Below, piece by piece: positions 1 through 43,498 of a stretch of 43,498 nt of DNA. Each line of letters begins with the position of its first letter. The first letter of the stretch is position 1. The notes under the pieces were generated by a model. It did not search any database. It was given only the letters and a program-made list of their open reading frames with translations, and was not told the origin of the DNA. The DNA is from a virus. Location of the stretch: IMG/VR virus record IMGVR_UViG_3300025699_000015, positions 1 through 43,498 of that record; one strand, 5' to 3'. A program made the translations under genes and the position numbers.

Positions 1-828
1 GTTGTATATTTTGATGCCGAGTCCTCAATTGATCCCTCGTTCCTTGAGCGTTCTGGAATCAATTTAAAGGACTTGCTTTATGTCCAAGCAGTATCAGTTG
101 AGAAGACTCTAGAACAAATAGAGTCTCTCTTGGCTAACTTCCCAGAAAATCAATTTCTGTTTATTTGGGATAGTATTGCTGCGACAGCCGCAGAGAAAGA
201 TATTGAAGGAGACTTTAACCCACAGTCTTCAATGGCTGTAAAGCCCCGTATCTTTGCTAAGGCATTCCCCAAGTTGACCATTCCAATTGCTAATACAAAA
301 TCAGCAGTTGTTTTGATCAACCAACTCAAGACAAATATTACAAACAACATGGCCGAAGCAATGACTACTCCCTTCATTGCTCCCGGTGGTAAAGCAATAG
401 AATATTTTTGTTCTTTGAGAATCTGGTTAACTCGCCGAAAGGCCAAGGCGTCCTATGTTGAAAACGACAAAGGTTTTCGTGTTGGCTCGGAGACCAAAGC
501 AAAGATTGAGAAGTCTCGCTTTGGAACCTACGGTAGAACTTGTACCTTTAAAATCCTATGGGGAGACGATGTAGGAATCCAAGATGAGGAATCTTGGTTT
601 GAGGCAATAAAGTTATCTGGAACGGATCGTATGAAGAGATCTGGAGCTTGGTATACTATTTGCGATGAGAAAGGCAAAGAGTATAAATTCCAAGCAGCTA
701 AGTGGATAGAACAGCTTCAAGATCCGAAGTTTAGAAAGATTGTGTATGACATTATGGACAAAGAGATTATCGATAAATATGAAGACGATGGGTCTGATAT
801 AGACATTGATCTTCCCTCTGAACCATAA
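1..828 (+). CDS. RecA/UvsX-type recombinase, 5' end outside window
   Basis: This is the C-terminal part of a RecA-fold DNA strand-exchange ATPase. The frame is open from base 1, so the first ATG-like codons are internal and the Walker A region lies upstream of the window. Visible landmarks are a Walker-B-like strand (FLFIWDSIAA) followed by an acidic IEGD segment, then VVLINQLKTNI, which corresponds to the RecA segment reading INQ(I/L)R.K. A glycine-rich APGGKAIEYFCSLRIWL segment corresponds to TTGGNALKFYASVRLDI in RecA. The acidic C-terminus (DIDIDLP) also fits RecA-like proteins. It would act in recombination-dependent replication and repair with the helicase and exonuclease downstream. RecA versus UvsX subtype is unresolved without the N-terminus. 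A strong terminator follows immediately. Confidence 0.85.
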   Translation, partial: VVYFDAESSIDPSFLERSGINLKDLLYVQAVSVEKTLEQIESLLANFPENQFLFIWDSIAATAAEKDIEGDFNPQSSMAVKPRIFAKAFPKLTIPIANTKSAVVLINQLKTNITNNMAEAMTTPFIAPGGKAIEYFCSLRIWLTRRKAKASYVENDKGFRVGSETKAKIEKSRFGTYGRTCTFKILWGDDVGIQDEESWFEAIKLSGTDRMKRSGAWYTICDEKGKEYKFQAAKWIEQLQDPKFRKIVYDIMDKEIIDKYEDDGSDIDIDLPSEP

Positions 829-839
829 TTTACTCCTTG

Positions 840-863
840 CCGCCACCTTCGGGTGGCGGTTTT
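840..863 (+). terminator. Rho-independent terminator after recombinase gene
   Basis: A perfect 8-bp stem CCGCCACC / GGTGGCGG closes a TTCG tetraloop and is followed by TTTT. It lies 11 nt after the recombinase stop codon. It is one of only three convincing intrinsic terminators in the window. Confidence 0.9.
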
Positions 864-890
864 GTATACTATTTAATCAAAGGAGAAATC

Positions 891-1094
891 ATGGCAAGAA
901 CATTATGGCCGCTTGGATCAGTTGTTTGTTTTAAAGAATATCCAGATTTTGAGTACACTCTTACAGATCGTGTTACCATTGGACACAAAAAGATAATTGC
1001 TTTGTGGAATAAAGAGAAGTTTTCAATACACTGGGCCTTTTTAGAAGAATTAGAATTAGTTAAACTTCCCCCAAAAAAGACAAAACCTGTTTGA
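891..1094 (+). CDS. Small GDLV-family SH3/KOW-like protein
   Basis: A 67-residue protein starting at the ATG preceded by AAAGGAG (SD spacing about 6); the longer open frame upstream would read through the terminator. The N-terminal core WPLGSVVCFK and following alternating hydrophobic strands (TDRVTIGHKKIIALW) resemble the many 'h-x-G-D-L-V' small proteins later in the window, for which a small SH3-like beta barrel is inferred. The C-terminus is lysine/proline rich. No function known. It lies between the recombinase and the H1-like gene. Confidence 0.6.
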   Translation: MARTLWPLGSVVCFKEYPDFEYTLTDRVTIGHKKIIALWNKEKFSIHWAFLEELELVKLPPKKTKPV

Positions 1095-1129
1095 AAACCT
1101 ATTTAATAGTACCAAAAAAGGAGAATATT

Positions 1130-1312
1130 ATGGAAAGCCCCATTTTAGAACAATACGAACAATTAAAAACTTTACTTGGTTCTATCGAAGAAAATATTAG
1201 AAAGAATGTTGCTGGTAATAAATCTGCTGGTGTTCGAACCCGCAAAGCCTTAAGACAATTAAAGAAAGATATTTCTTCACTAGTAAAAGAGACGATAGAA
1301 GCAGAAAAATAA
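1130..1312 (+). CDS. Histone H1-like (Hc1-type) DNA-binding protein
   Basis: A 60-residue, lysine-rich helical protein. The segment GNKSAGVRTRKALRQLKKD closely follows the signature of bacterial and chlamydial Hc1-type H1-like proteins, whose core reads roughly GNKAAGTRVRK-x-M-Q-x-LKK. The first half (LEQYEQLKTLLGSIEENI) matches the preceding helix of that family in character. Such proteins bind DNA non-specifically and condense it. In a phage it could compact replicating or packaged DNA, or coat host DNA. The start is the ATG after AAAAAAGGAG; the open frame upstream begins inside the previous gene and has no SD. Subfamily assignment is from motif memory. Confidence 0.7.
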   Translation: MESPILEQYEQLKTLLGSIEENIRKNVAGNKSAGVRTRKALRQLKKDISSLVKETIEAEK

Positions 1313-1350
1313 TTTCTATAATCTATTTTTAAGTTTTTTTTATTAAACCC

Positions 1351-1379
1351 TTGACAAATGTCAGGGGTTTTGTTATATT
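1351..1379 (+). promoter_or_regulatory. Sigma70-type promoter, extended -10
   Basis: TTGACA, 17-nt spacer, TGtTATATT. Predicted start near 1386, only about 13 nt before the ATG of the small membrane protein at 1399. Confidence 0.8.
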
Positions 1380-1398
1380 ATAAACATAATTCATATAG

Positions 1399-1563
1399 AT
1401 GGAAGAATTATTACTTGAGCCCGAAACCCTGTTCAACATTAAACATGTTATGGTTTACTTGGTATGCTTGTATAGTCTTACAGCCGTCGCTTGGATTGTT
1501 TTTATTGACTGGTCCTGCAAAGATAAGGACGAAGAACTACGGAGACATAATGAAAGAAAATAA
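1399..1563 (+). CDS. Small single-span membrane protein
   Basis: A 54-residue frame immediately after a strong promoter. An acidic N-terminus (MEELLLEPE) is followed by a hydrophobic stretch at about residues 17-37 (VMVYLVCLYSLTAVAWIVF) and a charged tail (CKDKDEELRRHNERK). This is a typical tiny membrane protein with a cytoplasmic charged end. There is no clear SD and the leader would be only about 13 nt, so the start is less certain than the frame. Function unknown. It ends 4 nt before the next promoter. Confidence 0.55.
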   Translation: MEELLLEPETLFNIKHVMVYLVCLYSLTAVAWIVFIDWSCKDKDEELRRHNERK

Positions 1564-1566
1564 AAC

Positions 1567-1594
1567 TTGACAACACTCCTCATCGTGTTATATT
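1567..1594 (+). promoter_or_regulatory. Sigma70-type promoter, extended -10
   Basis: TTGACA, 16-nt spacer, TGtTATATT. Predicted start about 1601, just ahead of an AAAAAGGAG site; drives the exonuclease gene at 1617. Confidence 0.85.
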
Positions 1595-1616
1595 ATATGT
1601 ATAAAAAGGAGATAGA

Positions 1617-2573
1617 ATGAAAGAAGTAATTTTAATTGACGGCTTAAATATGTTCCTCCGGAGCTATGTGGTAGTCCCCGCACTTGACCCCAAGGGCCGA
1701 CCCATCGGCGGATGCATGGGGTTTCTCAAGTCTCTCCAAAAGATGGTCCGCACCTTCCAGCCAGACGAAGTTGTTATCTGTTGGGACGGCCAAGGCGGAA
1801 GCCAACGACGGAGAGCACAAAATAAAGATTATAAACAAGGCAGAGCCCCGCTCCGATTCAACCGACGAATGTACGAGTTATCACCAGAGGCACAAGCCGA
1901 GAACAAAGCATATCAATATTATAGGCTCTTGGAGTATCTCAACGAGATGCCAGTCATCCAAGTTGTAATTGATAACACAGAAGCCGACGATTTAGTGGCA
2001 CTGCTTTGTAGGTCAAAACATTACGAAGGATGGAAGAAAACCATTATTTCAAGCGATAAGGACTTCTACCAACTGGCAGACGACGAAACCTCAATCTATC
2101 GCCCTATTCAAGATAAAATGGTCACAACAGAGACACTTGTGGAAGAGTTCGGGATACACCCCAACAACTTTGCTCTTGCCCGAGCGATTGCCGGAGACCC
2201 TTCCGATAATATTAAAGGCATTGGTCGAGTCGGTCTTGGAACAATAAAGAAGCGATTAGAATTTATGAGAGAACCCGAAGACCAAACCGTTCAATCGTTA
2301 GTAGAACATTGTCAAAAAGTTGAAAAGAAATTGTCTTGTCATAATAAGATTATTGATAAGCGAGATGTAATTCATCAGAACTATTTAATCATGCAATTAT
2401 ATTCTCCAAAGATATCTCCGATTAATAGAGAAAAGCTACTATATAATGTCCAACACCACGAGCCCGAAGTAAATATCAGCACAATAAAAATGATGATGAT
2501 AACCGATGGCTTCGGTGCTTACAGATTTGATGATCTTTTTGGGTCGTTTCGTCGTCTTTGCTCATACTTATAA
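1617..2573 (+). CDS. 5'-3' exonuclease / flap endonuclease (FEN family)
   Basis: A 318-residue structure-specific nuclease related to the Pol I 5'-nuclease domain and T4 RNase H, which remove RNA primers and 5' flaps during lagging-strand maturation. Metal-binding acidic residues are in place: D8 (LIDGLN), D57 (ICWDG), the cluster E122-x-D124-D125 (TEADDLV), D147/D149 (SSDKD), and D194/D197 in the helix-3-turn-helix entry (GDPSDNIKGIGRVG). Length is usual for a free-standing phage FEN. The ATG at 1617 has an AAGGAG site at good spacing, downstream of its own promoter. Base composition is noticeably less AT-rich than the small genes around it. Confidence 0.93.
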   Translation: MKEVILIDGLNMFLRSYVVVPALDPKGRPIGGCMGFLKSLQKMVRTFQPDEVVICWDGQGGSQRRRAQNKDYKQGRAPLRFNRRMYELSPEAQAENKAYQYYRLLEYLNEMPVIQVVIDNTEADDLVALLCRSKHYEGWKKTIISSDKDFYQLADDETSIYRPIQDKMVTTETLVEEFGIHPNNFALARAIAGDPSDNIKGIGRVGLGTIKKRLEFMREPEDQTVQSLVEHCQKVEKKLSCHNKIIDKRDVIHQNYLIMQLYSPKISPINREKLLYNVQHHEPEVNISTIKMMMITDGFGAYRFDDLFGSFRRLCSYL

Positions 2574-2591
2574 TAAACTGGGAGGTTTACC

Positions 2592-2918
2592 ATGAACACT
2601 TACTTTTACGCAATTATTTCTGCTTGTACAACAATGACTCCATCCTTTGAAGATACCGGTGTTCACGACTATAGTTGGGAATGGTCATGTACTGAAGTCC
2701 CATTACAAACAACCTCCATCAATGTGAAAGCAGTGGTAACTTATCCACGAGTTTTTTCAACAGAGATGACCTTATTTGACAAACACGATTTGCGGATTAT
2801 TGATATACCTCTCAATCAGGTGACTGAAGTAGATTGGGAGAACAGTGCTCAAATAAATGGTTTTAAATGTGACCCAGACGCCAAGACCAAACTTACCTTT
2901 GAGGTGGTGGATGAGTAA
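2592..2918 (+). CDS. Hypothetical protein, possibly exported
   Basis: A 108-residue protein with a strong GGGAGG site 6-7 nt before its ATG. The N-terminus (MNTYFYAIISACTTM) is mildly hydrophobic and could be a short signal sequence, but it lacks the usual basic start. The rest alternates beta-like stretches with acidic residues. I do not recognise a family. Its stop overlaps the start of the next, clearly membrane-embedded, gene, so the pair may act together at the envelope. Confidence 0.6.
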   Translation: MNTYFYAIISACTTMTPSFEDTGVHDYSWEWSCTEVPLQTTSINVKAVVTYPRVFSTEMTLFDKHDLRIIDIPLNQVTEVDWENSAQINGFKCDPDAKTKLTFEVVDE

Positions 2919-3258
2919 AGCTTTCTTCTATGGGCTTTTCTTTTTTATAATCGGACACACACTAGCTTGGTATGGATCGAATCTTCAATTCATATCTGAA
3001 TGGTGGAAACAACGGTCCTTGCTAATCTGTTGTATGATTGCTATCCCAACATCATTAATGTGGTATTTTGGTACCCGATTTCTCATGGAATGGTCTCCGC
3101 AATTATGGACAATGCGCTTTATTGGGTTCTCTGTTTCTTATCTAACTTTCCCTTTATTAACTTGGTATTATCTCGGCGAATCCCCGTTCACACTGAAAAC
3201 CATACTTTGCTCACTATTGGCATTTACAATAGTTATGATTCAAATTGGAATGAAATAG
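2911..3258 (+). CDS. Four-span integral membrane protein
   Basis: A 115-residue hydrophobic protein with about four transmembrane stretches: AFFYGLFFFIIGHTLAWYG, LLICCMIAIPTSLMWYF, MRFIGFSVSYLTFPLLTWYYL and ILCSLLAFTIVMIQIGM. The last loop plus helix (GE-SPF-TLK-TILCSLLAF-TIVMIQIG) recalls half-size drug/metabolite-type transporters, but this is only a topological resemblance. The start overlaps the previous stop by 8 nt, indicating translational coupling. Substrate unknown. Confidence 0.65.
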   Translation: MSKAFFYGLFFFIIGHTLAWYGSNLQFISEWWKQRSLLICCMIAIPTSLMWYFGTRFLMEWSPQLWTMRFIGFSVSYLTFPLLTWYYLGESPFTLKTILCSLLAFTIVMIQIGMK

Positions 3259-3381
3259 TAAATCATTATTCAGTAACCTCGTACAGAGTTAGATGAAAAG
3301 CATACAAATAAAAAAACAACTAAAAACCCTATTAAAAACGGCTTTTTCAACAAATAACACTATAACAATAAAAATAATAAC

Positions 3382-3410
3382 TTGACATACTTTTCCTATT
3401 ATGTTATTAT
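3382..3410 (+). promoter_or_regulatory. Sigma70-type promoter, extended -10
   Basis: TTGACA, 17-nt spacer, TGtTATTAT. Leader about 20 nt to the helicase ATG at 3434. The preceding 120 nt hold no supportable gene. Confidence 0.8.
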
Positions 3411-3433
3411 AATTATAATACATCGGAGTAATA

Positions 3434-4792
3434 ATGCAACAACAAACAGACAACTTTGCTAAGTTTGGTAAGAGTTTCCAAGATTCACTTTGCCAGCTTA
3501 TGCTAGAGGACAGACCATTCTGCGACCAAATCACAGAGGTTTTAACAATTGATTTCTTAGAGACAAAATATCTTCAGGTATTTGTCAAGACCATAATGGA
3601 TTACCGCAGCAGGTATAATGTCCATCCCACCTATAAAATCCTCGCAACAATATTTAAATCAGGTATCACTGAATATGATGATGCAGTACAAAAGCAAGTA
3701 AGAGATTATTATGCTCGTGTGATTGCCTCTGATAAAGTAAATGATGCTGATTATATCAAAGAGACAGCCATTGATTTCTGTCGTAAGCAAGTTCTTAAGC
3801 AAGCCATGATGAAATCTGTTGGACTTCTAAAGTCTTCATCATTTGATGAGATTTCACAAGTAATCAACAATGCTCTTAAGCTTGGCTCCGACAATAACTT
3901 CGGACACGATTACCTTGCCGACTTCGAGAGACGCTTTGAATTAAAAATAAGAAACCCTGTCTCAACTGGATGGGAAAGAATGGATGACCTTTGTAAAGGC
4001 GGACTAGGCAAATCAGAAATGGGTGTTGTAATCGCTCCCACGGGTGCTGGTAAGTCAATGGTATTGGTTCACTTAGGAACTCAAGCCCTTAAGTTAGGAA
4101 AGACAGTTGTCCATTACACATTAGAGTTAGCTGATACAACAGTCGGTTCTCGTTATGATTCTTGCTTAACTGGAATTCCATTAAATGATCTGATGACAAA
4201 CAAGGCAGAAATTTACGACCAGATTCAAGATATTGAGGGCGCCTTGATTGTAAAAGAATACCCAACAAAGTCAGCCACTACTCAAACTATCAAGAATCAC
4301 CTTGAACGATTGAAGAAAAGAGGTATTCACCCTGATATGATTATCGTTGATTATGCGGATTTATTACGACCAATTAAGGCAAAAAATGAGAAAAGACACG
4401 AGTTGGAAACTATTTATGAAGACCTTCGCGGTATCTCTCAAATTATGGAATGTCCTGTTTGGACAGCATCCCAGACGAACCGATCAGGTCTCAATGCCGA
4501 AGTCATAACGATGGAAGCAATTTCAGAAGCATTTAACAAATGTTTTGTGGCGGACTTTATTTTTACAGTATCTCGAACAATTGAAGACAAGCAGGCTAAT
4601 ATGGGTCGCATCTTTCTTGCGAAGAACCGAAATGGACCCGATGGATTAGTGTTGCCGCTCTTCATGGATACATCAAATGTCTGTATAAAAATATTAGAAG
4701 ACCAAGATGAGTTGCATGAACAACGGGCGAACCCCGTCGCGAATGCCAAAGAACACATCAAGAATAAATATTCACATTTAATGAACAAATAG
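3434..4792 (+). CDS. Replicative DNA helicase, DnaB/gp41-like
   Basis: A 452-residue RecA-fold hexameric helicase that would unwind DNA at the fork. Residues 1-160 form a helical N-terminal domain. The ATPase domain starts at about 175 (VSTGWERMDDLCKGGL, the usual helicase entry sequence). Walker A is APTGAGKS at 201-208, the catalytic glutamate region HYTLEL is at about 227-232, and Walker B is DMIIVDYADL at 301-310. A sensor-like WTASQTNRSG follows at about 343-352. Order and length fit the DnaB/T4 gp41 superfamily. The ATG has CGGAG 7 nt upstream. It sits between the exonuclease and the ribonucleotide reductase in the replication block. Confidence 0.93.
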   Translation: MQQQTDNFAKFGKSFQDSLCQLMLEDRPFCDQITEVLTIDFLETKYLQVFVKTIMDYRSRYNVHPTYKILATIFKSGITEYDDAVQKQVRDYYARVIASDKVNDADYIKETAIDFCRKQVLKQAMMKSVGLLKSSSFDEISQVINNALKLGSDNNFGHDYLADFERRFELKIRNPVSTGWERMDDLCKGGLGKSEMGVVIAPTGAGKSMVLVHLGTQALKLGKTVVHYTLELADTTVGSRYDSCLTGIPLNDLMTNKAEIYDQIQDIEGALIVKEYPTKSATTQTIKNHLERLKKRGIHPDMIIVDYADLLRPIKAKNEKRHELETIYEDLRGISQIMECPVWTASQTNRSGLNAEVITMEAISEAFNKCFVADFIFTVSRTIEDKQANMGRIFLAKNRNGPDGLVLPLFMDTSNVCIKILEDQDELHEQRANPVANAKEHIKNKYSHLMNK

Positions 4793-4801
4793 GAGTTATA
4801 C

Positions 4802-6775
4802 ATGTTTAGTATTAGTGAGGTTAATGTCCGTAGATTCGGACTATCAGATACCTTTGTAAATCGTTATAAAGATTTAGATGTCCCGTGGGGACCAGTAGGA
4901 TATATTACCTACAAACGAACCTATGCTCGACGGTTGAATGAATTCACAGAAGGAGCAGAAGGTACCGAAGAGTGGTATCAAACTTGTCGTCGTGTGATTG
5001 AAGGAATGTTTGACATTCAGAAAAGACATGTCCATGCTCTCGGCTTAGAATGGAATGACCAGAAAGCACAGAGAACAGCCAAAGAAGCATATGATAGACT
5101 CTTCAATCTTAAGTGGACCCCTCCGGGTCGTGGGCTATGGATGATGGGCACAAAGTTCATATACGAGCGAACAGGAGCAGGTCTATTCAATTGTGCTTTC
5201 CGCTCAACAAGAGAACTATCAGCAAAGGGTGGATATCTTTTTGCTTGGATGATGGACGCTCTTATGGTTGGAATTGGCGTTGGCTTTGATACACTCGGAG
5301 CAGGAACAGTTACCATTAAAGAAGCACAGTATTCAAATGAAACATACATAGTTCCCGACTCTCGTGAAGGATGGGTGAACTCTGTCAGAATTCTTCTCGA
5401 CGGATTTTTTCTCGGGAAAAAAATTCCCAACTTTGATTACTCTCTCATAAGACCTCCCGGCTCTCTCATCAAGGGTTTCGGGGGTACAGCGTCAGGACAC
5501 GGACCTTTGGAGGAATTACACAATGATCTTAAAGAACTTTATACAGCGAAAGCTGGAGAAGCCATCACATCAGTGGACATTGTTGATACTGAAAATCTTA
5601 TTGGCCGTTGTGTTGTCGCAGGGAATGTTCGTCGTTCTGCTGCCCTTGCTCTTGGTCAGTTTGATGATAAAGATTATCTCACGATGAAGAATGATGAAAA
5701 GAAACTCTATCACCATCGCTGGGGTTCAAACAATTCTTTCGAAGCAAAGGTTGGAATGGACTACACTTGGCACGCAGAGCAGTCTCAAACCAACGGAGAG
5801 CCCGGCTATATCTGGCTGGAAAACGCTCGCACGAGGGGGCGAATGAAGGACGGCTATCGCGATGACGATCTTAAGGTCATGGGCTTCAACCCGTGCGTTG
5901 AGCAACAATTAGAAGACGGAGAGTTATGCTGCCTTGTCGAAACCTTCCCCGCAAAGCACGATTCATATGAGGACTATCTGAAAACCCTCAAGATCGCCTA
6001 TCTTTACGGAAAGACTGTCACATTAGCTAACACTCACTGGCCCGAGACCAATGCGCTCATGCTTAAGAACCGCCGAATCGGATTGTCCCAATCCGGAGTT
6101 GTTCAAGCTTTCAATAAGTTTGGTCGTCGTGTAATGTATCAATGGTGCGACAATGCTTATGAGCATGTGAAAGAGCTTGACGAGGAATACTCGGACTGGC
6201 TATGTATCCCGCGTTCCGTTCGGACCACATCAATCAAGCCATCCGGCACCGTGTCTCTTCTTAACGGATCGACACCGGGAATCCATTTCCCCGAGGACGA
6301 GTATTATATTCGTCGGATTCGTTTCTCAAAAGATTCGCAATTGATTGTATCGTTGCGCGAAGCAGGTTATAAAATTGAAGAGGATTCATATTCGCCGAAT
6401 ACACTCTGTGTGGAATTCCCCGTTCATGAACCATTCTTTCAGAAAGGAAAAAAAGATGTATCTATGTGGGAGCAACTTGAGATTGCGGCACAATACCAGC
6501 ATTACTGGGCCGATAACTCGGTTTCCATTACGGTTACCTTTCAGCCCAGCGAAGCACATCAAATCAAGGATGCTTTGGAGATGTATGAGACAAGACTTAA
6601 AGCAGTTTCATTCCTTCGTTATCAGGAAACAGGATATGTTCAAGCTCCATACGAGCCCATAACAAAAGAAGAGTATGAAGAAATGATAAAGGACCTCATC
6701 CCAATTCAGCGCATTGATACAAACGAAGCAGGACAGGTACCAAAGTTTTGTTCTAATGATTCTTGTGAAATTTGA
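4802..6775 (+). CDS. Adenosylcobalamin-dependent (class II) ribonucleotide reductase
   Basis: A 657-residue monomeric class II reductase converting ribonucleotides to deoxyribonucleotides with B12, independent of oxygen and of a small subunit. The first active-site cysteine is in LFNCAF (C131). The radical-site triad N363-x-C365-x-E367 lies in FNPCVEQ. The C-terminal reducing pair is C650/C655 in CSNDSC. The glycine-rich barrel entry GIGVGFD is at about 157-163 and KPSGTVS corresponds to the phosphate-binding loop. The length is shorter than the roughly 740 residues of the Lactobacillus enzyme. The activity depends on host cobalamin. SD AGGAG; only 9 nt separate it from the helicase, and its TGA lies inside the next promoter's -35 box. 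Confidence 0.95.
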   Translation: MFSISEVNVRRFGLSDTFVNRYKDLDVPWGPVGYITYKRTYARRLNEFTEGAEGTEEWYQTCRRVIEGMFDIQKRHVHALGLEWNDQKAQRTAKEAYDRLFNLKWTPPGRGLWMMGTKFIYERTGAGLFNCAFRSTRELSAKGGYLFAWMMDALMVGIGVGFDTLGAGTVTIKEAQYSNETYIVPDSREGWVNSVRILLDGFFLGKKIPNFDYSLIRPPGSLIKGFGGTASGHGPLEELHNDLKELYTAKAGEAITSVDIVDTENLIGRCVVAGNVRRSAALALGQFDDKDYLTMKNDEKKLYHHRWGSNNSFEAKVGMDYTWHAEQSQTNGEPGYIWLENARTRGRMKDGYRDDDLKVMGFNPCVEQQLEDGELCCLVETFPAKHDSYEDYLKTLKIAYLYGKTVTLANTHWPETNALMLKNRRIGLSQSGVVQAFNKFGRRVMYQWCDNAYEHVKELDEEYSDWLCIPRSVRTTSIKPSGTVSLLNGSTPGIHFPEDEYYIRRIRFSKDSQLIVSLREAGYKIEEDSYSPNTLCVEFPVHEPFFQKGKKDVSMWEQLEIAAQYQHYWADNSVSITVTFQPSEAHQIKDALEMYETRLKAVSFLRYQETGYVQAPYEPITKEEYEEMIKDLIPIQRIDTNEAGQVPKFCSNDSCEI

Positions 6776-6800
6776 CAAGACATCGAAAGCATGTTATAAT
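6772..6800 (+). promoter_or_regulatory. Consensus sigma70 promoter, extended -10
   Basis: TTGACA, 17-nt spacer, TGtTATAAT: fully consensus, with an extended -10. The TGA within TTGACA is the stop codon of the reductase gene. Leader about 15 nt to the GroES-like gene. Confidence 0.88.
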
Positions 6801-6821
6801 ATAAAAACCCTTGGAGAAGAA

Positions 6822-7100
6822 ATGAATTTTATACCAGAAAATAGACACCTATTAGTTATACCAGAAGAAGAAGCACCCACCGTTGGCGAACTCAACCTTA
6901 TAATGCCTGCTGAGTTTAAGCCTCCTCAATCAATGTATGTTGTTTGCACCGTTAAAGCAATTGCCTCAGACTCAAAGTTTGGACCTTTTGTTGAAAATAA
7001 GAAGATTGTTGTGGAACGAAGGATGCTTCATGAGATTGATTTTGGTAGCGAAACCATCTATTTAGTGTTAGAAAACTATGTTTTTGGGAGATTACAGTGA
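6822..7100 (+). CDS. GroES-like co-chaperonin candidate
   Basis: A 92-residue protein of Cpn10 size. The N-terminal PENRHLLVIPEEEAPT corresponds to the first strand of GroES (PL.DRVLV....E). The middle VCTVKAIASD matches the (G)xVvAVG turn. The end KKIVVERRMLHEIDFGSETIYLVLENYVFGRL matches the GroES C-terminal half in strand order, where a V.F....G.EI...G..YLI..E.DILA pattern is expected. Phage Cpn10-fold proteins are often this divergent. A GroEL homologue is encoded at 25137, so an uncoupled chaperonin pair is plausible. The assignment is by pattern only. ATG with TTGGAG SD. Confidence 0.5.
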   Translation: MNFIPENRHLLVIPEEEAPTVGELNLIMPAEFKPPQSMYVVCTVKAIASDSKFGPFVENKKIVVERRMLHEIDFGSETIYLVLENYVFGRLQ

Positions 7101-7912
7101 AATTAACAAAAAAGATATTAAAAGAAGCTATTAGCAAAACAATCCAAGAGAGCAGTATGCTCATCGCGAATCCAATTGATGACAAGATGATTGTCCAAGA
7201 AGGGAAGTATTTTTATTCACTTCGTCGTCTTGATGAAACAACGATAACCGGAATCCAAGGAAAGTATATGGACAACGGATTTATCGTTATCACTTCGGAC
7301 AGAGACTGTCACGCAGAACTTGGTATTCCCTATGGTGAACCTTGTCCCGAGTATCCCGAACCCGGCAATGCCCAAGAACAAGAGGAAAAAAACATCGCCA
7401 ATCGTCAAGAACTTAAAGATTTGGTTCGCTCTGCTGGCTTTGGTTATACACCTGTCTATGGTGGGTATCGTGAAGAGATTAAAAATGCCGAAGGGAAGGT
7501 TATCGGTCATGTAGACGCAGAAGACCCAGAACACTCTCTTCTTATCATGGCTCGCGGTGGCAACAAAGAGCTTGACCACACGGCCCTTAAAGATCTTGGA
7601 AAAGAACTTGCTGCCAAATTCAATCAAGACTCATTCTTCTTTAAGCCTCCCGGCGAAGAAGATAGTAATGCCTACTTCATCTCATCAAACGGCGAGGTAA
7701 AACAAACATTTTCAGATTTTGTATTTGGCGACCTTGACCAAGCATACTTTACACAATTAGCCCGAGGCAAGCAAGCACACCAACCACAGAAAAGATTTTC
7801 CGCTGTTTCCGAAGGTATTTATATTCCAAAGCCACCTCTTACAGGCATAGAAGCCCGTCGGAGAAGAGGCGAAATCTTTATCAGCTATAAGCGACAATTG
7901 GAGACTAAGTGA
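7097..7912 (+). CDS. Unknown protein with capsid-targeting-like N-terminus
   Basis: A 271-residue protein starting at a GTG that overlaps the previous stop by 4 nt. The first 18 residues (KKILKEAISKTIQE) are an amphipathic basic helix ending in I-x-E. This resembles the cleavable N-termini of T4 internal head proteins, where the head protease cuts after [IL]-x-E. A predicted globular part follows, including AGFGYTPVYGGYREE, which I do not confidently assign. The C-terminus is rich in arginine and lysine (IEARRRRGEIF). Two other proteins here (20697, 23479) share the N-terminal style. Function unknown; virion association is an inference. Confidence 0.75.
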   Translation: MKLTKKILKEAISKTIQESSMLIANPIDDKMIVQEGKYFYSLRRLDETTITGIQGKYMDNGFIVITSDRDCHAELGIPYGEPCPEYPEPGNAQEQEEKNIANRQELKDLVRSAGFGYTPVYGGYREEIKNAEGKVIGHVDAEDPEHSLLIMARGGNKELDHTALKDLGKELAAKFNQDSFFFKPPGEEDSNAYFISSNGEVKQTFSDFVFGDLDQAYFTQLARGKQAHQPQKRFSAVSEGIYIPKPPLTGIEARRRRGEIFISYKRQLETK

Positions 7913-8625
7913 ACCACGAAGATAAAAATATAATACACTACTTATACGGAGACGATATTGGATCGGTTAGTTTGGTAGAGTCATATGGTACAGACCTAAC
8001 AATTGTTAACGCTGCTCGCGTCTCTTTCGGAGTAAAGAAAGATAATGTTGACAAGAGAGACAAAAAACTTATCAAATACCTTGCTGAACATCGCCATACA
8101 TCAACCTTCGAACATTGCGGCGCAACTTTTCGTTTCGTTGTCCCGATGTTTGTTAGGTCTCAACATATGCGTCACCGTACATGGTCCTATAACGAAATCT
8201 CTCGTAGATACACGGACAAAGATTTACAATTTTATACCCCTAACTCTTTTCGAACCCAACACAAAACGAATCGCCAAGCATCAAATTTAGATGAGATAAA
8301 TCCTGTAATACAGCCAGACCTTTCTGACTTCGGTGAGGGAATAAGGGCATCTCATTCCGTTCAAACACATGTTCAGCAAAGTTTAAAACTATTTAATAGA
8401 CTAATGACTGAAGGAGTTTGTCGTGAGCAAGCGCGAATGGTTTTACCGCAAAATCTGTACACTGAATACTACGGTACCTGCTCTTTGTCTAATCTTCTTA
8501 AGTTTATCAGCCTCCGAACTCACGAAGGTGCGCAATGGGAAATACAAAAAGTCGCAGAAGCCTGTCTGGAAATTAGCAAGAGCTTGTGGCCGGAAGCTGT
8601 GGGAGCATTCGCCGGTGAAAGATGA
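7909..8625 (+). CDS. thyX: Flavin-dependent thymidylate synthase
   Basis: A 238-residue ThyX, which makes dTMP from dUMP using FAD and methylenetetrahydrofolate. The diagnostic RHRxxSxNExSxRY motif is exact at residues 88-101 (RHRTWSYNEISRRY). The preceding STFEHCGATFRFVVP also fits the family. The late segment EQARMVLPQNLYTEYYGT carries the substrate-binding arginine of the usual R.vLP...yt...w pattern. GTG start, 4-nt overlap with the previous gene. Together with the reductase and dUTPase it completes a dTTP supply route. Confidence 0.95.
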   Translation: MNHEDKNIIHYLYGDDIGSVSLVESYGTDLTIVNAARVSFGVKKDNVDKRDKKLIKYLAEHRHTSTFEHCGATFRFVVPMFVRSQHMRHRTWSYNEISRRYTDKDLQFYTPNSFRTQHKTNRQASNLDEINPVIQPDLSDFGEGIRASHSVQTHVQQSLKLFNRLMTEGVCREQARMVLPQNLYTEYYGTCSLSNLLKFISLRTHEGAQWEIQKVAEACLEISKSLWPEAVGAFAGER

Positions 8626-8878
8626 GAAGATTGCCCCAATCTATAAGAAGGGAGATCTTGTTCACCTAGAGACATTCAATCTAATGTCCGTATTTGAAGA
8701 ACCAGAGATGAAAATTGGAATTATAATAAGTGATCCTTACTACGATAACAATTATACATATAACGATTGGATCTGCTATGATGAACCCATCTATGATATC
8801 CAATTCCCCGATGAGAAACGAACAGGACTACCACAAAACTTTTTAACCAAGATAAAAACTAAAAAGGAGAAGTCATAG
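8615..8878 (+). CDS. Small GDLV-family SH3/KOW-like protein
   Basis: An 87-residue protein. The chosen start is GTG at 8615, with GGGAG nine bases upstream and an 11-nt overlap with thyX; the longer upstream frame is a shadow of thyX. The core YKKGDLVHLE is followed by a GIIISD strand and a basic C-terminus (LTKIKTKKEKS). It belongs to the h-x-G-D-L-V paralogue set of this window. Function unknown. Confidence 0.6.
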   Translation: MKDEKIAPIYKKGDLVHLETFNLMSVFEEPEMKIGIIISDPYYDNNYTYNDWICYDEPIYDIQFPDEKRTGLPQNFLTKIKTKKEKS

Positions 8879-9684
8879 AACTTCAATTTACAGAGTTGGT
8901 CATTGGCCGCACAATCAAATCACTAATTTATGCTTATAAAAATGAACTCCCGATAATTCTTCACAATCCAGTGAGGCCATCGGGAGTTGAGCATATGTCT
9001 GAATCTTATAATTTTGACTACCTTCTCTTTGATAAAAATCCAACTGCTGGAGAGATCTGGGATCGCTTGGTTTTCGTCTTAGGAATGGCAGGATTGATGG
9101 TTGTACCTGACATCATTGAAACACTCCGACATGACGAAAAAAACAAAACCGTAACAATCGTCACATCACAAAGATTGCGATTTTTGGTTAAATACCAAGC
9201 ACTTACAATTCTTGATCCAAGCGAGAGCGGCTACTGTTGGATCTATGATTGGTTTGATGTTCGCTCTGGTTCTACCGCATGTCCCGATGTTATCCGAGGG
9301 CTTGATGATACACCTCAGCGACTTGTATTTTATCCCTCAAAACGATCAGGGCCTCGTGCTGGATCAAAGGATCTCGTTGCCATTTCTTGTGTAAAAGAAG
9401 AGGACATTGATAGCTGGGACCACTCAATACCTGTGATGAAAATCCGATGCCTTAAGTTGATGAAAGCTCGGGGAATTAATGGCGGCGTTAAAGGATACAA
9501 CAAAAAAGGAAAGCCACGATACGAACAGGTCAAAATTGAGCACGGATGGCGAGAGACCAAAAAAGATATTAAAAGTTTATATACATTAGAGGAACTATGC
9601 AAGATGAAGATAAAAGGAAATCGGCTGACGAACTTAACGACAAACCTTTTCTTAACCACAAAAACTTTCACCTCGCAGGAGTAA
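8875..9684 (+). CDS. Unknown conserved-looking protein, probable ATA start
   Basis: A 269-residue protein. The only good ribosome site (AAAAAGGAG, ending about 6 nt upstream) points to an ATA codon at 8875, giving N-terminus (M)ELQFTELVIGRTIKS. The nearest conventional start is TTG at 8896, 27 nt from that site and without its own. If ATA is used, the gene overlaps the previous stop by 4 nt, like its neighbours. The sequence looks globular, with features such as ILHNPVRPSGVEHMS and GYCWIYDWFDVRSG. I do not recognise the family. The 3' end overlaps the next gene by 88 nt. Confidence 0.7.
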   Translation: MELQFTELVIGRTIKSLIYAYKNELPIILHNPVRPSGVEHMSESYNFDYLLFDKNPTAGEIWDRLVFVLGMAGLMVVPDIIETLRHDEKNKTVTIVTSQRLRFLVKYQALTILDPSESGYCWIYDWFDVRSGSTACPDVIRGLDDTPQRLVFYPSKRSGPRAGSKDLVAISCVKEEDIDSWDHSIPVMKIRCLKLMKARGINGGVKGYNKKGKPRYEQVKIEHGWRETKKDIKSLYTLEELCKMKIKGNRLTNLTTNLFLTTKTFTSQE

Positions 9685-10553
9685 TCCCAGTAGCAGGTCA
9701 CAAAGTTGACTTCGGAATGGAGTGGGACGAATGCTTAACACCAGTCTCTCCCAACTACAGCCTAATCGAAAACGCCATCTATGAGTGTGCTTGGGCTGGC
9801 TGCGATACAATCTGGATTGTTGTCAATGACGACATGGCTCCCTTGCTTCGTTATCGCATTGGTGATAAAGTTCAGGACCCAATCTATGTCACAACCAAGT
9901 TTGCTAAATTTCCTAAGCATTATCAAAAACATATCCCAATCTTTTATGTTCCCATTCATCCAAAGGATAGAGACAAGAGAGATTGCCTTGCTTGGTCTGT
10001 TCTTCACGGAGCAGTTTCTTGTTTTAAGATCTCAGAGTTCCTAAGCAAGTGGGTAAAGCCAGACAAATTTTATGTTTCCTTTCCTTTCTCTGTTTTTTAC
10101 TCTCCCGATCTCCGAGAATACAGACCCAAGATTAGGTCAAAAAACAACTTCTATGTGCTAAATTCTGGGAAGTCGGTTCAAGACAACCTCTATGCTTCCT
10201 TCACCTTCGGAAAGGAAGAATTCGTTAAATACAGGCGAATAATCAGGAAGAAAGGCACAGGAATGTTTGATCGCTCAAGTCCATTGGACGAAAGAGGTAT
10301 GAATACGATAAAATTGCCAATCAACGAAAGATATTCTGCTCGTTATTTTGATTTGGGAGATGTTTTCACTGACCTAGACATTGGAGAAGAGAATTTTGTT
10401 GAGCCTAAATGGTATTACGATATTGGCACTTGGGAAGAGTATTGTACCTTCCTATCATCCGAGGAGAGCAAAAAAATAAAAAGGCCAAACCATCTTGTTA
10501 TGAATTTTAGAGAATTTAATAAAATTGGAATTGACAATGAGGGTGAACCGTAG
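9597..10553 (+). CDS. Nucleotidyltransferase-like (GT-A fold) protein, tentative
   Basis: A 318-residue protein. Residues 27-90 (AGVIPVAGHKVDFGMEWDEC, then SLIENAIYECAWAGCDTIWIVVNDD) have the layout of a sugar-nucleotide transferase: a glycine-containing first strand, a proline-rich loop, a helix, and a G-x-D-x-I-x-I-V strand. The canonical G-x-G-T-R signature is missing, so activity is uncertain. The sequence then runs IPIFYVPIHPKDRDKRDCLAWSV, which I cannot place. Start ATG with AGAGGA; it begins 88 nt inside the previous gene, so both reading frames are used there. A sugar- or nucleotide-modifying role is possible but unproved. Confidence 0.7.
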   Translation: MQDEDKRKSADELNDKPFLNHKNFHLAGVIPVAGHKVDFGMEWDECLTPVSPNYSLIENAIYECAWAGCDTIWIVVNDDMAPLLRYRIGDKVQDPIYVTTKFAKFPKHYQKHIPIFYVPIHPKDRDKRDCLAWSVLHGAVSCFKISEFLSKWVKPDKFYVSFPFSVFYSPDLREYRPKIRSKNNFYVLNSGKSVQDNLYASFTFGKEEFVKYRRIIRKKGTGMFDRSSPLDERGMNTIKLPINERYSARYFDLGDVFTDLDIGEENFVEPKWYYDIGTWEEYCTFLSSEESKKIKRPNHLVMNFREFNKIGIDNEGEP

Positions 10554-10559
10554 TATTTA
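10531..10559 (+). promoter_or_regulatory. Possible weak promoter with near-leaderless start
   Basis: TTGACA, 17-nt spacer, TATTTA. The predicted start falls at or next to the ATG at 10566, so a transcript would be nearly leaderless. The -10 is poor compared with the other promoters. Confidence 0.3.
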
Positions 10560-10565
10560 GTATAC

Positions 10566-11204
10566 ATGATCGTACACAAACTAGAACACAAAAGATTGAT
10601 GAATGAGCTTAACTATAAATATAGTGAAATTAAGCTCATTACCGAGACTCTACCAGAATTATATGGTGAATTTGAAGATTACTATAAGAATTTTCTAGAA
10701 GAGAAAGGTCTTTCAAAAGAGGAGTTGGAAAAGTCTGATTCACCTGAATTTGCCAAGTTCAAAGAGGAAATGAAACCCCAAGCACCAGAAACTGATGAAA
10801 CTGGTATTACCATTGTTGAAGAAAAGACCGATGAGTATAAGCTGGGTAAAAAAGCTTTTACTAAGCTTTATCGAGAAATTGTAAAAAAAGCACACCCCGA
10901 TAAGATCATGACAGAAGATCCCTTTTATCGCAATGAATTGACTATTCTATTTAAAGGCGCTACCTATGCTATGGACAAGGGCAAGTGGTCAAAACTTCTT
11001 AAAATAGCGGAAGATTTAGGCGTAAAACCGCCAAATTATAAAGAGATCAATCGCTTTCTGAAGAAAGAGGTAAAAGAACTAGATAATCAAGTTAAGCTCC
11101 ATAAAAGGAAATTTTGTTGGAGACTCTACGAAGCAGAAGAGAAAAATGAAAAGGATAAGGTCATACAAAACTTTATTCATCAATTATTTGGGAGAAAGGT
11201 ATGA
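10566..11204 (+). CDS. J-domain (DnaJ-like) protein
   Basis: A 212-residue lysine/glutamate-rich protein. The segment at about 95-140 reads as a J-domain: helix KKAFTKLYREIVKKA, then the diagnostic HPD at 110-112 (AHPDK), then a helix with LFKGATYAMDKGKWSKLL. The N-terminal 90 residues are helical and acidic, and the C-terminus is another charged helix. J-domains stimulate Hsp70 ATPase, so this may redirect host DnaK. No Hsp70 is seen in the window. No clear SD precedes 10566; an internal ATG at 10599 is an alternative start. Confidence 0.75.
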   Translation: MIVHKLEHKRLMNELNYKYSEIKLITETLPELYGEFEDYYKNFLEEKGLSKEELEKSDSPEFAKFKEEMKPQAPETDETGITIVEEKTDEYKLGKKAFTKLYREIVKKAHPDKIMTEDPFYRNELTILFKGATYAMDKGKWSKLLKIAEDLGVKPPNYKEINRFLKKEVKELDNQVKLHKRKFCWRLYEAEEKNEKDKVIQNFIHQLFGRKV

Positions 11205-11416
11205 GCATCATAAACACAATTTCTATAAATGATAATTATCATTTATTTGAAGACATGTCCGAAGAGGAAGATATTTATCTTGAGATAGATGATATTAGCG
11301 ACTGTACTTTTGAAATTTGGACTCACCCAGACGGAACTCACAGCAGGGCCGTTATAAAGATATCCCGAGAAGACTTTGAGGAAATGATTGATGCCTATCA
11401 ATCCGAAAACTGTTAA
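11201..11416 (+). CDS. Small acidic hypothetical protein
   Basis: A 71-residue, strongly acidic protein (EDMSEEEDIYLEIDDISD near the start). ATG overlaps the previous stop (ATGA) and follows GGGAGAAAGG. A beta-rich middle (CTFEIWTHPDGTHSRAVIKI) is visible. I do not recognise it. Confidence 0.65.
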   Translation: MSIINTISINDNYHLFEDMSEEEDIYLEIDDISDCTFEIWTHPDGTHSRAVIKISREDFEEMIDAYQSENC

Positions 11417-11654
11417 GATTGGCTCACTTGTCCGCGTTCAAGAAGGTTCTTACTTTTCATGGGAGCACCAACAATACATTAAAGTCTCATTCACCTCTAT
11501 TGGAGTCGTCTTGGCTATTTTTCACTATAATGAGAACAGTTATCCCTTTACAATCTTAGGCTATGAGTTTTTAGCCGAGGTCTTTATTGATGGCCATCGT
11601 TTTATTGATGTCCCCAATTTTAAATTATATGATGTTGGCGATGAAAACATATAA
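11391..11654 (+). CDS. Small GDLV-family SH3/KOW-like protein
   Basis: An 87-residue protein with core VKIGSLVRVQEG, followed by an IGVVLAI strand and an acidic end. It is clearly built like the other h-x-G-[DS]-L-V proteins. The start ATG lies 26 nt inside the previous gene, with GAGGA upstream. Function unknown. Confidence 0.6.
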   Translation: MPINPKTVKIGSLVRVQEGSYFSWEHQQYIKVSFTSIGVVLAIFHYNENSYPFTILGYEFLAEVFIDGHRFIDVPNFKLYDVGDENI

Positions 11655-12024
11655 ATACAATCATCGTTCACGCATAGAAGAGTTCGAGGCTCTTTATAAT
11701 AATTTTGAATATTTGTTTGATGCTTCCTTTTATGGATTTGAAATCGGTCCCGGCTGGTTTGAAATAATAGCTGATTTCGTTGTTAAGGCCGACAGGCATG
11801 TATCTGCTCATCCCGATAAATTCACAGATTTTCGTATTTTTCAAGTTAAAGAAAAGTTCGGTGGTCTTAGAATTTATGTCCACGATCAGGACCACTATCT
11901 AAATTCTGTCATTGCCCAAGCCGAGAGAGATGCTTATCTTGCTTGTACGGTATGTGGAAATCATGTTTATACGACACTTGGCTTCGGTGCTCAGATGTGC
12001 GAAGAACATTTTAATATGTTTTAA
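11641..12024 (+). CDS. Conserved phage-type protein with zinc-ribbon end
   Basis: A 127-residue protein. The segment GPGWFEIIADF plus QVKEKFGGLRIYV matches a family I recall as widespread in phages and bacteria, with a GWF...QVKEKFG-x-LR-[FI]-Y core. It has a C-terminal metal site here made of C102, C105, C120 and H123 (CTVCG and CEEH). Function of the family is unknown to me. The ATG at 11641 overlaps the previous gene by 14 nt. It is the last gene before the restriction-modification control region. Confidence 0.7.
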   Translation: MKTYKYNHRSRIEEFEALYNNFEYLFDASFYGFEIGPGWFEIIADFVVKADRHVSAHPDKFTDFRIFQVKEKFGGLRIYVHDQDHYLNSVIAQAERDAYLACTVCGNHVYTTLGFGAQMCEEHFNMF

Positions 12025-12029
12025 AAAAC

Positions 12030-12079
12030 TTACATAAAAGAAATCGTATAATCTTTACATAAGGCATTTATTATGTAAA
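12030..12079 (+). promoter_or_regulatory. Candidate operator: three TTACATAA copies
   Basis: TTACATAA occurs at 12030-12037 and again within TTTACATAA at 12054-12062, which pairs with TTATGTAAA at 12071-12079 as a perfect 9-bp inverted repeat with an 8-nt spacer. The last arm ends 5 nt before the -35 box of the following promoter. The stem is AT-only and has no T-tract, so it is not a terminator; a protein-binding operator is more likely. It controls the nuclease/methyltransferase pair. Confidence 0.5.
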
Positions 12080-12084
12080 AGAAC

Positions 12085-12112
12085 TTGACAAAACTTATCA
12101 ATATGTTATATT
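12085..12112 (+). promoter_or_regulatory. Sigma70-type promoter, extended -10
   Basis: TTGACA, 16-nt spacer, TGtTATATT, directly behind the inverted repeat. Leader about 20 nt to the nuclease ATG at 12139. Confidence 0.85.
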
Positions 12113-12138
12113 ATATGTATAATTCAAAAGGAGTAATT

Positions 12139-12774
12139 ATGTTAGAACAAGTCCTTTCAAAAGTTCTAGACCTTCCTCACATTAGCAATGCGAAGGGTGC
12201 CCATGAATCAGCGGTTGAATCAATTCTTGAACAAGCAGGGCTTGACCTTGCGACAATTGAACAGTTAGGAATAAGCAAAAAAGCTATACGAACCGCGTCG
12301 GTTTCTCAAACAGTTAAGCCAAACATTTTTGTACCCCAACCTTGTGGTTCTCAAAGCTTTCCGGACTTTATTGTTTCTGATTCATCTGGTAAAATTTTCT
12401 ACATCGAATGTAAAAGCTCTAAAGATGACAAAATTGTCTGGAATTCTGGATTTCCAAAGAAAGAAGCCATTTATATTGTTTCATCTGGAAAACAAAACAT
12501 ACAATCTGTAGTATTGGGTGAAGACATCTGGGATGAAGAAGAGGAGAGACTAGCTTTTGAAGCATTTAGTGAAATGAAAAAGATACAAGAGCAGTATTAT
12601 GCTAAATTAAAGAGCATTGGCTCTAAGTTGCGCCCTTATTGTCGAGAAATGTATAATGATAGCAACAAGATTGCTGGTCATGAAGACAGAGAACAAAGAA
12701 TACAGAGAGTATATGATTCTATTAGGGGAGATGTTAATGGCCAATCTATTAAAGATATCCGCAGAGTATTATAA
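12139..12774 (+). CDS. PD-(D/E)xK nuclease, probable type II restriction enzyme
   Basis: A 211-residue protein. The nuclease core is visible: QPCGSQSFPDFIV with P75-D76, then KIFYIECKSSK with E90-x-K92, separated by 13 residues, as in PD-(D/E)xK enzymes; E23 (AHESAVESIL) may be the N-terminal acidic residue. The C-terminal half is a charged helical region (EEEERLAFEAFSEMKKIQEQ). The next gene is an adenine methyltransferase that overlaps it by 38 nt, the classic arrangement of a type II system. Target sequence unknown. It could instead be an anti-host nuclease. ATG after AAAAGGAG. Confidence 0.72.
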   Translation: MLEQVLSKVLDLPHISNAKGAHESAVESILEQAGLDLATIEQLGISKKAIRTASVSQTVKPNIFVPQPCGSQSFPDFIVSDSSGKIFYIECKSSKDDKIVWNSGFPKKEAIYIVSSGKQNIQSVVLGEDIWDEEEERLAFEAFSEMKKIQEQYYAKLKSIGSKLRPYCREMYNDSNKIAGHEDREQRIQRVYDSIRGDVNGQSIKDIRRVL

Positions 12775-14029
12775 TCAAACTACTCTGGAGCATCGCAAAA
12801 AACACGGACAGTATTTTACTTCATCTGACATTAAAGATGAAGCACTATCATTGATTTCGTTTAATGATGATGATCTTGTTCTTGAAAACTCATGCGGCAC
12901 AGGTGAATTTATTGATTCAGCGCTAAAACTGAATCCCAAAATAAACATGGTAGCTTACGACATAGATCAAAACCTAATCAACCTTGTGAATTCAAATTTT
13001 AATGTTACCTCTGAATGTAAAGATTATCTATTGCTAGACCATAATGCGCAATTTGATAAAATCATTGGCAACCCTCCTTACTTTCAAATGACAATAGCCG
13101 AGGCTACTAAGAAAGGATATAAAAAATATTTAGATGTATGCTTGGGAAAACCTAACATTTACGCCATGTTCATTAAGGCGTCCATTGACTCGCTCAAGCC
13201 TGAAGGCGAGCTTGTATATGTCGTGCCCACTTCCATGAACAATGGAAACGATTTTAGGAAGTTAAGAGAGTATATTGTTGAAAATACTAATATTGAAAAC
13301 ATGATTCTTTTTGATGAGAAACAATTTGACTCAGCACAACAAAATGTTATGATCTTTCATCTTAAAAAGCTCCGAAAGGGCGAAGTAAATAATGGCAAGT
13401 TCATTTTCATACAGTCTGGTATTTCTATTTTCTCCACTGAGGCATCCTTTTTAGAAGACTGTTTCAAGAACGGCAAGACACTAGAGGAATTAGGATTTGA
13501 TGTTATGACTGGTAATGTTGTTTGGAATCAAAACAAACCATTGATGTCGAGAGATAACACCGATCTTGTATTAGTTTGGGCTTGTAATTTAGTAAACAAC
13601 AAGGTGCTTCTTGGCGTTGATAAGTTAAATCAAGAACACATGTTGAACGAGGAATTAAAACCCAAGCACCAAAAGGGACAGTATGTTAAAAAAGAGGTAA
13701 TTGATAAGGGCAAGACAATTGCCTTAAATTCAAAGCCTCTAACTAAAAAATGTATTATTGTTAATCGAGTAACGGGCGCCTCTGTTAATGCTAAGATCAG
13801 AGCAGCCATTGTTGATTTTAAGGGTAAAGAATTTTTTGTTGAAAACCATCTCAATTATATAACAACAACCGACAACTGTAATTTTACATTGGAAGACCTG
13901 TATGTTCAGTTGATAAAGCCCGAGGTTACAAATTTTATTAAGAAATTAACTGGGAATACTCAAATATCTAAAAAAGAATTATTGAAATTAATTCCCATTA
14001 AAATGCCAAAAGAATTTGACAAAACTTAG
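12737..14029 (+). CDS. N6-adenine DNA methyltransferase, gamma type
   Basis: A 430-residue SAM-dependent methyltransferase. In order: motif X (KKHGQYFT, about 21-28), motif I (LENSCGTGEF, 49-58), the SAM-binding acidic strand (YDID, about 74-77) and catalytic motif IV NPPY (112-115). A long C-terminal half looks like a target-recognition domain. This order and length fit the TaqI-like gamma class that methylates the N6 of adenine. The chosen ATG at 12737 has AGGGGAG six nt upstream; another ATG at 12731 lies too close to it. It overlaps the nuclease gene and probably protects phage DNA from it. The last codons overlap the next promoter's -35. Confidence 0.88.
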   Translation: MANLLKISAEYYNQTTLEHRKKHGQYFTSSDIKDEALSLISFNDDDLVLENSCGTGEFIDSALKLNPKINMVAYDIDQNLINLVNSNFNVTSECKDYLLLDHNAQFDKIIGNPPYFQMTIAEATKKGYKKYLDVCLGKPNIYAMFIKASIDSLKPEGELVYVVPTSMNNGNDFRKLREYIVENTNIENMILFDEKQFDSAQQNVMIFHLKKLRKGEVNNGKFIFIQSGISIFSTEASFLEDCFKNGKTLEELGFDVMTGNVVWNQNKPLMSRDNTDLVLVWACNLVNNKVLLGVDKLNQEHMLNEELKPKHQKGQYVKKEVIDKGKTIALNSKPLTKKCIIVNRVTGASVNAKIRAAIVDFKGKEFFVENHLNYITTTDNCNFTLEDLYVQLIKPEVTNFIKKLTGNTQISKKELLKLIPIKMPKEFDKT

Positions 14030-14043
14030 CAGTATGTTATATT
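14016..14043 (+). promoter_or_regulatory. Sigma70-type promoter, extended -10
   Basis: TTGACA, 16-nt spacer, TGtTATATT. The -35 encodes the last residues of the methyltransferase (FDKT). Drives 14065 onward. Confidence 0.85.
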
Positions 14044-14064
14044 ATATACATAAAAGGAGGATTG

Positions 14065-14187
14065 ATGGAACACTTGATGAACTGTCACGGGGAATGGGTA
14101 ATCTTGCTCAATGCCCTTTATGCTTTGCCGGTTGTCGGCATTTGGTTACGATGTAAATTAGCACACAAACACACGGAGAACGAATAG
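14065..14187 (+). CDS. Tiny membrane protein
   Basis: A 40-residue protein after a strong promoter and AAAAGGAGG site. After MEHLMNCHGEW comes one hydrophobic span (VILLNALYALPVVGIWL) and a basic, histidine-containing tail. Its stop shares a base with the start of the next gene (TAGTG). Function unknown; it may simply be the lead cistron of the methyltransferase transcript. Confidence 0.65.
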   Translation: MEHLMNCHGEWVILLNALYALPVVGIWLRCKLAHKHTENE

Positions 14188-15047
14188 TGGTTAAGAAAGA
14201 CTTTTATTTAAATGGTGCCCATTGTGGCACCATGTATCATGGCGAGTGTCTTAAGCTATTATCAGACATCGGTGTTATTGAAAAACCAAATCCCAAAAAG
14301 ACTGGAGAAACAAAAATGTTTCCCTTTTTTGAGAGGAACTCGGTTGAGGTAACAGTTACATCGCCACCATATAATCTTTGTAAAAGATACTCTGATTATA
14401 AATTATCAAAAACCAGCACATCAATGACTGAGAAGTATGAGAAATGGTATGATGATGATCTTCCTGAGTGGGAATACCAAGGTCAGCAACAAGCAGTTAT
14501 GTTTCAGCTAATGAGGGTATCACGAAGCTCTGTGTTTTATAATCACAAGGTAAGGTTCGCATGGCACGGTAGAAATATTTATCGTACTCCCAACAATCTT
14601 CACCATCCAATGCATTGGCTTGACAAATTTCCAATTTGGTGTGAAATTATTTGGGATCGTTGCGGAATCGGTAACCCTTCCAATCGCTACCACACACAGG
14701 AAGAAAGGATTTATCAAATACAGAAACCCAGAAAGTGGAACAACAAAGAGCTTAAGCTCACAAACATCTGGCGGTTTCCTCCTTCAAGAAACGAAGGGCA
14801 TGTATGTACTTTCCCTGAGAAGCTTGTTGAGAATTGTATTTTGCCTACAACCGATGAGGGAGACATCGTACTCGACCCATACATGGGCTCAGGCACAACC
14901 GCCATCGTTGCTCTGAAACACGGCAGAAGATTTATTGGCATTGAAAAGGATGAAGAATATTTCAACTTGTGCTGTATGAGGATACAGGAAACAATTAATT
15001 CTATTGAAAAAAGCTTGACAAACATAAACCAACATGATACATTATAG
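14187..15047 (+). CDS. DNA methyltransferase, beta type (N4-cytosine or N6-adenine)
   Basis: A 286-residue methyltransferase with permuted motif order: catalytic motif IV TSPPYN at about 58-63 comes first, and the SAM-binding motif I (DPYMGSGTTAIVALKHGRRF) comes near residue 230, followed by GIEKDEEYF. This is the beta-class arrangement. S-P-P-Y is commonest in N4-cytosine enzymes, but the chemistry cannot be fixed from the motif alone. Start is GTG at 14187. No separate nuclease is adjacent, so it may be an orphan protecting against host restriction. Confidence 0.88.
   Translation: MVKKDFYLNGAHCGTMYHGECLKLLSDIGVIEKPNPKKTGETKMFPFFERNSVEVTVTSPPYNLCKRYSDYKLSKTSTSMTEKYEKWYDDDLPEWEYQGQQQAVMFQLMRVSRSSVFYNHKVRFAWHGRNIYRTPNNLHHPMHWLDKFPIWCEIIWDRCGIGNPSNRYHTQEERIYQIQKPRKWNNKELKLTNIWRFPPSRNEGHVCTFPEKLVENCILPTTDEGDIVLDPYMGSGTTAIVALKHGRRFIGIEKDEEYFNLCCMRIQETINSIEKSLTNINQHDTL
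15015..15043 (+). promoter_or_regulatory. Sigma70-type promoter, extended -10 (TACATT variant)
   Basis: TTGACA, 17-nt spacer, TGaTACATT. It lies entirely inside the end of the methyltransferase gene. Leader about 22 nt to the polymerase gene. The weaker -10 recurs at 30548 and 37233. Confidence 0.78.
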
Positions 15048-15065
15048 ATAACAAAAGGAGAAAAC

Positions 15066-18000
15066 ATGGAAAGAATACCATTTGTAGGATTACATGCACA
15101 CTGTGGGGTTGGTTCCCCATTTGATGGCTTCGGCTATCCAAAAGACCACATGAACTATGCTCATAGCAACGGAGCCAAAGCTCTTGCTCTCACAGACCAC
15201 GGTAATATGAATGGATTAGTCTATCAGGTTATGCATGCGAAGAAGATGCAAGCCGAAGGTAAAGACTTCAAGCCAATCTTTGGTGTTGAGGCTTACTTCA
15301 TTCCGTCTGTCGCTGAGTGGAAAGAGCAAATTGAAGTGTTCCGAAAAGATAAGAAGCTTGCCAAGCAGATTGATAAAGAGCAGTCAGGTACCACGATTGA
15401 GAACGAGGGTGCCTCCAAGGGCATCACGAAGCACGACATTAATAAGCGGAGACACTTGGTTCTTTTGGCTCAAAGCCAAACAGGTCTTAACAATATTTTT
15501 AAAATGGTCTCGAAGAGTTACACTGGAGACAACTTCTATCGCTATCCTCGTATTGACTTGGCTCTCCTTGAAGAGTATGGTGAAGGTGTTATCGCTGCTT
15601 CGGCTTGCCTTGGTGGTGTCTATGCTGGATGCTATTGGGAGAACCGAGACGAAGGCCCTGAAGCCGTACTCAATTGTATGCTGAAGGTTACAGAAGAGAT
15701 GCAAGCTGTCCTTGGTGACCGTTGGTATGGCGAGCTTCAATGGAATAATATTCCAGAGCAACACGAATTAAATCAATACATAATTCAGGTTCACGAACGA
15801 ACAGGGCTAAAACTGATCTCTACCTGTGATAGCCACTATCCTAGTCCGGAAGCTTGGCAATCTCGTGAACTATATAAAAGGCTTGGATGGCTTGGACGAA
15901 AGCCCGAGTGGGCCTCGATGGAGCTTCCTTTAACGGTTGATGAAGTTGGATATGAATTATATCCTAAAAACGGAAATCAAATGTGGGATTCATATAAGTT
16001 TTACTCGGAGGCATGTGGAGTAACTTATAATGACGACATCGTTTACCAATCAATCATCGAGACTGCTACGATTGCTTTTGACCGAATTGAATCTTTCTTA
16101 CCCGATACTACTGTTCGGTTGCCTGATTTCGTCGTCCCTGCTGGCACTGACGATACATCTTATCTTGGGCAGCTAGCCTTTGAGGGATTGCTCTCGGTCT
16201 TAGGATCAAAGGGCATTAAACAAAACTCACCACAATTCAAGGATTATAACAACAGACTCAACTCAGAGCTTGATGTTATCAATGCTCAAGGCTTCGCTAA
16301 GTATTTCTTAACGATGAAAGCAATTGTGGATAAGACAAGCGAAGTTCAGCTTGCAGGTCCCGGTCGTGGTTCGGCTGCTGGTTCTCTTGTGGCTTATGCT
16401 CTTGAGATAACCCAAGTTGATCCCATTGAGTATGGTCTCCTTTTCTCTCGTTTCTTGAGAACAGACCAGACAGATATGCCTGACATTGATTATGATGTCT
16501 CTGACCCAATGGTTCTTAAAGAAAAGCTGATTGAGGATTGGGGTGATGATGTTGTTGTTCCTATCTCAAACTGGAACACGCTCCAGCTAAAGTCCCTTAT
16601 CAAAGACATCTCTCGTCTGTATGAGATACCATTCTCTGAGGTGAATCCTGTCACATCAAAGATGATTTATGAAGCAACTCCATTAGCCAAAGCCCGTCAT
16701 GGTATCAAGGCCGGAGTCTATACTCCAACTCTCAGCGAGGTTATGGAGTTCTCTGAATCTCTTCAGGGGTTCTTCCGTCAGTATCCAAAGATTGAGAAGC
16801 ATTGCCGTGACCTAGCTGGTCAGGTGAAGTCTTGTTCTCGTCATGCCGGTGGTGTTGTGATTGGTGAGAAGCTCAGTCAATACATGCCGCTCATCGCATC
16901 CAAGGGTGTTCGACAAACTCCGTGGTCCGAAGGTCAGAATGTTCGTCAGCTTGAGCCTATGGGCTTCATCAAGTTTGATATCCTTGGGCTCTCAACTCTG
17001 CGAATGATTGAAGACTGCATTGAGAAAATACTTCGTCGTCACCACGGTGTCGCCAACCCGACCTTCAGAGACATAAGAAAATTTTATAATGAGAAACTTC
17101 ATCCCGATGTACTTAACTTAGATGACCAAGCGGTTTATGAGAATATCTTTCACGATAAGAAGTGGATTGGTATCTTTCAGTTCACAGAGAACGGAGCACA
17201 AACATTTGCTAGTCAAGTAAAACCTCGTTCAATAATAGACATTTCTGCTATAACATCTATATACAGACCCGGACCTCTTTCAGCAGGGGTTGATCGGGAG
17301 TATGTGGAAGCACATAACAATCCAGAATCTGTTCGTTATTTAAATAACACAGTGCGTGAGGTTACACAAGAAACCCATGGCTTTTTGATCTTTCAAGAAC
17401 AAATAGCTCTTCTTGCTCACAAGCTGGGTCGTAATCTAACACTAGATGAAGGAAACCTTCTAAGGAAGGTATTGACCAAGAAAGGAACAGGTAAAGGCCA
17501 TGAAGTTAAAGAGAAGATATATCAAAAGTTTATTGATGGTTGCTCGGACAAGGGACTCCCAATTTCTCAAGCAGATAATTTATGGCAAACCTTTGAGTAT
17601 TTCTCAGGTTATGGCTTTAATAAATCACATGCGGTAAGTTATTCAATAATTTCCTATCAATGCGCATGGCTTTGTAATTATTACAATGTAGAGTGGGTAG
17701 CATCCTTTTTGGATAAAGAACCCGAAACTCGTAAGGAGAAGGCCATAAATTTGGCCAAACAACACGGATATACCATACAGCCTCTGAATGTAAACAAGTC
17801 TCACCGATCTTGGGAGATTCTTGATGAACAAACATTGGTTGCTCCGCTTACAACTATCAAAGGCATGGGTGACAAAGCAATTGATCAGATACTTGCGCAT
17901 CGTCCGTTCAACACAGTTGAAGAGTTTCTCTTTAATGAGAATATTGTTTACTCAAAGCTCAATAAGAAAGCTCTTGATGCTCTCTGTCGTGCTGGAGCGA

Positions 18001-18506
18001 TGGCTGACCTGATTGATGATCGATTCACGGGAGACAAACACTTCTGGACCGCCACCTGTGTTGACCGGCCTCGCAAGTTGAAGAACCTTGCTGAGAACAT
18101 TGAAAAGTATCGTCCCGAAGGAAACTTCTCTGATGATGAGCGTATTGATTTCTTGGCAAATCTCACGGGAATATTCCCAATGAACTTGGTTCTTGATGAA
18201 AATATACAAAGAAAGCTTGAGCAACATTGTGTTCCGCCAATCTCTGAGTTTGATCCCGAGCTTGGACTATGCTGGTGTATTGTCCGAGAAGTCACAAAGA
18301 AAAAAACAAAGAATGGAAAACTCTTCTATGTTGCGAATGTCATCGACAATAACTCAGTAGAGACAAAAGTTAGATGCTGGACCGTAAACCCAGATAGAGA
18401 TATACTCTATGTGAATCGCCCTTACATGATCAAGCCTCAGTACAATGAAACATGGGGATTCTCAACACGAGGAGCCCTTAACCGTGCTTGGGTTTTATTA
18501 GGATAA
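15066..18506 (+). CDS. dnaE: DNA polymerase III alpha subunit (C-family, DnaE-like)
   Basis: A 1146-residue replicative polymerase, close to the usual DnaE length. The N-terminal PHP domain is present with metal-site segments LHAHCGVGSPFDG (about 9-21), ALTDHGNMNG, GVEAYF and TCDSHYP. The palm begins with the GPGRGSAAGSLVAYAL segment at about 430. Catalytic aspartates lie in MPDIDYDVSD at about 470-479. The end holds helix-hairpin-helix-type sequence (TIKGMGDKAIDQI, about 930) and an OB-like domain (LCWCIVREVTKKKTKNGKLF). It would copy the phage genome with the helicase at 3434. A C-family enzyme in a phage is less common than family A or B. No separate proofreading subunit is seen in the window. 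Confidence 0.96.
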   Translation: MERIPFVGLHAHCGVGSPFDGFGYPKDHMNYAHSNGAKALALTDHGNMNGLVYQVMHAKKMQAEGKDFKPIFGVEAYFIPSVAEWKEQIEVFRKDKKLAKQIDKEQSGTTIENEGASKGITKHDINKRRHLVLLAQSQTGLNNIFKMVSKSYTGDNFYRYPRIDLALLEEYGEGVIAASACLGGVYAGCYWENRDEGPEAVLNCMLKVTEEMQAVLGDRWYGELQWNNIPEQHELNQYIIQVHERTGLKLISTCDSHYPSPEAWQSRELYKRLGWLGRKPEWASMELPLTVDEVGYELYPKNGNQMWDSYKFYSEACGVTYNDDIVYQSIIETATIAFDRIESFLPDTTVRLPDFVVPAGTDDTSYLGQLAFEGLLSVLGSKGIKQNSPQFKDYNNRLNSELDVINAQGFAKYFLTMKAIVDKTSEVQLAGPGRGSAAGSLVAYALEITQVDPIEYGLLFSRFLRTDQTDMPDIDYDVSDPMVLKEKLIEDWGDDVVVPISNWNTLQLKSLIKDISRLYEIPFSEVNPVTSKMIYEATPLAKARHGIKAGVYTPTLSEVMEFSESLQGFFRQYPKIEKHCRDLAGQVKSCSRHAGGVVIGEKLSQYMPLIASKGVRQTPWSEGQNVRQLEPMGFIKFDILGLSTLRMIEDCIEKILRRHHGVANPTFRDIRKFYNEKLHPDVLNLDDQAVYENIFHDKKWIGIFQFTENGAQTFASQVKPRSIIDISAITSIYRPGPLSAGVDREYVEAHNNPESVRYLNNTVREVTQETHGFLIFQEQIALLAHKLGRNLTLDEGNLLRKVLTKKGTGKGHEVKEKIYQKFIDGCSDKGLPISQADNLWQTFEYFSGYGFNKSHAVSYSIISYQCAWLCNYYNVEWVASFLDKEPETRKEKAINLAKQHGYTIQPLNVNKSHRSWEILDEQTLVAPLTTIKGMGDKAIDQILAHRPFNTVEEFLFNENIVYSKLNKKALDALCRAGAMADLIDDRFTGDKHFWTATCVDRPRKLKNLAENIEKYRPEGNFSDDERIDFLANLTGIFPMNLVLDENIQRKLEQHCVPPISEFDPELGLCWCIVREVTKKKTKNGKLFYVANVIDNNSVETKVRCWTVNPDRDILYVNRPYMIKPQYNETWGFSTRGALNRAWVLLG

Positions 18507-18522
18507 AAACAACAGAATGGCC

Positions 18523-18550
18523 TTGACAAATGTTGAGGACATGTTATATT
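18523..18550 (+). promoter_or_regulatory. Sigma70-type promoter, extended -10
   Basis: TTGACA, 16-nt spacer, TGtTATATT. Leader about 18 nt, with AAAAAGGAGG before the ATG at 18575. Confidence 0.85.
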
Positions 18551-18574
18551 ATTAATACAAAAAGGAGGTAGAGT

Positions 18575-19582
18575 ATGAGAAACAATGTCAAAACAGGACA
18601 TAAGAGTCAGCAATCATATGCCAATACAAGAACCACTGGTAAAGAGCAATACTATACCAATGAAGATGTGGTGGACATTTGCTTGGAAGAGGTACAGAAA
18701 CATATAAACCTTGACGGTAAAACAATCTTAGAGCCATGCGGTGGCACTGGTGAATTTATAGAAGGACTCAGGAGATTAGGAATACCAGACAACAAGATAA
18801 TCTCTTATGACATTGAACCAATGCACCCAATGGTAAAGAGAGGCAGCTATTTAGAACAAGATTTTTCTAAAATGGGAGACCTTGTTTCTATTACTAACCC
18901 ACCATTTGGTCGGATGAGCAAACTGGCCAAGAAGTTCTTTGCCCATGCCACAACACACTCAGAGTATATTTGTTATTTGGTTCCACGCTCTTGGAGAAAG
19001 TGGACAACTCAGAACTCTCTCGATGCCAACTATCATCTAATTGCTGACATTGATATGCCTAAAAATTGTTTCTATTTACCAAACAATGAGACAACTAAGA
19101 AAGATGTTCTTAACACGGTCTTCCAAATCTGGCAAAGAAAAGACACAAAGAGAACAAAGATAGCAGTACCAGACAATGGATTAATAAAGAAGATTATACC
19201 TAAACTCACACAGCAAGAAGTACATAGAAAGATAAAGGAGACTCTTTATAGAAAAGTCAATGGACAATTTGAAGAAGTAAAGATGGATACATATAACCAA
19301 GTGGTTGTTAGAAGGCCGGATTATATAACAGGTGCGAATTTTCAAATAGTCCAATTCGGCCATTCATGTGGTGCCTGTAAAGACATCACAGAACATAGGG
19401 TCCAAGCTAAAACAACCACAATGTATCTTTATATTGATAGGGATGATGTCAAGGCAGCACTTAGAACAATAGACTTTTCTAAATATTACAATAATGTTTC
19501 TTATGTAAGTGCATTATCAATTCAAGAAATTAATTATGAACTGAACGAATGGTTCGGTTTACCCAACTTTAAATTTAATTAG
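18575..19582 (+). CDS. N6-adenine DNA methyltransferase, third in window
   Basis: A 335-residue methyltransferase: motif X-like KEQYYT (23-28), motif I LEPCGGTGEF (52-61), acidic SAM strand SYDIEP (about 77-82) and catalytic NPPF (108-111). The C-terminal half carries HSCGACKD, a possible metal site, and ends in a hydrophobic strand (TTTMYLYIDRDD). It is shorter than the gamma enzyme at 12737 and not obviously a recent copy of it. No partner nuclease is adjacent. It could protect against host restriction or mark replicated DNA. Confidence 0.85.
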   Translation: MRNNVKTGHKSQQSYANTRTTGKEQYYTNEDVVDICLEEVQKHINLDGKTILEPCGGTGEFIEGLRRLGIPDNKIISYDIEPMHPMVKRGSYLEQDFSKMGDLVSITNPPFGRMSKLAKKFFAHATTHSEYICYLVPRSWRKWTTQNSLDANYHLIADIDMPKNCFYLPNNETTKKDVLNTVFQIWQRKDTKRTKIAVPDNGLIKKIIPKLTQQEVHRKIKETLYRKVNGQFEEVKMDTYNQVVVRRPDYITGANFQIVQFGHSCGACKDITEHRVQAKTTTMYLYIDRDDVKAALRTIDFSKYYNNVSYVSALSIQEINYELNEWFGLPNFKFN

Positions 19583-19590
19583 GAGATAAA

Positions 19591-20010
19591 ATGAAAGTTA
19601 AAATTAAAAAATTAGATGAACGAGCAACAATCCCAAGCTATGCCAAGCATGGAGATGCCGGTATGGATTTACGGGCCATCCGTTTCCAAAGAGATTCAGA
19701 TGGAAATTATGTTTATTATACTGGCTTGGCCTTTGAAATTCCCGAAGGATATGTGGGCCTTTTATTCCCGCGATCCTCTATTTCAACGACTTCTCACTTC
19801 CTTCGTAATTCTGTTGGAGTTGTGGATTCTGGTTATAGAGGCGAGATTATGTTTAAATTTGGTTATGGTAGTAATATCAAATCTTATAGGGTTGGAGAAC
19901 GAGTTGGGCAACTAATTATTATGCCTTATCCTTCTATTGAATTTGAAGAAGTAGAAGATCTATCTGATACCGAAAGGGGTGAAGATGGATTTGGCTCAAC
20001 AGGCCAATAA
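19591..20010 (+). CDS. dut: dUTPase (deoxyuridine triphosphatase)
   Basis: A 139-residue trimeric dUTPase, hydrolysing dUTP to dUMP and pyrophosphate, which feeds ThyX and keeps uracil out of DNA. All five motifs are present: GDAGMDLRA (21-29), PRSS (60-63), GVVDSGYRGEI (76-86), ERVGQLIIMP (103-112) and RGEDGFGSTG (129-138). Length is typical. It starts 8 nt after the methyltransferase stop with AGGAG. Confidence 0.96.
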   Translation: MKVKIKKLDERATIPSYAKHGDAGMDLRAIRFQRDSDGNYVYYTGLAFEIPEGYVGLLFPRSSISTTSHFLRNSVGVVDSGYRGEIMFKFGYGSNIKSYRVGERVGQLIIMPYPSIEFEEVEDLSDTERGEDGFGSTGQ

Positions 20011-20048
20011 CAACACAGTCAGCGTATTATAGCTGAAAGGAGAACGAA

Positions 20049-20354
20049 GTGAACAGAGAACAGCGAAGAGCTAAAGCTAAGCACGAGAAAAAGTTTGGAA
20101 CTGAAGCAAATGAAGAAGCAGCCCAAAAGGTTGCTCTATTTGGTAAATTGCCCGACGAATGTCAGGCTTGCTTAGCCGCATTCGATAAGAAAGATAAAGA
20201 ACAGGTGATGTCGTGGAGCGTTGTAGTTAGAAATGATATTGAGCAAGTACGCTTATATTGTCCCGATTGCTGGCAAAAAGCAAGGGAAGTTGTACAGGCA
20301 TATGAAAAAGAGAATGGTTATGGATCAAGAAAAGAAAAAAAAGATAGTATTTGA
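20049..20354 (+). CDS. Small zinc-binding hypothetical protein
   Basis: A 101-residue protein starting at GTG after AAAGGAG. A basic start (MNREQRRAKAKHEKK) is followed by a four-cysteine metal site: C38-x2-C41 (CQAC) and C71-x2-C74 (CPDC), with MSWSVVVR between. I recall similar small proteins in other large phages but not their function. The next gene starts inside its 3' end. Confidence 0.7.
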   Translation: MNREQRRAKAKHEKKFGTEANEEAAQKVALFGKLPDECQACLAAFDKKDKEQVMSWSVVVRNDIEQVRLYCPDCWQKAREVVQAYEKENGYGSRKEKKDSI

Positions 20355-20643
20355 TGATACAGATGTAAGACATGCTCAATTAAAAATACGCCTTCAACAC
20401 GACAGTTTAACACAGGCGGGTTTTTTTAGAGCAATTATTACAGGTTATTTAGATAATAACAGTAATATTGTTAATTATCTTGCTAATTATAAGGAAGAGC
20501 ACGGTATTCAAAATAAGAAAAAAAGAGCCCGTGTTGTAGAGGAGATTGAACAAGGAACGGACCTTCTGGAAAAATTTGGTATTAAAGATGATGAAGTAGA
20601 AAGCATTTTTGATATGATCGCAGAAGAATTTCCTGACCTTTAA
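20320..20643 (+). CDS. Basic-acidic small protein, possibly ribbon-helix-helix
   Basis: A protein of about 107 residues overlapping the previous gene by 35 nt; ATGs at 20302 and 20314 are alternative starts. After a lysine run comes VRHAQLKIRLQHDSLTQAGF, then FRAIITGYLDNN. This is a strand followed by two helices, in the style of a ribbon-helix-helix DNA-binding fold. The C-terminus is acidic (DEVESIFDMIAEEFPDL). The fold call is by pattern only. Confidence 0.6.
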   Translation: MDQEKKKKIVFDDTDVRHAQLKIRLQHDSLTQAGFFRAIITGYLDNNSNIVNYLANYKEEHGIQNKKKRARVVEEIEQGTDLLEKFGIKDDEVESIFDMIAEEFPDL

Positions 20644-20696
20644 TGTCTTTTTCTACTTTTAGATAGTATTTATAGTAAACCTAGGAGATTTATATC

Positions 20697-21365
20697 ATGG
20701 CTAAGAAGAAACTTTTAAGCGAAGCCCAAGTTCGCAAATTTATGGGACTTGCAAATCTAGATGCGAATATGTCTTCCAATTTCATCAGTGAAAACTGGGG
20801 TGAAAAGGAAGATGAATATAAAAGACACGATGTTGACGGCGTAGAAAAGAAAGCTGGTGACGAAGATGGTCATTATAAAGACTATGAAATGAACGAAGAA
20901 GAAGAAGAAGTTTCTATGGATGTAGAAGCAGAAATGGAAGAACCCGACGCCGAAGGGGGTGATGATGGTGTCGATGTTGAACTTGATGAAGATGAAGTTA
21001 CTGCTGCTAAAGCTGCTTTAGATCAAGTGTCAGCCGTTCTTGCTAAATTGCTTGGCGATTCTGAAGGTGCCGCAGATGAAATGGAAATGGACGCAGAGAT
21101 GCCTCCTATGGACATGGATGTTGAAGCTGAAGAAGAAATAGAGCTTGAAGAAAAGAAAGACAAAAACTGGGGCGGAAACAAAGGCGACTATAAACGACGC
21201 GATGTTGACGGCGTAGAAAAGAAGGTTGGCGACAAAGATGGTCATTATAAAGACTATGAAATGGATGAAGCCAAGATTGTTGCTGAAGTTACTCGTCGAG
21301 TAGCCAAGCGACTTAACGAAGCAGTTCGTGCTCAGAAAAAAGCTAATAAGCTTCTGGGTAAATAA
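20697..21365 (+). CDS. Highly acidic repeat protein with targeting-like N-terminus
   Basis: A 222-residue, glutamate/aspartate-rich protein. It starts MAKKKLLSEAQVRKFMGLAN, a basic helix containing L-S-E, which fits the [IL]-x-E head-protease consensus of T4-like phages. Two 35-residue repeats follow at residues 33-67 and 158-192, each built on NW, then a (D)YKR-x-DVDGVEKK core and DGHYKDYEM. An acidic linker and a helix (AAKAALDQVSAVLAKLLG) separate them. The C-terminus is a basic helix (VAKRLNEAVRAQKKANKLLG). Composition recalls prohead core or scaffold proteins, but this is inferred. Start ATG with CTAGGAG. Confidence 0.75.
   Translation: MAKKKLLSEAQVRKFMGLANLDANMSSNFISENWGEKEDEYKRHDVDGVEKKAGDEDGHYKDYEMNEEEEEVSMDVEAEMEEPDAEGGDDGVDVELDEDEVTAAKAALDQVSAVLAKLLGDSEGAADEMEMDAEMPPMDMDVEAEEEIELEEKKDKNWGGNKGDYKRRDVDGVEKKVGDKDGHYKDYEMDEAKIVAEVTRRVAKRLNEAVRAQKKANKLLGK
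20793..20897 (+). repeat. Coding repeat, copy 1 of 2
   Basis: 105-nt unit encoding residues 33-67 of the acidic protein. Copy 2 is at 21168-21272. The core GATGTTGACGGCGTAGAAAA is identical in DNA, so the duplication is fairly recent or under constraint. Confidence 0.85.
21168..21272 (+). repeat. Coding repeat, copy 2 of 2
   Basis: Same unit as 20793-20897, encoding residues 158-192. Differences replace acidic residues with basic or neutral ones (for example GDEDGHY becomes GDKDGHY). Confidence 0.85.
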
Positions 21366-21380
21366 ATCTTTAGAAATTAG

Positions 21381-21408
21381 TTGACAAAACACATAAGCGT
21401 GTTATAAT
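21381..21408 (+). promoter_or_regulatory. Sigma70 promoter abutting a terminator hairpin
   Basis: TTGACA, 16-nt spacer, TGtTATAAT. The predicted start (about 21415) lies inside the first arm of the terminator that follows. Drives the membrane protein at 21451. Confidence 0.85.
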
Positions 21409-21410
21409 AT

Positions 21411-21438
21411 AAGGGTGGGATTTTTCCCACCCTTTTTT
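21411..21438 (+). terminator. Rho-independent terminator overlapping a promoter start site
   Basis: Stem AAGGGTGGG / CCCACCCTT with an ATTTTT loop, running into six T. Transcripts from upstream would make the full hairpin. Transcripts from the promoter just before it would begin within the first arm and keep only about five base pairs. Confidence 0.85.
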
Positions 21439-21450
21439 ATTGGAGGAAAA

Positions 21451-21831
21451 ATGGAATTTATTCTTTATGGGCTATTTTTTATCACCGGCTGGCTTGTTCA
21501 TTCAGTCGTTGCTTATGTTTTAAGCCTTGGATCTTCGATCTTACTTTTTCAAAGAACAATACAAGACTGTTTGTTGGTTGTGGCTAGAACATATGAAGGA
21601 TATCTGATGGCTCAAGAATATAAGATGGAACACTTGCGCCTTGCTGGAAAGTCAGAGAAAGAATTAGAGATTGAACGAAAGATGGATGCAACAACGATGG
21701 CCTCAGTTCAAGCCACACTAATAAGAAATATTCTCCACAATGTTCCATCTAAATTTGAAGGATTAGTGGGGTTCAACGACTGGGATTCAGCAATGGGTGA
21801 GGTCACACGAATAATAAAAGAAAGAAGATAG
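21451..21831 (+). CDS. Membrane-anchored hypothetical protein
   Basis: A 126-residue protein. The N-terminal span at about 3-30 (FILYGLFFITGWLVHSVVAYV) is followed by a long helical, charged domain (YKMEHLRLAGKSEKELEIERK). Start is the ATG after TTGGAGG. I do not recognise a family. It sits between the acidic repeat protein and the ClpP-like protease. Confidence 0.65.
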   Translation: MEFILYGLFFITGWLVHSVVAYVLSLGSSILLFQRTIQDCLLVVARTYEGYLMAQEYKMEHLRLAGKSEKELEIERKMDATTMASVQATLIRNILHNVPSKFEGLVGFNDWDSAMGEVTRIIKERR

Positions 21832-21834
21832 GAC

Positions 21835-21863
21835 TTGACAACAGTCACTAAACATGTTATATT
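21835..21863 (+). promoter_or_regulatory. Sigma70-type promoter, extended -10
   Basis: TTGACA, 17-nt spacer, TGtTATATT, starting 4 nt after the previous stop. Leader about 17 nt to the ClpP-like gene. Confidence 0.85.
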
Positions 21864-21886
21864 AATAGTGTCATTAGGAGGAATTT

Positions 21887-22558
21887 ATGACTTTTGGAAA
21901 ACGAAGAAATAAGATAACTGAAGAAGAAGACGAAGATACAACAGCAGAAGAACAAGAAGAATCATCACAAAAGCTTAAGATTAATCTTGGCCAACTGTTA
22001 GGCGGTGGGGGCGGAGGCAAAGATCCTCGCATCCTTGGTCTATTTGGGTCAGTCGAAGAAGAGAAAGCAGGTGAACTCTGTTATCATCTTATAACAATGT
22101 CTGAACCAGAGGAACCCGATGAGGGAGAAAAAGCAGAGAAACCAGAAGACATTAAATTTTATGTCTCAACATATGGTGGATCAGCAGATGATATGTTCTC
22201 TATCTATGATGTCATGAACTTTGCTAAAAAGAGATGTGATATCCAAACCATAGGTCTTGGAAAGGTTATGTCGGCTGGTGTTCTTCTGCTCGCAGCAGGA
22301 ACAAAAGGAAAGCGAAAGATTGGTCGTAATTGTCGTGTTATGATCCACGCAGTATCGGCTGGTAACATGGGCTCACTCCATAATCTTGTCAATGAACTAG
22401 ATGAGATACAGAACCTTCAAGAGTCCTACATTGATGCAATCGTTGAGAACTCTAGCTTTACAAAGAAGACATTAAAGCGGCTCTTGGACCGTAAGGTAAA
22501 TGTATATTTATCAGCAGAAGAAGCAATTGAACATGGAATTGCTGATGAACTGATCTAA
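21887..22558 (+). CDS. ClpP-like serine protease
   Basis: A 223-residue ClpP-fold protease. The first 45 residues are an acidic extension plus a glycine run (LLGGGGGGKDPRI) not seen in cellular ClpP. The core then follows: FYVSTYGGSADDMFSIYD, the serine elbow GKVMSAGVLLLAAG (S129), RVMIHAVSAG (H154), and NVYLSAEEAIEHGIADE. Aligning that last segment with cellular ClpP (RDRFLSAPEAVEYG) places N204 where the triad aspartate is expected. No Clp ATPase is seen. It could degrade host or phage proteins with host ClpX/A, or be a head-maturation protease. AGGAGG SD. Confidence 0.88.
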   Translation: MTFGKRRNKITEEEDEDTTAEEQEESSQKLKINLGQLLGGGGGGKDPRILGLFGSVEEEKAGELCYHLITMSEPEEPDEGEKAEKPEDIKFYVSTYGGSADDMFSIYDVMNFAKKRCDIQTIGLGKVMSAGVLLLAAGTKGKRKIGRNCRVMIHAVSAGNMGSLHNLVNELDEIQNLQESYIDAIVENSSFTKKTLKRLLDRKVNVYLSAEEAIEHGIADELI

Positions 22559-22582
22559 TTATAGTAAAAAGAGGTATAAAAC

Positions 22583-23479
22583 ATGGACAAATTCTTCTAT
22601 AATAAGTCATCGGCTTCCAATTTGGGTTGGTCCCCTGATTGGTTTGGTGCTTCTTCATTTGATGAAGATTTGCTCCGTAAAGTACGCAAGTTCCAACGAG
22701 ACCACCACTTAACTGCGGACGGTCTCGTTGGCCCTTCAACTCATAGACGCATCTGGACCGAGAGAGAATCACTCTTAAAGGATTATTATCCCCCCACAAT
22801 TGATTCCAATATAAGTGAATCATTTATTGTTGCCAATAACGACTTTCACGAAATTAATTGGCCTAAAGTGGTTCTTCCTTTCTCGGGTCAAGGACTAAAA
22901 CTTACAAGAGGATTTAAGATTGTTAGACAAAAGCGAGAAGTAACGAGTTTTGTTTCTCATTGGGATGTCTGCCTTAATACTAGATCTTGCTACAATGTTC
23001 TTAAAAAACGAGGCATCTCTGTTCATTTTGGAATTGATAACGATGGAACAATTTATCAGTTTATGGACTGTAATCATATAGCATGGCATGCTGGTGGATC
23101 AAGGTGGAATAATAAATCAATTGGTGTCGAGATATCTAATGCTTATTATCCTAAATACCAAACATGGTACAAGGCACACGGCTATGGCCCAAGACCTTCT
23201 TGGAGAGGCAAAAAAGTTCACAATGGAGTTTTAGAGCCCTTCTTGGGTTTCTACGATGTCCAGTTGGAAGCACTCAAAGCGTTAATGGAAGCTATACATA
23301 ACATTTACGGTATTCCATATGTATGTCCCATTGGAACTGATGGCATGACAGCCACAGGTATTGATAGTAAAGCAGCCGCTGGCAACTTTAAGGGATTCGT
23401 ATCTCACTATCATCTAACTAAGAGAAAGATTGATTGTGCCGGTTTGGACCTCAAAGCACTACTAAAGGAAATAAAATAA
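22583..23479 (+). CDS. Endolysin: N-acetylmuramoyl-L-alanine amidase with cell-wall binding domain
   Basis: A 298-residue lytic enzyme that cleaves the amide bond between muramic acid and L-alanine. Residues about 27-58 form a peptidoglycan-binding domain (LLRKVRKFQRDHHLTADGLV then GPSTHRRIW). The amidase (PGRP / T7-lysozyme type) follows: SHWDVCLNTRSCYNVLKKRG with H126, VHFGIDNDGTIYQFMD, AWHAGGSRWNN with H169 region, and IGVEISNAYYP. H277 and C285 near the end are eight residues apart, like H122/C130 of T7 lysozyme, so they are candidate zinc ligands. No signal peptide, so it needs a holin; 26718 is a candidate. Confidence 0.9.
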   Translation: MDKFFYNKSSASNLGWSPDWFGASSFDEDLLRKVRKFQRDHHLTADGLVGPSTHRRIWTERESLLKDYYPPTIDSNISESFIVANNDFHEINWPKVVLPFSGQGLKLTRGFKIVRQKREVTSFVSHWDVCLNTRSCYNVLKKRGISVHFGIDNDGTIYQFMDCNHIAWHAGGSRWNNKSIGVEISNAYYPKYQTWYKAHGYGPRPSWRGKKVHNGVLEPFLGFYDVQLEALKALMEAIHNIYGIPYVCPIGTDGMTATGIDSKAAAGNFKGFVSHYHLTKRKIDCAGLDLKALLKEIK

Positions 23480-24894
23480 TGGATAAATTTAAAAAACTCG
23501 ATCAACTGATTGAACAAGTCTTGGCTGAGAGAAGTTATTCAATGGATGATATGTATAGCACTGGTAGAAATCTGCCTTCACCCACAACAACATACGAAAT
23601 GCTTAGCCAACTTACTGATCCTCAACGAGAATTAACCGATGGCGATTTTGAATATTTGAAAAACAATTTGGAGGCTTTTACTACTGACATACAAAAGAGA
23701 CTCGTTGCTATTCAAAAATCATCCGATGCATCTCCTGAGCTAAAGGCGAAAGTTCAGTCTGTTTTCGATGTTTTACAGAAAGCTAGTGATGAGAAGCTAA
23801 GACAAAGACAAACAATCACACAACCACAAATCAGATCAGCAGGCGGAGAGGTTGGGGATTTTCCAGATGAACTGAACACCATCATCCCAGAAGCACTTGG
23901 GGACGGTGGTTTTCTAAGTAAAATGAAAGTGGCAACAGATATCTCTACTACATATTTTGATGCGGTAAACGGAGACAAAGAAGCAATTAAACATATCGAA
24001 AACTTAGATAATAGAGAGTTTTTAGCAGAAGTTATGCTCCTAGAATACTTTGCCGAGATTGCAAATTCTTTTGATGCTGGATCGGGTGCTTATTTATTTG
24101 AGTACTTCTTAGCTATGATCGCTGGTGGGAAAGTCACTGGTAAAGACACTACCGCAGCCGGAAAAATGGGTGCCGTTGACTTCGAAACAAAAAGTGGTGG
24201 TGCCGGTAGTGCCAAATATTATTCTAACGCAGCTAATATTGGCCAAGCGACAGGCGGTTTTACTGTTGGCGTCCCCGTTGATTATGTCATTGCAATAAAG
24301 AAGCAAGGCTCTGAACAGGTGGGAAAGAAAGGAAGAGGAACATCAGACCCTGCTAGAATGATGGGTGCTGACATTTATTATTTGCGGGTTACCAGAGTCG
24401 AAGAGGACAGGTATAATTCCAAGTTTAAAATTGCTGGTCTTAGAAGCGACGGCTCTATATCTAGGCAACCCCAGACCACATGGGTCTCGAATAAACTTCA
24501 TCTTAGCGACTATATTGACAGTTCTAGTCTTTTAGGCACAATTTATATCGCTGAGACAAGAACACAAACTTTCAGAGACATGATTTATAAATCAATTTCT
24601 TCAGATGGAAACAAAATCAAACAGAAAATAATACAATTAGTAGAAGATTTCTTTAAAAGTTTAGATGAAGCGGGATCAAGTGCCAAAGAATATGCTGTGT
24701 CTGGAGATGTTGATAAAGGAAGTAACACTCTGTCTGCATTGAATAAAGCAGATTACAGCTTTAATAATCTTAAGGGGTCTCTTGAAAGTACTGAGAATGT
24801 TGGTGATGAAGAAATTCAAGAAAATAAGTTCACCGCCCTTGACAAACTCATAGAAGCGGTTATATTAGAAGAACAAAAGAAAGGAAACCAATAA
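23479..24894 (+). CDS. Unknown protein with matching terminal targeting-like motifs and ExK segment
   Basis: A 471-residue protein starting in a TAATG overlap with the endolysin. The N-terminus DKFKKLDQLIEQVLAE and the C-terminal NKFTALDKLIEAVILE (449-464) are clearly the same motif: both share KF, LD, LIE and a final E. The helix ending in [LV]-x-E resembles T4 capsid-targeting peptides cut by the head protease. In the centre, GKMGAVDFETKSG (229-240) contains D-F-E-x-K, reminiscent of a PD-(D/E)xK nuclease core, with E208 upstream. A role as a packaged nuclease or internal head protein is inferred, not shown. Confidence 0.75.
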   Translation: MDKFKKLDQLIEQVLAERSYSMDDMYSTGRNLPSPTTTYEMLSQLTDPQRELTDGDFEYLKNNLEAFTTDIQKRLVAIQKSSDASPELKAKVQSVFDVLQKASDEKLRQRQTITQPQIRSAGGEVGDFPDELNTIIPEALGDGGFLSKMKVATDISTTYFDAVNGDKEAIKHIENLDNREFLAEVMLLEYFAEIANSFDAGSGAYLFEYFLAMIAGGKVTGKDTTAAGKMGAVDFETKSGGAGSAKYYSNAANIGQATGGFTVGVPVDYVIAIKKQGSEQVGKKGRGTSDPARMMGADIYYLRVTRVEEDRYNSKFKIAGLRSDGSISRQPQTTWVSNKLHLSDYIDSSSLLGTIYIAETRTQTFRDMIYKSISSDGNKIKQKIIQLVEDFFKSLDEAGSSAKEYAVSGDVDKGSNTLSALNKADYSFNNLKGSLESTENVGDEEIQENKFTALDKLIEAVILEEQKKGNQ

Positions 24895-24895
24895 A

Positions 24896-25126
24896 ATGTT
24901 AAACATTATTTTGTTAACGACGGCTCTCGCAGAAGAGCCACAGCCAACTATAGTTTACCAACAGAGAACAGAGATTGACTTTGAGTCTGTTGATATAGCT
25001 GGAGAGATGATAAAGCCGGAGGGCATCTTAACTCAAGAAAGACAAACAGCAGTCTTCAATCCTCTTATTAAACTAAGAACAGATTGGAATGTTGAAATGG
25101 AACAATCAGTAAGCACTATCGAATAA
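24896..25126 (+). CDS. Small exported protein, Myxococcota-like envelope family (tentative)
   Basis: A 76-residue protein with a short signal-like N-terminus (MLNIILLTTALA, then EEPQP). The mature part has EIDFESVDIAGEMIKPEG and FNPLIKLRTDWNVEM then a terminal SV. From memory this resembles small periplasmic proteins common in Myxococcota, with an IDF..v.i.GEL.kP.G....R....FNPLI.lR..F..EM..SV pattern. I cannot check it, so treat it as a lead. It is one nucleotide after the previous stop and 10 nt before GroEL. Confidence 0.65.
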   Translation: MLNIILLTTALAEEPQPTIVYQQRTEIDFESVDIAGEMIKPEGILTQERQTAVFNPLIKLRTDWNVEMEQSVSTIE

Positions 25127-25136
25127 CGGAGGAAAA

Positions 25137-26711
25137 GTGAGACATTACAAAAATGGACAAGACTTAACAAATAAAATTTTATCAGGAGTGAACAAGCTCG
25201 CAGACAATGTTGGATCAACATTGGGACCACGGGGAAGAACTGTCGGCATTATGTATCAGGGCGAAGACATTCCGATGATTACAAAGGATGGTGTGACCGT
25301 TAGTGAACACATTAAATTTGATGATATCTTTGAAAATATGGGAGCACAAATTGTAAAGCAAGCAGCTAAACAATCTGCCTCCAACGCTGGTGATGGAACT
25401 ACAACAGCCACCATCTTAACACGCGGTATTCTTAACAGAGCCCAGAAGTATATTGTTGCCGGAACCTCTCCAACCGAAATGAAGAGAGGAATGGACAAAG
25501 CTACAACCCAAATCGTTGCTCGGCTCCAAGAGATTTCAAGACCAGTCCAGTCAGAAGAAGATATTCAACACATTGCTACCATTTCTGCTAATAACGATAT
25601 TGGTATTGGAACCTTGGTTGCCACTGCTGTTGATAAAGCAGGTAAAGATGGCTCCGTATTGGTTGAAGAGGCCCGTTCTCTTCAAACTTCATTAGACCTT
25701 ATTGAAGGCTTTCGTTTTGAACAAGGCTACATTTCTTCTAAGTTTATTACAAATGTTAGACAAGGGACTGCGGAATATCAGTCTCCCCTTATACTGGTGA
25801 CAGATGAACAAATAGAAACCGTCGAGCAAATATGGCCAGCGCTAGAATTAGCATCCAAAGATGCTCGTCCTCTTGTTGTCGTCGCGAATGAAGTTGAAGG
25901 CCAAGCTCTCGCAGCCATGATTGCTAATGGTGTCCGTGGAACCATGAAGGTAGCTGCTGTCAAATCGCCACGCTATGGTGAAGAAAGGCGCTCTATTCAA
26001 AGAGATTTGTGCGCTTCAATCGGTGCTACCTTTATTACTCGTGAAGATGGTTTACAACTAAAAAATCTTCAATTAAAGCACTTTGGTCAAGCCAAGAGCA
26101 CCACGATTTCAAAACAATGGACAACCATTGTTGGAGGAAAGGGTGATGAGGAACTTATTGAAACAAGAATTGAAGCTGTTAAAGCAGAGATTGGCCAAAC
26201 AGATGATATGCCAACATGCCAAAGGCTTCAAGAAAGAATTACAAGACTTGCTTCTGGTGTTGCTATTATTCGCGTTGGCGCAGCAACTGAAGTCGAAATG
26301 ACAGAAAAGAAACATCGTATTGATGATGCTCTTGAGGCGGTACGGTCTGCTCTAGAGGAAGGAATCCTTCCCGGTGGAGGAGTTGGTTTAATCCGAGCAG
26401 CCCAAGGTCTTCATATTGAGACTGATAATGAAGAGCAAGCTCTAGGGGCACAGATTATTCTCGATGCTATTAGAGAACCACTACGACAATTGTGTCTTAA
26501 TTCGGGCGAGTCAGCAGATATTATTGTAGCTGAGGTATTATCGAGAGAGCAAGCAGAAGGTTACAACTTTCTTACACGAGAGTATGTAAATATGATTAGC
26601 CAAGGTATCATTGATCCTTGTAAAGTTACTCGTTGTGCTCTTCAAAATGCCGTCTCAGCAGCCTCCACACTACTTACAATGAACTATGCTATTGTGGATG
26701 AAAAGGATTAA
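25137..26711 (+). CDS. groEL: Chaperonin GroEL homologue
   Basis: A 524-residue group I chaperonin, nearly full length (E. coli 548). ATP-binding landmarks are present: STLGPRGRTV (27-36), MITKDGVTVSE (47-57), NAGDGTTTATIL (83-94), and late KKHRIDDALEAVRSALEEG then LPGGGVGLIRA. The apical domain carries GFRFEQGYIS and VANEVEGQALA. The glycine/methionine tail is absent. It begins at GTG after GGAGG. It probably folds phage proteins too large or specific for host GroEL. The only candidate partner, a GroES-like protein, is 18 kb away at 6822. Confidence 0.96.
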   Translation: MRHYKNGQDLTNKILSGVNKLADNVGSTLGPRGRTVGIMYQGEDIPMITKDGVTVSEHIKFDDIFENMGAQIVKQAAKQSASNAGDGTTTATILTRGILNRAQKYIVAGTSPTEMKRGMDKATTQIVARLQEISRPVQSEEDIQHIATISANNDIGIGTLVATAVDKAGKDGSVLVEEARSLQTSLDLIEGFRFEQGYISSKFITNVRQGTAEYQSPLILVTDEQIETVEQIWPALELASKDARPLVVVANEVEGQALAAMIANGVRGTMKVAAVKSPRYGEERRSIQRDLCASIGATFITREDGLQLKNLQLKHFGQAKSTTISKQWTTIVGGKGDEELIETRIEAVKAEIGQTDDMPTCQRLQERITRLASGVAIIRVGAATEVEMTEKKHRIDDALEAVRSALEEGILPGGGVGLIRAAQGLHIETDNEEQALGAQIILDAIREPLRQLCLNSGESADIIVAEVLSREQAEGYNFLTREYVNMISQGIIDPCKVTRCALQNAVSAASTLLTMNYAIVDEKD

Positions 26712-26717
26712 AAAATT

Positions 26718-26978
26718 ATGGATGCTGAAGGACAATTGTTACAACTTATTCAAGAACTTAGGGGTGATATCGCCCGTATTTCAGAAAAGCAAGACGAAAT
26801 GAATGCCGACATTAAACAGATAAAAGAAGCTGTGTATAACCCTGATTCAGGGCTCTATGCACGGATGAGGGATCTTGAACAGTGGAAGCAGACATATTCT
26901 AAAGTTAGTTGGGCTGTCGCTGCTACATTGCTAGCACTAATTACAGCATCATTTTATAATGTGCTCGTTGGCGTTTGA
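26718..26978 (+). CDS. Coiled-coil protein with C-terminal membrane span; holin-like candidate
   Basis: An 86-residue protein. A heptad-like helix (about 1-40) is followed by a charged linker (ARMRDLEQWKQ) and a C-terminal transmembrane segment (VSWAVAATLLALITASFYNVL). This layout is shared by XhlA-like and other holin-associated phage proteins, so it may help the endolysin at 22583 reach the cell wall. It is also compatible with any small tail-anchored protein. Its TGA is inside the next promoter's -35. Confidence 0.65.
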   Translation: MDAEGQLLQLIQELRGDIARISEKQDEMNADIKQIKEAVYNPDSGLYARMRDLEQWKQTYSKVSWAVAATLLALITASFYNVLVGV

Positions 26979-27003
26979 CAAACAACCATAAACATGTTAT
27001 ATT
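26975..27003 (+). promoter_or_regulatory. Sigma70-type promoter, extended -10
   Basis: TTGACA, 17-nt spacer, TGtTATATT. The TGA in TTGACA ends the previous gene. Leader about 17 nt, with CGGAGG before the ATG at 27027. Confidence 0.85.
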
Positions 27004-27026
27004 AAATTATATACCTCGGAGGAAAA

Positions 27027-27332
27027 ATGAGAGTTAGATTATCATATTCGGTGGAGCTTGAAGAAGTTCCAGAGACAGTTGCGGACCTTATTTCTGATGC
27101 ACAACAATCAATCGGATCGGTAAACACAAATATTGAGTCAGTGGTCAACACATTGCTTAATGAAGCCCCTAATGTTTTAGATGTCGTCAATCAAATAGAC
27201 AGAACACGACAACAATTAGGAGCTTTAGATGCTCGATTGAATGAATGCGAATCAATGTTAATTGGTTATCATAAAGCCATGTATGAAGGTGCGAATACAG
27301 ACGCACCATTAAAGGAGAACCCAGAAGAATGA
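27027..27332 (+). CDS. Helical hypothetical protein
   Basis: A 101-residue protein. A beta start (RVRLSYSVELEEVP) leads into helical, glutamine/asparagine-rich sequence (VADLISDAQQSIGSVNTNIE). First gene of a tight six-gene run (27027-28811). Not recognised. Confidence 0.65.
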   Translation: MRVRLSYSVELEEVPETVADLISDAQQSIGSVNTNIESVVNTLLNEAPNVLDVVNQIDRTRQQLGALDARLNECESMLIGYHKAMYEGANTDAPLKENPEE

Positions 27333-27568
27333 AATGTTATATTAAAGGAGACTTAATCGAAGTCCCACAAAATGTGCTGCTTTTTAATGAAGAATCTATG
27401 CATAAGAGTATGCTTTTTCCCAAAGCAATCACAAGCCGACCTCACATCGGTTGTGTCGTCTCAACTGAAAACGGAGGCGATGTATTGAAAGTTTTCATCA
27501 AAGAACAGTACTTTTTGGTGAAGGCAAAGGATGTTCACTTTGCTAAGGAGATGGCCAATGCTTGTTGA
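27329..27568 (+). CDS. Small beta-rich hypothetical protein
   Basis: A 79-residue protein with ATGA overlap. Sequence is strand-rich (IGCVVSTENGGDVLKVFIKE) with an N-terminal YIKGDLIEVP that is weakly similar to the GDLV core but differently placed. I do not count it in the family. Function unknown. Confidence 0.6.
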   Translation: MKCYIKGDLIEVPQNVLLFNEESMHKSMLFPKAITSRPHIGCVVSTENGGDVLKVFIKEQYFLVKAKDVHFAKEMANAC

Positions 27569-27848
27569 ATTACTTAAGGTTGATGTGGTTAATGACGCTC
27601 AACCACACAAATCTGTTAAGATAGACCGAATTATGATTAATCCTGCGCATGTTATTTCTATTATTGAAGATAATTTACAATATCATCAGATAAAAGAGTC
27701 TCTAATGGAAGCAGGTGTACACAAAGACCTTTCTATTTCCCAAGTAACGGTCTCAAATGGATCACAGGTCCAAAAAATGTCTGTCTTAGGAACGCCTCGG
27801 TCAATTAGAGAGCGTCTAAGTGGAAAAAAACAACTATTGAGAGGTTAA
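27558..27848 (+). CDS. Hypothetical protein, FlbD-like pattern
   Basis: A 96-residue protein; the ATG at 27558 lies 11 nt inside the previous gene, with AAGGAG eight nt upstream. RIMINPAHVISIIED followed by ISQVTVSNGSQ and VLGTPRSIRERL has the order seen in small FlbD-like and phage proteins (iNp-x-hI-x-i-e, then l-x-nG, then V-x-g-s-x-x-e-I). The function of the phage versions is unknown. Confidence 0.6.
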   Translation: MLVELLKVDVVNDAQPHKSVKIDRIMINPAHVISIIEDNLQYHQIKESLMEAGVHKDLSISQVTVSNGSQVQKMSVLGTPRSIRERLSGKKQLLRG

Positions 27849-27849
27849 A

Positions 27850-28116
27850 ATGTATTATTATCATATTATAGGATTCGGGTCGTGTATCTGGTGTCAGCGA
27901 GCTAATCAGCTAGCAAGCCAAGAGTGCCTTCCGTATGTTGCCTCGTGGATCGAAAATTCTCCGGACCTTTTGGAGTGGTATAAAACTAATTATGGCATGA
28001 AGACAGTACCAATTGTCTTAAAATTGAACACGGAGAGCGATGAAATAAATGTCATCGGAGGATATACAGACTTTAAAGAATACATTGACGCAGGATTACA
28101 TACAAGCAGCGATTAG
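27850..28116 (+). CDS. Glutaredoxin-like thiol oxidoreductase
   Basis: An 88-residue thioredoxin-fold protein. The redox site is C12-I-W-C15 (GSCIWCQRA) after the first strand YYYHIIGFG. The cis-proline segment is MKTVPIVLKL and the end is IGGYTDFKEYI, as in glutaredoxins. It could recycle thiols for reductases, though the class II reductase's usual donor is thioredoxin. It starts one base after the previous stop. Confidence 0.82.
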   Translation: MYYYHIIGFGSCIWCQRANQLASQECLPYVASWIENSPDLLEWYKTNYGMKTVPIVLKLNTESDEINVIGGYTDFKEYIDAGLHTSSD

Positions 28117-28474
28117 TAAGTTAACAGCTTATGCTTATGCGGAGCTATATGTAAGCGTTGATTTTGCCTTTGAAAGTGAAGAATGCTCCTTTGGATCAGA
28201 TCCACTAGATACTTTTTTTATTGGTGACATAGAAATAGGTGAAGATTTAACACCAGAAGAACAATACTATGCCCTAATTCACGAAGTTGGCCACGCCGTA
28301 CTATTTATAGAAAGAGATGAGAATAAAAACATTATTTTAAATGAAACCAAGGCATGGATTCGAGGCTTACAGCTTACAAACCAACTAAATTTAACTATTA
28401 ATGAAGATAAATTCTCTCAAGAGATGCTCAAAGCACTCAATTTTTATAACAAAGAGGTAAAAAATGATAGTTGA
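28049..28474 (+). CDS. HExxH metallopeptidase-like protein
   Basis: A 141-residue protein with a zinc-protease motif ALIHEVGHAVLF (H78-E79-x2-H82) and a downstream glutamate in NETKAW (E99). This matches gluzincin-type or ImmA/IrrE-like small proteases. The ATG at 28049 lies 68 nt inside the glutaredoxin gene; a TTG at 28085 is an alternative start, and neither has an ideal SD. Short acidic domains precede the active site. Target unknown: repressor cleavage, as by ImmA, or removal of a host protein are both possible. Confidence 0.75.
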   Translation: MSSEDIQTLKNTLTQDYIQAAISKLTAYAYAELYVSVDFAFESEECSFGSDPLDTFFIGDIEIGEDLTPEEQYYALIHEVGHAVLFIERDENKNIILNETKAWIRGLQLTNQLNLTINEDKFSQEMLKALNFYNKEVKNDS

Positions 28475-28811
28475 TAAGCCATGGGGTCACGAAGAAGTAT
28501 GGGCTCTGACAGATTACTATGCTGGGAAAATAATTTATATTAATGAGGGAAAAAGACTCTCTCTTCAATATCATAAAGTAAAACAAGAAACCATTTATGT
28601 TCTAGAAGGAACACTAGAGTTGATTTTAGACGAGCAGTCTCGAAAACACAATAGAGTAATTATATTAAAGCCGGGACAGTATTATCATATTGAGCCCTAT
28701 ACATTACATCGCTTCTGTGCCTCTCAAGGTTCCGATGTCAAGGTCATGGAAGTCTCAACCACACAATTAAATGATATTGTGAGGATAGAGGACGATTACT
28801 CCAGAAAGTGA
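28464..28811 (+). CDS. Cupin-fold protein, mannose-6-phosphate isomerase-like
   Basis: A 115-residue single cupin. It opens KPWGHEEVWALTDYYAGKII, the style of the C-terminal cupin in type II mannose-6-phosphate isomerases. RLSLQYHKVKQETIYVLEGT then LKPGQYYHIEPYTLHRF provides the two cupin motifs, with H37, E42 and the later histidine as likely metal ligands. It may act on a sugar phosphate or sugar nucleotide. Overlaps the previous stop by 11 nt. A terminator follows. Confidence 0.8.
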   Translation: MIVDKPWGHEEVWALTDYYAGKIIYINEGKRLSLQYHKVKQETIYVLEGTLELILDEQSRKHNRVIILKPGQYYHIEPYTLHRFCASQGSDVKVMEVSTTQLNDIVRIEDDYSRK

Positions 28812-28832
28812 ATAAAAACTTAGCAATTCTTC

Positions 28833-28858
28833 AAGCGGCCCCTACTGGCCGCTTTTTT
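28833..28858 (+). terminator. Rho-independent terminator after cupin gene
   Basis: Stem AAGCGGCC / GGCCGCTT with a six-base loop, followed by a run of T. It ends the transcript of 27027-28811. Confidence 0.9.
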
Positions 28859-28888
28859 GTTGACTATTTATTATACCGGGGGTATGTT

Positions 28889-29578
28889 ATGAAACGGTTA
28901 AAAGCTTTATTTATGATGGCAGTTTGTGTCTCACTGATGGGTATTGGACCCATACTTGGGAAAAACGATTTTGGCAAAAAGGTAGACTCATCATATAACA
29001 TTTTATGTTTTAAGAATAATTTATTAGTAGGCTCAGGCTCAGGAAATCATTTTAAAGTAAGGGGAACACCATTTGTGACGACAGCCGCCCATGTAGTTGA
29101 CACTTGCGATACTGTAGCTGTTGTTGAAGGTAATGGCGAGGTATATCAATTGGATTTAGTGATTATAGATATTTTAGTAGACTGGGCTGTTCTGAAGCCA
29201 AAGCGACCATTACTTTTACCTCCAGCTAAATTCTATAGAAAGTCTATAGATGTGGGTGATCGTGTGGATATGTTAGCATGGCCATCTGATTATGGAATGA
29301 TTTATGCTGAAGGGATGATCTCAGGCCACAGAAACTTAAGTATTTATATTCAAACATTTTGTTGGTTAGGTTCTTCTGGTGCTGCTGTTTTTACAGATGA
29401 GGGCGCTTTCGTGGGATTGGTTCATGGAATTAAAGTTGGTTGGTATGACCCCGCAATGCCACCCCAGTTATTAAATGGTATGTGCTTGGTGAGACCAATG
29501 ACAAACATATCCGATATTGAAATTTATGAGGCAGTTCGCAGCTATGATGGAGGTGAAGCGCGGTACCTTATTCACTGA
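28889..29578 (+). CDS. Exported trypsin-like serine protease
   Basis: A 229-residue protein starting at the ATG after CCGGGGG; the longer frame upstream reads through the terminator. Residues 1-22 form a signal peptide or membrane anchor (MKRLKALFMMAVCVSLMG). The chymotrypsin-fold triad is in place: H68 in TTAAHVVDTC, D98 in VDWAVLKP, and S163 in GSSGAAVF. LGSSGAAVFTDEGAFVGLVHG is the usual serine-site block. It probably works in the periplasm or outside the inner membrane. A cellular-like secreted protease on a phage is unusual; receptor change or superinfection exclusion are guesses. Confidence 0.85.
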   Translation: MKRLKALFMMAVCVSLMGIGPILGKNDFGKKVDSSYNILCFKNNLLVGSGSGNHFKVRGTPFVTTAAHVVDTCDTVAVVEGNGEVYQLDLVIIDILVDWAVLKPKRPLLLPPAKFYRKSIDVGDRVDMLAWPSDYGMIYAEGMISGHRNLSIYIQTFCWLGSSGAAVFTDEGAFVGLVHGIKVGWYDPAMPPQLLNGMCLVRPMTNISDIEIYEAVRSYDGGEARYLIH

Positions 29579-29804
29579 TTGTGGTAAGATAGGTATGATA
29601 GTTAAAATATACAAAGTTGGAGCCAGAAGCGATGAAGCCGCAAGCATTGTGTGGCATGAAACATATGAAATCTATTATGCTGATGGATCGGTGGCTTTCA
29701 TAAACAAAGGGTCTTTTGATAGCATGGTAGAGTCGGAGATCATTAAAATCTTATCTCCTTCTACTTTAATGCCACAACCACTGAGCTTTTTCCAATGGCT
29801 CTAG
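29547..29804 (+). CDS. Small GDLV-family-like protein
   Basis: An 85-residue protein overlapping the protease gene by 32 nt (ATG at 29544 is an alternative). The core VKRGTLFTDCGKIGMIVKIY has the family's G-[ST]-L turn followed by an IGMIVKI strand, then TYEIYYADGSVAFI. A divergent member of the small SH3/KOW-like set. Confidence 0.5.
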   Translation: MEVKRGTLFTDCGKIGMIVKIYKVGARSDEAASIVWHETYEIYYADGSVAFINKGSFDSMVESEIIKILSPSTLMPQPLSFFQWL

Positions 29805-29810
29805 TGTGAG

Positions 29811-30086
29811 ATGAAATTTACTAATGAACAAATTTATCAAATGGATTGCTATTTATGGCTAGATTATTGTATAGAAAGTATCTGGGTTTATTATAAAATC
29901 AATTATGGTGGTCGCATCTTTGTGGATGATGAAGAGGAAGAACACATTGCTTTCCTAATGGAATGTATTTACGACTTCGAAGCCAACATCTTAGAAATTT
30001 TAAATAAACATAACATTAGCTTTAGTATGCTAACACAGTATAAGGAGATGAATAATGTTTCACATTGGCCAACTCGTTATAGTTAA
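29811..30086 (+). CDS. Small acidic helical hypothetical protein
   Basis: A 91-residue protein, aromatic-rich near the start (CYLWLDYCIESIWVYYK) with an acidic stretch (DDEEEEH). Not recognised. The next gene begins 32 nt before its stop. Confidence 0.55.
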   Translation: MKFTNEQIYQMDCYLWLDYCIESIWVYYKINYGGRIFVDDEEEEHIAFLMECIYDFEANILEILNKHNISFSMLTQYKEMNNVSHWPTRYS

Positions 30087-30249
30087 ATCCGTTGGAGAGA
30101 ATTATTATTTAGGCATCATCTTAAATAATCTTTTATATTTAAACGCTTTCGAAGATGCTTTTTATCAAGTGTATTTGATACATACAGCAGAAGATGTCAC
30201 TGTCCCTGCTGAATTTATTATGCCGCTACCTGCTGTGGGTAAATCCTAG
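30055..30249 (+). CDS. Small GDLV-family SH3/KOW-like protein
   Basis: A 64-residue protein after AAGGAG. Core FHIGQLVIVKS, then a YLGIILNN strand and VYLIHTAED; a typical compact family member. Overlaps the previous gene by 32 nt. Confidence 0.6.
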   Translation: MFHIGQLVIVKSVGENYYLGIILNNLLYLNAFEDAFYQVYLIHTAEDVTVPAEFIMPLPAVGKS

Positions 30250-30261
30250 TGGAGTATTTTT

Positions 30262-30534
30262 ATGGGTGAAGAGACAGAATTCAAGGTGGGAGATTTAGTT
30301 TATTTTAATGTGGGTTATTACTTCGATCACATCGATATTGATAAAAAGGTGGGCGGAGATACTCTATTTATTATAACTGAGATGCTTGGTGCTACTACTA
30401 TTTGTATTATAAAACCTGTCAAATATTTGCGAGGAGTAGGGACTGGTTGGTATTTTGATACTGGATTAGAATATAAAATCCTTTCTAAGTTTTTAATCAA
30501 GGCTACTGATGTATCTGCGAGACTAGAGCCATAA
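30262..30534 (+). CDS. Small GDLV-family SH3/KOW-like protein
   Basis: A 90-residue protein with core FKVGDLVYFNVG, followed by a long insert and strands (TLFIITEMLG, TICIIKPVKY). One of the larger members. GTGGAG lies about 7 nt upstream. Confidence 0.65.
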   Translation: MGEETEFKVGDLVYFNVGYYFDHIDIDKKVGGDTLFIITEMLGATTICIIKPVKYLRGVGTGWYFDTGLEYKILSKFLIKATDVSARLEP

Positions 30535-30547
30535 AAAATGTTTTTTC

Positions 30548-30575
30548 TTGACAAACCCTCAAATCGTGATACATT
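30548..30575 (+). promoter_or_regulatory. Sigma70-type promoter, extended -10 (TACATT variant)
   Basis: TTGACA, 16-nt spacer, TGaTACATT, preceded by a T-run. Leader about 24 nt to the ATG at 30600. Confidence 0.78.
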
Positions 30576-30599
30576 ACATATATCAAAAAGGAGATTTTA

Positions 30600-30881
30600 A
30601 TGGCTTATGCACAAAACTGGCGAAATAATAAACACACAGCAGAAGAAGTTATGGCTGAATTACATAAAATAGCCCCTAATTACACTAAAAATGCCTTTAC
30701 GGTTCGTATAGGCATGGATGATGGGGGAAAGATGCTACAGGTTATCACAGCCCTCAATGAAGACGGTTCTAGCCCCTATGTAGGTGGCCACCCAACAAAC
30801 TTTATGGGGTGGCGATGCTGCTGGTTTAATTGGCCCCCTGCTCTCTTGGAGGACCTGATGAATCCCTCTGAGGATTCATGA
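30600..30881 (+). CDS. Hypothetical protein
   Basis: A 93-residue protein with AAAAAGGAG upstream. A basic helical start, then beta-rich sequence (FTVRIGMDDGGKMLQVI) and a tryptophan/cysteine-rich patch (MGWRCCWFNWPP). Not recognised. Its final codons lie in a hairpin that includes the next start codon. Confidence 0.65.
   Translation: MAYAQNWRNNKHTAEEVMAELHKIAPNYTKNAFTVRIGMDDGGKMLQVITALNEDGSSPYVGGHPTNFMGWRCCWFNWPPALLEDLMNPSEDS
30858..30879 (+). promoter_or_regulatory. Hairpin over a start codon, translational coupling
   Basis: A perfect 8-bp inverted repeat, ATGAATCC / GGATTCAT, with a six-base loop. Its right arm contains the first two bases of the next gene's ATG (30878), and its loop edge holds the GAGGA site. 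A ribosome finishing the upstream gene would open it. Confidence 0.5.
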
Positions 30882-31093
30882 ATGACCTAGTTGGTTCTGT
30901 TGTTATTCTTGATGACCATGTCTGTGGCACACTTATTGGTGTAATTATTAGAGCAGTATGGTCACCTATCATGGACGATCACATTTTAACCATAAAGTGG
31001 ACAGATCTTGAAGAAGATGTCTATAGTTATAGCTATTTAAGAAAATACATACACTCACAGAGAGTTCAAGCCCATGCCACTAACCATCCATAA
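30878..31093 (+). CDS. Small GDLV-family SH3/KOW-like protein
   Basis: A 71-residue protein starting in an ATGA overlap. Core DLVGSVVILDDH, then TLIGVIIRAV and TIKWTDL strands. Family member by pattern. Confidence 0.55.
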   Translation: MNDLVGSVVILDDHVCGTLIGVIIRAVWSPIMDDHILTIKWTDLEEDVYSYSYLRKYIHSQRVQAHATNHP

Positions 31094-31424
31094 TGTCATT
31101 CATTATTCCGAGGATTATATTGAAGTCTATAACTTTCTATCGTTTCGAAGCGCTCTTAATAAGATGTACAACATTTGCCTCGGCCTCTATAGAAGCATTA
31201 AATCCTACAACCAAATGCATAACACAGCAGATGATCTAGATCATTATTTTTTAGATTGGTTCCATGGACAAATTTGGAAAGAGGAGTACTTTGAGTATGA
31301 ATACTTTATTGAATTAGGAGAAGTGGAGGCTAGCTTGGTTGCCGAATCTCTTTGTGCCTTCATAGCTGAGTACACTGATTGGCGAGAACGATTACACATT
31401 ACTTACGGAGAAATAAAAGGATAA
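31074..31424 (+). CDS. Helical hypothetical protein
   Basis: A 116-residue protein rich in aromatic and acidic residues (DHYFLDWFHGQIWKEEYFE). Largely helical by composition. Not recognised. It overlaps the previous gene by 20 nt and precedes a promoter. Confidence 0.6.
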   Translation: MPLTIHNVIHYSEDYIEVYNFLSFRSALNKMYNICLGLYRSIKSYNQMHNTADDLDHYFLDWFHGQIWKEEYFEYEYFIELGEVEASLVAESLCAFIAEYTDWRERLHITYGEIKG

Positions 31425-31430
31425 ATAAGC

Positions 31431-31458
31431 TTGACAAATGTTATGAACAGGTTATATT
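31431..31458 (+). promoter_or_regulatory. Sigma70-type promoter
   Basis: TTGACA, 16-nt spacer, TATATT preceded by AGGT rather than TGT. Leader about 29 nt to the ATG at 31488. Confidence 0.82.
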
Positions 31459-31487
31459 ATTAATACTGTACCAATAAAGGAGGATAC

Positions 31488-31754
31488 ATGTATCAAACAA
31501 ACTACCAACAAATCTTATTAGCAGCAACTGATGTTGTAGAATTTATCAGCGCATCATCACGAGCACCCCGCTGGGTCGGAACATTAAATGACTTTGTAAG
31601 CTATGATTTATCACAAACATTAACCATAAGGATGCTGTCAGATCTAATTAATGCGATTAATGACCAAGAAATTACTTTACCAATAACCCAAATCGATAAT
31701 ACAACTGTCATGGTTGACACAAAAGTACTTGATATCTTAGGAGATCTTTTATGA
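31488..31754 (+). CDS. Hypothetical protein
   Basis: An 88-residue protein after AAAGGAGG. Helical with a strand pair near the end (TLPITQIDNTTVMVDTKVL). Not recognised. Ends in an ATGA overlap with the next small gene. Confidence 0.6.
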   Translation: MYQTNYQQILLAATDVVEFISASSRAPRWVGTLNDFVSYDLSQTLTIRMLSDLINAINDQEITLPITQIDNTTVMVDTKVLDILGDLL

Positions 31755-31891
31755 GAACAAAAACAAGAAATTGGCATGCTGTTAATGCCCACCAAAGGAA
31801 AGCAGGGTCACACATAGATAAACAAAAAAAACAATCTAAAAATGCCTGTCGTAAATCTAAGTCTCAAAGACTTAACAATGATGGCATTTGA
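31751..31891 (+). CDS. Tiny basic protein
   Basis: A 46-residue protein starting in the ATGA overlap. It is strongly basic (RNWHAVNAHQRKAGSHIDKQ), like small basic phage proteins that open R-N-x-x-A-x-x-A-H-x-x-x-x-A-x-x-H-x-D-x-K. It may bind nucleic acid. Its end overlaps the next start by 14 nt. Confidence 0.6.
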   Translation: MRTKTRNWHAVNAHQRKAGSHIDKQKKQSKNACRKSKSQRLNNDGI

Positions 31892-32129
31892 ACCACTAGA
31901 CTATGATAATGCTGCTATCGGCAGTGAGGTCCGGTGGCTAGGTGATAACCCAGTAATAGGATTTATAACATCGATTGAAGAATACGGGTGGATCGAAGAT
32001 GACGAGAGAGAGCTAGTATCTCATTCATTTTATATTGTTGTTGCTAATTGTGATGGCACCACGCATGAATTCGACATTAACTCTCTCGCCATTTATTGCC
32101 CCACAGTGATGGTAAGAGTCCCCGATTAA
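31878..32129 (+). CDS. Small GDLV-family-like protein
   Basis: About 83 residues; tandem ATGs at 31878 and 31881 overlap the end of the basic protein. Core AAIGSEVRWLGD, then VIGFITSIEEYGW, FYIVVANCDG. A divergent family member. No strong SD, so coupling is likely. Confidence 0.5.
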   Translation: MMAFEPLDYDNAAIGSEVRWLGDNPVIGFITSIEEYGWIEDDERELVSHSFYIVVANCDGTTHEFDINSLAIYCPTVMVRVPD

Positions 32130-32152
32130 TAAATCCTGAATAAATAAAAAAC

Positions 32153-32180
32153 TTGACAAATAATCACAATAGGTTATATT
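32153..32180 (+). promoter_or_regulatory. Sigma70-type promoter
   Basis: TTGACA, 16-nt spacer, TATATT. First of the right-hand class with an A/C-rich spacer ending in GGT. Leader about 41 nt to 32222. Confidence 0.82.
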
Positions 32181-32221
32181 ATATACAACGGCAATCCTGC
32201 TATCATTGAACTGGAGTTTTG

Positions 32222-33250
32222 ATGAGAAAATTAAAAAATAAAGGGCCATGGTGCTACATGTGTAGTGTTTATGGACATGGGTCCACAAAATGCCCCAATC
32301 TGGATAAATATTTAGATATGGTAGCTCTGGTTATATCAACAAATGGTTTGGGGGATGAATGGCTTGATGAGTCTGGATCTCTTGATATGAACAAACTCGT
32401 TGCTGATCCCAATAGCTTAGTAAATTTTACATATTTGAGTGTAAAGGCCCTTGATGCCTCCAACAAAATGGGAACCAATGGGCTGCCACCCTTAAAGTCT
32501 GCTGTTATCCTTTACAAAGCGATCAGAGCTAAGAAAAAACAACACAATTATAAGTTAGCCGGTGAGAAGAGGCGAGGTAAAAGTCGTACACGAGCATCGA
32601 GGTGTGGATATTGTAGCATCGTTGGTCATACTCGGCGGACTTGTACGCAAATGGCAGAAAACCAGACCTTGGTGCTTAATGCCAATAAACTATATCGGAG
32701 ACAGTTTGCTGATCGTATGAGCAGCCTCTCTCTTGGTGCTGGGGCACTCCTACAATTCACTATAAATGCCGATGGCATTGTAGGGAAAACTCATGGATGG
32801 TATCCGTATTATCCTGACTCTTTCTTATCCATTGTTCCTGAATTAGCATTTAGAGATTGTACTGTTTTCAATATGGTATCTAACTATGACTATACCCATA
32901 GAGCCGTACTAGATCACCATCCAGTAGGAGTTACTATCGAAGATACGCGGTTACGAAAAAGCTTACCTATTGTCTCTAATGCTCGCTTTTTTGATAAAGC
33001 TTTTGCTGGCAATGAGCGAAAGGGACATGTTGCGCTTGGTCCCGAGTCAAACATAGGCTTAACCGCATATGATATAACAGTAATAAAGCCATCCAAGAGA
33101 CAAGAGTTCACCGAAGAGTGGATTAATGAAGAAAGCCCTTGGTTTATGGAACTTTTCAAGAAAGCCCGACTTAATTCGTATGAGTGGAATTCTACTTTTG
33201 GACAAATTCAACATTGGTATGACAAAGCGAAGGTATATGATGTCCAATGA
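32222..33250 (+). CDS. Double CCHC zinc-knuckle protein
   Basis: A 342-residue protein with two retroviral-type zinc knuckles, C-x2-C-x4-H-x4-C: CYMCSVYGHGSTKC (C11, C14, H19, C24) and CGYCSIVGHTRRTC (C128, C131, H136, C141). A lysine/arginine-rich stretch (AGEKRRGKSRTRAS) precedes the second. The C-terminal 200 residues (YYPDSFLSIVPELAFRDCTV) look globular and unfamiliar. Zinc knuckles bind single-stranded nucleic acid, so an RNA- or ssDNA-binding role is inferred. The ATG at 32222 follows GGAG; a TTG three bases earlier is possible. By far the largest gene of its neighbourhood. Confidence 0.75.
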   Translation: MRKLKNKGPWCYMCSVYGHGSTKCPNLDKYLDMVALVISTNGLGDEWLDESGSLDMNKLVADPNSLVNFTYLSVKALDASNKMGTNGLPPLKSAVILYKAIRAKKKQHNYKLAGEKRRGKSRTRASRCGYCSIVGHTRRTCTQMAENQTLVLNANKLYRRQFADRMSSLSLGAGALLQFTINADGIVGKTHGWYPYYPDSFLSIVPELAFRDCTVFNMVSNYDYTHRAVLDHHPVGVTIEDTRLRKSLPIVSNARFFDKAFAGNERKGHVALGPESNIGLTAYDITVIKPSKRQEFTEEWINEESPWFMELFKKARLNSYEWNSTFGQIQHWYDKAKVYDVQ

Positions 33251-33446
33251 AGTAAAAATCGGCTCCCTTGTTTCTTATCCGTCATGGGTTGAAGGCACAG
33301 GGCTTATAAGGCGATTTGGGATTGTAAGACAGATAGCCACAGCTATTGAAGGAGATACAATTGTATTGGTAATGTCAACAGATGGAACAACAGAGATAAC
33401 TAACCTTGATGGATGCGAAGTGTGTCATGGAGCTAAGAATGATTAA
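33240..33446 (+). CDS. Small GDLV-family SH3/KOW-like protein
   Basis: A 68-residue protein (ATG at 33237 also possible) overlapping the zinc-knuckle gene. Core VKIGSLVSYPS, then FGIVRQI and IVLVMSTDGTTEI strands; ends with a C-x2-C-type pair (GCEVCHG). Confidence 0.6.
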   Translation: MSNEVKIGSLVSYPSWVEGTGLIRRFGIVRQIATAIEGDTIVLVMSTDGTTEITNLDGCEVCHGAKND

Positions 33447-33651
33447 AGAAGAAGATTTTGCTATCGGAGACTTGGTTAGATATACTGGGCATGGCCATAG
33501 CGAATATAGATCGAAGCGAATGATTGGTGTTGTAATACGGTCTCATAGATTTGCGGAGCAATGTAAGGTAAGCTGGGTATGTCAACCCGAGACCAAAGGT
33601 TGTTGGTACTGGAAGAGCAACTTAAAAAAGATTAATAAAATAAAACACTAA
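33439..33651 (+). CDS. Small GDLV-family SH3/KOW-like protein
   Basis: A 70-residue protein. The ATG at 33439 has GGAG seven nt upstream and overlaps the previous gene by 8 nt. Core FAIGDLVRYTGHG, then IGVVIRSH, and a basic C-terminus (LKKINKIKH). Confidence 0.65.
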   Translation: MIKEEDFAIGDLVRYTGHGHSEYRSKRMIGVVIRSHRFAEQCKVSWVCQPETKGCWYWKSNLKKINKIKH

Positions 33652-33678
33652 AGACTATTATAGTATAGGGAGAAAATT

Positions 33679-33903
33679 ATGAAAAACATTGGAATTTTTG
33701 GAGAATATGAAGAAAAGCATCAAAGGTTACTGGATAATCTTGCCATGTATCAAACCATGAAGCAGTTTATTGAATCACTGGGCCAATATCCAGAAGGAGC
33801 AGGGCACGATGAGTACACAGAACACATGATGCAGTCTTTATTTGATATTATTAATAGATACGCTGAAGATGCCCGAAAAGATGACCAATATCAGGATCAC
33901 TAG
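33679..33903 (+). CDS. Small helical hypothetical protein
   Basis: A 74-residue protein after AGGGAG. Helical, acidic and histidine-containing (GHDEYTEHMMQSLFDII). Not recognised. The next gene starts on the base after its stop. Confidence 0.6.
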   Translation: MKNIGIFGEYEEKHQRLLDNLAMYQTMKQFIESLGQYPEGAGHDEYTEHMMQSLFDIINRYAEDARKDDQYQDH

Positions 33904-34158
33904 ATGAGATCTATCTTTGATAAAATGGCTGCTAAAAGCCAAGTGGTTGTTGGTGACCTAGTAGAGCCTGAAGAGATCCCATTACGAAGATACTACGGGT
34001 TAATTAATGTGGTTGTATGGGTGCCCGAAAACTTCGCAGCCTTTACAAATGTTGTTTACATCAATCAAAACGATTGGATTCGAGTTTATTCTCCCAAAGT
34101 TGACAAAGAATGGACCTTGAAGATGGGAGAATACATAAAAATAAACAAATCTACTTGA
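33904..34158 (+). CDS. Small GDLV-family SH3/KOW-like protein
   Basis: An 84-residue protein, core VVVGDLVEPEEIP, then YYGLINVVVW and IRVYSPKVD. Its TGA stop is the TGA of the next promoter's TTGACA. Confidence 0.6.
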   Translation: MRSIFDKMAAKSQVVVGDLVEPEEIPLRRYYGLINVVVWVPENFAAFTNVVYINQNDWIRVYSPKVDKEWTLKMGEYIKINKST

Positions 34159-34182
34159 CAAACATTCCTAATAGGTTATATT
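34155..34182 (+). promoter_or_regulatory. Sigma70-type promoter
   Basis: TTGACA, 16-nt spacer, TATATT; -35 contains the previous stop codon. Leader about 50 nt to the ATG at 34233. Confidence 0.83.
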
Positions 34183-34232
34183 ATATACATCAGACAAACT
34201 GATACTCCTAAACCCTTCACAGGATACACACG

Positions 34233-34601
34233 ATGGCTTATTTACAACCAAAACTATTAATCTTTATTAAGAACAGTGGCCAACCCATAACCGCAATCAT
34301 TGACAAGGTAGCCTTCCGGAAATACTGGGGCAAAAGAAAAGACAAAGCAACTGGCCAAATGGTTCGTGCTCGCAAGTCTATGCCTTATGCTATCTGCTCT
34401 GTCGTAATGTCACAAGACCCCGAGGTAAGTCTCGGAGCAAAATTTACAATACCGGGATATAAACTCCAGAATATTATTGTAAAGAACGATAAAGCTCTTG
34501 CCTTTCATCATAAATACGAGGTTGAGTTTGCTGACACTTATGGAAACGAGTGGGTACAAACACTAATTAATGAGGAAACTAAAAATGAATCAAATATTTA
34601 A
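34233..34601 (+). CDS. Beta-rich basic hypothetical protein
   Basis: A 122-residue protein. After a strand (PKLLIFIKNSGQPI) comes a basic loop (KYWGKRKDKATGQM) and further strands (FTIPGYKLQNIIVKN). Not recognised. The next gene starts 17 nt before its stop. Confidence 0.6.
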   Translation: MAYLQPKLLIFIKNSGQPITAIIDKVAFRKYWGKRKDKATGQMVRARKSMPYAICSVVMSQDPEVSLGAKFTIPGYKLQNIIVKNDKALAFHHKYEVEFADTYGNEWVQTLINEETKNESNI

Positions 34602-34782
34602 AATTGGTGACCTTGTAGATTATTGTGGCATCTCTCCCGCTTTTGTAGGAAAAGTTGGCGTTGTTACTGCTTTGGATTCTGGTGCCAAAAGGTCAGCTTA
34701 TGTGTGGTGCCTGTTTGGATCAAGAGAAATCGTGGTTCAACCAAGGCACCTGAGATTAGTAAAGAACAGGAGAAAGAAATGA
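34585..34782 (+). CDS. Small GDLV-family SH3/KOW-like protein
   Basis: A 65-residue protein; ATG at 34585 with GAGGA upstream. Core FKIGDLVDYCG, then VGVVTALDSG and REIVVQPRHLRLVK, ending in a basic tail. Confidence 0.65.
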   Translation: MNQIFKIGDLVDYCGISPAFVGKVGVVTALDSGAKRSAYVWCLFGSREIVVQPRHLRLVKNRRKK

Positions 34783-35132
34783 AAAGAATAATTATAGCCC
34801 TATTAATGTGTGGATGCTATCACACCCCACCAGTTAATTCAACCGTGGTGATACCACCCCCCACCTACATGAGCCAACCATTACCTTACTTGCTAGACAA
34901 AACAAGTCCCCCTCGACCGCTTCATCCACATCATCCGAATATGATATGGGTTTGGGTTCCAGCCCACATGAAGAATGGTTACATGATTGCTGGACATTGG
35001 GAACAAAGAAGAAAGCCAAAGCAACCACCCGTGGTTTATGGGCCACGACCCCCAATAAAACCGAAGCCTCCTCTGAAGCCAAAGCCCAAGAAGAAGCCAA
35101 CACACACCGTAAAGCCTAAGAGAAAGAAATAG
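34779..35132 (+). CDS. Putative lipoprotein with proline/lysine tail
   Basis: A 117-residue protein. MKRIIIALLMCGCYHTPP is a short lipoprotein-like signal with C13 as the probable lipidated residue (-1 is Gly). The middle has WVWVPAHMKNGYMIAGHW, similar to envelope-protein W-x-x-G-x-W repeats. The last 40 residues are almost all proline and lysine (PKPPLKPKPKKKP). ATG after AGGAG; 4-nt ATGA overlap. It could sit in the outer or inner membrane with a tail reaching into peptidoglycan. Role unknown; superinfection exclusion is possible. Confidence 0.7.
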   Translation: MKRIIIALLMCGCYHTPPVNSTVVIPPPTYMSQPLPYLLDKTSPPRPLHPHHPNMIWVWVPAHMKNGYMIAGHWEQRRKPKQPPVVYGPRPPIKPKPPLKPKPKKKPTHTVKPKRKK

Positions 35133-35365
35133 TGGATGAGCAGCAAAAAAAAGAACTAAAATTCAAAGTTGGAGACCTTGTTGTCTTATCGGCTGCTGGT
35201 GAGAAGAACTATGGAAATAGCTCCGCCTTTGATGAGATCCTCATTATAACTCGGATTAGGAATGGGCGGGATTTCCCCATCGGTGCCCTTAGAGTTAGAG
35301 ATTTGCGTGGCATTCATTTTAAAGAATACGAACTTAAATTTGCGAAGGCACCACCCAAGAAATGA
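35132..35365 (+). CDS. Small GDLV-family SH3/KOW-like protein
   Basis: A 77-residue protein from GTG at 35132 (TAGTG overlap). Core FKVGDLVVLSAAGEKNYGN is clearly paralogous to the proteins at 38346 and 38942, which read GDLVTLS(S/A)AG. Lysine-rich end. Confidence 0.65.
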   Translation: MDEQQKKELKFKVGDLVVLSAAGEKNYGNSSAFDEILIITRIRNGRDFPIGALRVRDLRGIHFKEYELKFAKAPPKK

Positions 35366-35523
35366 AAGTAGGAGATCTTGTAAGAGGCAACTTTACAGTT
35401 GGCATTGGTATTATTGCCAAAGACTATGGGGATGGTTGGTTTAAGGTGACATTTCCTAGTGGACATGACACTCTCTATTATAAGACAGCACTAATAAAAG
35501 TAAATAAAAAACTTGACAAATAA
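35362..35523 (+). CDS. Short GDLV-family SH3/KOW-like protein
   Basis: A 53-residue protein beginning MKVGDLVRGN in an ATGA overlap. Then VGIGIIAKDYGDGWFKVTF, the family's second and third strands. Its last residues (KKLDK) are encoded by the next promoter's -35 region. Confidence 0.65.
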   Translation: MKVGDLVRGNFTVGIGIIAKDYGDGWFKVTFPSGHDTLYYKTALIKVNKKLDK

Positions 35524-35540
35524 TCACAACCGGTTATATT
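35513..35540 (+). promoter_or_regulatory. Sigma70-type promoter
   Basis: TTGACA, 16-nt spacer, TATATT; overlaps the end of 35362. Leader about 32 nt to the ATG at 35573. Confidence 0.83.
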
Positions 35541-35572
35541 ATATACTCCACCCAAGAACACAGGAAAAAACA

Positions 35573-36088
35573 ATGAACATATTCGCAATCGAAGGTAAAG
35601 GCAATCAAATCGACTGGATAAAGTCGGCTCAATCACTAGACAATTATCGTGTGGTCAAGATGATTTTAGAAAGCTGTCAAATGCTGTGTACCGCTATCAA
35701 TGACCAACATGGAGAGAAGGTCACACCATACAAAAATGCTCACCTCAACCACCCGTCAACCAAGTGGGTTCGTGCTTCTTCGGCTAACTTCGAGTGCCTT
35801 GTGGAGCATACACTTGCTATGCTTGACGAGTACACCGAGCGGTTCGGCAAGATACACAAGTGTGCTGGCGTACTGGAGACTGTGCTGGATCTCTATGACC
35901 CCTCCCTATTTCCTTCGTCTAATACTACCCCCCTGCCTCTGTGTATGCCTGACGAGTACAAGAGCGACAACACAGTAGAAAGTTATCGTCGCTTTTACAC
36001 CGACAAGCCACGAATGCGATACCCCACAAACAAAATACCACAGTGGTTTTTAGAATACAGAACTTCAGACTTTCAGCAGATAGGATAA
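35573..36088 (+). CDS. Conserved phage protein of the VVKMILES family
   Basis: A 171-residue protein. RVVKMILESCQMLCTA, then KNAHLNHPSTKWVRAS and EYTERFGKIHK form a pattern I recall from proteins shared by many large phages (H-V-V-K-M then Q-L-L, then H-x-x-HP-x-x-W-x, then R-Y-x-K-x-HK). Function in that family is unknown to me. ATG after AGG with a 32-nt leader. The C-terminal third is proline-rich. Confidence 0.72.
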   Translation: MNIFAIEGKGNQIDWIKSAQSLDNYRVVKMILESCQMLCTAINDQHGEKVTPYKNAHLNHPSTKWVRASSANFECLVEHTLAMLDEYTERFGKIHKCAGVLETVLDLYDPSLFPSSNTTPLPLCMPDEYKSDNTVESYRRFYTDKPRMRYPTNKIPQWFLEYRTSDFQQIG

Positions 36089-36092
36089 CCCA

Positions 36093-36263
36093 ATGAGATT
36101 CATAGTCGGAGACACAATAAAAATTACTTTAACCGATGGTGAAACATTTACAGGTGAGGTCGTGGAAAATGAAAGAGGCTTTGTAGTCTTAATGGGCCCA
36201 ACTGGTGAGAGATTTGTATGTCGCACAGACCGTTGTCGGAGTGCTAATGTCCATAGTGGATAG
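36093..36263 (+). CDS. Short GDLV/Sm-like small protein
   Basis: A 56-residue protein starting 4 nt after the previous stop. MRFIVGDTIKITLTDGETF then TGEVVENERGFVVLMG resembles both the GDLV set (VGD-T-I) and Sm-like strands. Contains a C-x4-C pair. The next gene begins 17 nt inside it. Confidence 0.55.
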   Translation: MRFIVGDTIKITLTDGETFTGEVVENERGFVVLMGPTGERFVCRTDRCRSANVHSG

Positions 36264-36468
36264 ATACCCCGTTGGAAGTCTGCTTATGCATCGTAGGACA
36301 GGGTCACCATTATTTGCTATCGTAGTTTCACATGAATTTTTTGGAAATATATGTAAAATAAAGCTGAAACTTGCGAATCCACCTCCACATTATTCACTAT
36401 TTTATATCGCATGGTCCGATGAGATAGCATATACATGGGAAATCATATCCAAAGGAAATAAAAAATAA
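36247..36468 (+). CDS. Small GDLV-family SH3/KOW-like protein
   Basis: A 73-residue protein; ATG at 36247 with CGGAG upstream. Core YPVGSLLMHRR, then FAIVVSH and CKIKLKL strands and a lysine-rich end shared with the A-tract before the next promoter. Confidence 0.6.
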   Translation: MSIVDRYPVGSLLMHRRTGSPLFAIVVSHEFFGNICKIKLKLANPPPHYSLFYIAWSDEIAYTWEIISKGNKK

Positions 36469-36486
36469 TCTTTTTCACTTTTTTTC

Positions 36487-36514
36487 TTGACAAACAATCC
36501 CAATCGGTTATATT
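36487..36514 (+). promoter_or_regulatory. Sigma70-type promoter (CGGT spacer end)
   Basis: TTGACA, 16-nt spacer ending ATCGGT, TATATT. Preceded by an A-run and T-run. Leader about 31 nt. Confidence 0.84.
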
Positions 36515-36545
36515 ATATACATCAACCGAGAACTATGGAGATCTC

Positions 36546-37223
36546 ATGGAAATAGAAAAGCAATTGACAAAGCTATTGGCCACCATTAACGCTGAAGAGA
36601 AGCCAAACGAAAGGCATCTTGAAGTTATTACCTCATTTATAAATGCGAGTGAAAAATACGGAGGCTTAACACCTCGTCAAGCTAGCTATTTTGAGTCTAT
36701 TCAAAAGCAATACTCTGCTGAGCATCAGGCAGAGATGGAAAAATGTAGAGACCGCTTGCTTAACGATGAAGAATACCAGAATGACCTTAAGATTGTCGCT
36801 GCGTTTTATGATATAACAGGCTATTATCGGAACATTGTCGTGCGATTACAAGATTGGTTCCGTGGCGAAGGTGATGTTCCAGCTAACTACCATGCTTCTA
36901 TCGATAGAATGTTGAACAACAAGTATGCTCAACAGGTTCTGGAGTCACATAAGACTGCTCCTCTTTATCCACTAGGGTCTCTTGTAACCCCTAGGGGCCA
37001 CTCATCCGTAGCTGCGAGTACATGGAGAACCATTTATGGCCTTCTTACAAACCAAGCATGCATTATAACCAAAATTGATTCAAAGCCTATCGATAAATCG
37101 CTTACATATAACAAGACCCGTGGTGGTACTCGCTATTACACCATCTTTGCTCCATCTATTGGTAAGTCATATGATATTATTGAAAGAGATTTAAAGAGAT
37201 TTTCAAGAAAGAATAAAAAATAA
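36546..37223 (+). CDS. Helical domain fused to a GDLV-type domain
   Basis: A 225-residue protein. Residues 1-135 are charged helices (MEIEKQLTKLLATIN; EHQAEMEKCRDRLLND). The C-terminal third holds a GDLV-type core, YPLGSLVTPRGH, then TIYGLLTNQACIITKI and YYTIFAPS. It is the only member of the small family carrying an extra domain, which suggests the small domain is a general interaction module. Ends in a lysine-rich tail (SRKNKK). ATG with GGAG. Confidence 0.65.
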   Translation: MEIEKQLTKLLATINAEEKPNERHLEVITSFINASEKYGGLTPRQASYFESIQKQYSAEHQAEMEKCRDRLLNDEEYQNDLKIVAAFYDITGYYRNIVVRLQDWFRGEGDVPANYHASIDRMLNNKYAQQVLESHKTAPLYPLGSLVTPRGHSSVAASTWRTIYGLLTNQACIITKIDSKPIDKSLTYNKTRGGTRYYTIFAPSIGKSYDIIERDLKRFSRKNKK

Positions 37224-37232
37224 ACTTTTTTC

Positions 37233-37261
37233 TTGACAAACCCACCAACCCATGATACATT
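37233..37261 (+). promoter_or_regulatory. Sigma70-type promoter, extended -10 (TACATT variant)
   Basis: TTGACA, 17-nt spacer, TGaTACATT. Leader about 32 nt to the ATG at 37294. Confidence 0.76.
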
Positions 37262-37293
37262 ATCTATACCAACCGAGAGCAACGGAGTTTCTC

Positions 37294-37647
37294 ATGAAAA
37301 CAAGCACCATAACAGTTTCATTAAATACAAGCGGAAGCCGCTGTGTCTACCAAGGCCGTGGCTATTTTAATTACCCTTTTGTGGTTCATCGACCTCAGAG
37401 TGGGGATGGTAAGCTTGAAACTTCCAGCCAATGGTGGGTGATAACACATGTTGCTAGTGGAAAAATGGTTCTCCGCTCTCGAACCTTGGATGATAGCCAA
37501 AAGGTCATCGCAATACTTAAGAAATATACTGTGTTCTTAATGCCTGAATGCGATAAGTTCTATAAGATTTGTGCTAGTCAAGGCGGAAAGATTATGGGCA
37601 GTGTTGAGGAAGCCGGTTTTGATAGAAGTGCTGGTAGGTTTGTATGA
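37294..37647 (+). CDS. Beta-rich hypothetical protein
   Basis: A 117-residue protein with CGGAG upstream. Strand-rich (TITVSLNTSGSRCVYQG; WWVITHVASGKMVLRS), ending in a C-terminal helix and glycine/arginine residues. Not recognised. ATGA overlap with the next gene. Confidence 0.6.
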   Translation: MKTSTITVSLNTSGSRCVYQGRGYFNYPFVVHRPQSGDGKLETSSQWWVITHVASGKMVLRSRTLDDSQKVIAILKKYTVFLMPECDKFYKICASQGGKIMGSVEEAGFDRSAGRFV

Positions 37648-37826
37648 CGGTTGATGACCTACCCGTCGGGACACTGATAGAGTGGCAAATTGATACTACC
37701 AAAAGGTTTGGAGTTGTCTTCAGCAATGAGAACGAATTCATTAAGGTGAGACCCTTAAGTCAACCTTTTAACTGGTATTTTAATAATGAGACATTAAAAA
37801 GTTTTAAGGTAAGGAAAGTAAAATGA
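37644..37826 (+). CDS. Small GDLV-family SH3/KOW-like protein
   Basis: A 60-residue protein, core LPVGTLIEWQID, then FGVVFSNENEFIKV and a basic end (FKVRKVK). ATGA overlaps on both sides. Confidence 0.6.
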   Translation: MTVDDLPVGTLIEWQIDTTKRFGVVFSNENEFIKVRPLSQPFNWYFNNETLKSFKVRKVK

Positions 37827-38041
37827 AGTCCAACTCCCCCACCCACCAAGTCGGTGACCTAATACAATATACACATAAATCATCACGATTCTATAAGAAT
37901 GGTCAATTTGGCATCATTGTTGCGGTGATACCTGTCCTTCCCGCTTGGAAATCTGCGGGTTATATGTATAGAATCCAATTTACTACTCATGAAGCAGTAA
38001 TGAAACCAGAGTATTTTAAAGTCGTCAAGAGTGTAAAATGA
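37823..38041 (+). CDS. Small GDLV-family SH3/KOW-like protein
   Basis: A 72-residue protein, core HQVGDLIQYTH, then FGIIVAVIPV and YRIQFTTHE, ending KVVKSVK. Overlaps both neighbours by 4 nt. Confidence 0.65.
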   Translation: MKSNSPTHQVGDLIQYTHKSSRFYKNGQFGIIVAVIPVLPAWKSAGYMYRIQFTTHEAVMKPEYFKVVKSVK

Positions 38042-38277
38042 AAACAATCATCCATGTAAACCAGCATGTAATCAAGAGCAACAGAAAGAAAGGAGAGCTT
38101 GAACCTGTCCTAACCTGTAAGACCTACAAGACCAACACCTATGCCCATGAAGCAATTATCAGGGATGCGGATGGCAATGAGGTTGCCAGAGTGGTCTATC
38201 GGCCCGATAAGCCCCTGTCATGCGGTGCTCATGTCTGGATTGAAACACAGCTAGATGTCGAGACAATAAAAAAATAA
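38038..38277 (+). CDS. Conserved small protein, HVNQHVIK family
   Basis: A 79-residue protein. IIHVNQHVIKSNRKKGELEP, a YAHEAII-x-D-A core and PLSCGAHVWIETQLDVETI follow a pattern I recall from small phage and plasmid proteins with few known functions. Its last residues (KK) come from the A-tract before the next promoter. Confidence 0.65.
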   Translation: MKTIIHVNQHVIKSNRKKGELEPVLTCKTYKTNTYAHEAIIRDADGNEVARVVYRPDKPLSCGAHVWIETQLDVETIKK

Positions 38278-38286
38278 ACTTTTTTC

Positions 38287-38314
38287 TTGACAAACTTTAC
38301 CAATCGGTTATATT
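38287..38314 (+). promoter_or_regulatory. Sigma70-type promoter (duplicated at 38573)
   Basis: TTGACA, 16-nt spacer ending ATCGGT, TATATT. ATG is 59 nt from the start of the -35, as in the copy at 38573. Confidence 0.85.
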
Positions 38315-38361
38315 ATATACATCACAATCAAATAACGGAGTTAAAATGAAGATTGGAGATT
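38287..38361 (+). repeat. Promoter-leader-5' coding repeat, copy 1
   Basis: About 75 nt running from TTGACA through the leader and first eight codons (to GATTTAGT) of the gene at 38346. It matches 38573-38647 with about six mismatches and identical spacing. Confidence 0.85.
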
Positions 38362-38564
38362 TAGTTACACTATCATCTGCCGGTTGCAAGGCGCAAGGAA
38401 ACTGGAGACAAAGAGCATGTGCTACTTTTGGTATAATCGTTTACAGCCTTGGCGATAAATACCATCGTGTCAAATGGATTTACCCACAAGAATATAGCGG
38501 AAAACCATGGAGGAAACCCACAGGCCATAATCGCTACGAACTAAAAAAGTTTAAAAAATCGTAA
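38346..38564 (+). CDS. Small GDLV-family SH3/KOW-like protein
   Basis: A 72-residue protein, MKIGDLVTLSSAG, then FGIIVYSLGDKYHRVKW and a lysine-rich end. Closest visible relatives are at 38942 and 35132. Start of the tandem-paralogue block. Confidence 0.7.
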   Translation: MKIGDLVTLSSAGCKAQGNWRQRACATFGIIVYSLGDKYHRVKWIYPQEYSGKPWRKPTGHNRYELKKFKKS

Positions 38565-38572
38565 TTATTTAC

Positions 38573-38600
38573 TTGACAAACATTCACAATCAGTTATATT
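38573..38600 (+). promoter_or_regulatory. Sigma70-type promoter (copy of 38287)
   Basis: TTGACA, 16-nt spacer, TATATT; near-copy of the promoter at 38287. Confidence 0.84.
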
Positions 38601-38647
38601 ATATACATCACAATCAAACAGCGGAGTTAAAATGAAGATTGGAGATT
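38573..38647 (+). repeat. Promoter-leader-5' coding repeat, copy 2
   Basis: Near-identical to 38287-38361; the coding sequences diverge immediately afterwards. Confidence 0.85.
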
Positions 38648-38769
38648 TAGTAAAGTACAGAGATGAACTTTATATAGTATTGTCTGCTAACCCAACAATG
38701 GCGCAAGTCTTTCATATAAAAACAAACACCAAGACTTTTTTCCCAGAGCATTGGTTGGAGGCAGCATGA
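38632..38769 (+). CDS. Short GDLV-family protein
   Basis: A 45-residue protein, MKIGDLVKYRDELYIVLSAN, ending FPEHWLEAA. A minimal version of the family lacking the longer insert. Next gene starts in an ATGA overlap. Confidence 0.65.
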   Translation: MKIGDLVKYRDELYIVLSANPTMAQVFHIKTNTKTFFPEHWLEAA

Positions 38770-38945
38770 AGATTGGAGATTTAGTTAAAAACAAATATTC
38801 AGCCCAGTTTACTGACCACAGCAAAATTGGTATTGTAATTGAGATAAGAATGCGACATTTTGATGGAGAGCCCAAGGTTGTGTATGTCGTTACCCTTAAT
38901 GGACAACGACAACGATGGTATACACGATTTTTGGAGGCACTATGA
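38766..38945 (+). CDS. Short GDLV-family protein
   Basis: A 59-residue protein, MKIGDLVKNKYSAQF, then IGIVIEIRMRH and VYVVTLNGQRQRW. The TTGGAGGCA leader before its ATG is nearly repeated before 38942, another sign of tandem copying. Confidence 0.65.
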   Translation: MKIGDLVKNKYSAQFTDHSKIGIVIEIRMRHFDGEPKVVYVVTLNGQRQRWYTRFLEAL

Positions 38946-39190
38946 AAGTCGGAGATTTAGTTACATTATCTGCTGCTGGCTCAAAACAAGAGCAAAACTG
39001 GATTGCGAAGCGGACAAAGTTTGGCATCGTTCTGGAGATAAAGAATACTTCATTCAACTCAGCAAGGCCGCTATTTATGATTGACTGGTTCGTATCTAAA
39101 AAAGACCAATACCTGTGGGGGGCAACCCGCAGACAGGGGCATTGGAGATACGAGATAAAAAAACTTAAAAAAAGCAATAAAAAAACTTGA
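38942..39190 (+). CDS. Small GDLV-family SH3/KOW-like protein
   Basis: An 82-residue protein, MKVGDLVTLSAAGSKQEQNW, then FGIVLEIKNTSF and a lysine-rich end (KKLKKSNKKT). Paralogue of 38346. The end overlaps the next promoter. Confidence 0.7.
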   Translation: MKVGDLVTLSAAGSKQEQNWIAKRTKFGIVLEIKNTSFNSARPLFMIDWFVSKKDQYLWGATRRQGHWRYEIKKLKKSNKKT

Positions 39191-39214
39191 CAACCATTCT
39201 GAATCGGTTATATT
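39187..39214 (+). promoter_or_regulatory. Sigma70-type promoter (CGGT spacer end)
   Basis: TTGACA, 16-nt spacer ending ATCGGT, TATATT. Leader about 32 nt to 39247. Confidence 0.84.
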
Positions 39215-39246
39215 ATATACATCAACCAAGAGCACAGGAAAAATCA

Positions 39247-40491
39247 ATGACTGATGAAGGCGAAACCAAATACACAAATCCAGAAAAGTTTGACTTAAAC
39301 AAATACACCTTTAGATTGTTACAATCCGAGCCGTTCTTCGCAGCATTAAGCAGAAGGATACAGAAGAGAGCCTCAACAGCTATTCCAACTGCTGGTGTCC
39401 GGTTAAACCCAGAAACTGCTCAGTTTGAGATGCTTTATAACCCTGCCTTCTTTGCTGATATGCCCGACAATCATCGTTTTGGTGTATTAATGCACGAGTT
39501 TTATCACATCATCTTTGAGCATGTCACAGGCCGATTGCCTCCCGAAGGTATGTCAAAGATGTGGAATGTCGCAACAGATTTGGCTATAAACTCACATCTT
39601 GTTGGTAAGCTTCCCGAAGGCGGCTGTATGCCAGAAGTAAAGCCCTTTGAAGACTATCCAAGAGGCATGTCTGCTGAGTGGTATTTCTCAAAGCTTCAGA
39701 ACGATGAGCAATTCAAGCCCAAAGAAGGTGAAGGCGAAGGTGAACCATCAGATGGTGAAGGTGATGGCTCTGGACAACCTTCTCAAGGCCAAGGCAATGG
39801 AATGCCTGATACCATGGATGACCATAGCGGATGGGGTGATGCCTCTGAAGAGGTGCGAGACATGGCAAAAGAAAGACTTAAGCAAGCTGTTGAAAAGGCT
39901 GCTCAAGACGCTGCTAGCGGTCAAGGCTGGGGTACTGTATCTCAAGAGGTACGAAAGCAGATTATGGATATGATAAAGCCAAAAGTAAACTGGCGGTCTG
40001 TTCTTAGATACTTCATCAAGACATCTCAGAGAGCCGAGAAGCGGTCTACTGTGAGAAGATTAAACAAAAGGTATCCTTATATACATTCAGGTAAGAAGAT
40101 TACCAGAAGAGCTAAGATAGCCATCAGCATTGACCAATCTGGTTCAGTTAGTGACCAAATGTTGGCTGCGTTCTTCTCTGAACTGAATAACCTTGCTAAG
40201 CTAGCTGAATTTACAGTTGTTCCCTTTGATAGTGAAGTTGACGAGAGCAAAGTTTATGTTTGGAAAAAAGGAAAGCGTCGAACTATGGAAAGGGTTCTAA
40301 CCGGCGGTACTAACTTTGATGCTCCCACACGCTATGTCAATACTAACAAATTCGATGGCCACATAATCCTGACTGACATGGAAGCTCCAAAGCCCATCCC
40401 AAGTAAATGCCAAAGAATGTGGATGACAACACCAGAATGTAAAGACAGAGCTTACTTCCAGACCAATGAGAGGGTCATTGCGATTGATTAA
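39247..40491 (+). CDS. VWA-like protein with N-terminal metallopeptidase-like domain
   Basis: A 414-residue protein resembling the VWA/metallopeptidase-like proteins usually paired with MoxR ATPases. N-terminal domain: MHEFYHIIFEHVTG with H83-E84-x2-H87 (HExxH), then WNVATDLAIN. A low-complexity Glu/Gly/Ser linker occupies about residues 160-190. The C-terminal domain has the MIDAS-type SIDQSGSVSD (D296) and later TDMEAP. A partner AAA+ is at 41132. In such pairs the ATPase and VWA protein remodel or load a substrate; the target here is unknown. ATG after CAGGAAAAATCA. Confidence 0.82.
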   Translation: MTDEGETKYTNPEKFDLNKYTFRLLQSEPFFAALSRRIQKRASTAIPTAGVRLNPETAQFEMLYNPAFFADMPDNHRFGVLMHEFYHIIFEHVTGRLPPEGMSKMWNVATDLAINSHLVGKLPEGGCMPEVKPFEDYPRGMSAEWYFSKLQNDEQFKPKEGEGEGEPSDGEGDGSGQPSQGQGNGMPDTMDDHSGWGDASEEVRDMAKERLKQAVEKAAQDAASGQGWGTVSQEVRKQIMDMIKPKVNWRSVLRYFIKTSQRAEKRSTVRRLNKRYPYIHSGKKITRRAKIAISIDQSGSVSDQMLAAFFSELNNLAKLAEFTVVPFDSEVDESKVYVWKKGKRRTMERVLTGGTNFDAPTRYVNTNKFDGHIILTDMEAPKPIPSKCQRMWMTTPECKDRAYFQTNERVIAID

Positions 40492-40510
40492 AAAAAAACA
40501 ATAAAAAAAC

Positions 40511-40538
40511 TTGACAAACATCCTGAACCGGTTATATT
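40511..40538 (+). promoter_or_regulatory. Sigma70-type promoter with long leader
   Basis: TTGACA, 16-nt spacer, TATATT. Leader about 105 nt before the tiny membrane protein at 40644. Confidence 0.82.
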
Positions 40539-40544
40539 ATATGT

Positions 40545-40643
40545 ACAAAAGGGAGACATAATTAAACCACTTGATTTAGGGCAGTAGCTTACGGGGATTT
40601 GCCCACCCTAATAAACCTTATTTTTAATCCATTGGAGATATAC
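40545..40643 (+). promoter_or_regulatory. Structured 5' leader
   Basis: About 100 nt with no supportable coding. Alternative pairings are visible: GGGCA (40579-40583) with TGCCC (40100 region, at 40600-40604), or TAGGG (40577-40581) with CCCTA (40106 region, at 40606-40610). The two compete, so a switch is possible but unproven. Confidence 0.4.
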
Positions 40644-40796
40644 ATGATTTTAACATCAATAATAACATTAACAACATCAGCCGTCTTAAGCTACATGACA
40701 GCCGAAATACTCGTTGCACTCTTGGCCACAAAACTTTATTTATATGACCTCGGCCTAAGAATGGACACGCAAACCAGAAGACTAAAAAATCTTTAA
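40644..40796 (+). CDS. Tiny membrane protein
   Basis: A 50-residue protein after TTGGAG. Hydrophobic from residue 2 to about 32 (ILTSIITLTTSAVLSYMTAE then ILVALLATKLYL) with a basic, polar tail (MDTQTRRLKNL). Function unknown. Confidence 0.6.
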   Translation: MILTSIITLTTSAVLSYMTAEILVALLATKLYLYDLGLRMDTQTRRLKNL

Positions 40797-40814
40797 AAAA
40801 AACAATAAAAAAAC

Positions 40815-40842
40815 TTGACAAACTTTACCAATCGGTTATATT
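40815..40842 (+). promoter_or_regulatory. Sigma70-type promoter (CGGT spacer end)
   Basis: TTGACA, 16-nt spacer ending ATCGGT, TATATT; spacer identical to the one at 38287. Leader about 23 nt. Confidence 0.84.
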
Positions 40843-40865
40843 ATATACATCAAAAGGAGATACAT

Positions 40866-40985
40866 ATGGAATTCGTTCTTGTGACATTTATAGGCATTTC
40901 ATTAATCATTACTTCAGTAACTCTTGGAACCTATGTAGGAGACCTTGCTCACAAGATTGCATTAAAAATCTTTAAAGAAAAATAA
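40866..40985 (+). CDS. Tiny membrane protein
   Basis: A 39-residue protein after AAAAGGAG: one hydrophobic span (VLVTFIGISLIITSVTLG), then GDLAHKIALKIFKEK. The basic tail overlaps the A-tract before the next promoter. Function unknown. Confidence 0.65.
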   Translation: MEFVLVTFIGISLIITSVTLGTYVGDLAHKIALKIFKEK

Positions 40986-40994
40986 ACTTTTTTC

Positions 40995-41022
40995 TTGACA
41001 AACTGGCTGTATGTGTTATATT
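40995..41022 (+). promoter_or_regulatory. Sigma70-type promoter, extended -10, long leader
   Basis: TTGACA, 16-nt spacer, TGtTATATT. Leader about 109 nt to the AAA+ gene. The leader contains GAACA / TGTTC (41099-41112) as a small hairpin. Confidence 0.83.
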
Positions 41023-41131
41023 ATATACATCAGAAGAGAACAACGACTCTCAGAGACTTCCAACCACTTCATTAACAACTAGTTAGTATATAAACCAAGA
41101 ACAATCCTGTTCAAAATTCAAGGAAAAATCC

Positions 41132-42205
41132 ATGTCAATTGATTTCAAAACATTCTTACAAATAGTCCCACTCGTTACCGATGCTCGCTTCCCCGTTTTA
41201 CTTCGTGGTCGTCATGGAATCGGCAAGTCAACCGTCGTATATCAGTACGCTAAAAATGCTGGTCTTCCTATCGTCGAAAGAAGAGCTTCACAGATGACTG
41301 AAGGCGACTTGCTTGGGCTTCCTTCTATTGATGATAACAGCACCACTTGGAACGCTCCAGACTGGCTTAAAATGGCTTGTGACTCTGCTGTCGTTCTCTT
41401 CTTAGATGAAGTAGACAGAGCAACCATGGAAGTTCGTCAAGGTATCTTTGAACTTTGTGATAGTCGTAAGATTGCTGGGAACGCTTTACATCCTGATACT
41501 CTCATCTTCGCAGCCGTTAACGGTGGTGTCCATGGAGCACAATATCAAGTTGGAGAGATGGACCCAGCAGAACTTGACCGCTACACCGTCTTTGATGTAG
41601 AGCCTACTGTTGAAGATTGGCTTAACTGGGGTGCTGATGTTGTTGCGAAGCCTATCTGGGATTTCATCAACAGCAATCACCAACACTTAGAGCACAACGA
41701 TGAGTACGAGCCTAACAAGGTTTATCCTTCACGACGCTCTTGGGAACGCCTGAGCAATGCTCTAGAGACCGCTGGCTTGTCTTTTGAGATGTCTCCAACC
41801 ATCTATCACCTTGCTAACTCATTCGTTGGTATGGAAGCTGCTATAGCTTTCAATGATTACCTTCGAGAATACAAAAATGAATTAACTGTTGAGCAGTTAG
41901 TCAATGATGGCCGTGTTGATGATACCAACGATTGGGTTATCAATGAGCACACCGCAATGGTAGAGAAGATTAAAGCATCAAAGATATTTGATGAAGACTT
42001 AACTTCTGACCAGCTTCAGAATGTTGCTAACTACTTCGTTCGTATTCCTTCAGAGGTCTCAATGCTTCTTTGGAAAGCAATGGGTGAAGGCTCAGCTTGT
42101 TCAACCAACATCGTCAATTTTCACGACATCGTAGCCGTGAATGCTTCTGGAGAGAAGGTATCAATCCAAGAGCACATCGTCAGCAACCTTACAGCAGGGC
42201 AATAA
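41132..42205 (+). CDS. MoxR-type AAA+ ATPase
   Basis: A 357-residue AAA+ protein of the MoxR group. Walker A is GRHGIGKS at 26-33 and Walker B VVLFLDEVDRA at about 87-97. TLIFAAVNGG (about 130) is the sensor-1 region, and DPAELDRYTVFDVEPT the arginine-finger/helix-bundle entry typical of MoxR. The C-terminal half is helical and acidic. MoxR proteins act with VWA partners; the likely partner is at 39247. ATG preceded by AAGGAAAAATCC. Confidence 0.88.
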   Translation: MSIDFKTFLQIVPLVTDARFPVLLRGRHGIGKSTVVYQYAKNAGLPIVERRASQMTEGDLLGLPSIDDNSTTWNAPDWLKMACDSAVVLFLDEVDRATMEVRQGIFELCDSRKIAGNALHPDTLIFAAVNGGVHGAQYQVGEMDPAELDRYTVFDVEPTVEDWLNWGADVVAKPIWDFINSNHQHLEHNDEYEPNKVYPSRRSWERLSNALETAGLSFEMSPTIYHLANSFVGMEAAIAFNDYLREYKNELTVEQLVNDGRVDDTNDWVINEHTAMVEKIKASKIFDEDLTSDQLQNVANYFVRIPSEVSMLLWKAMGEGSACSTNIVNFHDIVAVNASGEKVSIQEHIVSNLTAGQ

Positions 42206-42210
42206 GCCCT

Positions 42211-42224
42211 GTCCCTTCGGGGAC
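42211..42224 (+). other. Stable hairpin without T-tract
   Basis: GTCCC / GGGAC closes a TTCG loop right after the AAA+ stop codon. No T-run follows, so it is more likely an mRNA-stability or processing element than a terminator. Confidence 0.45.
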
Positions 42225-42237
42225 TATCCGAGAACAC

Positions 42238-42471
42238 ATGAAACATTTTATCTTAGGCATTACAATGGTAAGTGTGGTATATGCTGCCACGATTATTCAC
42301 ATCATACGGAGAAAATCCAATGAACAAAATAACAATAGAACTCAACCTAGACAACGAGGGACTGGAGTCAATCCTTCAGACCATCTTAATCAAAGGACTT
42401 CAACCATCCGCTCAGATGGCAGCACTGGCAGCTATAGAGCAACAACAGGGTGCTTCAGAGCAGGAATCTGA
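42238..42471 (+). CDS. Small membrane protein overlapping the next gene
   Basis: A 77-residue frame: MKHFILGITMVSVVYAATII is a good transmembrane start, then a basic/polar tail (RRKSNEQNNNRTQPRQRG). The last 50 residues share DNA with the gene at 42320 in another frame. No strong SD (CGAGA). Either a genuine overlapping gene or a short gene whose tail is an overprint of the next. Confidence 0.4.
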   Translation: MKHFILGITMVSVVYAATIIHIIRRKSNEQNNNRTQPRQRGTGVNPSDHLNQRTSTIRSDGSTGSYRATTGCFRAGI

Positions 42472-42517
42472 AACCACCATCCAACCCATTGGCTTCAACA
42501 CAAAAGCAAGCCAATAA
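42320..42517 (+). CDS. Small acidic hypothetical protein
   Basis: A 65-residue protein, ATG with CGGAG upstream. KITIELNLDNEGLESILQTI then an alanine/glutamine-rich stretch (QMAALAAIEQQQGASEQESE). Not recognised. Confidence 0.6.
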   Translation: MNKITIELNLDNEGLESILQTILIKGLQPSAQMAALAAIEQQQGASEQESETTIQPIGFNTKASQ

Positions 42518-42546
42518 TCCTAACCTTTTCAACATTCGGAGATTAA

Positions 42547-42903
42547 ATGAAAAATATAAAACACAACCCAAACTACATGACAGCAGACCAATTCAAACAT
42601 GCTACAAGAACCGGCGATACTCAAGGTAAGAAGTTTACCCGAAGCCAATGGCAGGATACTCTTTACCAAGTATGGAAAAAGAAAGGTCAAGTCTATGGTA
42701 AGGTAACATCAAAAACAAACGATGGCTTTATGGTTGACCTTTTGGGTGAACAAGCCTTTATGCATAGCGGTGACGCTCATGAAGAGACAGAAGTATACAT
42801 GAATGAAACCATCGTCTTTGAGATAAAGCGATTCGAAAGAACCATCTATCGAGGCAGAGATCAGGTCAACATCATTGTTACAAACAACACTCACAATCAA
42901 TAG
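42547..42903 (+). CDS. S1-like nucleic-acid-binding protein
   Basis: A 118-residue protein. GQVYGKVTSKTNDGFMVDLL, then GEQAFMHSGDAHE and VFEIKRFERT, fits an S1/OB-type strand pattern (G-x-V-x-G-x-V, dGf-VdllG, aF-x-H). A basic N-terminal third precedes it. An RNA-binding role is likely. CGGAG upstream of ATG. Confidence 0.6.
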   Translation: MKNIKHNPNYMTADQFKHATRTGDTQGKKFTRSQWQDTLYQVWKKKGQVYGKVTSKTNDGFMVDLLGEQAFMHSGDAHEETEVYMNETIVFEIKRFERTIYRGRDQVNIIVTNNTHNQ

Positions 42904-42934
42904 CCAGAGACACAAAAAAACTTTAAATAAAAGC

Positions 42935-42962
42935 TTGACAGATGTAACCAGTGTGTTATATT
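42935..42962 (+). promoter_or_regulatory. Sigma70-type promoter, extended -10, long leader
   Basis: TTGACA, 16-nt spacer, TGtTATATT. Leader about 110 nt with a strong hairpin. Confidence 0.84.
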
Positions 42963-43003
42963 ATATGTATGAAAAGGATGTTCCTTTCAACCCCGTCAAA
43001 ACC

Positions 43004-43026
43004 TGAGCATGTTTAGAAACTGCTCA
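43004..43026 (+). promoter_or_regulatory. Leader hairpin
   Basis: TGAGCA / TGCTCA enclosing GTTT / AAAC around a two-base AG centre, with one bulged T. It sits mid-leader, about 46 nt before the ATG at 43073; no T-tract. Confidence 0.5.
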
Positions 43027-43072
43027 CCCTTCATCAATTGCCAGAGACACATTTAAAAAAAGGATAAAGACA

Positions 43073-43384
43073 ATGAGAAATTCAGATGTAATAAGAAGCT
43101 TCACAATGAATAGAGAAGGTAGAGCAGGTAACTTAGCCACAGATGGTAAAGTCATTCATTCGTATAACTTGGTAATAGGGTTTAACCTTGGAGGAGAAAC
43201 CTATGCTATTGATTATACAAGTACAGGTGGACACTATAAGTCACAGACAACCAGTACACATGTCAATGCTCTTAAGAGAACAAGTGGAGTTAAGTGTATC
43301 TCTGTTGAGGAATGGGAGCACATGTTCAAGGGCTTGGTGTTTGATGTATCTGTTATATTGCATGGACATCATAGAAGTACTTAA
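43073..43384 (+). CDS. Conserved small hypothetical protein
   Basis: A 103-residue protein. MRNSDVIRSF, then AGNLATDGKVIHSYNLVIG and YAIDYTSTGGHYKSQTTSTH. From memory, proteins opening R-N-S-x-V-I and carrying an NL-x-T-x-G-x-x-L-x-SY-N core occur in other large phages and plasmids. Function unknown. A 24-codon frame without SD and a GCCCC/GGGGC hairpin (43479-43494) lie after it at the window's end. Confidence 0.65.
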   Translation: MRNSDVIRSFTMNREGRAGNLATDGKVIHSYNLVIGFNLGGETYAIDYTSTGGHYKSQTTSTHVNALKRTSGVKCISVEEWEHMFKGLVFDVSVILHGHHRST

Positions 43385-43498
43385 TTGTTAAGGACTGCAC
43401 ATTGTTCTGTTATATATGAGTACTTCAGAACATTATGCGATGGTCTCAATCATAAAGCTTAAGCATTGTTTGAAGACAGCCCCAGTGTAGGGGCATCT

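Follow-up and report, generated by a model that had tools for sequence, protein, structure and literature searches.

Small barrel-type proteins of an uncultured marine phage group form arrays of gene cassettes that are probably exchanged at short coding joints

The family of small proteins encoded in the window, the 43,498-nt stretch (positions 1 to 43,498) of the IMG/VR virus record IMGVR_UViG_3300025699_000015 analyzed here, is genuine and bigger than an earlier note on this DNA had described. Judging from sequence comparison, the set is probably a phage gene-cassette array of micro-proteins that are exchanged at coding joints, and it is very likely that the exchange of gene cassettes happens at these joints. 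The window covers a fragment of a genome from an uncultured group of marine phages, whose genomes measure about 190 kb; the group has no cultured member and is known from sequence alone, all comparison data are metagenome contigs, and the evidence for exchange comes from the loci of relatives, not from the window's own genes.

The earlier note had proposed a family of about 23 small proteins or domains that share an N-terminal GDLV-type core. A start of this kind is present at all 23 of the coordinates it listed, each opening an open frame, and a stricter form of the motif, looked for in the window and 80 related loci, marks 845 small ORFs of the gene strand but just one of the opposite strand. 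Using a profile HMM of 376 members from other contigs (the window and a second contig, L005, were excluded), 14 of the 23 scored better than chance at E<0.02, all on the + strand: 38766–38945 (E 1.8e-12, the best member), 33439–33651 (3.2e-10), 38942–39190 (1.9e-9), 35362–35523 (3.6e-8), 38632–38769 (5.9e-8), 37823–38041 (9.5e-8), 34585–34782 (1.6e-7), 38346–38564 (3.4e-6; by alignment of the KxGDLVxLSxxG lineage), 35132–35365 (4.3e-4), the isolated 8615–8878 (7.9e-4), 30262–30534 (1.5e-3), 29547–29804 (2.7e-3), 33904–34158 (8.3e-3), and 33240–33446 (0.013), which overlaps the next gene. Given that the lowest E among shuffled window proteins (20x) was 0.015, the last two are marginal. The other nine (891, 11391, 30055, 30878, 31878, 36093, 36247, 36546, and 37644) scored E 0.12–3, which by sequence does not set them apart from chance, and the count of sure members in the window had been overstated. 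With the MKVGDLV columns removed, six members were still significant, namely 38766 (9e-7), 33439 (1.4e-6), 29547 (3.3e-4), 38942, 34585, and 37823, so, for the core of the set, similarity does not fall to chance outside the GDLV hexapeptide.

The members are predicted to be small barrels (45–90 a.a.) of the SH3/KOW/Tudor type, a view supported by the AF2 models of two of them. In the model of 38766 (pLDDT 87.6), strands span residues 6-9, 21-32, 35-44, 47-52, and 56-58, and 38942 gave a similar five-stranded barrel (pLDDT 85.3); both fit the SH3-like small beta-barrel, in which five short strands, with a short 3-10 turn before the last, close a barrel. The five predicted strands and the first strand, GD-[LV]-V, are common to the family and to the KOW/Tudor-like/SH3-like barrels (SPT5, NusG, uL24, CarD/CdnL, Mfd RID, and the MSL3 chromo-barrel). 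Together with the best, albeit weak, profile matches, to the KOW domains of SPT5 and NusG, these models support the common SH3/KOW-like barrel suggested previously. The family profile matched SPT5 at E 2.9e-4 without any single stretch passing, and two SPT5 KOW models were each matched by one of 81 members at about 3e-3. Unlike members of those families, the ten window members scanned had no Pfam family over the cut-off, KOW included; searches of Pfam and PHROGs returned sub-threshold matches only for window members and scattered matches for those of relatives (phrog_1690 in 7 of 81). As the Pfam matches are only scattered, sub-threshold, or weak, we claim no membership in the KOW/SH3-like families. 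Matches in the fold search were weak throughout (E of at least 0.003) and, although they included the RNA polymerase-binding domains of CarD/CdnL/Mfd, were to generic barrels only; we therefore rejected the fold search as a clue to function.

In five large contigs of the group, we detected 17–35 members each, 109 of 117 falling in one region of 13–19 kb. The strong diversification put forward in the earlier note is borne out: the 1317 members fall into 996 clusters at 60% identity. The cassette pool is apparently open (Chao1 about 4,300). Among isolated phages, no window member had a match at E<=1, the whole array had none, and one relative's cassette gave chance-level matches only. The family was likewise absent from the nearest cultured phages by terminase (Flavobacterium phage immuto, Microcystis phage Mel-JY01, and others), with the exception of a single family match in P-TIM68.

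In relatives, members are linked by a joint of about 32 nt, TTGGAGGTnATcA[A/G]TGAAAGTCGGTGATTTgGT, whose DNA does duty as a Shine-Dalgarno site, as a start codon, and as a stop codon at once; the upstream protein takes its C-terminal strand (LEVI) from it, and the downstream protein its N-terminal strand (MKVGDLV). In nonredundant loci picked by an anchor gene, an overlap of exactly 14 nt is seen in 224 of 356 contiguous pairs (63%), with a further 56 overlapping by 4 nt and 28 by 10 nt; a separate set of loci, found via the joint pattern, is biased towards the joint. Across the 227 distinct 14-nt joints, information content is 1–2 bits at most of the positions between -12 and +19 and drops to near 0 beyond them; the joint is the sole conserved DNA in the arrays, conservation between joints being near zero. 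Members without an upstream partner lack the LEVI/Shine-Dalgarno block (3.1 vs. 13.1 bits over -12 to -1). The exact joint was absent from 84,980 bacterial species genomes.

Cassettes in these arrays change neighbors. Across 332 matched cassette pairs, neighbors differed in 237 and agreed in 26 of the 263 comparisons in which both had neighbors, and the same held at 80–90% identity (97 differing, 12 agreeing) and at >=95% identity (25 and 2); one cassette was shared by six phages, its flanks being different in each. Linkage with a cassette stops within the joint, at about +3 to +14. Where array DNA had been inserted or deleted, 19 of 22 junctions lay no more than 20 nt from a member start, against an expectation of 11%, most had a repeated sequence of 10–51 nt, and the DNA gained or lost contained whole genes. 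These junctions argue against ordinary phage mosaicism, an improbable alternative by which non-essential small genes recombine illegitimately, cuts at gene ends survive selection, and the joint is a good ribosome-binding site followed by a conserved protein start. Phage indels do tend to respect gene borders, as that alternative requires, and the seam shows complementarity to the 16S 3′ end, so that part of it would be kept for the sake of translation alone; however, there is a single preferred overlap, 14 nt, and the large adjoining genes of the same loci kept 47% of their neighbors compared to 10% for cassettes.

The moved genes are under purifying selection (dN/dS about 0.16, 302 pairs), and most exchanged copies are 70–90% identical, with a dS of about 0.8. 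Copies this divergent cannot be one molecule misjoined, which makes it hardly credible that assemblers, jumping between phages at the repeated short joint, created false shuffling, even though the contigs are all metagenomic, the joints recur many times per genome, and a repeat of ~30 nt can mislead assembly. The array architecture is, moreover, independent of the comparison of contigs, and L005 matches the window region at 99.9% identity. Some near-identical exchange cases could be assembly chimeras.

Tandem duplication was rejected as the source of diversity, with nine duplicate pairs within loci versus hundreds between loci; by these counts, members appear to be spread between phages by exchange and not by duplication inside one genome.

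The phage of the window carries a sparse form of the same family, in which overlaps are of 4 nt and the longer joint is a repeated promoter. The 14-nt joint is absent from the window itself, and none of its cassettes was matched in another context. Gene 35132 overlaps the next member by 4 nt (ATGA), and gene 38632 also has a 4-nt overlap with its successor. Two short joints belong to a direct repeat family (D1, + strand): that at 38757–38785, GGAGGCAGCATGAAGATTGGAGATTTAGT, codes both the end of gene 38632 and the beginning of gene 38766, and that at 38933–38961 lies between genes 38766 and 38942. The long joint at 38268–38365 (+ strand) comprises an A-rich block, promoter, leader, ribosome-binding site, and the start and KIGDLV codons of gene 38346, and is a 98-nt direct repeat with 87% identity to a second promoter-to-KIGDLV copy at 38554–38651 (+ strand). 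The promoter, TTGACA-N16-TATATTATATA, occurs 19 times in the window against 0.39 expected, always on the + strand: at 39187–39219 and at 1567, 12085, 14016, 18523, 21381, 24839, 30548, 31431, 32153, 34155, 35513, 36487, 38287, 38573, 40511, 40815, 40995, and 42935. Terminator-like sites between 28 and 41 kb were at chance level (10 observed, 9.7 expected). Of the lysine-rich ends noted earlier, five (at 34158, 35523, 36468, 38564, and 39190) run into A-rich DNA with a promoter copy directly after, the ends of genes 35362 and 38942 running into the copies at 35513 and 39187. These tails may therefore be an imprint of regulatory DNA rather than a matter of protein function.

Downstream lie the anchor gene, a DUF2201 putative metallopeptidase/VWA-like protein (39244–40491, + strand; Pfam PF13203 and PF09967, 80 relatives), around which the arrays of relatives sit, and its partner, an AAA_5 (MoxR-type) ATPase (41132–42205, + strand; Pfam). 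At the other end of the window, 73–828 (+ strand) encodes the C-terminal part of a phage RecA (Pfam RecA, 3.1e-17), the proposed driver of cassette exchange. RecA is encoded in all eight large contigs searched, and RecA-type homologous recombination is rather likely to be the means of exchange. In mixed infections, the joint would offer enough homology (or a site for single-strand annealing) for whole genes to be exchanged, inserted, or deleted by the RecA system of the phage itself, though RecA normally prefers homology longer than the joint. Both terminal strands, partners in SH3-type barrels, are coded by the joint, so an exchanged gene would still yield a foldable protein, and it would be translated at once, coupled to its neighbor via the joint.

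Action of a site-specific recombinase at the joint, in the manner of an integron integrase at attC, is a very improbable alternative. The architecture does resemble a gene-cassette array, and linkage switches within a stretch of about 10 nt; however, the eight large contigs had no match to Phage_integrase or Resolvase, an inverted repeat was not evident in the consensus joint, and the joint differs in length and type among phages (14, 10, and 4 nt, and the promoter type). Those contigs also had no tyrosine-recombinase integrase, as would mark an integron, no serine recombinase, and no RVT_1 (reverse transcriptase), as would mark a diversity-generating retroelement; GIY-YIG was found in one of the eight. 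Integrase, resolvase, and reverse transcriptase were thus rejected.

A role of the small proteins in host take-over or counter-defence is conceivable, at somewhat less than even chances. Variable loops and faces would bind putative host targets, a less sure step, and an arms race would maintain the swappable repertoire. More tentatively, phages may hold in common an open pool that runs to thousands of micro-proteins of one fold, exchanged gene by gene, in which one short sequence acts as recombination homology, translational coupler, and both terminal strands, integron-like without an integrase, for putative host-targeting binders. The proteins could alternatively be parts of one phage process, e.g., KOW/CarD-type modulators that bind RNA polymerase or the ribosome, or DUF2201/AAA adaptors, a rather doubtful reading that is compatible with exchange. 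The arrays surround the anchor gene pair, and the best weak matches are to SPT5, the NusG KOW, and the RNA polymerase-binding domains of CarD/CdnL/Mfd; the PDB fold matches, however, have E of at least 0.02 and are generic to SH3-like barrels, and 996 clusters with divergent interiors fit poorly with one shared partner.

Arbiol et al. in 2010 (doi 10.1093/gbe/evq006) and Comeau et al. in 2014 (doi 10.1093/gbe/evu129), both cited in PMC4503421, reportedly described PeSL-mediated modular shuffling in T4-type phages. Such shuffling of genes resembles what we describe in that short conserved regulatory sequences lie between variable small genes and single genes are shuffled among related myophages; exchange of single genes at conserved boundaries was likewise found in the relatives. 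The repeated promoter of the window is similar in spirit, but, unlike the terminator-flanked early promoters of the T4-type system, its copies have no upstream stem-loop terminators. In contrast to an intergenic promoter/stem-loop, the main joint here is coding DNA common to two genes, coding both terminal strands of one fold. With integrons, the arrays share directionality, promoterless small genes, a conserved joint, and an apparently open pool; unlike integrons, their genes overlap, nearly all cassettes are of one fold, and neither a tyrosine recombinase nor an attC-like folded site was evident. In the literature searched, we came upon no prior account of cassette arrays with overlapping joints. 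Small accessory proteins of phages are under 100 a.a. and of unknown function, with some known examples controlling the host or its defence (PMC11323111), and the family has this size and unknown function in common with them.

For annotation, conserved protein ends such as LEVISESR or a lysine-rich tail can stem from the ribosome-binding site or promoter of the following gene and not from what the protein does. The joint offers a DNA handle by which thousands of putative host-targeting micro-proteins could be collected from metagenomes and tested in bulk. If the proposed exchange is true, it would indicate by what route phages that have no dedicated recombinase create small accessory genes and trade them, and why so many phage ORFans resemble each other at their ends and differ in the middle.

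The members of the small 'GDLV' protein family are joined, in relatives of the window, by a short coding DNA segment (the joint) that ends one member and starts the next. In loci picked independently of the joint, adjacent members shared an exact 14-nt overlap in 224 of 356 contiguous pairs. Its consensus, TTGGAGGTnATcA[A/G]TGAAAGTCGGTGATTTgGT, reads L-E-V-I-[SN]-E-S-R-stop in the upstream frame and M-K-V-G-D-L-V in the downstream frame, contains a segment (GGAGGTnATc) matching the complement of the 16S rRNA 3′ end, and falls to near-zero information content beyond -12 to +19. Members with no upstream partner keep the start and lack the LEVI/SD block. Unrelated small genes within the arrays, including membrane proteins and a zinc-ribbon-like protein, share the joint as their end (L045:4953-5273, L022:4794-4994, L065:13083-13286 and L032:14932-15132, all in related loci), so the joint extends beyond the barrel family.

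The 43.5 kb window encodes RecA, a 5′-3′ exonuclease, a DnaB-type helicase, a DnaE-type polymerase, a B12-dependent ribonucleotide reductase and ThyX, together with a GroEL-type chaperonin (GroEL homologue; 25137-26711), a ClpP protease (21887-22558), and a DUF2201 metallopeptidase/VWA-like protein followed by an AAA_5 ATPase (39244-42205). We also noted a serine protease of the Trypsin_2 family, whose N terminus apparently carries a signal or membrane segment (28889-29578), and, amid the small genes, a Pyr_excise domain protein of the T4 DenV pyrimidine dimer glycosylase type (35570-36088). Searching with the DUF2201 protein yielded 80 related loci, on contigs up to ~190 kb. Against cultured phages (Flavobacterium phage immuto, Microcystis phage Mel-JY01), a relative's terminase reaches no more than 45% identity; the group is thus an uncultured one, apparently of marine origin and distantly T4-like. 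The joint is also present as an exact copy in L123, a 267 kb contig from a larger and more distantly related member (terminase 50%, DUF2201 protein 43% identity).

The earlier note had listed 23 genes of the window as one family. Using a profile trained on other contigs, 14 of the 23 scored E<0.02, two of them marginally given a best E of 0.015 in shuffled controls, and the remaining nine scored no better than chance. Six genes stayed significant once the first seven residues of the profile were taken out; the relationship therefore goes beyond the GDLV hexapeptide. The proposed common SH3/KOW-like barrel was borne out by AlphaFold2, which predicted confident small five-stranded barrels for the genes starting at 38766 (pLDDT 87.6) and 38942 (pLDDT 85.3), by profile contact with the KOW domains of SPT5 and NusG, and by weak Foldseek scores to CarD/CdnL/Mfd RNA-polymerase-binding barrels, chromo-barrels and Tudor domains. 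Reading the fold as a barrel is sound; assignment to a narrower family is not. In SH3-type barrels the first and last strands pair, and by analogy the two halves of the joint would code for these two strands. The best viral fold matches in BFVD (A0A516M742, M778, M7P1, M7P8, MAU8, MB48, MB52 and MB56) have near-consecutive UniProt accessions, which suggests that genomes of other phages, too, hold several members each.

Across the window and its 80 relatives, 845 small ORFs on the coding strand have the strict start motif, against one on the other. The profile detects 17-35 members in each of five large contigs, and 109 of the 117 sit within one region of ~13-19 kb. The DUF2201 gene lies inside that region in all four of these contigs that had supplied DUF2201-search loci; it is present in every tested large contig carrying the joint, with members clustered around it. 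The 1317 members from nonredundant loci form 996 clusters at 60% identity (824 singletons).

Single member genes very probably behave as exchangeable cassettes. When cassette interiors were matched across loci, neighbours differed in 237 of 263 testable comparisons (97 differing vs 12 agreeing at 80-90% identity; 25 vs 2 at ≥95%), and large genes of the same loci retained 47% of their neighbours. One cassette (MKVGDLVxNGQGHTGIVTG...) has six different flanks in six phages. Cassette-linked identity decays within the joint, at ~+3 to +14 of the start codon, from either side. Comparing closer relatives gave 22 indel junctions in array DNA, of which 19 were no more than 20 nt from a member start (11% expected), with inserts that contain whole genes; at one joint, locus L078 is ~500 bp longer than L046. 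Exchanged copies show dN/dS of ~0.16 and are therefore functional genes; copies with a dS near 0.8 cannot stem from assembly chimeras. RecA is encoded in all eight large contigs tested, and these gave no Phage_integrase, Resolvase or RVT_1 match; the simplest mechanism is therefore homologous recombination at the joints.

The window has its own form of junction. Overlaps of 4 nt (ATGA) join the genes at 38632, 38766 and 38942, with GGAGG inside the preceding gene, and a 98-nt direct repeat (87% identical) common to 38346 and 38632 begins with an A-rich block, continues with promoter, leader and SD, and extends as far as KIGDLV. In the window there are 19 copies of the promoter, TTGACA-N16-TATATTATATA (0.4 expected), always on the + strand. 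These sites span 1567-42967, are strong and near-identical, and often overlap the gene before them at its end; among relatives, the promoter is absent from some and present in up to six copies in others. Several lysine-rich tails fall in A-rich DNA ahead of promoter copies, so the tail noted earlier may reflect the promoter that follows it. None of the window's cassettes turned up in a different context elsewhere, and we therefore infer exchange in this genome from the relatives.

The nearest known process is T4 PeSL shuffling, whose boundary sequence is intergenic and regulatory, unlike the coding joint here; the nearest architecture is that of integrons, which require an integrase. New relative to both appears to be a coding joint serving all these jobs together, of which non-exhaustive searches of an open-access library found no description. 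As to function, the main alternative is that the micro-proteins share a putative partner (RNA polymerase, the ribosome or DUF2201/AAA). Judged from sequence, a putative host-targeting repertoire fits best, because the genes are hypervariable, exchanged one by one, under purifying selection and gathered in one hot spot.
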